A DNA stretch of 64,000 nucleotides from Bryoerythrophyllum caledonicum (taxonomy: Eukaryota; Streptophyta; Bryopsida; Pottiales; Pottiaceae): assembly GCA_963971425.1 (NCBI GenBank), contig OZ020516.1, forward strand, positions 15,860,593 to 15,924,592, given 5' to 3'. Both the position numbers and the translations under genes were made by a program. The notes beneath the pieces were generated by a model, which saw only the letters and a list, made by a program, of their open reading frames with translations, was not told the origin of the DNA and searched no databases. Position 1 is the first letter of the stretch; each line of letters begins with the position of its first letter. Of the stretch, positions 1 through 64,000 are shown in pieces.

Positions 1-222
1 GGCTAGCTTTAGTTAGTACACGATATAGCATCTAATTAACATTGACTCCCTCAAAATATGCCACTTGGAGAGATTATTCATGCAAAAATCATGAAGAGGT
101 GTAAACAACTTGATATGCACACATGTTGTGCACACCACAATCTTTTCAATACAAGTGCACTTGTGAGGCATTTTGTTGTGGATTTTTTAAGTAAAATTTG
201 TAGATGCCTTAGGTGATTTGCT

Positions 223-640
223 ATGGTTTCTAAATGGTCTAAGAATCAGCGTAGGACAATTTTTTAGATGTGTGAGCAAGGCAACTCATTTGGCAAGATT
301 TCAGCAATTTTGGGTCTTCTTTGAAGCACTTGCTCTGATATAGTGCAAAGGTTTTGTGAGAGAGGAAGTTTGAAGACAAATCTTCACCCGGTAGATTTAG
401 AGTTCTTGATCAACATGATGACCATGACATTGTAAGGTTAAATGATAAAAATACTAATACAACAATAGCTACGTGAAAAGTGTTACAATCTGAGGGCATG
501 CAATTGGGTGGTGATACAGTAAAAAGGACCCTTGCCCTTGCAACCCTTGCCTCTGAAGAGTCTTCAGAGGCAAGGGTTGAGAGGATGTGTGATGACTAAG
601 AAGCCACTTTTGACAAAAAAAACATCGAGCACGTCAATTA
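223..640 (+). pseudogene. Degraded Tc1/mariner-like transposase, N-terminal HTH part
   Basis: Broken reading frames recall the paired helix-turn-helix end of a Tc1-like transposase. An ATG at 223 gives MVSKWSKNQRRTIF before a stop. It is followed by pieces such as CEQGNSFGKISAILG, then DIVQRFCERGSLK (compare the family pattern RIIQRFRERGS), then LGGDTVKRTLA and KKPLLTKK. At least two stops and frame changes separate them, and no DDE catalytic half is visible. A 17-bp perfect inverted repeat (AACCCTTGCCTCTGAAG and its complement) lies at about 540-578. It is older and more decayed than the Tc1-like copy near 57.7 kb. The function is lost. Confidence 0.55.
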
Positions 641-814
641 CAGTGGGCAAAGATGTGCTAGCATGTACATTAGGAGTTCCACGCTCATGTCATTTTTTTA
701 AGGCCCAAATTCAATCGTTCTCCTAGATGTTTTGGTAGTGGCTCTCCGCTTTCTATTTTTCTTTTGTGTAATATTATGGACATGGCATGGTGTATAGCAA
801 TTGTGTTTATTTCT

Positions 815-1084
815 CTAAATGTATTTTTTTATAAGTTTCTTTGGTATTTTGAGTTTGGTTTTTAGGATTTTCATAGGAGGGATGTATGTAGATGCTTTGG
901 CACCTGCTGTAATTACTATTAGTGGTTCAACTATCCAACCTTTGTTGATAATATCGTTGATAAGAGGTTGGTATTTTTCTATCTTTCTCTCAATGGTATC
1001 TGGTGAGAATTTGTCATTACAATATGTGAATTCTATAAATTGTACCTTTAAATTGATGTTGGGAGATGTAGGGTGCTCAAACAC
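815..1084 (-). other. Endonuclease-like fragment of a probable retroelement
   Basis: An 89-codon open frame on the minus strand contains FIEFTYCNDKF, followed by a Lys/Glu-rich helix and LIVITAGAKASTYIP. The acidic FIEFTYC strand, spacer and hydrophobic strand ending in TAGA look like a PD-(D/E)XK restriction-like nuclease fold, as found at the C-terminus of some retroelement polyproteins. This is pattern recognition only, and no reverse transcriptase is seen beside it. It is best treated as a fossil fragment. The rest of 736-1190 shows nothing else. Confidence 0.3.
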
Positions 1085-1197
1085 ACACTACATTCACAAG
1101 AGTCTCCCATAGAATTCTATCATTATTAACATGAGTTCCTTGTTCTCTAGAAGCTTGTCAGCTTGAAAATCGTTTTAGAAATCCTACTTGTATTATG

Positions 1198-1312
1198 GCC
1201 ATATTTGTTAAATTGAGACATTTCACAAAGTTTAAGAATTCCATCCCTACTACTACCGAGTTCAAAGTCACTTATTTGAGATTCTAAAATGTCTCAATTT
1301 AATGAATATGGC
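1198..1312. repeat. Short foldback (hairpin) element
   Basis: The arms at about 1198-1223 (GCCATATTTGTTAAATTGAG and on) and 1287-1312 are near-perfect reverse complements separated by about 60 bp. It is non-coding and MITE-like. Confidence 0.6.
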
Positions 1313-1527
1313 GTTTATTTGCAAATTTGACTTGAAAATAATTGATAAGCTCGAATTGAATCCAAGTGACAAACAACAAACTAGTGTCACATTGACGTAG
1401 TATGTGGAAAGTTTCAAGTTCCAAGATACAGAGAAGACAGTTTTTTATCGCTTCGTGCACACACACTGAAATTTTCAACTTGGACCTACAAATGTCTAAC
1501 GTGAGGTAAAAGACAAAATTTAAACTA

Positions 1528-1746
1528 CAACTAAAGTTGACATATAGTGTTTAGCACAGTAAATGACTTGTAAATGCTATAAGTTTTTACTCTTGATGAA
1601 TATTTTTACCAAATATGTTTACAATGATTCTCCTCTTTTAGATAGTATGAATTGTTTTGCTCTTGATAAAAATCCACATCGAAAGTAAAAAATTATAGCA
1701 TTTACAAGTCATTTACTATGCTTAACACTAAATATCAACTTTAGTG
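1528..1746. repeat. Foldback MITE, CACTAAA-type ends, TA duplication
   Basis: This 219-bp palindromic element has arms of about 85 bp. The left arm begins CAACTAAAGTTGACAT and the right arm ends ATCAACTTTAGTG. A TA dinucleotide stands directly outside both ends (1526-1527 and 1747-1748), as expected of a Tc1/mariner-type target duplication. The arms share motifs such as TTTACAAGTCATTTACTATG with their complement. Relatives lie at 2689-2913 and 5448-5997, with a relic near 10130-10310. Confidence 0.65.
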
Positions 1747-1756
1747 TAGCTAATGA

Positions 1757-2680
1757 TGCACTTCTATAAATCAGATTTTCTTACTGCTAGGATATATGAC
1801 TTAGTAATAATTATAGTGCTCCATCGATCGCAGGATGAATATTTTCGGAGATAAGGACTTCCGTTGAAGCATGTTACATGCTATGTGAGTAAGATAATCT
1901 GATATTTGTAGACACTGCCCATGTATCTTGTGGTGTCTTATTTGGTTGAATTTGATTATTTTCAACTTGAAGAGAGAGTTCAGCTTGTGCCGAATCGGTT
2001 ATTGGACACATCATTCATAGGTTTAGCTAGACTGTAGGAGTAGTCAAGAAGTTGATCAGCACCAGAACTAATTTGATGTCCATCTTCAGCTAAAAAGGTG
2101 CATTTCGGAGATCGATCCAGGTATATTGTTGTACTCATTTCCACAGTTTACTTATTAAAAGCTTGATCTTATTGTTGGATTGATTCGATTTCAGCTTCTA
2201 AGGCATGAGATGCAATGTTTTGGAGGTGTTGTTACGCCCTTCAGTTTAGTTACTGGTATTAGAATCGCCTGAAGAAAACCACGCTCTTTAGAAACAACGT
2301 CAGGAAGGGAAGCCACGACGTTTCTAGTGTGGTTTAAACCAGATTTCTTGTATTCATGACAACGTTGCTAACGTAGTTTTTTTTTAACTAGTGAGTGGTT
2401 TTATATTTTGGAGATTGGAGGTATAAGCTGCATATTAGTTGCAGTTCGATCTAGGTAGCTAGGTATTCGTGTCCAGCACAATCACTTGTCTGTTCAGGAG
2501 GCGTCGATCCATTCAGGGGCTGAATTGAGAACTTAATTTGCTGTTGGATCGTTCTACCGACTATTCATTCCTTGCCCATCTTTCCGGCGTGTTCGTCGTC
2601 GGTCAAGAGTTTAGTCGGTGTCAGAGTAGTGCGTGAAAAAGGTAGAGATCGATTAAGTTTCTGAACAGGTTGAAAACTGT
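1757..2680. other. Intergenic, no recognisable feature
   Basis: No coding frame, repeat or RNA gene is recognised here. It is AT-rich with scattered stops in all frames. Confidence 0.5.
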
Positions 2681-2688
2681 TGTCACTA

Positions 2689-2913
2689 CACTGAATTTTA
2701 TGTTTAATGTTACTGGTACTTTATGATTTGAAAGCACTATAACTTTTTACTTTCGATGAAGATTTTTAATGAGAGTACAACTATCTATATCACTCAAAGA
2801 CAGAGAGGGTTATCATTGTCAACATGGGTGATAAAAATATTCATCGAGAGTAAAAACTTATAGCATTTATAAATTATATAGTGTGCCTACACTAAACATC
2901 AAATTTAGAGCAG
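2689..2913. repeat. Foldback MITE, second copy of the CACTRAA/TA family
   Basis: This 225-bp element begins CACTGAATTTTATGTTTA and ends CATCAAATTTAGAGCAG. TA sits outside each end (2687-2688 and 2914-2915). The inner arms pair around TTTTTACTTTCGATGAAG and its complement. It lies just upstream of the laccase relic. Confidence 0.6.
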
Positions 2914-4321
2914 TACAAAGTCTGGGGCTGTTTAGATACTACCACTGCTCTGAAGGTTTACGCAAATCTTCAATGTCTTGTAGTGGTTGTAATTGAACTC
3001 AGTAAAGATGGCGTCAGTGAAGCTGCTTCTCCCTCTCATCACAGTGATACTGGCCAGCTTGTTGGCATAGCAGACGGATAATGAATACAATGTGAGGGTT
3101 GGAGACATTGAAGCGTTACAAAAACTTGTGCATAATATAGTAGTGTCACATTTAGGGTGTTAAAAACAACCCCATGTATACTAGTGCAAGTAAATCTACA
3201 AGTCTCGAACATCCATATTCCTATGCAGTTGAGAATCTTTCCAAAATCCAGGGCTCAAATCAAAGTTTATAGAATTTTTGGATATGTTGCTTTTTGGCAA
3301 ATTATACTCGCACACGTGTACTTTTTGGCTGTATATGTAATTTAGGAACTAAAACTTAATGTACACTGGGAGGAAGAAAAGGCAACGTATGTATGCACTT
3401 CTAGCATAGAGTCAATTGGAAAGTGGCTTGGAGTCTGATATTAAGGCAATGATGGTGTTTCATTCTCCTAGTCTTGTAAGGTTACACAATACTAAAGGCA
3501 GTGTCAACCTCTACACCAACTTTGACGGTCCTTGAATAGTATAGTTAACCATGCAACTCACAGACAAACTCCCGGTTCTCGCCAGGTAATGTCAATCCTC
3601 TTCGAGAGTGTAGGAATTAGGCAGCACAAATGTAGAGTTTAGATTTTGGAGTTCAATAAATATGTGATAAATTGCACTATTCAAGGACCATCAAAGCTAT
3701 TGACAGCCTCATCAATATTGTGGAATCTTACCAAACAAGGAAAAAGAAGCACCATTAGTACCTAAATTCTAATCAGATTTGTAGCCACTTTGTGGATATC
3801 TAAGTACGGTATTATTCAATGCAAATCTGCGATGGAGTTGACATGTTCGATTTTTGGTTTGTTGTTGGGCATGGAATAAAGCAGTTTCAAACAAACTATT
3901 TGGACAGACCGGCGTACTCAAGACAGTGCCCCATGGAAAGGGGAGGCAAATACATACACGAGTTCACGGAGGAGAACCAAAGTGGGACGTTTTGGTACCA
4001 CGCACACATCCTCTGGTTGTGCGTCACAGTTCACCCTCGGAAAAAGATCTCTGCTAGTTACGTGTCGTTGAACAAGAAATACCCATCATCATTGGTAAGC
4101 AAAAAAAATTCACTCACATGTGTATTCAAGAACTTCCCCAGAAAGAGAAAAGAACTTGTTCTTTAATGTGGTATTGACATCCAATTTTTTTGGAAATATT
4201 GCTCTTGTACTGAAGTCTATGTAAGCTAGGATATTTGATGAGATGAATATTGAATTATATATTTTTAAACTGCAAGGGTTAATTTCTTGTGCAATTTACC
4301 ATGACTTCTAAGGTAGCTCTC

Positions 4322-4511
4322 AATAAAATCTCTGATTCTTGCTGTTCTTTTTTAGGATACCTGGAATAATGATGTTTTTTAACCTTTGAATGACGTTAGA
4401 GGTGCCCAGACATACAAATAAAATCTCTGATTCTTGCTGTTCTTTTTAAGGATACCTGGAATAATGATGTTTTTTAACCTTTGAATGACGTTAGAGGTGC
4501 CCAGACATACA
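4322..4511 (+). repeat. 95-bp tandem duplication inside the laccase relic
   Basis: Two adjacent copies (4322-4416 and 4417-4511) are nearly identical. Each carries the intron end and the exon start reading DTWNNDVF. The duplication repeats a splice acceptor and part of an exon, so it is itself disruptive and looks recent. Confidence 0.8.
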
Positions 4512-5447
4512 AAGTGCAGAAGAGGAAAACGTACCTACTTCACATCATAAATGCCACATCCTCGTGACAATGTGCAAAAATCCAAGTCAGACTCGCACAC
4601 CTCATGTCATTTTATTTTTTGTTGAATCTTTCTCAACTCTAGGCCTTCGTGATGTTCTGCAATAACCATTCACCAAGTTGATTAGGAATTGATCGTCCAT
4701 CACACAAATTGTTGTTAATAGTGAAGGAGCGTATTTAGTGTAGGTGATACTAAAATTTTCCTCCAAATCACAAGTACAAATTTTGGTCACAAATCATTCT
4801 CTGATGTCAAAGAAACAATTTTTTTTGGACATGTTATCATGAATGCCATTTAAAAACAACTTGTTTCGGCACAGAAGGAGTTGTTTGTATAAGTTATTCA
4901 AGACAAGAGTGGTTGTAAAAGACAAATTTTAGGACCTTAGAACTTAGTAGAAATTTGTGGTCTTCAATAAATTTGAGACTTTAAACAAAATGAAGCGTAT
5001 CTAGTAATAATTGCAGGTAAATATTTGGTGTCATGGTGGGACCTGTCCCTAATGTGGGTATTCCACCTCTCGTACATTGGCACTGTTTGAGTACAAGGGA
5101 GCTTCCTCGTCCGCGTCTCGCATCACTCCCGAGTTCCCAAACAATGTCACCCTCACAACCTTGAACCAGTACAACAAAAAGCTGAAGGCGCACGGGGAGT
5201 CAGTCATGGCACTTCCCAAAAAAGCCAGCAAAGACTTGATTTACACAATTGGCATAGGATGGGTGGACTGCAAACCCCCAGAGCCATGTGTGGATAAAAT
5301 CTCGGGCATGGTACAAATCAGCACTATTGAAGAACCTGTTGGCACATCCATTCTTGAAGCCTGCGTGGTGCAAATGGAGTTTACCAGGGTGGCTTTCCAG
5401 ACAAGCCGCCCTCAATGCAGCAAGTGAACCTCACCAAATTTACACTA

Positions 5448-5997
5448 CACTAAAATTTATGTTTAGTGTAGTGGTACAAATAGTGTACTTACCCTAGTAC
5501 ACTATTTGTAAAGAAGTTGACAATTGGTGTTTGCTACCAATGTCATTAATGTAGCCTTGACTCAAACCCCAATCAATCCCCCAATCATTCCAGCCCATGC
5601 TTCTCTTCATTTGCAACTTTCAAATGGTCATAACTCATTCAAAACTTGTCCAAATTGGGCAAATGAGGTGTTTTTTAGCATCTAAATTTTCTGTAGATGC
5701 CAAAAAACACCTCATATGTCCAATTTGGGTTTATAATGAATGAGTTGTGGCCAATTGAAAGCTGCTGATAAGATACTCTAACAACCCTCGACTACTAGAC
5801 CTTTTTTTATACTTCTACTATTGATACACTTAATGTGCACAAGTGAAAAAAATTATGTTGAAACCTTTACTAAAATTGACAAATAGTGTAGTAGTTGGCA
5901 TTTAGTGTAGGGTTTTGAAACTACACTAAATGCCTCGTTCACAATTGGTGTATGGGTTCGCATTTAGTGTATACTTCACTAAACATAAATTTTAGTG
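5448..5997. mobile_element. 550-bp foldback element inserted in the laccase relic
   Basis: The ends are CACTAAAATTTATGTTTAGTG and its reverse complement, flanked by TA on both sides (5446-5447 and 5998-5999). A second inverted pair lies within it, at about 5648-5735 (CCAAATTGGGCAAATGAGGTG against its complement around GCATCTA/TAGATGC). There is no coding capacity. The shared ends tie it to the elements at 1528 and 2689, although the interior is different. Confidence 0.7.
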
Positions 5998-6433
5998 TAC
6001 CGGAACGGAACGCGGGAACTTGGTTGAGGATGTTGAACCTTGGCAACCATGTGCGACTTGTGTTCCAAAACGTCTTCGGCGCGGGCATACTTGACCACCC
6101 AATGCACTTGCATGGCCAGGAGTTTTACGTCATGGCAGGTATGGCATCTACAACCCGGCCAAGCACCCAAGACCATTCAACCTTGTCCACCCACCGGCGT
6201 ACCCTAGGCTTTGGTGTTCCCAATGGCTGCTGGCTTGCCATCCAGTTTCATGCAAACAATCCTAGTATGTGGTTCATGCATTGTCATTTTGAGTGGCGTA
6301 TGTTATGGGGCATGCAATGGTGTTCATCACAAAGAATGGTCAGCGTAATGGGGAGGAGTTAGCAGCGCCACTTCACCCTCTTCCCAAGTGCACTGATTAA
6401 AAATCCCAAAACATGTGTGTTCAAGCACGCACT

Positions 6434-6450
6434 CTAAACCCTAAACCCTA
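6434..6450. promoter_or_regulatory. Telo-box-like repeat (TAAACCC)n
   Basis: Two and a half tandem AAACCCT units lie just 3' of the laccase relic. Short telo-boxes are common in plant regulatory regions; this one is too short to be a telomere trace. Confidence 0.35.
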
Positions 6451-6578
6451 GGCTTTGGGGTTCCCATCGAGTTGGGTGCGTAGAAGTTTGACATGCTTTT
6501 TCTCTCACTCTTTGTTTCCGGAAATTTGAGCCGTTTCTGTTACATGTCTCATTTCTTTGGCCGTTCCAATTGATAAGC

Positions 6579-8791
6579 TTAACCCCTAAAGGACCAAACG
6601 TCCCCCCGGGGTCATTTTGGATTTTGGGCATGTACCTACAATTCGAAAAAAATCCTTTATAATTGAATATTCTTTTCAAGATAGGATCTGATAAGAGCTT
6701 CGTGGAGATATTTTTATTTATTTTTTTGGATTTGTGGTTTGAAAGTTAGTACCGCTTGAAGCCAAAATGGGGACTCCCGGGAACCTCCGAAACTTTTGGC
6801 AAAAGTTTCTATTGACATTGAAATTTTTCACACATATAAAGAATATTTCCTTCTTTAGAAATTTTCCAAAAAAAATCTTGTCTTTAGTGTAAAAAGGCAT
6901 TTTATTCCAAGTCAAACATTTTCACACACTGTCGGGCAACGGGGGAAAAAATTTCATCTTTTCTACATAAAACCTAGAGATCTTCATATTTTTCACTTTT
7001 TATTTTTTCAACAACAATATGTGGTGAAAACCTTCTTATTGACCGTTTGGATTATCATTTGAATACATACGTAGTTCACAAAAATATAAAACGTGAAATG
7101 GCAATTTTTGAACCTCCACTCCTTGCACACTTGTTTTGAATATGCTACACCCCTTTTTTACCTCTAAAAATTGGTGTGTTGGGAAATAACATCATGATTA
7201 AGACAATGGTAAAAGATTTAGATCTTGTACAATGCAAAAATTTGATACAAAATGAAGTCAAAGTCAGCTGATCTACTCAACGCAGGGATGAAAATGAACC
7301 ATTGTTTTGACTTTAAACACTAAAATCTATCAATGCATGTGGTGGATTGCAACAAAAATTTGATGGCATGTTTATATGGAAGTCTATTTTAAGATCTTAC
7401 GGTTGAAAATCCAAAATTCACTTTAAAATGTGATTTTCATGTCTCTTTTTGACAGTGGCAGTTTTGGACTGGTTTTAGAGCGAAATAGGTAGTGGTCGTT
7501 GCCAACAAGAGCTGTAACTGGAGACAAGGCTGACTCAATCTTGTGCATCCATTTCAACCCGCATGTGCACTAATTTGACATGGCACTGATATTCAATGCA
7601 TGCAATGTCCATGACCTCTAACACACACAAGAAAAGTTTATACCATACAAATCACCATGGGAAGAAACTTGTTTCACGTGCATAGTTTAGTTTGTCTTTG
7701 TCCCACCTTCAATTCTTATCAATCAAAACACACACAAGAAAAGTTTATACCATACAAATCACCATGGGAAGAAACTTGTTTCACGTGCATAATTTAGTTT
7801 GTCTTTGTCCCACCTTCAATTCTTATCAATCAAAAAGTTAACCCCTAGGGTACCAAGATAGTTTTACACCAAAAACACTTCAAAATTAATGGGTTCTAGT
7901 GCAATGAATAAAGAAGGTAACAAAAAATTCGATTTTTAGTTCTGACCGTAGGATCTCAATAAAGGCTTATTAAGTTATACATGTACAAAAATTTCATAAA
8001 CTTTGACCGCACAGATTGAAAGATTATAGTGTTTGAAGTCAAGCAAATGGTTCATTTTCTTCCCTGCGTTTAGTGGATCAGCAGACTTTGACTTCAGTTG
8101 GTGTCAAAAAATTTCACTACACAAGGTCTAAATCTATTACCATCTTGTTAAGCATGATGTTAGCTCCTTACACACCAATTTTTAGAGGTAGAGACATGGT
8201 GTAGCATATTCAAAACAAGTGTGCAAGGAGTGGAGGCTCAAAATTTGTTAATTCACACTTTAGTTTATTTTGAACTTAATATGTTTTTGATTGATAATCC
8301 GAATGGTTAATATGAAGGTTTACATTACATATTGATGTGGAAAAAATAAAAAGTGAAAAATATGAAGATCTCTAGGTTTTATGTGGAAAAGAAGAAGTTT
8401 TTTTGGTACCTTGCCCGACAATGAGTGACAATGTGTGAAAATGTTTGACTTGGGTTGGTATGCTATTTTTCACTAAAGACAAGAACTTTTTTTTGACAAC
8501 ATGAAGGGAAATAATATTACTTGCGAGTACTGAAAATCTCACTTTCAATAGAGTGTCCTATCAAAAGTTTTTGGAGGTGCCCGAGGTGCCCGCCCTCCCC
8601 ATTTAAAATTAAAAACCCTATAACTTTTTCATCAAATATCCAATTTAGGAAAAAAAAAATTTCCCACTGAGCTCTTGGTAATGTCTTTCTATAGTAAAAA
8701 TTTCAAAGTGGAATGTTGGAAATTGACACCATAGGAACCTGACCGATTTTTCAAAAAGCCCTTTTCGGACACTTGGTCCTTTAGGGGTTAA
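6579..8791. mobile_element. Composite TTAA-flanked non-coding element
   Basis: The outer ends are TTAACCCCTAAAGGACC at 6579 and its exact complement at 8775-8791. An internal TTAACCCCTAGGG end at 7838 makes 7838-8791 a complete 954-bp unit. The left part (6579 to about 7480) is a second, inverted and eroded unit, giving a mirror-like composite. Landmarks shared with sister copies are AATATGCTACACCCC, AATCCGTGCGGTCAAAG-like sequence and CCTTGCCCGACAATG. There is no transposase. TTAA flanks plus ends beginning CCC are the hallmark of piggyBac-type insertion. Confidence 0.65.
7621..7834 (+). repeat. 107-bp tandem duplication
   Basis: Two head-to-tail copies (7621-7727 and 7728-7834) appear to differ at one base. 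They lie directly against the TTAA end at 7838, in the middle of the composite element, so the duplication is recent. Confidence 0.85.
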
Positions 8792-9357
8792 AGCACACAA
8801 ACAAATCAACTCATGTTACCATAAAAAGTTGAGTAAAAGTCAACACAAAATCCACACCAATAAATCAATTCATTACACTTGTGGCAACACTAACTATATT
8901 CCAACAAAACAACTCATTCCATCCCAAAAATGACACTAAATTTTATGAACCGACTTGCAAACTCTCAAAGTTAGTGAAGTGAAATCGTAATAGAGTTTTG
9001 AATGAAGACATTTAGTATCACCTTCACTAATTACGCTGACTTTGAGAGTCATAATCCTTCTAGGCAGAAGAATTATGGCAGAGATTACAACTATTCAGCG
9101 CTCAACTAAAAAACTGTAGGATTTCTCAAAAACTACACTGAATGTACAGATTATCGTCTCAGGTGTAATATACCCATTGATATTGCTTCTTATTTGTAAT
9201 CGGTTAGTTTTCGTAGGCGTTTCCCTGAAGGCTCTTGCTTTGGAGATTTGGCAACCTTATTTTTGGAAGCCTGCTTTGAAGTTGAATGATAGTCTGTAAG
9301 ATAGTCCATGATAGATCAAGCATGGTTTGGTGGATCCATTACAGCTATCCTTTTCAA

Positions 9358-9699
9358 GGTAAGCCTCCCTGAAGATTGGCAAGTTAAGGAATGTGCACTT
9401 ATGGAGAGGAGATTATTATAATATTACATTCTAGTGAAAGCCTATAGAATTACAGTTCTAACCCAGGTGATTTCATATTTTTTCGATGAAAACTGAATTA
9501 GTTATGAATTTTCAAACTGTGCAGCCATGTTTAGTGGGTGGCCAGCAGTCCATAACCAACGACCAAAAGTAAGGGTCTTGACTAATAGCAAGCCTCCTTT
9601 TGGAGCTGAGTTGGTGGTAATGGGATGGAAGAGGGTTGGATGTACTCCAATTTTATTGGCGTTGGCTATGGGTTTTTGTTGGTTATGGGGAGGCTTACC
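9358..9699. repeat. 342-bp MITE, GGTAAGCC ends
   Basis: Terminal inverted repeats are GGTAAGCCTCCC and GGGAGGCTTACC. The interior holds AATAGAATTACA-like and GGTAATGGGATGGAAG landmarks shared with copies at about 34196-34536 and 49503-50255. Small open frames across it are not genes. This copy preserves the empty target of the element nested in the 49.5-kb copy. Confidence 0.65.
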
Positions 9700-10129
9700 T
9701 TAAGTCTTACATGTTAAGGTTTATTAACATACATTTTTTGAGTTTCCCAACATATATTTGCTTATTGTTGTATGACGTGGTGGATTTGGGAGGATATCTC
9801 GTTACAGTGTTTGGGGAGGACTATGGATATGGAACAAAAACCATTCCGGTATCTGTTCCAAAATGCTGGTTTTCATATCACAAGGTATTTCAATCATGTT
9901 CAGGGATCGCTTTTGTTGTGTTGAAGGGGAACATTGTCACTATCTAGTCACTCGTTACGTAAGTGATGGAATCAAGCATGGTAGAGTTATTTTGTACTCG
10001 GAGCCAAAATCATGAGTTTAGATCTCTTTTCTCATTCTTAGTAGTTGTGATCAGCCTAAAATAGTCTTATTAAGTATTGAAATATTAAGACTTCTCCCTC
10101 CTTCTCAGGGCGGCTGAAACTACATCTAA

Positions 10130-10310
10130 CTTGACATAATATAGTATTTGAAGTCAACCTATATTTGTGGTTAAAATAGTGGATTTTATTGAGAGTACAG
10201 CTATCTATACTACAAGAAGAGGGTGAACATTGTCAACATATTGGTAAAAAAAATTCATAGAGAGTAAAAACTTACAACATTTATAAATCATATAATGTGC
10301 CTCCACTAAA
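10130..10310. repeat. Relic of the CACTRAA/TA foldback family
   Basis: Sequence including TTTATTGAGAGTACAGCTATC and AGAGTAAAAACTTACAAC matches the interior of the element at 2689-2913, but the ends are eroded. Nothing else is seen between 9700 and 10620. Confidence 0.45.
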
Positions 10311-10620
10311 TACTATTTAATCTATTCCATCAAGTGTTGGAAGTTGTGCAAATTTTCCCCCAAAGTTTAGATCATGGATTAAGTTCAACTTTACAAGGTT
10401 GGATGTTGAAATTAGACATTCTATTTTTCATCAAAAGGGTTAAGGGGTTGAATTCAAAGCCACTACATAAATATCATTATAACCGTTTCTTGTACATTTA
10501 TGCATTGAATACTGTTTGTGCTTGGATTGAAATAGTGGCAAAAATAATCCAAAGAAAAAAAATAAAGACTAGTAGGGCACTACCATCAAAAATATGCTAT
10601 GGACTCCATCAAATCACTTG

Positions 10621-11560
10621 ACCTTTTTGTTATCCCCAAGGCATTTTCCCTCAAGAAACACTCCAAACCGCCACTATGAACAAGTGGCAAGAAAATCTAA
10701 TTTGAAGTACAACTTTGTGCTTTTAACCGTAAGATCCCTAAAAAATACTGCTATATAAACTTACCATATTTTTTTGGCTACTATCTACCGCACGGATATG
10801 AAGATTGTAGCGTTTAAAGTCAAGAAAATGGTTCGTATTCTACCGTGCGTTGAGTGAATCAGCAGACTTTGACTTCACTTGGTAACTTTTTTTTAAACTA
10901 CACAAGGTCTAAGTCCTTAACCATTGTGTTAAGCATGATGTGAATTCCTCGAACACCAATTTTTAGAGGTAGGAAAAGGGTGTAGCATATTCAAAACAAG
11001 TGTGCAAGAAGTGGAGGTTCAAAAATTTCCAATTCACGTTTTATTATATTGTGAATTTAATATGTTTAAAAAAGATAATCCAAACGGTCAGTGAGAATTT
11101 TTACCACATTTTGTTGTCAAAAAATAAAAAGTGAATAATATAAAGATTCAGGTTTTATGTAGAAAAGAAGAAGTTTTTTTGGTACCTTGCCCGACAATGT
11201 GAAAATGCTTGACTTGAGTTTAAAATGTTTTTCAACACTAAAGACAAGTGATTTTTTTTGACATCTCCAAAGAAGGTAATATTCTCTATATGTATGGAAA
11301 ATCTCAATGTCAATAGAAACTTCTAGCAAAACATTTGGAGCTACCCAAAGTCCCCAATTCAGCTTTGAAGGCTAATAACTTTCATGTTATGTAACCAAAA
11401 AAAATTATAAATATTTCCACAAAGATCTTATCAAGGAAAATCTATAATAAAATTTTCAAAAAGAAAAGATTTTTTTTCAGATTCTAAGTACCTGCCCAAT
11501 TTTTTTTTTAAAACGCCCTCCCAAGATTACATGGGCTCGTAGGGTTATGCTAAAGACACC
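10621..11560. repeat. Eroded copy of the TTAA-element family
   Basis: It carries family landmarks (AATATTCAAAACAAGTGTGC-like, GGTACCTTGCCCGACAATG) in the same orientation as 7838-8791. Both ends are degraded and no clean TTAA pair remains. Confidence 0.5.
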
Positions 11561-11600
11561 TAACAATATAAACCAAACTTAAAAACAACTCAATTATACA

Positions 11601-12543
11601 TTAACCCCTAAATTTTCAAGAGTCACCTTGAGGGACTCTTGAAGGTTTGGATAGGTTCCTACAATGTCAACTCATAACATTTTTCTTTTAATTTTTTTTT
11701 ATTGTAGATGGACATTACTAAAAACTTTATAGAAGTCCAATTTTTTTTTAATCCGACATTCAATGAATAAGTTGTAGGGTTTTGAAGTTCAAATGGGGAG
11801 AGTGGGCACGTTGGGTAACTCAAAAAACTTTTGCTACGATGCTCTATTAAATGTAAGATTTTCCAAACTAGCAAATAATATTATTTCCTTTCATTTTGTT
11901 GAAAAATTTCCCTTGTCTTCAGTGCAAAATAGTATATTAATCCAAGTCAAACATTTTCACACATTGTCACATATTGTCGAGCAAGCTATCAAAAAACTTC
12001 TTCCTTTCCACGTAAAACTTAGAGATCTTCATTTTTATTTTTTTATTTTCCCACAACATTATGTAGTGCAAACCTTCTATTTGATTATTTAGATTCTTAT
12101 TCTAAATCATATTAAGTTCATAAAAAAATATAACTTGAATTGACAGTTATTGAACCTCCACGCCTTGCACAATTTTTTTGAATATGCTACACCCTTCCTC
12201 TACCTCTAGAAACTGGTGTACTAGTAATTCAAATTATGTTGAACATGATGGTAATGGATTTAGACCTTGTGTAGTGTAAAGATTGGACACCAAGTGAAGT
12301 TGATCTACTAAATGCAGGGAAGAAAATGAACCCAATCACTTTTCCAAACACTGTAATAATCTTTCAATCCGTGCGGTCAAAGTTCATGAAATTTTGTGAG
12401 TATGTTACTTAATAAGTCTTAAATTGAGATCCTACGGTTTAAAATAGAAATAAAATCATTTTTTTTCTTTCTTACTAATTGCACTAAAATGAATAGTTTG
12501 AAGTGCTTTTGGTGTGAAATTGTCAAAGAAATTAAGGGGTTAA
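11601..12543. mobile_element. 943-bp TTAA-flanked non-autonomous element
   Basis: This complete unit runs from TTAACCCCTAAATTTTC to AAGGGGTTAA, opposite in orientation to 7838-8791. No open frame of note is present. Interior landmarks match its sisters (TTGAATATGCTACACCC, CAATCCGTGCGGTCAAAG). It is probably mobilised in trans. Confidence 0.65.
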
Positions 12544-13036
12544 ATGATTCTCCACCATTAGAAATAGACTAATTTTATTCTAGTATTGAGTAAAAGGATT
12601 GTTGTAATGGAAGTCTTCAAGGTTCTTGCCATCTCACTCCTAACGTTTACAAGTATCTCCACTCTGTCGTTACTTTCGGATGACTTTGGCCATTCAAGCA
12701 ATCTCATTGGTGGAAACCAACGGACTCTTGAGTCTTGACCTTGGATTTGGTGTGAAGTTCACTCAAAGGATTGATATCAACGTGCAGTGGTTGAGCTTTG
12801 GGAAGTGGGATGCAGCAAAGTCGAGATAAAACTTTGCTACTAGTCATGTACCATTAATGCATCATTCAAATGTGCCGGTGAGAGAAGTCGCTGCTTTTGC
12901 ACGTCGTAGCTGCTGCTGAGAAGTCACCATTCAAAGTACAAATAAATGCAAGATTAAACTACACTAGAACTACCAAGGGGTGGACTTGGTAGATGATGAT
13001 AAAGTTTGGTAAACGAGATTGTTGTAGAGGGAGCTA

Positions 13037-13350
13037 AGGGGGGTTTTACACTATCATGGTGGAGAACTCCACTGGCCGGTCAAGAAGTCTCGGCCAAGAC
13101 ATGGTTATTTTAGGCGAGCAGTGGATGTTGGACAAGACAAAAAAAAGAATAAAGTAATGCATGAAGAAGTCTTGACCGGTTAGTAGTGTAAACACCCAAC
13201 GGTGAAGTCCACCGGCCAACTTCATAAGGTCAAGTCTTGGCCATAGTGTAAACCCAATCCCGTGAAGAACAAATTGTTCTCCAATCATATTGGTCCATTT
13301 CCCTTGAATTCTTGGCCGGTGGAGTTCTCCACCATAGTGTAAAGCGGGCC
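13037..13350. mobile_element. Tourist-like MITE (PIF/Harbinger type)
   Basis: This 314-bp element has inverted ends GGGGGGTTTTACACT and AGTGTAAAGCGGGCC, extending into a longer arm with GGTGGAGAACTCCAC. A TAA trinucleotide is duplicated at 13034-13036 and 13351-13353. G-rich ends and a 3-bp TAA duplication are typical of Tourist MITEs mobilised by PIF/Harbinger transposases. Confidence 0.75.
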
Positions 13351-13605
13351 TAAGTGTACAACAATCACAAACCAAGACACACAAGCAAGAGCAGCTTCTC
13401 TACTAGAAACCCTATGCTTTCTCTTGTTAAAAGAGTAATCCTTTCTTCACTGAGAATGCTTAAAAGATTCACTCTTTTTGTCCTTACTCACCGACTTAGA
13501 AAGTCCTCAAAGTCATAAACAAAAACTAATAGATTTGCTACTGGTGCATGCCAAATCAAGCAAAAATTAGGGAGCCAACCTCATTACTCTATAGCAATCT
13601 CTATA

Positions 13606-14198
13606 TTAACACCTAAAGGCCCAATGTCCCCTTGGGGGACAATTTGAGTTTGGATAGGGTACCATGTTTTCAAATTTAGGCATGATTTTCTAAGATTTTT
13701 TTTATATTGAATTGGCAACTTTTCATTAGCTTTCCATATACATAGTTTTCATAGAAATCCTACTTACGGTTCAAAAGTTACAACTTTTTCCAATAACATA
13801 TACAAATAGTGCGGCGGTTGAGTGTGACATATAACAAATAGTGTAGCAATACTTTAATCAACTCTAAATCGAATAGAAATTCGATTTTTTTTCCAGCCAA
13901 AATTAGAAAATCATAGACTATAGTGCAAAAGAATGCCATAGGAGGTGGTCGAAGCTTGTCGAAGGTGTTTAGCATGACCTCAAAAAGAGTTTATATCTCA
14001 TTTCAAAGGCTGATATCTTTCAATCCGTGGGGTCAAACTGAACAAATTTTTTACCACATACACTTGCACAAACCTAGTACAAGATCCTACGGTTAGATGT
14101 GTAAAAATTGGGTTTGTTTGCATTTTGTATTGAATGCATCGAAACTCGTAATTTTCAGTGAGCTTGGGTGCTAAAATGCCTTGGGCCTTCAGGGTTAA
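13606..14198. mobile_element. 593-bp TTAA-flanked element, short subfamily
   Basis: It starts TTAACACCTAAAGGCCC and ends GGGCCTTCAGGGTTAA. It retains the CAATCCGTGGGGTCAAAC landmark of the larger units but has a different, shorter interior, which is shared with the partial copy at 49043-49480. Confidence 0.6.
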
Positions 14199-15236
14199 AG
14201 GTAGAACAAACCAACGACCCAACACCACTTCCTTCTACATCCTTCCAAGAATCCAGAGGAGAAATGTAACCTCTCTTTACATGACCAATGAGTTTATTAG
14301 TGATGCGATGACATGCTACATTTTTCTCCTTAAAATCTATGAAGGGTATCGATGGAAGCGGTAATTTTGTCGTCTCAATTTCCACACGCGATGACACGAT
14401 TCAAGCGAGTGAAGTAGAGTGGCAACAGAAAATGGGTGCAACTCGCACATGGAAGGTAGTAGGCGATCTCACTGTTCCGTCACGAACTCCTGGCTTGGTC
14501 ACAAGACTGTAGCATGTCTGGCTTGTGGTGATGCCCGCGACGTCATGCGTGGAAAAATATGCTTATTGGTAGGTTCGGGGCGCCGGCGGTGGCTGCCGGG
14601 GTTGAGGTTCAAGTGGTCGTCACGATCGTGTGGCAGCGGGTCTTGCTGCTGCGCATCTCGTTGTAACCTGCAGCTTCTTCTCCGCAAGGAACTCCATCTC
14701 GCGTATGTGATCTGTCGAGAGGGGATTTGGGTTAGTTGATGATGCTTTTTGTGGCCCGGGTGACGGATCTGTGTTTAGAGGAGGATACATTGTTGATTGG
14801 AAGTTGCTCGGGTTTGGTTGATACGTTTCTTGTGTTGCATTTTGAGTCCGCGTAAAGGATTCGAGTCTAGAGGTTGATGCACTGTTCGGAAGTTGCTCGG
14901 GTTTGGTTTCTGGTTCGGTTGCTGATGTCTTTTGTGGTCTCGCATTTTGAGTCCGGGTGAAGTATTTGCGTTCAAAGGGTGGTTAGTATTGCGTATTTGC
15001 GCGATTTTGTTGAGCCCGGAGCTCAGGTTTGGTGGCTCTGGCTAGGTTTTCAGGAATGTCAGGTCCATGTGGTTTGAAAGAGTCACGAGGAGGTTTAAGA
15101 ATGAAATGCTCAAAAACACCATTTTGATGTCTTGTGAAAGAGTCGAGAGGAGATTTGGTAATGAAATGCCATGTCCGTGTTTTATGAAAGTGCGGAGAGG
15201 AGGTTAAAGTTGGCGTTGATTGCTCTGCAGGTCGCC
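14199..15236. other. Upstream region of the LysM gene
   Basis: GC content rises from about 14.4 kb. No recognisable coding homology is seen; open frames on both strands here look incidental. The pairs TTTGTGGTCTCGCATTTTGAGTCC (14929 on) and GTTGCATTTTGAGTCC (14833 on) are loosely repeated. The promoter or 5' leader of the LysM gene probably lies here. No clear TATA box was identified. Confidence 0.4.
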
Positions 15237-16034
15237 ATGGCGAAGTCGGATCCCGCTCTACTGCTGCTGCTGCTCTCCGCGGTGGCGCTACAAACCCAGC
15301 CGATCCTTGCGCAGCAGCAATACAACAACGTGACCGGCTTCCTGTGCACAGGAGTGCAGCAGAAGTGCGAGGCGTCCGCGTACTACCGGACGCAGGGGGC
15401 GAATTCCACGCTGAACTCAACCGCGGCGCTCTTCAGCACCAGCGCCGCCGCCATCGCCAAAGCTAGCAACAGGACCGTCAATTCGAACGCCCTTCTCGCC
15501 GACAAGACGGGGCTCACCATCCCGCTCGACTGCGTCTGCGCAAACCGCACGTACCAGGCGCCGACGACCTACACAGTCCAACGCAACGACACCATGGCCA
15601 TCATCGCGAACCGCACCTTCGAGGGCCTGGTGAGCTACCAGGCCATCATGGCGGCCAACCCGACCATCATACCGGAGAACTTGCAGGTCGATTATCCCCT
15701 CATTATCCCGGTGCGGTGCGCCTGCCCCTCGCAGCAGCAGATGGAGGCCGGCACCGAGTCCCTGCTCAGCTACGCCGTCTTCCCCGGCGAAGACCTCACC
15801 ACCATCAGCATCACGTACGACGTCCCCGTCGCCGAGGTGCGGGCCGCGAACATGTTGCCCAACAACTCCATCGAAGCATTTAGCACCGTGCTCGTGCCAC
15901 TCAAGGGGGGCGGCAACACCAGCTCCACCACTCCCGGCTCGCCTCCGAACGCCGCCTCTGCAGGATCCCGCGCTGACGGCCTGCTCGTCGTCGCGGTCGC
16001 GGCCTTGCTTGCGGCGCAGTCTCTCCTCTTCTAG
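15237..16034 (+). CDS. LysM-domain GPI-anchored protein (LYM/LYP type)
   Basis: This single-exon gene encodes 265 residues. A signal peptide (about 1-25, Leu-rich, cleavage after PILA) is followed by a Cys-containing N-terminal domain (C37, C44), the CVC pair at 99-101, a first LysM at about 112-158 (YTVQRNDTMAIIANRTF), the CAC pair at 161-163, a second LysM at about 178-222 (YAVFPGEDLTTISITYDVP), a Ser/Gly-rich stretch and a hydrophobic tail at 248-265 with no cytoplasmic residues, as needed for a GPI anchor. The CxC spacing is the signature of plant LysM receptor proteins that bind chitin or peptidoglycan fragments at the cell surface with a partner kinase. Many N-glycosylation sites (NST, NRT) are present. 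The start at 15237 has a good ATG context (GCCATGGCG). An in-frame ATG at 15171 would add 22 residues before the signal peptide and is less likely. Confidence 0.9.
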   Translation: MAKSDPALLLLLLSAVALQTQPILAQQQYNNVTGFLCTGVQQKCEASAYYRTQGANSTLNSTAALFSTSAAAIAKASNRTVNSNALLADKTGLTIPLDCVCANRTYQAPTTYTVQRNDTMAIIANRTFEGLVSYQAIMAANPTIIPENLQVDYPLIIPVRCACPSQQQMEAGTESLLSYAVFPGEDLTTISITYDVPVAEVRAANMLPNNSIEAFSTVLVPLKGGGNTSSTTPGSPPNAASAGSRADGLLVVAVAALLAAQSLLF

Positions 16035-16502
16035 AGATGAGCATTTTCCTCTTCTGCCTCCAATTTTGCTGCATCTGCTCATTAGGAAGTTGTTTTATGC
16101 AGAGGTTGCCGCAGTTGCGTGGTGATGAAAGGTACTGTATGTATGTATGTGTGAGTGTTGGATGCATGGAAGGGCGGACTTCCAAGTTTTGTTACAAAAA
16201 TAAGCTGCTGTGAACACTTGCACAGTGCAAATTGTGATTACCAACACAAGATCAAAGTCTAGATTGAAGAGTAGATGAGTGGAAGAGCGGACTTCGACGC
16301 TTTGTAATAAAGATAAGCATGTGATATGGTGAACACTTGGACAGTGCAGGTTGTACATTGTGCATGGAGTTACCGACACAAGAGTGTAGAGAATGAAGAG
16401 TAGATTTTCAAATGCTCATGCCATGTTCACCATTTTAAGATTTTTGGCTTTTTGGGAAGTTGTTGAGACGTGGACTAAGATAGTGTTTGTGTTCCATTTG
16501 AT

Positions 16503-16580
16503 GGAGGAATGTACAGTGGGGTGACAATCATAATGGAGGAATGTACAGTGGGGTGACAATCATAATGGAGGAATGTACAT
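16503..16580 (+). repeat. 32-bp tandem repeat, about 2.4 copies
   Basis: Units starting GGAGGAATGTACAGTGGGG repeat at 16503, 16535 and 16567. They lie 470 bp beyond the LysM stop codon. Confidence 0.8.
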
Positions 16581-16586
16581 GGGGAG

Positions 16587-17350
16587 ATGGTCTCATGCCA
16601 AAAGTGGACAACTATGAAACTTTTCTCACAGCTATTGTTATCAAGATGAAGGCACAGGATCAGCTTCATCTTGATAACACTCCCCATGAGAGGGTGACCA
16701 TCTCCCCATGAGAGGGTGTCAAAGTTGGCAACTATGAAACTTTTCTCACAGCTATTGGTAGACTCAGGAGGGTGTCAAAGTTGGCAGCAGTGAGATTACT
16801 TTCCTTGGGAATGAAAAAACATCATCTTGATTGTCACCCCACTGTACAGTACCCTCACAAAAGTACACGTACTTTTTGCTTGTGTACGTTTCCACACTAC
16901 ACTGTTGCCAACTTTGACACGATCCTAAGGGCTCAAATTTGTCGATCTACCGCGAAATTTTTGGCACGGGATCATTTCTATGCTGACAACATGTGTGCCA
17001 AATTTCAAGTCTAGAACATGAATAGAAAAAAAGATATTCAAAATCTACCAAGATGTGTAGTTGTGAGCCATTCACAACTGCCAACTTTGACACCCTCCCT
17101 AGGGCTGATTCTTTTTTAATTTACGGTTAAATTTTTGGCACAAGATCACCTCTATTTTTATAACAAGTGTGCCAAATTCCAAGGCCACATGATGAATACA
17201 AAAAAGGATATTCAAAATTGTTTCTCATAGCTACATATTTTGGTAGATTTTGAAGATGGTTTTTTGTATTCATCCTTTGGCCTTGAATTTTGGCACACAT
17301 GTTATCAACATGAAGATGATCTTGTGGCAAAAATTTCATGGTCAATCAAC
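16587..17350. repeat. Dispersed short repeats downstream of the LysM gene
   Basis: GTCAAAGTTGGCAAC-type blocks recur in both orientations. A hairpin TGTTATCAAGATGAAG with its complement lies at about 16635-16680, and TTTTGGCACAAGATCA-like blocks repeat. A TACAGTACCCTC segment near 16850 resembles the end of the hairpin MITE at 61931. No gene is seen. Confidence 0.45.
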
Positions 17351-17581
17351 AATTTTTCCATTTCGAGGAGGGTTCTAAATTTGGCAATAGAGAAATGGTT
17401 TACCTAATTGTTTCTCACAACTATACATGTTGGTAGATTTAGTAAATATACACACCAGTGAATGCCATCCCAAAAAAGACATTCTCACATCAAACAATAC
17501 AATTAAAATTAATGAAAACCATACACATATATACGAAGACAACGGGAGACATCTAATCACTATTCTCGTCACTAGACTTCA

Positions 17582-18250
17582 ATGGCTATAAAACCAATAT
17601 CACAACAACTACAAACTCTCACAAATATAGAGCCAATAATCCAACCATTCAAAACTGAAATAGTTTGGCTATATCAAAGATATAAATATCGCATTCCAAA
17701 AAAAGACCTCTTCAAACTTGCACATTACACATTACCCACGCCCATTTTAGACTCATTAATCTCATCCTTCAGCACCCAACACTCGTACTTCTCTCCCCCA
17801 TCACATGTTCCATCCAACTCACCAAATTCCACTCACCCTTCAGAAGAAACAATTTTTTTGGCTCACTTGGAAATGCCTTAGACGACAAATGGATTGGAAA
17901 TGGTATTGCACACCCCTACAATATAGAAGATACACAACAAGCGATACATTGGTCAAGACTCGCGGCCAAAAATGATCCAAGCGCTACTTCCACTACTATC
18001 ATCACACCAGACAACAACTGGTATTAAAATTTCAATCCACACTTAGGTCCATTCCCACACTCTCACATCATAGCTCTATTTGAGGCAGACTTGGTACCAT
18101 ATGAAGAACCCCTCATACCACCCGAGCTATTAAACAAGCCTAGGCTTGAACCATCTACCATACAAATACTATGTATACATCATCAAAATAATAATATTTT
18201 TGCAATTCAGTACAACGTCTCTAGGTTTGGAGAAGCACTCGACAAGCAAT
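17582..18250 (+). other. Unrecognised coding-like relic, probably of a mobile element
   Basis: A 99-codon frame (MAIKPISQQLQTLTNIEPII at its start) is followed by protein-like stretches such as TIITPDNNWY, SHIIALFEADLVPYEEP and STIQILCIHHQNNN. The composition (many I, Q, N, P) is unlike the host genes of this window. I do not recognise the family with confidence. Stretches of this kind accompany reverse-transcriptase elements in some plants and algae, but no reverse transcriptase is seen here. It is treated as a fossil. Confidence 0.3.
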
Positions 18251-18259
18251 TGAACTAAG

Positions 18260-19505
18260 AAAGCGTGCTTTTCACGAGCATCCTACCACAACTTTGCACC
18301 ACTCCAAAAGCAAGGATCGTTCATAATGTAGTTATAAAGAATGCCGTCTCCTTTGATGTCTAAACTGACATTGCTCTCTTCCCGGATTGCCTTGATACAG
18401 AAGTCTGACTTTACGACCTTCTCGGAAGATGACTCCTTGATGTAATGGACGATCTAAATTTTTTTTGTTTACATGGACATAATTACACGGAGAAAATAAT
18501 GAGCAAAGAGAGAAGACATAGTAGAGGGTCATAGGCAAATAGAGCATTACTGACTTACCATGGTCTCTAGGTTCTTGAATGATGTCAAGTGCATCTCATA
18601 TATGCCCCACCAATCATGCAAACAGTTAATATTGTAAGCCTCTGCACGATTATCCATGGCACTATAAACGCTGGGATTTTCAGGTTACAATAGCATGATA
18701 ATCGCCATTGTCTTGGAGAAAGTTTTGAGCCAGTTCAAAGATTGACTCTACCTAGTCGTCCCTCACTCATTCCGTATTGGGATGTTTGCCTCTGACTTAG
18801 ATAACTCTTGGATTGGAAGGCCATTGAGCACATATGCAATGATTAAGTCTAAGCATGCGGCCTTCAACAAAACTCCGCCAAGACGCACTTATTGACCACC
18901 ACCCACCTTAGACACTTTATCAAATCAAACAATCATTAACCATGGAGAATGAAAGTATTGTAAATGCACTATATATAATCTAGAAACACAATACCAATAA
19001 GGGGTTCATACCTTTATAACAAAATCCAATAGCTCCCTCAACTCGGAAGATCATTGATCTTTAAATTTCACCATGAGGTCAATGATGGCGGGAATAATAG
19101 TGCATAAGGTTGACACACCCGAGTCAATGCCGTGAGCATCGAAGCGATGGCGTTGATGGCATGAAGCTGAGAAGGTGCAAACATTATTCTTGAAACGGAG
19201 AACAATTCTTGAGGGCAATGAGACGGATTACTGACCGTTGCTGCAACCAAAGCTACGTGCGCGGGAGGTGCCACTGTGACTAAAGCTACTTCTTTGGCTT
19301 TATGCTTTGATGAACTTTCTTTTGGTTTATTTCTCTCCTTCGTCTTGATCTTAGTGGTTTCAGTGGTCTTCTTACTACCTTTCTTGCCAGTGGTAGCCAC
19401 CACCGCCACCAAAGTTTCCTCCTCGTCTTTGAATTTGGATAGTTTTGGTGCAGCTTCAGATGGAAGAGTGTGATATGCCTTCTCGGCTTGCTCTACAGGA
19501 GGCAC
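18260..19505 (-). other. Unrecognised coding-like relic on the minus strand
   Basis: A 145-codon frame at 19505-19068 is Lys/Thr-rich in the middle (KKGSKKTTETTKIKTKER) and is followed downstream by broken protein-like segments such as KSDFCIKAIREESNVSLDI near 18380 and NDPCFWSGAKLW near 18300. The product is not recognised. It may belong to the same decayed element as the plus-strand relic that ends near 18250. Confidence 0.25.
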
Positions 19506-19689
19506 AAATTTTCTTGGACACTCTTAGTATGATGGGCAAGATTTGAGTTTACGTGTATTGAATCCTCTAAGTGATAATGCAAGTCAGAAAAGATTTCTCA
19601 GTCCAAGCCCCAAACATGATTGATATAGACTTCCGATCAATTCCTTGCTTGTCAAGCAATTCCCTCCTGAAATATCTACAACAATTTGA

Positions 19690-20580
19690 ACCAATGTTAG
19701 TCACAAGCATATCCCTTGGCAAAAAGAACCAATTAGAATCGTATGAAAACTTCAGAATTCAACCTGGAATTTTTTAAAAAGACTTAAAGAAACAAAAAAA
19801 AACACATCAACAAAGAGAGACAATATAAAAAAATTTCATTACCTGAAAAGTTAAAATGGCCAAGCACATCCCTCGGCAAAGAGGACCACTGAATTTATAT
19901 GGCGAATTCAAAATTCAAGCAAGTTCAAACTAAGAAAACTCCAAAAAACAAAAAAAATACCACATCGGTCTGCTCCTCCGCATAGAGGGACTAGGTTTAG
20001 AGCCCAAATCAACATGGATTCAATTGGTTTGGAGCCAAAATCATAGAAAATGCATGCTCCTTGGCAACAAGGATCCTATATCATGTGATGAGGATCCTAT
20101 ATGCCAAGGACTGTATATCTCGTGACAAGGGCTTGAAATTGAATACAAAAGACTGCTCTTGAGATAGGCTCCTCGGCAACGAGGAGCTTATCTCAAGAGC
20201 CGAACTGCAAGAACAAGAATGCACGACAGCAAAAACGGACATGTTGATTGCATTCATGTCCTAAAATTTTAACATAGGCAAGCACGTCCCTTTGCAAAGA
20301 AGACCCCTAGAATTCACATGACAACTCTAAAATTCAAGCAAGTTCAATCTAAAAAGACTCCAAAAAACAATTTAAAAAAACACATTGGTCTGCTCTTTGG
20401 CATAGGGAGACAACTTGAATGCATTCATTGCCTAATAATTTAACATGGACAAACATCTCTCTTTGCAAAGGAGACCACTAAAATCCATATGATGACTTTA
20501 GAATTCAAGCGGGAATTTAAAAAAGAAGACTTAAAAAATCATTAAAAACACACAAGTCTATTCCTCGGTAAAGAGTGACA
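19690..20580. repeat. Four diverged copies of a roughly 125-bp repeat
   Basis: Units begin near 19708, 19866, 20284 and 20453. Each carries a CCCTCGGCAAAGAGGACC-like block, then ATTCAAGCAAGTTCAA, CTCCAAAAAACA and a TCTGCTCCTCGGCA-like block. Divergence is high and spacing irregular. They are non-coding and of unknown origin. Confidence 0.5.
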
Positions 20581-21690
20581 ACTTGAATGCAATCAATACT
20601 AGTGAATGAGAGCAAGATTTAAAAAAAAATAAAAAAATAATAGGGATCACAACACGTTTTCCACTTGGCAAAGAACGAAAGCTTTCATGCATTCATGACT
20701 TCAGGTGTAATCCATCATGACTTGGCTTACCGATACAACAACAATGCTAGCATTTGAGCACTGGGCGGTAAATAGTGTGCATGCGGCTAAATTTAGGCAA
20801 TAATATATTTTATTTTTACTAAAAATATATATTTTTGGTCCCATTTCTCGACTCCCACAACCTCTCATCTTGGATAATGGCCTCCTAAGTGGGCCTCGTA
20901 TGATCTCACAACCAAAAATCCGCCACATTGAAAAGCCGGCCACGCTAAAAACCCTGGCCAAGCACTTGAAAATTGGGTATTGTCCTTGTATTGTCATGCG
21001 TGTTGATTGTATGCAGCCCGTGGCTTGTGGGCAACCTAGGTAGCTTCTTAGGCACTTGCACCACGTCAGAAGAGGCCATGAAAACAAGTCGTCTTCTTAT
21101 ACAAGAGACATAATGATAACTCAAATGACATGCTTAGACGTGTTTAGTGCTTTAGTAAATGTTTGATTGTGGTAACTCCCTTGTAATCAACCAAAACTCA
21201 TAACCAACAGCTATAAATTTGGATGTATCCAATCCACTTCTATCCCATCACAACCCGTTCAACTCCTAGATGGAGGTTTGTTATTAGTGAAGATCCCTCA
21301 CTTATGGTTGGCACTTTTCGAGTACCTATTGGCAACGACTGACTAAACATGGCAACACACTTTGAAATTCATAACCGATTCACATTTCATTGGAAAAACA
21401 TGAAATCACTTGCGTTGAAATTGTAATTCAATTTGCTATTACTGACAATGTATTATTTGTTCTCTCCATATATTATGCACATTGCTTAACTTGTGGGTTA
21501 TTAGTGGAGGCTGGAGGACGGGTTTACCTTACCATGATCTCTATGTTCATTTCTAACATTCCTCTTTGGAATTTTTACTAATAGAACTAAAATCTGTGAT
21601 TCAGTCAACATGAATATGGTGTTCATTTCTAACATTCCTCTTTGGAATTTTTACTGTAGAAGGGCAATAGTAAAACCTTGGTTGGAGAAC
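20581..21690. other. Intergenic, little recognised
   Basis: No gene or RNA is recognised. A short direct repeat (TGTTCATTTCTAACATTCC) occurs at about 21543 and 21620. Confidence 0.4.
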
Positions 21691-21699
21691 AATGTTTCC

Positions 21700-22490
21700 A
21701 AAATCCAACATTTAATTAAAAGGTCATAGGGTTTTGAATTTCAAACAAGGAGAGCAGGCACCACGGGCACCTCCCAATTCCATTGCTAGAACACTTTATT
21801 GAATGTGAGACTTTCAATGCTAGCAAGTTATATTATATCCTTTCATGTTGTCAAAAAAAAGAATCTTGTCTGTAGTAAAAAATAGTATATTAACCCAAGT
21901 CAAACATTTTCACACAATGTCTTACATTGTCGGACAAGGTACCAAAAAATACTTCTTCTTTTCCACATAAAGCTTAGAGGTCTTTAAATTTTTTACTTTT
22001 TATTTTTTCCACACAAAAATGTGGTGTAAACCTTCTCCTTGACCATTCAAATTATCAATCTAAAACATATTAAGTTCACAATAAATTAAAATGTGAATTG
22101 GCGATTTTTGAACCTCCACTCTTTCAGCAACTGTTTTGAATATGCTACACCCCTCCTCTACCTCTAAAAATTGGTGAATAAGGAACTAACATCATGCCTA
22201 ATACAATGGTAATGGATTCAAACCCTGTGTAGTGCGAAAAATTGACACCACGTGAAATCAAAGTCTCCTAATCCACTCAATGCAGGGAAGAAAATGAACC
22301 ATTGCTATGACTTCAAACACTATTATATTTCAATCCGTGCGGTCAAAGTTTGTGAAATTTTGTGAGTATGTTACTTAATAAGTATCTTTTGAGATCCTAT
22401 GCTCAAAACTAGAAATCAATTTTTTTTGTTTCCTTCTTTATTCATTGCACTAGAATCCAACGCTTTTGAAGTGTTTTTGGTGTGAAACTG
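21700..22490. repeat. Partial TTAA-family element upstream of rpoA
   Basis: It carries family landmarks (GGGTTTTGAATTTCAAACAAGG, GGACAAGGTACC, TTTTGAATATGCTACACCCC, CAATCCGTGCGGTCAAAG) and runs to TTTTGGTGTGAAACTGTCA. The terminal GGGGTTAA is missing. It ends about 400 bp before the rpoA start codon and so bounds the promoter. Confidence 0.6.
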
Positions 22491-22894
22491 TCACGGTTGA
22501 TCAATTTCTGCCGAAACTAACCCGTGAATAGGAGCTCTCCTTCGGGGCAGGCCTCAGGGTTTTGGTCAGCTGGCAAAAAAAACCATTCCCTCGTTAAATC
22601 GGGTGAGCCCCATCCTCGGGCAAATCGGGCACGCGAGAAAAAACTCCTAGCGGATAGGGTGGTGATGCCGTATACCTAAACCCGTCATTTTGTTTAAATA
22701 TTCTACATTTCCTAAATAAGATCAACCCTATCTACGTAATTGGAATTGTGACGCTTTTAAACACAGTAACGGTTTAGGGTACCGGTTTCCCTTATCCTCT
22801 CGCGAACTCACTCTGGGTTTCGATTTTAGGACCGAGCACTCTCGAGAAGGCGAGCTTTTGCTTGTTTGAGGTTTTTGCTAGGGTTTAAGGAGCT

Positions 22895-24267
22895 ATGGCG
22901 ACCGTCATGAACGCACCGGCGATGGCCGCAGTGGCCGCGGGCGCGGCCGGGGTCGCGGGGGATTCCAAGTTCAGTCAGCGCAGAAATGCGTTCTTCGCCG
23001 GCGGTGCAGGATTCGGCGACCACGTGGGGAAGCTTTCGGTGAATTCGTCCCGGCGAGGTGTTTTGCGAGTGGTGGCTGAGGGTATGAATTCGACCATGGA
23101 GGGAGGCAAGGCCAACGCGGTTGTCTCCAATGCTGAGGTACCGGTCACGCTGTGTATGTTTCGAATTTCTTTGAGAGAGAAAAGGGAGCTTAAACCCTAA
23201 ACCCTGGAGTTGATGTTTAGGTTGACAGAATGGCGTCGGAGCAGAGTGAGAGCGATGTTGAGACTGGTAGAGAGGCAGTGCAGGCGGTGCTGCAGTGGCG
23301 GTGCGTGGAGGCGAATGTGGAGAGTGATCGCCTGCATTACGGCCGGTTCGCAGTGTCGCCCTTTCGCGTAGGCCAGGCGAACACGGTCGGGATTGCGATG
23401 CGGAGAGCGCTCTTAGGCGAGGTCGAGGGCGCGGCTGTGACTTGCGCTGCTTTTCAGAACGTGGCGCACGAGTATTCGGTCGTGGAGGGGGTTCAGGAAT
23501 CCGTGTTGGACATTCTGCTCAACTTTAAGGAGCTTGTGATCCGGAGCAACTCGCAGGAAACGCAGAAGGCGTTTATTTCCACAATTGGCCCTGGTGAAGT
23601 GACTGCAGGGGATATCATCTTGCCTCCGTCGCTCGAGGTTACTGATCCTTCTCAGCACATAGCTCTTCTGACCAAAGCGGTTCCGTTCGATGTTGAGTTG
23701 GAAGTGGAGAGGGATTGCGGGTACCGCGTTGCGGACCCGGCCAAGTCCACCGACGGACGGTTTTACTTAGACTCCGTGTTTATGCCGGTCCGGAATGCCA
23801 ATTACAGCGTGCATTCCTTCGAGAATGAGGACATTACGCAGGAAATCCTGTTTCTAGAGATCTGGACCAATGGCAGTATTTCCCCCGAGGAAGCACTCTA
23901 TGTGGCTGCGCGTAGTCTGATCGATTTGTTGCTCCCGTTTTTGCAAGCAGAGAAGCGAGAGATTGCCAACACTTCTGACAGTGACCATGGCTCCAGTACC
24001 ATGTCTTACTTTTCCTCCTTTTTGCCGGCGTCCGAGCAGATCACGAAAGAGGTCACTTATAAACACATTTTCATTGATCAGTTGAAACTCCCTGCTAGAG
24101 CGTACAATTGCCTGAAGCGGGCCAACATACACACAGTGGCGGATTTGTTGGACTTTACCCAGGACGATTTGATGAGAATCAAGAACTTCGGAAAGAAGTC
24201 CGTTGAAGAAGTATTAGAAGCTCTCCGTGTACAGTTCGATATCAACTTACCCAAGACTAGAGCCTAG
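22895..24267 (+). CDS. rpoA: Nuclear-encoded plastid RNA polymerase alpha subunit
   Basis: There are two exons (22895-23137 and 23221-24267) with an 83-bp GT-AG intron in phase 0; the product has 429 residues. Exon 1 (81 residues) is Ala-rich at its start, has many hydroxylated and basic residues ([12 protein letters not shown]) and looks like a plastid transit peptide. Exon 2 holds the whole bacterial-type body. The alpha N-terminal domain carries [20 protein letters not shown] and [19 protein letters not shown], which form the assembly interface. The alpha C-terminal domain carries [20 protein letters not shown] and [16 protein letters not shown], the helix-hairpin-helix that binds DNA. It should assemble with plastid-encoded beta, beta' and beta'' subunits. 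Loss of rpoA from the plastid with transfer to the nucleus is known in mosses. A telo-box (AAACCCTAAACCC) lies at the 3' end of the intron. No breaks are seen. Confidence 0.95.
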
Positions 24268-24870
24268 ATTTAGTTAGCCAATAACTTGGCGCTTTTGGCA
24301 CAGATGTAGACACATTTGTAGACATCAATTCAAGAAGGTTTTGACTATCAACAACTCTACTTTTGCGGGGGCACAAGATCGCCCCTTCCTCTAGTTATTC
24401 TAACCAACATCCCTCCCTCATGTGACCTGCTTTTCCTAGTCTCATGAGGACTTTTCGAGCTCCAGTTCCACCTCAATGCATTACCTGATTCCTGGCTGCT
24501 GTTCGAGTCCAGAGCAATCAAACAATGTAGCTCTCTGTGGTGAGTCACTCTCATTATCTTTGTCAAATCTACTCTGTTATTGCATTCGGAGTGAGAATAT
24601 GTTTAGAACCTAAGTATTTTAGTTTCCGTTTTTATCGTACTGAGCTTGTGAAGATGGACTCAAGTGTTTCTCATTGTTTACTGAATGTTGTGCAGAAGAA
24701 ACAGGCTTGAAGGGCGGACAAGCATTCTCGATTGGGGGAAAGGTTGCTATACTTTGATCTGATCAGGGAAATACTGTTCATTGTGTTCAATGTTAACATG
24801 GAGAACTGGTAACTACTCCCATAATCCATCCTTCTTCTGGGCTTATTTCTTGAATCTACTGTGTGCGCCT
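24268..24870. other. 3' flank of rpoA
   Basis: This is probably 3' UTR and downstream DNA; the composition is mixed and no gene is recognised. No clear polyadenylation signal was singled out. Confidence 0.35.
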
Positions 24871-24871
24871 T

Positions 24872-25492
24872 TTTTTTTGCTTAGTGCAAAACTGGGGACT
24901 CCGGACAGCTCCCAGTTTTTTTATTACAAGTTTCTATTCACATTAAGATTTTCCATATGGATAAATAATTTTAAGTTCGTTGATATCTTAAAAAAACTGT
25001 CCAGGGCATAATACATCATTTTCAACCACATCCAACATTTTCACACATTGTTAGGCGAGGTACCAAAAAACATATCTTTTCCCACACAAAGAATAAAGAT
25101 CTTATTTTTTTCTTTTCATTTTTCCTACTACAAAGATGAAGTGTAAGCCTTCTTATTGACTGTTTGGATTAACATATTAGCTTACAAAAGATTAAAAAAG
25201 TGTTGAGGCAATTTTTGAACCTCTATTCCTTTCACTCATTTTGAATGCCACACCCCTTTTCTACCTCTAAAAATTAATGTCCAATGAACTAATATCATGT
25301 TCTGTATGATGGTGCAAAAAATTCACTACATTTTATACCAAGTGAAGTCAAAGTCTGCTCATCCTCTCAATCCATTCAAGTTCTCTCCTGCAAACACTAT
25401 AACAATCTTTCAATCCTTGAAATTAACTTTATAAGATTTTGTGAGCATGTTATTTAATTTTTAAAAATTAAGATCCTACAGTTTAACCCCTA
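24872..25492. repeat. Partial TTAA-family element
   Basis: Landmarks ACTGGGGACTCCGGACAGC, TGTTAGGCGAGGTACC and TTTTGAATGCCACACCCC match the family. The left terminal end is missing. It abuts the complete copy that starts at 25493. Confidence 0.5.
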
Positions 25493-26424
25493 AGGTACCG
25501 TGACAATTTCACATCAAAAACACTTCAAAATTGTTGGATTCTAGTGCAATGAATAAAGAAGGAAAAAAAATTGATTTCTAGTTTAGACCGTAGGATCTCA
25601 AATACGACTTATTAAGTAACATAATTTCATAAATTTTGACCGCACGGATTGAAATATTATAGTGTTTGAAGTCAAAGCAATGGTTCATTTTCTTCCCTCC
25701 ATTGAGTGGATCAAAAGCCTTTGACTTTACTTGGTGTTAAATTTTTGCACTTCACAAGGTCTAAATCCATTACCATTGTGTTAAGCATGATGTTAGTTCC
25801 TTACACACCAAATTTTAGAGGTAGAGGAGGGGTGTAGCATATTCAAAACAATTGTGCAAGGAGTGGAGGTTCAAAAACTGCCGATTCACGTTTTAATTTT
25901 TTGTGAAATTAATGTGTTTTAGATTAATAATCTGAATGGTCAATGAGAAGATCTACACTACATATTTTTGTGAGAAAAAACAAAGTGTAAAAAATATGAA
26001 GATTTCTAAGTTTTATGTGGAAAAGAAGAAGTTTTTTTGGTACCTTGCCCGACAATGTAAGACATTGTGTGAAAATGTTTGACTTGGGTTAATATGCTAT
26101 TTTTTACTAAAGACAAAAACTTTTTCTAACAATATTAAGGAAAAAAATATTACTTGCTAGTATTGAAAATCTCACATTCAATAGAGTGTTCTAGGAAAAG
26201 TTTATGGAGGTGCCCAAAGTGCCCGCCCTTCCCATTTGAAATTCAAAACCCTATAACTTTTTAATTATATGTCGGATTTTTTAAAAAATTGTTCTCTTGT
26301 TGAGGTCTTAGTAATGTCCTTCTACAGTAAAAAATTCAAAGAGGAATGTTGGAAATTGACACCATAGGAATCTAACCGAACTTTCAAAAAGCCCATTATT
26401 GACACTTGGTCTTTTAGGGGTTAA
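25493..26424. mobile_element. 932-bp TTAA-flanked non-autonomous element
   Basis: This complete copy starts TTAACCCCTAAGGTACC and ends GGTCTTTTAGGGGTTAA. It is in the same orientation as 7838-8791 and closely similar over its full length, including GTTTTTTTGGTACCTTGCCC and GCCCGCCCTTCCCATTTG. No coding frame is present. Confidence 0.7.
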
Positions 26425-26522
26425 GTTGGAAATAGAAGTTCTTGTTTCATTCTTCATTCTCTACACTATAATCAACAATTTTGAAGTGATTTTGGTGTGA
26501 AATTGTCAACGAATCATAGGTT

Positions 26523-26810
26523 TTAACCCTTTAAGACAAATGAGCTCACAATGTCTAGGAAAATCTACTGGTGTAATAGATCACGCAAAATAACATCTAC
26601 ACATAGGATACATATCATAACAACCCCACTTCACAAAAATCATTGTAGCTCTTCAATACTTGCATCAAGTTTAGTGATCTTGGTGGATGTTCACCTTGCT
26701 CTATCTCTAAATTTTCCTCAAATTTGCCTTGGAAGTGGTGTGTAGCGCTCGCTACAAAGGTTAATGTGCCTAAACAACCCAAAAATGGGTGTTAGACCCT
26801 AAAGGGCTAA
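26523..26810. mobile_element. 288-bp element, TTAA/CCCTTTA ends
   Basis: It begins TTAACCCTTTAAGAC and ends ACCCTAAAGGGCTAA. The interior carries ACAACCCCACTTCACAAAAA and CAACCCAAAAATGGGTG. Copies in the other orientation stand in tandem at about 56545-57083, and a partial copy lies at 59710-59880. The ends resemble those of the larger TTAA family. Confidence 0.55.
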
Positions 26811-27044
26811 TAATTACATCATTAGTTTTCTTGAGTGTTGCTTCTTGTTTGCAGCTCTCAGATGTCTCCTCCTAACAACTTGTTATTGCTTACCGTGAAT
26901 GCTAATTGTATTGGTGCCTTCCTAACTTTCTGAGCTATTAAAATTGGGTTAAGGTAGGACAACTTGAAACCGACTAGTGACCCCATCCAGCTCCCTTCTA
27001 CACCCTTCCTAAATTTTAGAGAGGAAACATTGCATGTCAACTAA

Positions 27045-27300
27045 TCTACTACATATAATAAAAGAGGAAGGTACAGTACCCGGTTGGTACCCAAGCAATC
27101 TGTTGCGCCACGTGGCGATACCCGGCCTACCCCAATATTGGCCTTCCTTGACACCTGGCAATAGCTAGGAACAATAAGAGGCCTACGAATATCACCTAAG
27201 TATCACGCCTTAGGACACAACAACATGTGGCATTTACTTTTATTATAGTTAAGTTTACTTTTAGTTTTACAATTTTAACTAGCTTTCCAAAACTTACACA
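27045..27300 (+). mobile_element. Possible Helitron 5' end
   Basis: TCTACTACATATAATAAAAG preceded by A resembles the TC-starting 5' end of plant Helitrons. No matching CTRR end with a preceding hairpin was located, so the extent is unknown and the call is tentative. Confidence 0.2.
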
Positions 27301-27326
27301 ATTCGTTGGGGACAACAAGTCAGTAT

Positions 27327-27701
27327 ACTACCGTAGGTGAACCTCTAGTTCGGCACCTCCATGCGGAATAATCAACTAAAGTGACTGAAGGCCATTCGGC
27401 ATCCAAAATAAAAATACATTTATTTTCCACAATAAATCACAAATTATTGTATTTAGCACATTTGGCGACCATGGGGTTTGAACCCAAGACCTTGGGGTTC
27501 TAAATGAAAGCCTCCATGCATGCACATCCTTGAAGGAAGGCTTTTCCAAGCCTCACTCCCCTTTGATGTCTTCCAATGTGACAAAATCTGTAAACATATA
27601 GTTTCTCTAGTTTTGGCAATTTCATAAAATATTTTCCCACTTAATTCGGCAAGCATTTTTGTAATTAATATACGTTGAACTAGAGGTTCACCTACGGTAG
27701 T
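27327..27701. repeat. 375-bp MITE with 25-bp inverted ends
   Basis: The ends ACTACCGTAGGTGAACC and GGTTCACCTACGGTAGT are perfect complements within a 25-bp arm. No convincing target duplication is visible. The interior, read on the minus strand, holds GGGTTCAAACCCC, a tRNA-type B-box look-alike. Confidence 0.65.
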
Positions 27702-27801
27702 CACTTATAAATCCACTCGTAATACATAATTCATGTAAAGGCAAGCTACACTTCCTCGCTGAAATCTAAGAAGTGCATAGAAGGGAGCGGTTTAAGTTCA
27801 C

Positions 27802-28072
27802 GCCCAAAGCGAATTGACCCCGTCGTTGGGAGTTACCCGACGAGGCCACGAGGTGGTGGAGCCAAACCTGGCCCCTATTTTGTTTTTGGGTGGGGCCCTA
27901 ATTATAGCAAGGGAAGGTCCTCAAGGATAAACAATATTTGTAAGCCCTAAATTTGTCCCAAAAAATCCCTCTGGACCCCCCAAAATAAGAGGGCTAGGAA
28001 AATGACCCCATGCAATTAAGTCAGGGCCCACCTCGGGTAACTCCCAACAAGGGGGTCAATTTGCCCTGGGCA
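27802..28072. mobile_element. MULE-like MITE with 9-bp target duplication
   Basis: This 271-bp element has long inverted ends of about 45 bp (left GCCCAAAGCGAATTGACCCC, right complementary with a few mismatches). TAAGTTCAC is duplicated exactly at 27793-27801 and 28073-28081. A 9-bp duplication with long arms is the pattern of Mutator-like elements. It lies in the upstream region of the C2-domain gene. Confidence 0.75.
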
Positions 28073-28136
28073 TAAGTTCACTACAGTACAGTAGTCGGTT
28101 TTGGGTTGCTGTATTGGTATTCCTATTCCCACAGGT

Positions 28137-28560
28137 CTACAGTATCTGCGTCGAATACCGAGTTGTGGAAAGGCAAGAGACGCTTTCGTCTTCTCCGATA
28201 AGAGTGCCTCCCTTCAATGACTTTCTGCTTCCTGCAGCGAACATCGGAAAATCTTGCATGGTGAGAAAATCCTTCACCTTACGCTTCTTCAGTCGCAATC
28301 GCGAGTTGCTGAGTCGAAGAATGCCTGTATAATTTTGTCTCCTGAGCTCGCTCATTAGGATCAGAGCTTGAAGAAACCTTGGCAGCATTGATGCATGAGA
28401 CTGTCTTGGATGGGAGAATCTGCATTGGTGGGATGATTGGAGGCAGCGATGGAGGCTGATGAACGGTATGATATGTGAATCGGAAAGAGGAATAGGGTTT
28501 AGGGATACAGAACACGAGGGGCCTGAGTGTTGAGGTGATGGTGGGAGGTTGAGAGAGCAT
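28137..28560 (-). CDS. Possible small divergent gene, transit-peptide-like start
   Basis: The start codon is at 28560, and the first 61 codons (to 28378) have no acidic residue and are rich in S, T and P, as in organelle transit peptides (MLSQPPTITSTLRPLVFCIP). A GT donor follows AAG at 28377. Splicing to 28286 in phase 0 would add 49 residues (KRKVKDFLTMQDFPMFAAGS and on), for 110 in total. The acceptor is weak; a stronger-looking upstream one would give only about 70 residues. It would share a divergent promoter with the C2-domain gene, whose ATG is 52 bp away. The product is not recognised, and the frame could be chance. Confidence 0.25.
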
Positions 28561-28611
28561 GGTCACATGGTTGGTAGTTGTTTGAAGGCTGGAAGTGGTG
28601 TTCAGAGAGCC

Positions 28612-31600
28612 ATGTTCTTCAGAGGCCAAAAGGGTTCAGTTGAGTTCGACATCTTCGTGGAGGATCTCAAGCCGTGGACTTCATCGCGTGGCGATGGCGC
28701 CCTGGTGCTCACTTGGCAACGGGGCAGCAAGCGGTCCGGCAGCACGAAGGCCGTGACGCCGACGAATGGAAGAGTGGTCTTCAACGAGGGTTTCACGCTC
28801 TCGGTTTCACGCTCTCTGTTCGAGAGAAGCTCCGGGAAGATCCAGAGGAAGTGTGTGAGCTTCGCGTTGGTGGAGGACGAGAAGGTGAACCGCAGACAAC
28901 TCGCCTCTGGAGAGCTCGACCTGTCGCAGTTCGGGAACTTGACCGAGCCGTGCACCACCTCCATTCCGTTGTCTCTTGGAAACAATGGTGCTCAGCCCAC
29001 TTTGTCCTTCAGAATCTCGAGGCATGCTTCATCGTCAAGAACAGACAGTCCCCAGCGACCGAGCTACGTTGCGCCAGAAAGCGACGACGACTCTGGCGAC
29101 GTTGAAACCGACGAAATCGACTCATTTACTGACGATGACGAGTCCCCTAGTTCCTCCGACGATGACTCCACGAGGTTGATCAAGAAGAATTCAGCGTTGA
29201 CGGACAGAGATCTGTTATTCTCTTCTGCAGCTCCGATTCCACTCAAATCTCTTCCCTCCCCCGCGCCAAGTAGATCTGCTTCGCCTGCTTCAAGGACATC
29301 CGATGCAAAGGTATCAGTTGACCTAAATGTGTAGGAGACATTGAGTAAGCATTTGCTGCATTCTGACCTGGTGTGATGGATTCCAGGCGGCGGAGTCGAG
29401 ATTGCCAGAGGACGAGCAGCGGAAGAGGTTGCTGGGCATGCCGCTGTCAGCGCCGCCAGGGAAGGCGTTAGCCAAAGCAGTGAAGACGCTGGAAGCCGCT
29501 GCGGGGAAGACAGTGGAGGCGGCGAGGAACTCTGCGGAAGCACTGAGGAATTCTCCAGCGGGGAAAAGCCTGGAATCAGTGGCAAAATCAGTGGACGTCG
29601 CGGCCACCTCGCTTGCGAGAAACTCTGCGGTAGCAGTGCGGAATTCTCCAGCGGGGAAAGGGCTGGATTCAGTGGCGAAATCAGTGGACGTCGCGGCCAC
29701 CTCGCTTGGAAAATCTGTGGCGACCGCAGCAGCGCAGGCCTCCGCCGGACTTAGCCCAGCAGCAGCCGCCGCCGCTGCGTATGCAGCGAAGAAGACGTCA
29801 CCTCGTCCATCTTCAGAAGACTTCTCACCGCCAACTGATTCCGCGAGCTCTTCATCAGCGCGAGTGAGTAAGGGACCCATCGCAGACGACGTCGACGGAC
29901 CCAACATGAGCGTGCTGGCGGAGGCGCGCGCGAAGATGGCCATGGTGGAGAAACGGGCCATCGAGGAGCTGCGGTCCAAAGTCGCAGCGGCGGAAGCGCG
30001 GACGGTGGCGAGCGAGGAGAAAGGAAAGGAGATCGAGCGCGGCCTCAAAGAAATGATCATGAAGCAAGAAGATGAGCTGCGCGACACAGCCGCGATCGAG
30101 GTTGCGCTCTACTCCACAGTCGCCGAGCACACAAGCTCCTCCCACAAGCTGCACACCCCTGCGCGCCGCCTGGCGCGCCTCTACGTGCACGCCTTCCGCA
30201 ACTGGACTCCGGAGCGACGCGCCAGCTCCGCGCGCAACTCCATCCAGGGGCTCGTCGTGGTTGTCCGCGCGTGCGGGAATGACGTCCCAAGGTGCGGCTT
30301 CATCTCCGTCATCCCCTGCACCTTCATCTCCTGACATGGTTTACGCAACCTGAGATTGTTTTGCGCGTGCTGCAGGTTGACGTACTGGTGGTCGAACATC
30401 GTTGTGCTTAGAGAGTCCATCATGGAGGCGTGCAATGTGGGGCCTGCAAGTGACGTTGACGCTACCAGCGGCGAGGACACGTTTGCTGATCGCGCGAAGC
30501 GGTACCAGATGCGACGGCAACGCAGCACCAAGCAAGGAAGCACCAGTGAGATTCTCGGGTTCAAGGCCTTCAACAACGACTGGCAGGACTGCAACACGTA
30601 CGTGGTGGCGCTCCTGAAAGTGGAAACGTGGATCCATGGAAGGATACTCGAATGCGTCTGGTGGCAGGTGAACAATCACAGACTCATGATTTGCCAGTCT
30701 TGCAACATCATCATCATCATCATCTACTCCGACTGTTCTGTGCACATAGGCTATGGCTCCGCCAATGCAAGTTGGTGGCAGTGATCGGACGGCAAAAGCG
30801 AGCGCTCTGGGGGAGACGTTCGTGGATGTGCGGGACCAGCTGAGCAGATTGGCGGAGAAAGTGAAGGACGGGCTTGGCGAGCTGAACAAATTCGCGGGAG
30901 ACGTCAAGGAGTTCTTTACCAAGGAGCGACAAGATGGGAAGATGTCGCAGCTGGGAGACCCTCGCCAGGGATCGATCTCCATCGAGATCTGGAAGAATGC
31001 CTTCGGGGATGCTCTGAAACGATTGTGCCCTCTTCAGGGCCATGAGGCGGAGTGCGGCTGCTTGCCTGTCTTGAGCAGACAGGTTTGTAGGCTTCGGGAT
31101 GAATAGTTGCACAGTTCATTTGTGAAATTCTCGGCATTTTTCTGAAGGTAAAAAAAACAGAAACCGGTTTCTTGAGCATCGTATATGATAGTTTGTGAGA
31201 TTCTCGGCATTTTCTGAGGGTGAGAAGAACAGAAGTTCATAGGTTTTCTGGGCATTGAACCTGGCCAATCTCACTCTGCCTTTCGGGATGATTGGGTGCT
31301 ACTTGGATTCTTCAGGTAATTGCAGAGTGCGTAGATAGGCTGGACGTCGCCATGTTCAATGGAATCATGCGGAACCCGGAGGAGGATTCTCCGACTGATC
31401 CCCTGGCAGACCCTGTCACGGATCTCTCGGTTCTTCCAATTCCTGTGGGAGCCTTGACATTCGGAGCTGGATCTCAGCTAAAGAACGCGGTAAGGGCCAA
31501 CTGTGTAGATGAGAAGCTATAACAGACCATGTAATCATGTTTCTATTGCTGTTTATGGCTTCAGCATCTCAGGTTGTAACCATCATTTTCAGCAATCAGA

Positions 31601-32722
31601 TGTTAGTAATATGCAGGTTGTGACTTGGTCGACTTGGCTGTCCACATTACTTCGCGTAAAAGACCCAGATTCCAACAATAAGGCTGATGCAACTGCTGAA
31701 CAGGCCGAACGTGTGGAAGACAAGAGCTTCAATCAGCTTCTCAAAGCCACAGGCGATCTTCTGATGATCCCTAAAGACATGGTCGACATGGTGAAGCGTA
31801 GAGTGGTAATTTACGAGCCACTTTTTATATTTTCCGTCATCCTCATAATTCCCACAGCATACCTGTTGAGACATTACACATGGCTCTGAAAGGTGGACAT
31901 TCCAGGCAACCAGAAAAGAAGCTGAGAAGGGCAGTCCTTACTTTGTCCTCCTCAGAGCAGCCGGAGACCTCTTGATGCTGCCCAAAGATATGCTCATGAA
32001 CAAGGCAGTGAGAAAAGAGGTATAGTTCTTCCAACCAACTATGTCAGGTGTTTTTTTTATCAGAAGCATGTACAGTTCATTCTTAACAGCGGAAAGAATA
32101 TGGTTTTGGGAAACATGAGCCAAATACTCACAGAGATGCTTGTGACAGGTTTGTCCGCAGCTGAAACTGCCTCTGATTCGCCGAATGCTGATGAATTTCG
32201 TTCCTGACGAGTTTGCCCCAGATCCTGTGTCTCCATCACTGGTGGCGGCCATCAACACCGAGGTAGAATCCGAGCGTTTCTTCATGACATGGAACTTGCA
32301 ATCAAACCGTTTCAGATATATCTTATGTGCTGCCTTGGGTTCTTTCTGTATATTCACCTGGGCAGTCGCAGGTTTCTCTCGAGAGGCATATACAAGGCGA
32401 GGCAGAGATGAGCATAGAGGACATAAGCGTGGCGCCGGTGCCGATCGTCCTCTACATCCCGCCCTCTTCCTCCTTCGTGAGGCTGTGGATTGGCGAGCCT
32501 CCAGGAAGCAGCGACGAGTGGGGCAAAGCACCGTCCTCTCTGCTGCGCAAGGGCTACGGAAGCGACGACGAGCTCGACCACTTCCAAACCCCTCTCGACT
32601 GGCTCAAGGAGAGCCCGAACACGCGCAACTCTGCCTATCTGGACGACATGGCGCCCTCGGCAGACGATTCTCGCGTTTTCACCAAGCGCTACCAGCTTCT
32701 CAAGAAGGTTTGGGGCGCCTGA
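28612..32722 (+). CDS. N-terminal C2 (NT-C2/EEIG1-type) domain protein
   Basis: Nine exons fit a frame of about 1056 residues: 28612-29310, 29387-30291, 30376-30667, 30750-31082, 31316-31489, 31617-31805, 31906-32019, 32149-32262 and 32372-32722. All introns are GT-AG and all but one are phase 0. Residues about 7-145 form an NT-C2 domain (FDIFVEDLKPW, GRVVFNEGFTLSVS), followed by an acidic Ser/Asp region, an Ala-rich region with a 31-residue tandem repeat, a charged helical stretch (KMAMVEKRAIEELRSK) and the conserved plant C-terminal part (YWWSNIVVLRESIMEA, ECVDRLDVAMFNGIM, FGAGSQLKNA, RRMLMNFVPDEFAPDP). Plant members are poorly characterised; lipid binding or an organelle-movement scaffold role is inferred from the domain only. 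Exons 6 and 7 encode homologous segments, suggesting a duplicated, possibly alternative exon. The exact exon 6 donor (after 31802 or 31805) is uncertain. Confidence 0.88.
29548..29733 (+). repeat. 93-bp in-frame tandem repeat in the C2-domain gene
   Basis: Two nearly identical units starting at 29548 and 29641 encode NSPAGKxLxSVAKSVDVAATSL. The high DNA identity points to recent duplication or homogenisation. The unit is a multiple of three, so the frame is kept. Confidence 0.85.
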
Positions 32723-32755
32723 ACATATCCCGGATGAAATCATCCATTTTTGTCA

Positions 32756-32875
32756 AGAAGAAGAACTCCGGACCAATTTTTGACTTAGTGTAGTGAATAC
32801 AGTGAATGTTTGTTCATTCTCTTCACGAAGTGACATAGGATAGTGTGATAGAACTACTTCCCCCTTTTTGAGGCT
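32756..32875 (-). repeat. SINE-like (TTC)n-ended repeat, truncated copy
   Basis: AGAAGAAGAACTCCGGACC followed by GTGAATGTTTGTTCATTC and ACTACTTCCCCCT matches, in reverse, the fuller copy at 36031-36240. It lies just after the stop codon of the C2-domain gene, so its 3' UTR may contain it. Confidence 0.5.
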
Positions 32876-34195
32876 AAACACTTTCTACACTAAGTGCCCT
32901 GGAGACAACAGACATATCATCTCCCCCAAGGGCTTTTTGAGTACCCAAACAACGAGGTCTCGAGACCCCCCACCATAAAGCAAACGCACACGACGACCAT
33001 ATGGGGCTTCATCTCCAAGATATGGTCCCTAAAAGTCCGGGTTGGGCTCCTCATGCCCAGACTAGTTTCATGGTAAAATCTGATATGGTTTCTAACCAAA
33101 CCATTTGGTTACCCTCTTCTCATTTACCTTTTTAACCATATTATTACCACAACGTTTCCATTATGTTCTTGATGAGTTCCCCACCGTGTTATCCAACGTT
33201 CCCCAACGTTCCCCATTCCCAAGGTGTTCTCCATGTTTCCAAAGAGTTTCCAATGCGTTTACACTGGGAACCAATTTATACTTTTAAAATTTTATCCAAA
33301 TTTGCCTTAAGTTTTAATGGGGCCCACCACCAATCGTTGGGGCCCCAACGGAGGCTCATCCGCACACATGTGTGTGAGCTTATAGTTGGGTGGACTATGG
33401 TGGTAGGCACCACACTGGCATTGACAACCACCTCACCGATGCGCCATGACCCAAACCACTACACCAAGGCCGTGGTGTCTTAATTTTTGACAGCTTGTAA
33501 ATACTCAACATTTTATATGTGAATAGAGTTTTCCTATAAGTCCTTCTTGAAGTGGAAAGAAATGGAAAAGGTTGGGTGGGATTTAAATACCAAAAGATAG
33601 AGAGCTTGAGAAATTTCATGCTTTTTTTTTTGCACCAATGAAATACATTGCAATTAATGAAAGCTAAAGTTGCGCGTAGTATGCTAAGTCCTCAAAGAGT
33701 TGACAAATAGTCCCTCTACACCTTTTCCAAGCTAAGTCACCCTAGTCATGTGGTCCTTGCTACTAACACAAGACTATAAAGTAAAGGGTGAGATGTCAAG
33801 TGACCTCCTTTCACTTTCAAGAACACTCTAAGAACAAGACCTGGTGCTTTCATTCTTAGAATGTGAGTCAACTATGATTCCATGCTTGCAATGCTGTTAA
33901 AGGGTCACCCAAATTAGTGAGCCATAGCTATTTTTGGATAGCAAATGCAAATGCTTTGGTGTAAGGCCGTCCATATCAACCCCATGATTTGCGTGTGTCC
34001 ACATTTGCATTTTCCGATTTGGTTTTGGTTGGGCTAAATTTAACCGTGGCCATGTACAATTCAACTGTATACTTGGTTGGGTATAACGACATGTTGTTAT
34101 ATGGGTTAATAGACTGGAAGCTTGCCCTTGTTGATGTTTTTAGCACAAATGAGGAGTCTATTGTTTGTCTCATGTTTCACATAAATTAACCCCCC
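32876..34195. other. Intergenic, no recognisable feature
   Basis: No gene or clear repeat is seen. Short direct repeats such as CCCCAACGTT occur near 33200. Confidence 0.45.
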
Positions 34196-34536
34196 CCCAA
34201 TAATCAACAAGTTAAGCAAAGGGCATATAGATAGAAATAATAATAGTAAATTTATTTTCAATGACACCCAATAGAATTGCAATTTCAATCCAAGTAATTT
34301 CATATTTTTTTGATGAAATGTGAATTAGTTATAAAATCTCAAAGTGTGTTGCCATGATTAGCCGATAGCACCCAATAAGTACCCCCCATAAGCGCCGACC
34401 AAAACTAAAGGGTCGTGACTAATAGCAAACATCCATATGGTGTTGAATGGATGGTAATGGGATGGAAGTGGGTTAAATATACCCTAATTTTATAGGTGTT
34501 GGTTATGGATTTTGGTTGGTTACTAGGAAGTTACCT
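34196..34536. repeat. Diverged copy of the GGTAAGCC MITE
   Basis: It aligns by eye along its length with 9358-9699 (AATAGAATTGCAATTTC, GACTAATAGCAAACATCC, GGTAATGGGATGGAAG). The ends are eroded, with a C-run at the left and GGAAGTTACCT at the right. It is older than the copy at 9358. Confidence 0.55.
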
Positions 34537-35571
34537 ATCTTGTACTTTTGCTCCTATTCCCACTCCCAAGTTTGATTTATTCTCACTCCCAAGTTTGATT
34601 TATTGTCCATGAAGTATGAAAATTGATAGATTTTTTGTGTACTTGGATCTTATGAGGATGGACCAAGTAGAACATGGTATTTGTGAAACATCACACTATA
34701 TATGAAAATGTCATGAATGATGCTTTCTCAAACAAATATATTGCCAACTTGAAAAGCACGACCATGGTGCATAATGGTGGAATTCCTAGTACAATTCATA
34801 TGACAACCAATTTCATAACCTACTTGGTTTGCAGACATCAATAGGATAAATATATGAATATCATATCTCTTAAATTGTCACATTGTGCAATAGCCCTAAT
34901 TAAAACAATTGAGTTTATTTTTGAGTAAGTAGAATTTGGGGGATAATTAATTAATTTATATATCAAAAGCATTGACAAATTTTAGAACTTTTTTGGGTGT
35001 AAACTTGGATGAAAATCTCTGTAAGTGTTCTTGGAGTTTGTCCTTTAGCACAAGTCCCTTCATATCCACCTCTAAGATTATCTAGCCCTAAACCATCTTT
35101 ACTGAAGAAAAAATAAGAAAAATAATTTAGACATGTACTAAATTATTCATAATAATTAAATAAATAAACATATCAAGAGGCTTACAATTTGTAAAAGGCT
35201 ATGGCATGCTGGAGGTGACTTATATTGTTGTGACCTAATAATGGCTCCACTTGCTACATGTTGTAGCATACTTCCAAGAATAAATCATATAGAGTAGAAT
35301 TGCCACTTTAAGTTTGGTTTTTTAATTTTGGAGGGAATTTCTAAGAACAAATAATTTATAGAACTCAACAAATAAAATTTGTAGTTTGACTAGGTACAAT
35401 TAGAACTAATATTATGTTTTTAAAAATCTTTAACATAAGTTGGTGTTTTCCATGGATAGCATATGTTCCTTCAAAAGTCAACCATGGTCGTAGGGTCTAA
35501 AGACCTTCTTGTACGAGTACGTGCAAAAGAAGAACATGCCCATTCTTCTTAAAGAATTTGGTAGTAGGCTA
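34537..35571. other. AT-rich intergenic DNA
   Basis: No coding frame, RNA gene or repeat family of this window is recognised. Confidence 0.45.
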
Positions 35572-35706
35572 GGTAAATAGTATTTACAAAGGAGAAGCAA
35601 TTCCATATCACTAACCTATGTCTTGTGGTTATACTCAATGGTGGAACAAACATATATTTTATTCAAGTCCACCTCTTTTAGAAATAAGACTTCTTCTTAT
35701 TCTTGC
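35572..35706 (+). repeat. SINE-like (TTC)n-ended repeat, diverged copy
   Basis: AACCTATGTCTTGTGG, GGTGGAACAAACATATA and the tail ACTTCTTCTTATTCTTGC follow the layout of the copy at 36031-36240. Confidence 0.5.
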
Positions 35707-36030
35707 AAAAGTCATAACCATTCTCCAACAGTATGTAGTCCTTCAATTTGAACTCAAAGGCAATTAATTGTTGTCAAAATGTAAATTATATCCATGAATC
35801 AATCCACTGCAACATAATTTTGTGGTTATCTTATACGCTTTGAACTCATAATTCCATAATGCCCATGATAATAAAGATATTCAATCACATCACAAGAAAG
35901 AAATAACTCCAATCCTACAGTGAAGGATGATGTGAATAAAGTGTTTACTTGTTTATTCACTTGACACACCTTAAAAACTCTCAAAACACACAGTTAATCT
36001 AAACAGATCACTTCCCGTAATGGAGCCATG

Positions 36031-36240
36031 TGGCTCTAGTTGGTCCTTGGTCTCTGATTACCGATAACTGGCTACTGGTCTTTGATTACATAGTATCCAC
36101 CCTCCAGAAGGGGGAGTAGTTCCATACTACTAAACCTATGTCCGGTGGACATAGATTTAGTGGTGGAACGAACATACACTTATTCACTCCGGCCCCCTCA
36201 AGGACCGGAGTTCTTCTTCTTCTTTTACTTGCTTGAATCT
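36031..36240 (+). repeat. SINE-like repeat with A-box-like motif and (TTC)n tail
   Basis: TGGCTCTAGTTGG at 36031-36043 resembles a tRNA A box. The body carries a palindromic CCACCCTCCAGAAGGGGG part, ACCTATGTCCGGTGGACATAG, GGTGGAACGAACATACAC and CACTCCGGCCCC...GGACCGGAG, then TTCTTCTTCTTC. Five copies in the window share this layout and end in the same triplet repeat. No clear B box was found, so a tRNA-derived SINE is only suspected. The rest of 36241-36696 shows nothing. Confidence 0.5.
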
Positions 36241-37102
36241 TTTTGTTATTTATTACAAGCCAGTAGTCATTTATTGTGTTACACTCACTATCGCAAATAA
36301 CCCATAAATCTCTCAGGGCCTAAGAAATCAATTTTATAAAACCTCAAATAGGGTATTAAAACTTCCAAGAAGAATCAAATCTTTAAAAGAATGGAATAAC
36401 CTTTATACATTATTAAATATTGTATGTCCACCAATCCCAGACGGATCCATGCGAGAATTCATAGGATGAAATTAGTCGGATGCAATCTCACCATGACAAG
36501 GTATCTTGCCAAAACAAAGTCTTGGAGACAACATGGATCTAAACAGTCCTATATAATATTGGGTAGTTTATATACACAGAAAATTTTAAATTATTATTAT
36601 GTATAAATGTTTTGACGTATTGAAGGTTCATTCTTGGACCCCAAACCCAGCACCTATGACCATGAAGCGTAGCCCTACAACCATGCCACCAACAGAGAGA
36701 GAGAGAGTAGATCCTTACATATCTTTTCAGATCATTTTCTATCAAGTTCATGTAAAGACATATCATTATCAGGCGCATACGAACCAATACCCTAAAGATC
36801 ATTGACTTTCAAGACAGAAAAGGAAAAACCAGTTCGATATTCGAACAGTACAAGGTGGGTGGGCGGGAAATAGCTAGATATCTTTCCAAAAATAGATAGA
36901 TTTCAAGTTTACGGAAGATTTTGATAGACCAGATTAACCATGCAAGTAAACTAGTGTTCTGTATACGTAAGTGATACAGACAAGAAGGGTTTCAAAAACA
37001 CCTATTATTTCAAAACTCACGTAAGAAGACCCAGTCATAGAAATGAAAGGATCAATACTAAACGGCCTGATTATACAACTAAATGAAATTAGCAACTAGT
37101 TA

Positions 37103-40097
37103 CAGTCGGCTCTCTATAAATGTTACTCCTCGGGAGCGGGATTTTCAGTAACACTTATGCGTTTATAACACTTATGCGTTTATAACGTTTATAGAACTAG
37201 ATACCGACGATTAGTAACACTTACAAAAATAACACTTATGGAATACAATACCGATGGTTAGTAACATTTAAAGGAATAACACTTATGAAACTTGATAGTG
37301 ATGATTAATAACATTTATGGAAATATGACTTGTAAGACTTCAAAGAAAAATCCATAACATATAGAGAATATGAAAGTTGAAAATACGAAAAATATAAACC
37401 ATAATGCAACTAAATTCAACTCACCTAAACTCAACTAAACTCAATTAAACTCAACTAAACTCAACTAAACTAAGCTTTATCAAAGAAAGAATCCATAGTG
37501 GATTGATGGGTATCTTCAATACGGGCAATTGCCACATCTTGCAGAAGAGTTTGAACCAAGTTGATGCGTGATGAAACATCACGTGGTCTTTGCTGAAGGA
37601 ATTTCTTCACAATATGAAGTGCACCTTCAACAGTGTCAAATCCAACCACCTCGTCTACCACATCATTTATAACCTCATCTTCAACAATCTCCAAGTCTTC
37701 GGAAGGAAGCATGTCTAGGATATCCTCCTCAGTAGGTTCATAGGGATTATTTAAATCAAAGTCTACCTCATAGTTTATGAACTCATGAGCGCCCATAACA
37801 TCGCTATCATTTAGGTCTGAAGATAAAAGTGAAAGCCGATGAAGCAAACGTCCAATTTCATCAACCTCACTCTCAATCCTTGTTGCAAATCTCTCCCTCT
37901 CAAGTACATCTCTCTCCCTATCACTAAGAACTGAAAGTATGCCTGTATGCCTCCAACAATTCACGATTGTTGACGATGTCACACCTATATGCCATGCCTT
38001 CACAACCATAATTATAGCCTGATAGACATCTATTATAAATACCTCGTTTGCAGTTAGACAATCTATCTAGTACTGAATCATTAGTTTACGGTATTGCGCC
38101 TTAAAAGAAGCAATAATGCCCGCATCCATGGGTTGAAAACGGCTCGTAGTGTTAGGTGGCAAGAATTCTAACCGCGTCACCTCCAACCGTGATGCCACAT
38201 TGGGTATCTGATGACCTGAGAAATTATCAACGAGCAAGAGAACTTTCTCTTTCTGCGCTAATATCATCCTTCTATCAAAGTCCAACATAAAACGCTCAAA
38301 GATCTCCGTAGTCATCCAAGCTTTCTTGTTAGCAGCCCAACCGATACCTAAATTCTCAGGAACATGAACATGTCTTGAGGTGAAGGCACGCGGCTTCATG
38401 TAGTGATTGATGATAAGTGGAGGCAGACAAATTGTACCTGTCGCGTTTGCAATGAGTGCTACTGTGATACGCTCCTTATGTTTCTTCTTTCCCGACAATC
38501 TTGACGTAGCGAGAGTACGATTTGGCTCCATTCTGTAGAAGAGGCCTGTCTCGTCCATGTTGAACACGTCATCGCGATTGTACGAAGCCACGAGCGCCTT
38601 GATTTCTTCCATCTTCGCTAGAGCTTCTGCTGAATTGTCAGCAGAGGCATCTTCTCCATGTCGCGTGATGGGTCTTATATCAAATCTCTTCTTGAAACCG
38701 CTCACCCACCCAGACGAAAAATTGAGTACTTTCTCGCTTGACTCTCTTGGTGTCAAATCATAAAACCTCTTGGTTGCACCTATAATCAAGTCATCAGATA
38801 AAGTTGCACCTTGATCTATCATTGCGGTGATCTACTTGAAAGTGGCTAGCTCCACTATTGGACAATATACCTTCCTCAAGCGCTTCATCCCATCCAAGTG
38901 CACCCCACCTTCCTTAGGTATTGACTCCTTCTTCTTCAGTAGTCTACCTATGCTCATTGCTGAAACAGAAGTATGATATTTGGAATTAGCCCATTCCATC
39001 AAAGCCCTTTGAGTGGTTTTGTGCCCTGTTGACATTGAGTTTTCATAATGAGCAATAATATCCTGCTTCTCCTTGAAGGTGAATTCTCGACTCCTTGCCA
39101 TTGCCACCTTCAATTGCAACTACCATGTCAATCACACCCACAACAATAACAACCTTCCACAAATGATTAGTGACTTACAAAAGTAGGAGCGACCTACTGT
39201 ACCACTCAAATACCTACACTGATGTTAGGCACTTTGGGAACCATTCAATTATGCACACTTACAGATGTGACCACATATGTTCCCAAGTGGCACAGGCCAG
39301 ACGGTAACTAAATATGGTCTATTTTCCAGAGAATTGCAAGCTCATTCAAACCCAAGGTTTGAACATATTAAGTTACAGTAGTATGGCTTTAGAAAGAACA
39401 TAACATTGTGCAGTATAAAACTGACTTGATGTGACGGTGTTTCTACAAAGATGGCTCTTCTTGAGTGCTGTGCACCAAATTAGTGCCTTAATGGACAATT
39501 CATCCAAACCATTCCCCATGACTTTGGATTGACACTCTCTGACTTGACGTTTGACGAGCATGCACCCATCTGGAAGTTTAAAAAAAAAGAAAAAAAAAAA
39601 GAGTCACAGCCAACAATCAAACCTCAGCCTGACAGGCCATGCATCCATGATGAGGTCGACGGCATGCCTCTTGCATGTGGCAAACAACCACACCCAAAAA
39701 TTTTAAAGCAAATAAATAAATGAATAAAAATAAAAACTCACAATATGGCCTGCGATACCCTTCTCGAATATGGCATGCGATGTCCCACTAGATTCTGTTC
39801 GAAGAATACTGACAGATTCTTTTTTAAAAGGACAAATCTTCTCAAGTTCCACAAAAGATATGGTATATATTCATGTGAAGTAATTTAAAAATTTAGAAAC
39901 AAGTGCTATTATGATGTTTTTGCCAAATGTAACACTTATAGAATCATTTTAACAAAGGAGGGAGCGGAACATGTTGTAACACTTAACATATAACACTTAC
40001 TAGTGTTAATTTTGAGGTTTTTCTCGGGAGCGAGATTTTCAGTAACACTTATGCGATTCTAACACTTATAGAGGTAACATTTATAGAGAGCCGACTG
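37103..40097 (-). mobile_element. pogo/Tigger-like DNA transposon nested in the left repeat
   Basis: This 2995-bp element is flanked by TA (37101-37102 and 40098-40099). Perfect 24-bp inverted ends begin CAGTCGGCTCTCTATAAATG, and subterminal TAACACTTAT repeats occur at both ends. The unfilled site survives in the right terminal repeat at about 45373-45391. The minus strand encodes one long frame (39119-37470, about 549 codons) with an N-terminal HTH, a CENP-B-like HTH (WVSGFKKRFDIRP) and a DDE_1 catalytic core: MDETGLFYR, LLVDNFSGHQ and PNTTSRFQPMDAGI supply the three Asp. Two in-frame TAG codons (38834-38832 and 38069-38067) interrupt it; no frameshift is evident. The transposase would cut and paste at TA sites. 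This copy looks recently inserted but not self-sufficient. Confidence 0.88.
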
Positions 40098-43000
40098 TAC
40101 AATGCATCCGGTGTGAAGTAGAACGAATCGCACTTTTTTGCTCCAAATGTGAAGGAGTGACCTCACCTGCACCCATGGAAAACAACGAACACGAAGTTAG
40201 TTGTGATCTGTATGAACATACTGAGGAGTGTCATGGGTGACTGGCGTTCATAAGCAAGTGCAGAGCTTGCGCTTATATGCAAACACAACAATTTGGTACA
40301 CGTTGAAAATATGGAGCAGACCATCCAAGTCATGATCAACAAGATGTTTGTGTACAGAAAACAAGTTTTAGTGGTTTTAGTTGGTGACATGTTGTCACAG
40401 TAGTGACAAGGTGGAGATCGTGGAGATTGTGGGGTAACATCACGTTGCCCAAAAAAGTTTTCTACCAGCTTGGCACTATATAGGATTATGTACAAGAACC
40501 TTGCCTATGTCGATACCTGTGTGGTATCTTAAAGCACATACCCTCGAACGATATACCCGACGGATTGCGGGTGTCAAGCTAGAATTTGTCAGTATGTGTT
40601 GAGTCCATTTGCACGTCGTTGATGGCAGTTTTTGTAAGAAATTCCCAACCCCTTTGCATTTTGAGCAAGAGAGAGAGAGCCACCCACCACCAAAATCCTT
40701 GGTGTGAATTATTAAAGGTTCAATTACAAGTAGTGTGAGAACTGGTGTGTAATCACTCTAGACTTGTATCAAGCAGTGCACACCAGTCTCTTACTATGTA
40801 ATACCGCTTTGAATACCGTTGATTGTCCTACGTCAAAGTTGAACCATCCGCTCAAACTCTGGGTGTGTGTGAAGAAGTTGTCTCTGGTACATAATATAAC
40901 AAAGTTAACTAGTTGCAAAAACAATGTACAGACTCAGCCGGTCTGTTCCAGCAATGTACAGTGTACAAGCTTACTAGAAGGTAAAAAAACTGTCATCCAT
41001 GAAGACGACATATAGTGAGTTCGATATCAATTTTTATGTCTGGGAAGCAACCCACTTGGAGCCATGTTGAAATGATTCGACATAGTTTGGCATCTTGAAA
41101 TCCATTATCAACCATGGTGTGTATAAGACGGTTGATTTCAAGAACTGCATTCTCCGTGCAGTTTGAGATGTACAGAAATGGTAATACTTGGTAGAGGATA
41201 ATGTTGTAAGATTGTTTCACCGGTCAATTTGACTGAAACTTAATGAACTGAGTGTATGAGAAGGGTAAAGAACGCCTTTTATCATATTTTTTCATTGAGA
41301 AAGCAGAAGGTGAATCCATATTAAGATGAAGCTCAATATTCATGAAATGAGGTGACGTCCCTCTATCAGGATTGTTAGGATCAAGAGTGGCAACTTCGGA
41401 TTTGATTTCCAAAACATTGAGGGGATAAATCCAGTAGGGATTAGAGGAGATTCGTGGTTCCGAAGGAGAAAGAAAATCCTGTGAGTTTTCCACGTTAATC
41501 CAGCAGATATCATGCATGTATTTGAAAGCATGCAGAAACTTTGCCATGATATGAATTCTTCCCAAAGCAGCTAATTGTTGAATGAAGCGAACTTCATACG
41601 ATAAGAGGTAAGTGTCACACCCAATTGGAGAGCAACTAAATCCCATAGGGATACGAGTTCGTTGTCTCCATACTTTGTCACCCAACATAACATAACAATT
41701 TTGAATTAGCCAATTTTGCAAAAGAATCTGTCGGTCCTTAGACACATTGATCCACTGTCCGGACTTGGGCATTCAAGACTCCCACTTAGGGATTTGAGTG
41801 GAGCCATCTTGCTCGATTTTTGCCCAAAGAGATGTAGTAGTCTTTGGGTGTAACAATCCCGCTTGCTTGAATCCAATTTTTATAACAAATTTACGTGCAT
41901 CCAATAGGTTATCATCCCCTTCCAAAGGAATGAGACATCTAGTAATATCCGCAACATGAATTTCATGGAGATGATGGGAAAGACTAAGTGCAACTTGAAG
42001 GCTAGACTCAACAATCCAACAGATTGAAGTATCTATTTTCAGAAAATTCTTGTAGCCATCCGAGGTGGCTTTAACCCATAGTTCAAAAGAGTCTAAAACC
42101 GCAATGGTTGAGCGTGTAAGTAACGACACAATGTTAGTGAATACCGTCTGATATGCATTAGTAAGCCATCTATATTTAGATTTATGAATCTTATAGGTAG
42201 CCATCAAGAACGGTTGTGCATTATGCGACACTGGGATTTCTAGAAGAATAATGCCCAGTTCATCAACCACCTGATCGAAGATGAAAGTCTGTAGTCGCCA
42301 TATTGGACCAGTTTTGCATGGCACAAAATCCGTCCCTATTAGTCGTTGCAATGCTTGCACTCTAATGTGACGAATATACATAAAACATGCGTTATTGCTT
42401 GCCTTGTCCAGTCAAGAAATGTAAAGGTTATCAGTCAACCATCTAATTCATTTCTGACTGCAGGGATATCAAACAGGAACTGCCCTGTAACTTTGAAGCC
42501 AAACTTGTTTGCTTTTGCAACCAAACAAAGTTTGTCCAAGCAGAGTTGTTGGAGAAAGGCCTTAGCACTCTCCTGGTCCAACCCAAAAGCTGATAATCCA
42601 AGTATGTGTGAGATTTGGTGAAATGCATCAACCGTAACCTCAATTGCTGGAGCAAAGGCGGTGGGTTTTAAAGGGATGTGATTAAGTCCAAGAGACAAAG
42701 CACGTCAAAATAAAGGATGTTGTACAATGTTGAGATCCATGGATCTAACATGTGTGCATGTTTTAGAAAAATCAGATGATTCAATTGCGGTTAGGACGTC
42801 AAGAAAAGGACTCAATCGTTTTGCTGAAGTGCAAGCACATTTAGCATTTTCATTAAGAAGATACACAAACAAAAAGTTTTTGAAAACAGCAGAAGGTCTG
42901 TAAAACTTAGTGGCTAAATTACAGTCATATGATCAAGAAAAAGCCAAAGTATCCAAAGATACTACATTGTCCAAAGCAAAATGACACAAAACCTCATGAA

Positions 43001-45447
43001 TGGATTGGCGAACATTAATCCATTTGAGAGCTCTGCTGCAGTATTTCATTCTGATATACCAAAGTCGTTATGTATCCTTGATGCGTGATAGCTTCCACCG
43101 CCCATAGTTGTCTGTCGTAATGATCATGTCTAGGCAGTCTGCGCACACATGCCCGTGAATAGCAGTCAGTCCATGTTGCAATCCAACACTCGACCCTTGA
43201 GTGATGTCTTGGCACTACGTTGTTCAGGCTGCTCAGTGCTGGTGACGCTGGAACGGCCTAATGAAGCCGGCATCCTGTTTCGAATTGGTGAAGTCACCTT
43301 GTTTACGTCATGGTTGAGAGCATGAGAGCTGCTTTGACTCTGATCAGCCAGATGTGGATTCATGTTCCTGCCAGTCTGTGTTGCGTAGTTTCTACACTGG
43401 CTTGGATTGGTGTTGTGAGATCCGCGACGTCCCCCCGTCGAATACACAAAAGGCTCGTTAGAGCTAGCAGCTGAATTCTTGGATCAAAAGTTGCGATTAT
43501 ATGCACCCCGACCCCCACTGAAACCACCACGCTTATGTTGGCCACGTCCATGTGAGCTACCAGTCTCTGTATTACTTGTCAAAGTTTCAAGTGACACATT
43601 GAGGTTTACCTTTTGACGTTTGTTAGGACCAGGACTCGGCGTAGAAGGAGGAAAGACAAACCCAACAGGTTTGATCATCCTGACAATTTTTTGAATACCC
43701 AACGCATTTGGATGCGTAGTATGCAACGGAGCCTCAGGGTCTTTGGCAAAGTCAATGGCACCTTCAGTTACGAGCGAACGTAGGCGATTGAACAAAATTT
43801 GGTGCCGTATAGCCGAGTAAGCAGCTTTGCTTAAGCAGACTATAAACGCCGCCAATTTGGCCGCCAGGGTAGGATGCTCCTCACCAAATAATGCCTCAAG
43901 GTCGTTGAGTAGGTACCAGACATAGTGGTTAAACCACATTATGTCACCTTTGCATCCAACGGTCGCCTCTTTAGGACATGCACATCTCAAATATGGATGT
44001 TGTACATTCTAGAGCGCTGAAGAATGTTTGTTGCTTCAACGGTAATTTGTTTTGAGTTTCTGCTTAGTGTAGACCCTCAGGTCCAACGAAGGGCACTGCT
44101 TATGGTCGAGGGACGATAAGGGAAACGCATTTGGAATCTCCACAGATTCCTTGAGCACTCATGTATGGAAAACAACATTCATTTTGAGCTCGTTAATTTT
44201 ATCTGCAGAAATATTTACCCAGGCCTGCCACATCCGGATGGTGATAGGAGCCAACAGATTGATGTTGGAAAGAGACCAACCTCTGTGGTCCTTATGGCTC
44301 AACATTTCCTCCACAGTTTGTACAGGTAGAAAAGGCACTGAAGGACCTTTCCCGGAAGCAAGGAGTTGTGCATTTGCACGTTCATCCTGAGTTAAGTGAA
44401 TGGCACTCAATAGATCTTCAAGAGCTGCGATATGGGCCGGTGCAATATTCATCGTGCTTAAAAGCGGATGGGATAGGTCTATAGCAATGGGGTTAGTCGT
44501 GGCGGATGACTCTGGTGGATTAGCCAGCTTAAGAGCTCTATCCACGAGAGTAGCTTGTTGCATGGCTGCTTCAAGCTCCTCGTTCTCTTCCTCGAGGATA
44601 TTGGCTAGTAATACATGCGAAGCTTTGAGTTTCTCAAGCGCACTGGCTTGTTTGCTAATTGACAAAATACGTGTCCACTGGGAAAGATTCAGCGTGGAGA
44701 GAAGTAAGGGAGCATGCTCACCTTCTTCGTCTATGTCAGCTATTGCATGTTTTTCCTGGGTTTGGATAACCTCATGAATCTCTGGTGCCGGTATAGCAAC
44801 AATTGTCGCTTGCACTGCCGACGACGGATCAGGCAACGGATCCGAGTAGCCCAAACCGAGAAGGTCGTTTTGCCATGCATGGGAGCTGAAACTCCTTGCA
44901 CGCTAAAAAATGAAAGTCAAGCACAAAAACATGTTAGAAAGCAACAGAAGCTCACCACTTCTGTTTGAATATAATTTAGAGAGAGTAAATCCTTACATAT
45001 CTTTTCAGATCACTTTCTATCAAGTTCATGTAAAGACATATCATTATCAGGCGCATACGAACCAATACCCTAAAGATCATTGACTTTCAAGACAGAAAAG
45101 GAAAAACCAGTTCGATATTCGAACAGTACAGGGTGGGTGGGCGTGAAATAGCTAGATATCTTTCCAAAAATAGATAGATTTCAAGTTTACGGAAGATTTT
45201 GATAGACCAGATTAACCATGCAAGTAAACTAGTGTTCTGTATACGTAAGTGATACAGACAAGAAGGGTTTCAAAAACACCTATTATTTCAAAACTCACGT
45301 AAGAAGACCCAGTCATAGAAATGAAAGGATCAATACTAAACGGCCTGATTATACAACTAAATGAAATTAGCAACTAGTTACAATGCATCCGGTGTGAAGT
45401 AGAACGAATCGCACTTTTTTGCTCCAAATGTGGAGTGACCTCACCTG

Positions 45448-45705
45448 CACCCATGGAAAACAACGAACACGAAGTTAGTTGTGATCTGTATGAACATACT
45501 GAGGAGTGTCATGGGTGACTGGCGTTCATAAGCAAGTGCAGAGCTTGCGCTTATATGCGAACACAACAATTTGGTGCACCCATGGAAAACAACGAACACG
45601 AAGTTAGTTGTGATCTGTATGAACATACTGAGGAGTGTCATGGGTGACTGGCGTTCACAAGCAAGTGCAGAGCTTGCGCTTATATGCAAACACAACAATT
45701 TGGTA
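45448..45705 (+). repeat. 129-bp tandem duplication in the right terminal repeat
   Basis: A block beginning CACCCATGGAAAACAACG occurs at 45448 and again at 45577. The left terminal repeat has it once (near 40170), so it arose in the right repeat after insertion, or was lost from the left. Confidence 0.8.
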
Positions 45706-46070
45706 CACGTTGAAAATATGGAGCAGACCATCCAAGTCATGATCAACAAGATGTTTGTGTACAGAAAACAAGTTTTAGTGGTTTTAGTTGGTGACATGTT
45801 GTCACAGCAGCGACAAGGTGGAGATCGTGGAGATTGTGGGGTAACATCACGCCGCCCAAAAAAGTTTTCTACCAGCTTGGCACTGTATAGGATTATGTAC
45901 AAGAACCTTGCCTATGTCGATACCTGTGTGGTATCTTAAAGCACATACCCTCGAACGATATACCCGACGGATTGCGGGTGTCAAGCTAGAATTTGTCAGT
46001 ATGTTGAGTCCATTTGCACGTCGACGATGGCAGTTTTTGTAAGAAACTCCCAACCCCTTTGCATTTTGAG

Positions 46071-46107
46071 CAAGAGAGAGAGCGAGAGAGCGAGAGAGAG
46101 AGAGAGC
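46071..46107 (+). repeat. (GA)n microsatellite at the element/gene junction
   Basis: A GAGAGA/GCGAGA run marks the right border of the retroelement and begins the sequence that leads into the SWIB gene. A matching (GA)n run at 36696-36708 marks the left border, consistent with insertion into a (GA)n tract. Confidence 0.7.
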
Positions 46108-46233
46108 AGCGCCGTCGCGTTGATCGCCTGTCTCACGTCCATTCCGCGCACACTAGTCCGCCATTTGGGTTTTGCTCGGTGCACCTTGGCGGGGCAGCAA
46201 GAGAATTGGTGTGGAGTTCGAGGAGGAGGAACG

Positions 46234-46994
46234 ATGTCTGCGGCAACGATAGCAAAGAAGGTGGGCGGGGCGCTGACTCAGAGTGTTCAGGTGTCGCCGG
46301 CGCTCAAGAAATTCCTCGGGGTCGGAGAATGCTCTCGCTCCGAATCCGTGAAGCGCGTCTGGGATTACATCAAGGATCAGAAGCTCCAGGTTCGTCGATC
46401 GGTTGGTTGCGTTTTCACTGCTGTTTCCTCGGGTGGACGATCAATTGATTAGAATGACAGCTTCAAATCGTGAGTGTCGTGAATTGGGTTCAAGGAGCGT
46501 CATGGTCAATGCTGCAGTTAAACCTCTCTTTCTTGTCTGCTTTCTGAGTTTCAGGGTTTAAGGGATTATGGGGTTCAGGGCAGCAGGTTGCTCCGCTAAT
46601 CCCTAAGTGCACAAGTAGAAATATCACTTCATAGCTATATACGTAAGAGTATAAGATTTTTGAGCAAGGTTTCTTGCTTCCATTGATGAACAACTGAGCC
46701 CCTTCATTAATGATTCATTGAGCTATGAGAATGGACACTTTTGTCCTGAAGGGGTTGGTTGTGCATTTTGACATGGAAGGAATGTATGCTTTTTCTTGTG
46801 TTCAGAATCCGCAGAATAGGAGGGAGATCTTCTGCGATGAGAGATTGAAGCCGGTGCTTGGCGGCAAAGATAAGGTTGGCTTCTTGGAGGTTGCGAAACA
46901 TTTGAGCGAGCATTTTCCGAAGGCTCCGAAAGTGCCTAAGACTCCCAAGGCTCCGAAAGCCTCACCTCTTGATCCTTCTACTCCGCAAACATGA
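46234..46994 (+). CDS. Small SWIB/MDM2-domain protein
   Basis: Two exons (46234-46389 and 46806-46994), with a 416-bp GT-AG intron in phase 0, give 114 residues. The SWIB fold covers most of the protein: VSPALKKFLGVGECSRSESV, KRVWDYIKDQKLQ, NPQNRREIFCDERLKPVLGG and KVGFLEVAKHLSEHF. A basic Lys/Pro/Ala tail (KAPKVPKTPKAPKAS) ends the protein. Single-domain SWIB proteins are a known plant family; some are plastid or mitochondrial nucleoid proteins and others act with chromatin remodellers. The short N-terminus (SAATIAKKVGGALTQ) is a weak targeting signal at best, so the location is open. The start codon lies only about 150 bp from the retroelement border, so the gene may now use element-derived or new upstream sequence. 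Confidence 0.92.
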
Positions 46995-48594
46995 AGTCTT
47001 TCACCCCTCATCCAGGTTAGTGTGTGCTTTTCTTTGGTAAGCATATGGTTTTTAAGTGGATGATTTGAATTGAATTCAGTCTAGGTACTCGAAGCGTCAT
47101 GAGATGAAATTCCGGACATATTAGTCCGAAGCTGCAATTGCCATCTTGTTTCTTTCATGTCGTTGACGAATGGGAAATTCTGGCTTTGATTTCAGGTAGT
47201 CATGGTCGATTGCGACATCAAGCACCCACACGGAAGAACTGTTTGGTGCCTGGTTGTGATTAGATGATTCTGTTTGAATGACTTCACAACTGTGAGGCTG
47301 CATCCTAAGCCTCTCTGCAGTGTTCCGGGATGTGGGCTCTGCGAGGTCTGATTACTCCGATCTTTAGACGACTGTCATGTTAGTACAGTAAATCGCTATC
47401 TCGGAGTATTTCCACAGTTGCTAAAGTGCCTCCCTCTCCTGCACTTTGTAAAGTGAATGTTGAATTCACATGCATACACGTCGATCTAATCAATCCAACC
47501 ATTTTTTTGAAGCGCAGTTGTGTTATGCTTCTAAGCCCTGCTTTCCTGTTTCAGTTCACCACGTTGTACACCCATGGGCATGCTTGCAGATGGTCACGGA
47601 GATGTGTGATACGCCCTTGATTTATATCCTCATGATACCAATGACATTGCTGGATCATTTGCCAAACTATTTCAAGATCTCAAGGCACCTCCAAAATCAT
47701 CATCTCGACAACTCTTCCTGAAACAAGGGCCAATCCATTGTGTGCAGCTGGTGAAGTTGCAGCCGCGTTCTTCACAAAGTTGACAAAAGGAGGTATAGAT
47801 AACAATCTCGTAGACCTCTTCGATGACGACGGTTTCTAATCAGATGATGACGACCGTTTCTAATCAGATGTTCTCACAAAGGACATGCTCATGAGAAAAT
47901 TCACACCAAGTGCTCATGCTTCGTGATAAGAAATATCTCACTTGTGATATCAACTCGGAAGTCCAAACCATGAGCCCCAGTCCAAACAAAGATTTATGCA
48001 AATTAGTGTGCTTTCCGGGGCCGAAGATGACACGCACCATCTCGTCTCCGCAGGCACGGGCCATCATATCTCATCTCCCACTCATCGTCGCCAGCCCCAA
48101 CTCGAACAAGCCGCCACCATCCCACCTGCAAAGACTGCAAGCAAGTGTTCCCCCTCAACTCCTCCTTGAGCAAAAGCTTCAACCCCTTCTTGACCTCCCC
48201 CTGCACTCCCCTCTCAAACTCGCACGGTGCAAGGCGGTTCCGGGCTCGTGCACCGCTTCCACACGCTCGAAGGTGGGCACCAATCTCAGCAACGTCTTGA
48301 CCACCGTCATCCAGCTTCGACGTCCTTGGGAGACGGTCATCGAGTGGCTTGTCCCGCAGCAGCACTGGCCATTCCGTCTCCAAGGAACGTCTCACCCCAG
48401 ACTCCGAAGCGAGAAGCCAAGGTCGAACATGGAATCTCCTAGCAACTTAAAAAGTCAACATGTGGAGGCGGCGGCTTCTGCCCAGCACGGGAAACACTGC
48501 GCGCATGAGTGTTTTAACAGTGGCAGGCAAAGAGAGAATAACAACAAGATTAAAAAATAAAAATAAAAAACTCCTGTCTGCGAAGTGAATATAA
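46995..48594. other. 3' flank of the SWIB gene with coding-like relics
   Basis: Protein-like stretches without an open gene occur at about 47608-47750 (LYPHDTNDIAGSFAKLFQDL) and 47745-47840 (GEVAAAFFTKLTKGGIDNNL). A GC-rich islet at about 48010-48480 is open on both strands (216 codons on plus, 130 on minus). None is recognised. They could be pieces of a transposed or retrocopied host gene. The first few hundred bases may be SWIB 3' UTR. Confidence 0.3.
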
Positions 48595-48630
48595 GGTAAG
48601 CCCCCTAAAACCGACAAGTTTTTATTTGAT
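48595..48630. repeat. Solo end of the GGTAAGCC MITE
   Basis: GGTAAGCCCCCTAAAACCGA matches the left end of the copy at 49503 (GGTAAGCCCCCCTAAATCCG), but no right end is attached before unrelated sequence. Confidence 0.5.
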
Positions 48631-49042
48631 TATATCAAATAAAATAACACTACTAACTTTTATTATAATAACAGTACAATACTTGTATTAACATTCACAT
48701 TTAATATAGGGTTGTAGGAAAAGAGTTTTGAACTTGTCCGGCATGACTACCCTAAACAAAAATCATCTAAGATGGCATAATTTTTTTTTTACATATTCAA
48801 TGACTCTACTCTACAGTAAAAATATTATTCCCATGTAGCTTTTATGTTCTTGTTATTTAATACAAAATTTCAAGAATTGAAAATATAAATTGCAACTCTA
48901 GAGATATGTCTAAGATTTACAAATACCCACCTCGAGACTTTTGGTCTTGAGAGGTTAATTTCCTTTGATAAAGTAAGATGTGTATCCAAGAATTCACTTG
49001 CAGCGTTGTCTTATCAAAATCATTTCACAAGGTTTTATCAAT

Positions 49043-49480
49043 TTAACCCCTAAAAGACCAAAGTCCCCTCGGGGGACATTTTGAGTTTGGGTAAGGTACC
49101 ATGTTCTCAATTCTAGGCATTATTTTCTGAGATATTTTATTGAATGGAAAACTTTTGATTAGCTTTGCGTAGACACAAATTTCGTAAAATTCTGACTTAC
49201 GGTTCAAAAGTTACAATTTATTTTCACTTACATATACAAATAGTGCAGCAGTTTAGTGTGACATATCACAAATACTCACACTAAACTTTGATAACTTCTA
49301 AATTCAATAGAAATTTGAGTTTTTGTCCATTTAAAAGAAAGAAAATGTCCTCTTGGAAAAGAAATTGAGATCTTTTCATCTACCAACGGATTTGTGAATT
49401 TCAAAAATTTGAGAAGGATATGATATATGCAAAATATAAAGTGTATTGTTGATTCTCATCACATAGTTGCATTGCAGGAT
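49043..49480. repeat. Partial short-subfamily TTAA element
   Basis: It starts TTAACCCCTAAAAGACC with the hairpin GTCCCCTCGGGGGAC and shares GACTTACGGTTCAAAAGTTA and ATACAAATAGTGC with 13606-14198. The right TTAA end is missing. Confidence 0.55.
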
Positions 49481-49502
49481 TTTTTAGGAATGTCAAAGAC
49501 TT

Positions 49503-50255
49503 GGTAAGCCCCCCTAAATCCGACAAGTTAAGGAATGTGCATATATGGAGAGAGGAGATAATTAGACTGTTATTTTTCAGTGATAGCCAATAGAATTACA
49601 ATTCCATCCCAAGTGATTTCATTTTAATTTTTGATGAAAGCTGAATTAGTTATGCACTCTCAAAGTGTGCAACCATGTTTAAGGTTGGATGACCCATAAC
49701 CACCACAAACCCCAGAACCAACAAGCTAAAGTGTACCAAAACCACCACAGACCCACCCCATTTCCGAAATTTTAGGAAGTCATTTATGATTGGGTGTCAG
49801 TTCATGATTGGTTCAAAGCTGCCGGTTTTTAGTCAATGCAGAAGTGGTTATTGGTACAACTTAGTGTGGAAATAGAGAGTTTTGTATGTCGAGGAATGGG
49901 TCACGGCTTACTATCCACTTTGAAAATTTGTAGCAATTTCAATATGAAGAAATAAATGGTCACGACAATTGCAATATTCATGAAATCCTATTTTGAATTC
50001 CCAAAAAATGTCTTACCATGTACACAAACGCTATAAATAGGTCAGCAAGCTTAAGTTGGTGGTTATAGGTCATCCAACCTTAGTGGGTGGCCAGCAGTAG
50101 GTACCTTCCACAACCAACGACCAAAAGTAAGGGTCCTGACTAATAGCAAATCTCCATTTGGAGCTGAGTTGGTGGTAATGGGATGGAAGAGGGTTGGATA
50201 TACCCCAACTTTATAGGCATTGGCTATGGGTTTTTGGTGGTTATGGGGGCTTACC
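49503..50255. repeat. GGTAAGCC MITE interrupted by a second MITE
   Basis: The left end is GGTAAGCCCCCC and the right end GGGGGCTTACC. Without the 399-bp insert at 49682-50080 it would be about 350 bp, similar to the 9358-9699 copy, which it resembles closely. Confidence 0.7.
49682..50080. mobile_element. 399-bp TA-flanked MITE nested in another MITE
   Basis: The ends AGGTTGGATGACC and GGTCATCCAACCT continue into a longer arm around ATAACCACCA. TA is duplicated at 49680-49681 and 50081-50082. The uninterrupted sequence CATGTTTAGTGGGTGG in the copy near 9530 is the pre-insertion site. The interior is non-coding. TA duplication suggests mobilisation by a Tc1/mariner transposase. Confidence 0.78.
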
Positions 50256-50994
50256 TTATTTCATTTACAAAGTTGTATGAACATTTGTTGAGTCAGAAAA
50301 TCCCACCTGGGTGACTGAAATACTGGTATCACTGCACCGGAAAATCAAAAGCTGTAATACGTCAGCACAAGGATATTCCGCACGTCATATCCTTTGTCCC
50401 ACAATAATCCACTTCAAAGAAGATTCCAAGCTCTAGTAACCATTTTGTCAACCCCCCTATGATGACAGAACCAACAAGGTACCTAAACCCAACCGGTGAC
50501 CCTATACTGCCCACTTTTATATGACACCTAGATTTTAGAGATCAAAAATATATTTTATCCTTAGGTGACTCATGCAGTGACCAATGAATTTCAAAGTGAT
50601 GTAATGCCATGCTACATTTCCTCCTTACAATCTAGGAAGGTTATAGAAGTGTATGGTACCGAGTCTCTGGATCATAAAGGATCTTTGTAGCAATTTTAAC
50701 TTGGCTAAACTTAGCAGAGAAGCTACAAGAAAACCGTAGATGCTACTAGTACACTGCAAAAAATTGAAAGTAATGTTGAATTTAGCCATAGAATGATGGC
50801 AAGCAGTATAAGTATGAGACAATATCCATGAGTACCTCTCAAGGTTATTGCAAGATATCTCACCTACATATCCCCAGATATTATATGCTTGAATAGCTTA
50901 CCAAACTCCTTCAAAGTGCAGGTTGTAGTAATTCTGCCGATTTTCATAAATTGATTTTGGGATTACCAGGTCACCGTCTCTAATTGGATTCACA
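50256..50994. other. Intergenic, no recognisable feature
   Basis: No gene, RNA or repeat family of this window is recognised here. Confidence 0.4.
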
Positions 50995-51072
50995 AGAAGA
51001 AGAACTCCGATCCCCATAGAGGAGGCCGGAGTGAATAAAGTGTTTGTTCGTTCCACCACTAAATGCATGGTT
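50995..51072 (-). repeat. SINE-like (TTC)n-ended repeat, truncated copy
   Basis: AGAAGAAGAACTCCGATCC, GGCCGGAGTGAATAAAG and GTTCGTTCCACCACTAAAT match the 36031-36240 copy in reverse. It lies about 1.1 kb upstream of the kinase start codon. Confidence 0.55.
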
Positions 51073-51182
51073 GGATTCACAAACAAGCGAGCCCCCATCC
51101 AAGTCGATAGCACATGGCAGAGTCCCATGCCCACCAGAACATTCCAAAGTGACTTGAAAACACCTTTGCATGTCGCCCACTC

Positions 51183-52165
51183 TTGAGTCGTCATCAAAGC
51201 TACAACAACAACAACAATAGTGACACGACCCCACCGCGCCGGGCCACCCGGTCACCCGGTCGACGCAGACGAGGACGACCGAATCGATCCAAGTCGACGA
51301 GAGCCCGAGCGCACCCACGACCGAATCCATCCGAGGCGACGAGAGTAGGGGGGCCCCATGGACGAGATCAGGCTGGTTCCGTCGATGGAGCGCCTCGTGA
51401 ACCGCGGATCGCAAGAGGCTTGTCTGGCGTGGCTGCTGCGACGGAAGCCCGATCGATCCATCCAACAAGATAGACGACGCACGAGCTTCGCGACGAACGA
51501 ACACGCACTCGAAACTTCCCGCGGGTTGTTTGTCGAGCAGTCGGACAGTCGCAGCTTGTACTCCGACGCGGATTCGGGAGCGCTCGGATTTGACCTCAGC
51601 GCGACGTCGTCGCGGCCTGGTGGCTGGTTTCTAGACATGATGTACGGTGGTAGCTAGTGCGGAGGCGCGGTTGCAGCGACATGAGCCTGGCGGCGAAAGT
51701 GCGTTGAATTACGTTGGCGATGTAGAACTCGCGCGGCGGTTCGCGTGTGGATCCGCTTTTCGTGGCGCCAGGATCGGGGTAGTGGTTGTTCGATGAATCT
51801 GGCGTCGTCATCGTAGTACTCTTGTGCAGACTTCTGGCGAGATCTAGCTAGCTAGTTGCAGATGTCGCATCCCCCACTTGAAAATCGCGCTGCAGCAGCT
51901 TGAATTGCAGCTTCCTGATTTGTTCTAGTTTGTTTTGTTGCTGGTGTTTCGTTGTGTGTGAAGACGTGGGATCAACACGGTTGGTTGGTCGGTCGGTCTG
52001 AATTCAAAACATGTGCTGAATCGATGGAAACGGCCTCGGGGACTAGGGTCAGGTTTGAGCGGCCATCGACGAGGATGGGAAGCAGCTGGAAAGTGACTAG
52101 TTAAGTTGCAGAATCGGACCACCGGAAGTGCAAGGAGGGTATGATTGTGGGCGCCTGGCAGCGAG
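51183..52165 (+). promoter_or_regulatory. Upstream/leader region of the calcium-dependent kinase gene
   Basis: GC content rises sharply from 51183. Open frames on both strands (for example 51358-51657 on plus) show no recognisable protein and are more likely 5' leader or chance. If transcribed, the 99-codon frame at 51358 would be an upstream ORF. A short (TTGGTTGGTCGG)-like run lies at 51980. Confidence 0.35.
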
Positions 52166-56194
<4,029 letters not shown>

Positions 56195-56540
56195 CGAGAG
56201 CATGCATGGTCCTCTGCCGCCCACTGCCTGAGATGGAGGAGCAATATGTAACTGTAGTTGCAGCAGCTAGCAGCAGTGAAGGAGACGTGGTGTAGGTTGT
56301 GCAGGCTGCACTGAGTCTACTTTCATTTCGTTCATAGTAAGGTTTGGTACCACCGCGTATACACGACCGGAGTTGCCTCGGTTGTTATGCTTCTGGCCTC
56401 GCCTTTTGTATCATGATCGCATTCTTTTCGAGTGTGGAGCAGCATGCAAGCGTTTAAGCAACGATGCATGTCTGGTGAATAGATAGGATGATTTTTTCCA
56501 CCTTGTAGCATTCGCCAAGTTTATATTGCAATATGCTCCT
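56195..56540. other. 3' flank of the kinase gene
   Basis: This is probably 3' UTR and downstream DNA; no other feature is recognised. Confidence 0.4.
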
Positions 56541-56544
56541 AATA

Positions 56545-57083
56545 ATGTCTATTTTTGGGTGGTTTCGGTTGATAGGCCACCTCCATTAAAAATGTAAACT
56601 ATGTTCTAGAGGTGTATGAAGATGGGCATCTGTTGGGACCAACGCCACAAATATTGGTGCAAGCATTGGCGGGCTGTAGTGATTTCTGTGAAGTGGGGTT
56701 GTGATCAAATGTACCTTGTGCATAGATGTTGTATGGCATGATCTAGAACCCTCGTAGATTCTTGCAGGCTGTAAAGGCTCGTTGGCCTTAAAGGGTTAAG
56801 GGCTGACGTCCATTTTGGGTTGTTTGGGCACATTACCAAGTTTGTAGCAAGTGTTACATGCTACCTCCGAGGAAAAGTTGACAAAAACTTAGAGGCGGAG
56901 TAAGATGAGCATCTCCGGGAACGGTGCCACTAGGATCAATACAAGCATTTGTCAAGCTACAGTGATGTCCGTAAAGTAGGGTCACGATGAAATGTACCCT
57001 ATGTCTAGATGTTGTTAACATGATCTATTACACTTGTAGATTCTTCCAGGCCTTGTACGCTCATTGGTTGTAAAGGGATAAGT
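56545..57083. repeat. Two tandem copies of the CCCTTTA/TTAA element
   Basis: Both copies are inverted relative to 26523-26810. They meet at AAAGGGTTAAGGGC (TTAA at 56798-56801). Each carries a GAAGTGGGGTTGTGATCAAATG-like block and a TGTAGATTCTTSCAGGC block. The head-to-tail array shares one TTAA. Confidence 0.55.
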
Positions 57084-57681
57084 GTCTCTAAAGTAGAGGT
57101 GGGGAACTGAGAGTGCACCTTAAACCGCCAATGTGCACTCCCTCCTTTCATTCCAAGACAGAAAGATAGCCCAATGGTACATGCCCTCATTGTTTTAGCT
57201 CCAAATAATAGGGCATGTACAGTACCCTGTAACAAGTGTTGCAACACACTCTATTTTTTCACTTAAAACATATCCCATGGCCTGATTTAGAATGATGGTG
57301 TTGGCATGATAATCATCACATCTCCATGAGATTTTTTGCATCATGGAAGGTGTTCCAGTTACCTTCATACACCATGCATTTTCTAAATATAAAGAGGCAT
57401 CCATTGCCATGTGTATACCAAAATTGCCATCATGCTTAAAAATCTTGGAAAAGGGTACCCTTCTTAATGTGATCACTTCTTCTTTGGGATATTAGGTTTT
57501 GAGTATGTTTGAGCTTGGGAGGGTCCAGAGATACACATACATGTTTGCAAGTCATCTTGATGGTACACATTTCTTAGAAAAATTGTGTGCAACAAGTCCT
57601 GTTTGTCAAACATATCGTTTCTATGTTGTTGTTAGGACCTTTTTTATCAAACTTTTTGTGGATGTAAGTGTTGTTTGAGGA
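57084..57681. other. Left flank of the Tc1-like transposase
   Basis: Part of this is probably the 5' untranslated part of the transposon. No terminal inverted repeat could be paired with the 3' side by eye. TACAGTACCCTG at about 57218 resembles other MITE ends. Confidence 0.3.
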
Positions 57682-58710
57682 TTGTGCACCATGACAAGGA
57701 GTTATGTATCAAATGATATACGACACATGATAGTTGGTATGCAGAAAGCTGGCATGTCAGTGAGTGAAATTGGAAACATTGTAGGAAGGCCAAAATTGAC
57801 TATTTCAAGGATTCTCAAGCGATTTAGAATTAGTGGCTCTGTATTGCCAGCAAGTAGGTCCGGTAGGCCGCGAAACATGAATGATTGAGATAGGAGAAAG
57901 CTCCATAGAGATCTTAGTAGTAATCGTCGTGCTCCTCTTGCAAAATTGTGCAGCAATGTAACATCTTCCGTGGGCATGTCAACTTTACGTAAAGAGCTTC
58001 ACGAGCTTGGTGTTAATAGTTGCATTGCAGTGAAGAAACCATTCTTGAGTGACATTCATAAGGCAAAGAGGTTGGCTTTTGCAAAGGAGCACTTGCATTG
58101 GACGATTGACGATTGGAGTAATGTGATTTGGACCGATGAGTCATCCTCTGAAGTTGGAAAACCATCACGTCAAATTCGTGTCTGGCGAAAAGCACATGAA
58201 CGCTACAACTACAATTGCTTAGCACCTACATTCAAATCCGGAAGGACTTCAATTATGGTATGGGGTGCTATCACTGGCTCTTCTAAGTCTTATTTGGTGT
58301 TAATTCCTCCTAATAGACGCACTGCCAAAGATTTTCTAGAGATAGTATCTCAAGGAGCATTAGAGCATTATTATTGGCACCATGACCACTATGAGCACCT
58401 CATTTTAATGGAGGATGGTGCTCCAGTACATGGTAGTAATATACAAAAAGATTGGAGAGAACAACTTGGATTGAAAAAGCTTGAATGGCCACCAAATTCT
58501 CCTGACCTTAATCCTATAGAGAATGTCTGGAAGCAAGTTAAAGATCAAGTGCAACAGAGAAATAGACCACGAAACAAAGATGAAATATGGACATCAGTCA
58601 ATCTGGCTTGGGAGGATATACCTCAAGAAAGCATCAAGAAGTTGATTTCAACAATGCCAACCCGGATGAAAGCTGTAATAACAGCTCAAGGTGGTAGCAC
58701 TCGATGGTAG
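57682..58710 (+). mobile_element. Tc1-like transposase with one in-frame stop
   Basis: One frame of 343 codons runs from MTRSYVSNDIR to GGSTRW. It is broken only by TGA at 57886-57888, between the DNA-binding and catalytic halves. The N-terminal part has two HTH motifs (MQKAGMSVSEIGNIVGRPKL, ILKRFRISGSV) and a GRPR hook. The catalytic half has IWTDESSSEV, LILMEDGAPVH and NSPDLNPIENVW, giving the DDE triad typical of Tc1. Length is normal for the family. Ends and TA duplication were not identified. Apart from the stop it looks well preserved, so the copy is not old. It could supply DNA binding to the TA-flanked MITEs, which is speculative. Confidence 0.9.
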
Positions 58711-58933
58711 TAGGTGTTCCATTTTACTGTAGAATATTTGTTAGTGAGTAAGACATATTGTAAACTTCATATCATATTAGGCTTCTATACTACTATAGCT
58801 TTGTAATGATACCTTATTTGACTTTATTTGATCAAATTTTGATTTAATATATGAGTTTGATTTCCTTAGCCTAGATATAAATTGACTTTTACATGAAATG
58901 TCACAGTTTTAGGGTTTGGGGTTTAGATTGAGC

Positions 58934-59700
58934 CCCGAACTTCCAAAGGTCCCCTTGTGGGACTATTGAAGGTTTTGGAAGGTTCTCATTGTGTCCATTT
59001 GTAACATTCTTGTTTGAAATTTCTATTGTAGATGAACATTACTAAAAGCTTTTTGGAGAGTCCAACTTTTTTCCTCAATCCGACATTTGATGAAAAGATT
59101 TGCCATCTAATAGATTTTCACACATTATCAAGCAAGATACAACGAAAACTTTTTCTTTTCCACATAAAACTTAGAGATCTTTATATTCTTTACTTTTTAT
59201 ATTTTCCACAGCAATAAGTGGTGTTAAACTTCTTATGGATTGTTTGGATTCTCATTCTAAAACATATTATGTGCCCAATAAAAATATAACGTGAATTGGC
59301 AATTTTTGAACTTCTACTCTTTGCACAATTGTTTTAAACATGCTAAACTCCATCTTTACCTCTAAAAATTGGTGTACAAGGAATTAATATTATGCTCAAC
59401 ATGATGGTATAAAATTGAGACCAGATGTAGTGAAAATTTTGACAACAAGTGAAGTCAAAGTTTGTTGATCCTCTAAACACAGAGAAGAAAATGAACCGTT
59501 TTCTCTATTTCAGACACTATAATCTTTTGTACAGTCAAAGTTTATGAAATTTTGTAGGTATGTTACTTATTAAGTCTTTATTGATATCCTATGATTAGAC
59601 CTAAAAATAAAAGTTTTGCCTTCCTTCCTTACTCATGCTCTAGAATCAACAGTTGTCAATTGTTTTTGATGCAAAATTGTCAAAGAAATCTAGGGGTCAT
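58934..59700. repeat. Eroded TTAA-family element
   Basis: It starts GCCCCGAACTTCCAAAGG and carries TTTAAACATGCTAAACTCC, GTGAAGTCAAAGTTTGTTG and GCAAAATTGTCAAAGAAAT before a degraded GGGGTCA end. Its orientation is that of 11601-12543. Confidence 0.55.
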
Positions 59701-59709
59701 TTATAACGC

Positions 59710-59880
59710 CTAAGTGGACAATGAGAGCCTAAGAGAATCTACAAGTGTAATAGATTAGGCTGAATATCATTTGTACATTGAGTACATTTCAGCACGACCC
59801 CACTTCACAAAAATCATTGTAGTTTGCTAATGCCTGCATGGATTCAAGGAGATTGAAGAGATCCGCTGGAAAGCCAATGA
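59710..59880. repeat. Partial CCCTTTA/TTAA element
   Basis: GAATCTACAAGTGTAATAGA and ACGACCCCACTTCACAAAAA match 26545-26660. Confidence 0.5.
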
Positions 59881-59934
59881 GGAGCTCAAAATGCGTTCAG
59901 AGGACGTGGGAGACAATGCTTGACTATGGAAGAG

Positions 59935-60158
59935 TTAACCCCCAAAGGCCCAAGTGTACCTACAGGGTGCAAAACTTTTCACTTTGACTTTGATTGTCTT
60001 TCAATCCTTACGGTCAAAATTCACAAAATTTTCAGCACGTCATCTCATACAAGTTTAGAAGAAGATCATACGGTTACATTCTCAAAAAGTTCATCTTGGC
60101 AAATTATAATCAACGGAGTAGAGGTTCCTCTAAAATACCCTGGGCTTCTAAGGGTTAA
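59935..60158. mobile_element. 224-bp TTAA-flanked miniature element
   Basis: The ends are TTAACCCCCAAAGGCCC and GGGCTTCTAAGGGTTAA. The inner CTTTCAATCCTTACGGTC block shows that it is an internally deleted derivative of the larger units. Confidence 0.65.
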
Positions 60159-60742
60159 AAGAGCAAAAGCACCAAAATCGACCCTAGTAGGGTTTATAGG
60201 GTTAAGATGAGCCCCCAGGAAAATTCCAGAATCCCGAAAGTCCACCCTCGCTTCAAGGTGTCCGATTTTTGAGTGACTGAAGCGAGTCGTTAAACTTGAG
60301 GTGGGACATGGCTGACGGTGACGCGTTCTAATTGTTGCAACCAGACAACGCTTTACCGCTGCCGACGAGTTCTCTCCCAGACACTCCCTGACGCGATAAA
60401 CGGATCCCGACTTGGAGGTATTCGCGGCAACCGACCTTTGAGTCTGCTAGTTCTCAAGACTATGGCGTCGAGAAGCCTGTCTGGTAATCTGCAGACACGG
60501 AGCTCTAACCGTTAGCAGACACCGGTAACAGGTCTGTTATCACGAACAAGAGGAACTATAAGATCATGGATCAGGGGTAATATTATTCATCACACCCAGA
60601 TCCTCCTCTGTAGTCGATTGAAAGCAAGTGAACACTCCAGCGCTCGTAGTAGCTTCAGTTCCCGGGCAGCAGCTAGATTCGCTTTCCTGGGCTCCTCATT
60701 CTATCAGGCTTGCAGTTTTCTTCTGACGAGCACGATTTCAAG

Positions 60743-60949
60743 ATGGCGTTCTCATGTGGCGTGGAAGGAGACGGCGGGTCGTTCAAGCTGAACGTTGGCA
60801 GGCCGACGTCGAAGGTGGCGCAGAAGGATGGCGGAGGGACCTACTGGGATCCCACAGGGCCCTTGATTGCTCGGCCTCAGCGTCCGAAGCAGAACAAAGC
60901 CTGTGCTTCGATCCTCCGCAATCATCTTCCCAACTCCGGCGAGTTGTGA
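60743..60949 (+). CDS. Unidentified short ORF (68 residues)
   Basis: An ATG in good context (CAAGATGGCG) opens a 68-codon GC-rich frame with GGSFKLNVGRPTSKVAQKDG and TYWDPTGPLIARPQRPKQ. I do not recognise it. The leader (60300-60740) has the composition of a plant 5' UTR. It may be a small gene, a first exon or a relic. Confidence 0.3.
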   Translation: MAFSCGVEGDGGSFKLNVGRPTSKVAQKDGGGTYWDPTGPLIARPQRPKQNKACASILRNHLPNSGEL

Positions 60950-61559
60950 ATCATGACAGCGCGGTCACTGCTGGAACTTGGTGGTCATGGGAGCTGGCGC
61001 TGGTGGTTCGTGAAGGTGACGGTGTTGGTAGCAGTGGTGGAGCTGTTTGTTGGTTGGAGATGGGTGGTGCCTTGGGCAGAGACGCAATGACTATTGCGCC
61101 TTGATGGTTAATGATAGATTCTTTTATTTTTTCAAATTTTCGGCACACAAAAGTTGCTACATTGGCGACTTGCGGCAGTCCCGTCAAGTAGAGAGAAGAT
61201 ATCACAGCAAGGAATTGCACCCGCAACCACTCGATTTGGTTTGGGTATCTCCCAACATCACCTGGTAGTTTAGGGTCGTCTCGGACCAATTTTTGATAGA
61301 GATTAGGTAGCAGTAGAGAGCTTCTGGAAGTTGCAATCGATTCTTTTGGTTTAATTCAACCAATCATGATTTATGGTTGCGACTTCACTGCACGATGGGC
61401 ACATGAGATGTGAAAGGCAAGCAATCGGGGATCTGCCTTCCGCAGGTTGAATTCAATTTCATGGAGGGATTTGTAGAGGAAATTTGCATTCTAGAGCAGG
61501 ACATTGGTTGGGGCTAGCGCCTCGAGGAGTTGGAGGTGTGTCAACAGAAGCAGCGACGA

Positions 61560-61800
61560 AGAAAGAAGAGTAGAAGAGGATGGAGATGTAGTTGTCGACG
61601 GAACTGGGCGAGGAGGTGGTGAGGGAGTCGTTGATCTGGGCAAGCTTGCAGGGGGCCTTGGTTGGCGACAAACGCCACGAGAGGGCGGGGACTTCTCCCA
61701 GCGTGGGCACGGTGCACGCCCTTCTGCCCACGCCGTTCAGCTTTCGGGCAGCGTTCACGCAAGCGTTGGACCTCGCCACGCACAACAACAGCATGGTGGA
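61560..61800 (+). pseudogene. Glutathione synthetase-like N-terminal fragment
   Basis: Without a start codon, the frame reads ELGEEVVRESLIWASLQGAL, VGDKRHERAGTSPSVGTVHA and LLPTPFSFRAAFTQALDLAT, then NNSMVD and a stop. Plant glutathione synthetases have a matching block near their N-terminus (DALVWSSLHGLVVGDK, SGTVPGVGLMHAP, LLPTAFPEAYWKQA, FNELIDRVSLD). The ATP-grasp part is absent from the surrounding DNA, and an in-frame stop at 61589 precedes the block. This is a lone fragment, probably a transposed or retrocopied piece, and is not functional. Confidence 0.55.
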
Positions 61801-61930
61801 CTGACACGCGGTTGCTGCACTCCGCTCTGCGCAGTCGCGGACTATCCTTGCCCCGTCGAGGATGACGAGTATTTATAAAAGACTTACTTAGGAAGGCCTC
61901 TTGCTGGTTGTTAGCCTTCTTATTACAACA

Positions 61931-62101
61931 CAGTACCCTCTCATAAGTTTACGTACTCTCATTGTTCTAGTGTGAATTCAGAAGTCTAATCTTTTTGTAT
62001 TTAGAAGTTGAATCTAACTGAAGATTCTTTGATGCAGTAAGATTTGACTTCTAAATTCACACTGGAAGGGTGAGAGTACGTAAACTTATGGGAGGGTACT
62101 G
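61931..62101. repeat. 171-bp MITE forming a near-complete hairpin
   Basis: Arms of about 65 bp run inwards from CAGTACCCTCTCATAAG and GAGGGTACTG. They pair through TTTACGTACTCTCA and GTGTGAATT with few mismatches, leaving a short loop. No clear target duplication is visible. Confidence 0.7.
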
Positions 62102-62640
62102 TACAAATGCATGCACTTCCGGTTGAGATACTAGTCATGGAGGAGAATTCATTTTCTTCCTCGAAAGTATGTGGATTATGACCTGCTCGTGAAGGTCGAT
62201 GATGACTACAGAGGCTGTGTCCCTCTTGAGTGTAAGCTGATCCTGGACCTGAACAAAATATGACGTAAGGACACTATTCCCGTCCCATTCACTGCACCCA
62301 AGATGGTGATTGAGAGTCACCAGTGGGCATTCTCTTCGCAGTCGAGCGTCATGGAGATCCTGGTTATGGATTTTATTGGTTGGGCCCGTAAGAGTCGATC
62401 CAAAAAATGGGATATGCCGGTATGTGTACCCAGCGCACGGTATTCTTTAGTAAAAGGCGAAAGAATAGTTCGCTCTGCGCTGTGCACCCGGATCATTCAA
62501 CTTCCGATTCGTTCCAGGATTAATATACCGTGCCGCGCCAAAGAATTTGACATTCCTCGTGGGATGGTATCCTTCTGAAGGAGCCTTGGAAGAGTTCATT
62601 TCACATGTCTGATGGTTCTCAGATTGCTGGCGAAGGGTAC
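62102..62640 (+). other. Unrecognised coding-like stretch
   Basis: Protein-like runs are seen (LPRKYVDYDLLVKVDDDYRG, CVPLECKLILDLNK at about 62155-62265, and a 91-codon frame at 62303-62578), separated by a stop and a frame change. I cannot assign a family; a decayed gene or element is likely. Confidence 0.25.
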
Positions 62641-62780
62641 AGTTCTTGCCCTTAGGGTTTTACGGTATAGAGTTTGAGAGTTGTGTTCATGTGTCATGGT
62701 TAGCACCACAAGGTTTCTGCTTGCAGTTGATTTTACAGAGCAATACACACTACAGTTGTGATTCTATGATTGTTACGTTT

Positions 62781-62990
62781 AGAAGAAGAAGAAGAAGAAG
62801 AAGAAGAAGAAGAAGAAGAAGAAGAAGAAGAAGAAGAAGAAGAAGAAGAACGCCGATCCTGGAAGGAGACCGGCGTGAATAAAATGTCTGTTTGTTTCAC
62901 TACTAAGACCATGCCTACCGGACAAGGAATTAGCAATATGGAACTATTTCCCCCTCTCGAGAGTAGACACTATGTAACAAATAACCAACA
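62781..62990 (-). repeat. SINE-like repeat with long (TTC)n tail
   Basis: (GAA)n at 62781-62850 on the plus strand is the tail. Upstream of it, reading minus, come GGCGTTC, CGCCGGTCTCC, TTTATTCACGCC, GGAAATAGTTCCATA and TTACATAGTGTC, matching the 36031-36240 copy. The long uniform triplet run produces poly-Glu and poly-Arg frames with no meaning. Confidence 0.65.
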
Positions 62991-63257
62991 ACTCATGAAA
63001 CCGACCGTAACAAGAAATGAATGCAAGGGGAAAAAAATGGGGGGGAGGGAAGGGATAGGGGGGGAAACAATTTTAATAGGATGTTTGTAAGGGAGGTCTT
63101 TGGTAGGCATAGAGTGAGAGGGTAGGTGAGGGAGGGTAGGTGTGATTTTATGGGGTGTCTTGAATGTCTTGGAGGGTTTGGTTGTTTTCAATTTTACGTT
63201 TATGTAGCAGTATGGACATAGCATGTTGAATAGCAATGATATATGCCACATTTAAGT

Positions 63258-63303
63258 AAATCTGGACTTTTGAAAGTCTAGATTGGTCAAAGTCCAGATT
63301 TAT
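63258..63303. repeat. Short perfect hairpin
   Basis: AAATCTGGACTTT and AAAGTCCAGATTT, a 13-bp perfect inverted repeat, enclose a 20-base loop that itself contains an AGTCTAGATT variant of the arm. Confidence 0.7.
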
Positions 63304-63416
63304 TGAAGGAAAATCTAACGAAATATGATATAGAGGTGCTTCGTAAGATCCTATGATCTAACAAAGATGGTCAATAAATTTTGAAAGTTAGAAGCTTCAC
63401 AAGAGAAACAATTAAT

Positions 63417-64000
63417 AAATTGTAGGAATGTGTGATGTAGCAAGTGACCTTGCAAGGATAGGAGAATCATAGTAGAAGTGACCTTGCATCACAGGTTAGG
63501 AAGATCCTACTATCACCATTTATTAGTAGTAGTAGAAGTGAGAAGAATAATGTATTTATTGCATCTACAGTGAGAAACAAACGTAGCATGTAAGCAGTTC
63601 CAGCAGAAACAGAAGTATTTGAGGGGTAATACATTATAAAGAAATTATGACATCGCCTAGGTTTATGTATAAAAGTTATCAAACATGTGAGCATCTTACA
63701 TAGGCAGCTAGAAGAAATAGGACCGTAAGATCCTGCTATCTCGCTGGAAGAGTTTTAAGGAAATTACCAGATAATAGTACTGCTTAAATTGCATCAAATG
63801 GCAGGAAAGAAACGCACCAAACTAGCAGTTAACGGTAGGATCAACAGTATCTGAAGAGAGCTCATACATTGTCGACAATTAATGACAACGTCGAATTGAA
63901 TGCATTATAATTAAAATAGATGTAAACATTTATCATAGACAGCAAGGAGCAGCAGGATCGTAGGATCCTACTATCTTGCTGGAAGAGTTCAAGAAAAAGA
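63417..64000. repeat. Diverged repeats with AGGATCCTACTATC motif
   Basis: AAGATCCTRCTATC with CTTGCTGGAAGAGTT following occurs at about 63730 and 63960, with a related AAGATCCTACTATCACC at 63502. The spacing is about 230 bp. There is no coding frame. The array runs off the window edge. Confidence 0.4.

Follow-up and report, generated by a model that had tools for sequence, protein, structure and literature searches.

A nuclear rpoA gene in the moss Bryoerythrophyllum caledonicum with a targeting exon apparently copied from an Hsp70 gene

The moss Bryoerythrophyllum caledonicum very probably has a single gene for the alpha subunit of the plastid RNA polymerase, one that would have moved from the plastid to the nucleus, come to lie behind a duplicated 5′ piece of an Hsp70 gene, and now give a protein imported by way of an Hsp70-type transit peptide. 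The gene, rpoA, lies in a window of 64,000 nucleotides (the whole stretch of DNA that was analyzed) on contig C3, which measures 38.4 Mb in an assembly of 437 Mb and 894 contigs. The coordinates of the gene, its parts, and the other domain-bearing frames of the window are collected in Table 1.

Table 1. Features of the rpoA locus and other frames of the window (positions within the window)
Feature	Positions	Strand	Basis or remark
Promoter block similar to the C2 Hsp70 upstream region	22617..22665	+	77.6% over 49 columns, collinear
5′UTR block similar to the C2 Hsp70 5′UTR	22850..22885	+	Shuffles and blastn
rpoA gene, two exons	22895-24267	+	81 codons, 83-bp GT-AG intron, 348 codons plus stop
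Exon 1, 81 codons	22895..23137	+	ATG at 22895; apparent source is the first exon of the C2 Hsp70 gene, DnaK type
Putative transit peptide, residues 1-61	22895..23077	+	End set by the mature Hsp70 start in the donor
Putative remnant of the mature Hsp70 N terminus, GIDLGTTNS mostly deleted	23078..23137	+	Residues 62-81
Predicted phase-0 GT-AG intron, 83 bp	23138..23220	+	Reading frame and splice consensus
Exon 2, complete plastid-type RNA polymerase alpha plus stop	23221..24267	+	348 codons, 23221-24264, no interruption
Alpha N-terminal domain, dimerization and insert	23284..23949	+	PF01193 and PF01000
Alpha C-terminal domain	24043..24225	+	PF03118, 86.2 bits (cutoff 23.8)
Multicopper oxidase domain frame	3819-4166	+	
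LysM domains, CERK1/LYK/NFP receptor type	15171-16034	+	
NT-C2 domain frame	28549-29334	+	
Transposase piece	38067-38822	-	DDE_1 and Tc5-type DNA-binding domain
SWIB/MDM2 domain frame	46027-46452	+	
Transposase piece	57946-58710	+	DDE_3 and Tc3-type domain

If no intron is removed, the frame of exon 1 meets a stop at positions 23198 to 23200. Among the splice sites compared (GT within 23091 to 23215 and AG within 23181 to 23261), the predicted pair 23138/23220 is in frame and in our judgment has the best consensus, and we predict an intron of the spliceosomal type. Other in-frame pairs are present, among them 23152/23228, whose donor is poorer. As for GTATGT at 23154, the only acceptors that suit this donor in phase are 23188 and 23209, and a stop follows each of them immediately. 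The first-pass annotation had placed both exons and the 83-bp intron at the positions given in Table 1, and these are right, with the frames intact.

Exon 2 has the dimerization, insert, and C-terminal domains of RpoA in one chain. In a profile search, RNA_pol_L, RNA_pol_A_bac, and RNA_pol_A_CTD all score above the Pfam cutoffs, and TIGR02027 (rpoA) reaches 283 bits against a cutoff of 227.8. Compared with solved structures, its best matches are four RNA polymerase alpha chains (E values of 1.5e-102 to 8.6e-97), which from their entry codes we take to be angiosperm plastid polymerases; the fifth best is 8gzg (E = 1.5e-71), presumably, again from its entry code, a cyanobacterial alpha subunit. 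The N-terminal domain is identical at 123 of 222 residues (55%) to 8w9z and at 91 of 222 (41%) to 8gzg, and the order reverses in the C-terminal domain, with 33 of 66 (50%) and 38 of 66 (58%), respectively; the pattern of conservation therefore depends on the comparison. An earlier suggestion that a diverged N-terminal half and a well-kept C-terminal domain might reflect relaxed assembly constraints finds no sign in these data, given that the ranking of the domains flips between the two comparison sequences; two such sequences make a small sample. The C-terminal domain retains RAYNCLK and NFGKKS, residues that we take to be part of the DNA-binding determinant of E. coli alpha, whereas the four best chains have RIYNCLK and lack GKKS. 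To judge from these sequences, the good preservation of the C-terminal domain appears to reflect an ancestral state, since lost from the four plastid chains.

A search of the whole genome with exon 1 (E values up to 10, the best candidates alone being scored) listed exon 1 itself and one other place, C2:25318817-25319092, at an E value of 0.0166. A DnaK-type Hsp70 gene with an N-terminal extension has its first exon here, running downwards from C2:25319092. The encoded protein ends in DDVIDADFTDSK, which we take to be an ending typical of the stromal Hsp70 chaperone; on this motif and its presequence, the protein appears to be a chloroplast-type chaperone, of the plastid. The Hsp70 query used was 195 residues long, and its final V was probably read from the opening codon of the intron, which would put the end of the exon at codon 194. 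Over 80 codons, exon 1 and the C2 Hsp70 gene share 53 of 80 residues and 171 of 240 nucleotides, including an identical run of 17 nucleotides at positions 23094 to 23110, and the protein score was reached by none of 1,000 composition-preserving shuffles. Crude Nei-Gojobori estimates are 1.2 for dS and 0.20 for dN, a rough sign of age drawn from few, GC-rich codons. The assembly holds a second DnaK-type Hsp70 gene, at C4:28753400-28755300. DNA scores to the exon 1 region are 87 over 585 nucleotides for the C2 gene and 19 over 330 nucleotides for the C4 gene (the lengths are unequal), and by this measure the C4 paralog is much less similar to exon 1.

The two parts of exon 1 both find counterparts in the C2 gene. 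Residues 1 to 61 comprise 2 acidic, 7 basic, 6 Ser/Thr, and 31 Ala/Gly/Val residues. Residues 62 to 81 match the start of mature Hsp70, with the first nucleotide-binding motif mostly missing, at a score of 39 that was reached by 1 of 1,000 shuffles. Because this latter stretch belongs to Hsp70, the copying would have run from Hsp70 to rpoA. We conclude from the sequence comparisons that the C2 Hsp70 gene, through its first exon, is the source of exon 1; the genome search for a presequence donor that the first-pass annotation had called for thereby has its answer, in a gene of the same genome whose protein is apparently plastid-located. The rest of Hsp70 was not seen in the window: in a blastn search with a 10-kb C2 piece (E values up to 1), the gene body matches positions 22850 to 23110 alone, and the other matches of this piece fall outside the Hsp70 gene body, mostly in dispersed repeats around the gene. 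A tblastn search with stop-to-stop frames of at least 40 residues, the exon 1 frame left out, gave two matching frames, both in repeat.

The rpoA intron does not lie at an exon boundary of either Hsp70 gene, since the C2 exon stays open in frame for about 87 codons beyond the intron position and the first intron of the C4 paralog, a phase-0 intron after TTPS, comes 7 codons 3′ of it. Joining at a donor exon boundary, as in strict exon shuffling, was thus not found with the two Hsp70 genes compared. The intron had earlier been placed exactly at the transit-peptide junction, which does not hold: the putative end of the transit peptide is around residue 61, some 20 codons before the intron, which comes after residue 81. 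The companion proposal, that rpoA had joined a pre-existing presequence exon, stands as to the presequence, which pre-existed in Hsp70, but not as to a ready-made exon, as the C2 exon continues past the join. The C4 gene has introns after TTPS and AKRQ, both missing in the C2 gene; they were either lost in the C2 copy or gained in C4.

The simplest reading of these sequences is that a new splice donor arose from Hsp70 coding sequence. An unlikely, if still serious, alternative is that rpoA landed in an existing intron 1 of Hsp70 and that the splice donor later moved upstream, which would account for the C4 phase-0 intron only 7 codons away and for a GTATGT 16 bp within the rpoA intron. However, the rpoA intron has no significant similarity to C4 intron 1 (score equaled or exceeded in 53 of 300 shuffles), and the C2 gene, the better match, is without an intron there. 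Comparison of the rpoA intron with the C2 Hsp70 exon 3′ of NAE likewise gave no significant similarity (279 of 300 shuffles reach the score).

Similarity to the C2 Hsp70 gene continues upstream of the rpoA ATG. The upstream tests used 300 dinucleotide shuffles and two scorings, of which the second leaves a small margin. The 5′UTR block scores 36 against a shuffle maximum of 32, and 21.5 against 20 in the second scoring (0 of 300 shuffles each); a blastn match of positions 22850 to 22969 to the C2 Hsp70 gene, which includes the start of exon 1, has an E value of 1.35e-8. The promoter block lies 230 to 278 bp 5′ of the rpoA ATG, in the same order as at Hsp70. Alone it is a weak blastn match (E = 0.013), and the stretch from 22500 to 22834 scores 41 against the Hsp70 upstream region (shuffle maximum, 31) and 26 in the second scoring (maximum, 24), again with 0 of 300 shuffles each. 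A control stretch of C2 compared with the rpoA upstream region stays at chance level (z scores of 0.6 and -0.5; 81 and 212 of 300 shuffles). The 14-bp core of the promoter block occurs 8 times genome-wide, against 6 for the reversed control, and the idea that it is a common motif was dropped. No heat-shock-element cores (GAAnnTTC or TTCnnGAA) were found in the 600 bp upstream of rpoA or of the C2 Hsp70 gene. From the collinear similarity, the promoter was likely copied along with the Hsp70 targeting stretch.

It is very improbable that exon 1 is instead an unrelated transit peptide that resembles Hsp70 merely through a shared Ala/Gly-rich composition. Exon 1 and the Hsp70 presequence are both rich in Ala, Gly, and Val, and the genome search gave an E value of only 0.0166; against this stand the composition-preserving shuffles, both for exon 1 and for the mature Hsp70 remnant alone, the 17-nucleotide identical run, and the similar 5′UTR and promoter DNA.

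The location of rpoA is that of a nuclear gene: a contig of 38.4 Mb, a nuclear composition (GC3 of 0.64 in exon 2 versus 0.11 in a plastid petD piece), and a predicted intron of the spliceosomal type. The alpha C-terminal domain family has one match in the whole assembly, and the exon 2 protein finds itself and one chance-level place (E = 0.97). The gene on C3 is the sole rpoA found in the 437-Mb assembly. The insert-domain family PF01000 also matches contig C6 twice, at 38 bits (above the cutoff) and 33.1 bits (below it), and we take these matches for Rpb3-type subunits of nuclear polymerases.

The assembly contains two plastid contigs, C894 and C821, with nine aligned pieces of more than 2 kb that are 76 to 84% identical. 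When 6 kb of each was queried against the rest of the assembly, 26 places outside the two contigs were matched by both queries, 21 of them closer to C894 and 5 to C821; six additional places were matched by the C894 query only and two by the C821 query only. Plastid-like fragments on C6, C1, C4, and C12 are 98, 96, 95, and 98% identical to C894 versus 89, 88, 86, and 92% to C821. Among the contrary places, one on C265 is 83% identical to C894 versus 87% to C821, and the other four (C267, C893, and two on C1) span 70 to 82 bp at 75 to 77% to either contig. From 21 of 26 places, our judgment is that C894 is the plastome of this plant; C821 seems to be the plastome of a second plant in the sample. 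The petD gene of C821 has codons resembling C-to-U editing sites (S for L and P for L).

A spacer of 187 bp separates petD from rps11 in C894, between the end of the petD stop (78487) and the beginning of the rps11 stop (78675); the corresponding spacer of C821 is 241 bp, between 89103 and 89345. We take this spacer to be the usual place of rpoA in plastid gene order. A tblastn search with the nuclear protein in the readable parts of C894, C821, and C590 gave chance matches only (best E = 0.20), and the rps11 control was recovered in both C894 (100%) and C821 (98%). The readable parts exclude stretches of N at 85001 to 95000 of C894 (10 kb) and at 1 to 10000 and 50001 to 52500 of C821. Outside the 10-kb N stretch, then, rpoA is missing from C894, the plastome judged to be that of the plant, which bears out the first-pass reading of a nuclear rpoA with the plastid copy lost. 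That the nuclear gene is instead a nonfunctional or redundant insertion while a plastid rpoA persists is hardly credible, for although 10 kb of C894 reads N, the 348-codon frame is intact with a nuclear codon composition, no rpoA lies at the canonical site or in the readable parts of three plastid-bearing contigs, and the assembly has no second full-length rpoA. Loss of the plastid copy is the reading we retain, and the petD-rps11 gap without rpoA fits the published moss pattern, in which Tetraphis and all arthrodontous mosses lack plastid rpoA and the other major moss lineages have it (PMC4035505).

Domains in the window were scanned in rpoA and in 20 of the 59 frames of at least 100 residues; the frames with named domains are given in the lower rows of Table 1. 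Inverted copies of a dispersed repeat, at 21615 to 22497 and 25497 to 26366, flank rpoA about 3 kb apart and are 79 to 93% complementary in seven pieces. The same repeat also flanks the C2 Hsp70 gene, and several further copies lie in the window. The repeat being one of many copies, the flanking pair was set aside as a carrier of rpoA and may, from its distribution, be there by chance. It is possible that a mobile element moved the Hsp70 5′ module.

In the history that we favor, a 5′ piece of a nuclear plastid-type Hsp70 gene would have been duplicated, and plastid rpoA DNA would have inserted behind the copy. The captured piece would have consisted of the promoter block, the 5′UTR, the transit peptide, and the first mature residues of the chaperone, and because rpoA DNA landed behind it, rpoA would have become both expressible and targetable. 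A short intron would have arisen where the Hsp70-derived and rpoA portions meet, its donor site lying in what had been Hsp70 coding sequence, and the first nucleotide-binding motif of Hsp70 would have been mostly deleted, leaving a short tail. After synthesis in the cytosol, the precursor would enter the plastid by means of its Hsp70-type transit peptide and be cleaved near residue 61, and the imported alpha subunit would assemble with the plastid-encoded beta and beta-prime subunits. We infer the splicing, import, cleavage, assembly, and order of events.

In mosses without plastid rpoA, the plastid polymerase depends on an alpha subunit encoded in the nucleus, and the Hsp70-derived 5′ piece suggests how nuclear rpoA had a working promoter from the start. 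Tentatively, and with the balance of our judgment somewhat against it, one capture of the entire plastid Hsp70 5′ control module, with promoter, leader, and transit peptide, may lie at the origin of nuclear rpoA in the mosses that lost the plastid gene and may have put the core of their plastid polymerase under chaperone-type control. If so, the still recognizable promoter block would be under selection.

Relocated moss rpoA and the capture of targeting signals from resident genes are already known; what is new here is an Hsp70 gene as the presequence donor of nuclear rpoA. Nuclear rpoA is reported for Physcomitrella and Sanionia (PMC5877570, PMC4834550), as is, for Physcomitrella, a plastid-targeted RpoA protein (via PMC5877570). 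Physcomitrella patens and Sanionia uncinata likewise combine loss of plastid rpoA with an N-terminal targeting extension on the nuclear gene (PMC5877570). In open-licence full texts, a scope outside which the 2003 Physcomitrella rpoA paper falls, no Hsp70 donor for a moss rpoA presequence was found, nor any account that names the source of the presequence in these two mosses; such an origin may be described in that paper or elsewhere.

Two further known systems come close. The nuclear rpl32 of Malpighiales carries the transit peptide of Cu-Zn superoxide dismutase (PMC8018952) and, like rpoA here, is a plastid gene in the nucleus whose signal was supplied by a resident gene that encodes a plastid protein and had been duplicated. 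Unlike in that case, the donor for rpoA is an Hsp70 gene, similarity in the upstream DNA is visible, and neither of the two Hsp70 genes compared has an exon boundary at the position of the rpoA intron. Presequences of heat shock proteins are known for mitochondrial sdh3 and rps10 (PMC2631504, PMC4045975); in Arabidopsis, sdh3 has the presequence of hsp70, and pieces of hsp22 occur in Rhazya and Gossypium (same sources). As in these cases, rpoA is a transferred organelle gene with a heat-shock-protein presequence or chaperone remains; the earlier cases are mitochondrial, belong to flowering plants, and concern a different gene.
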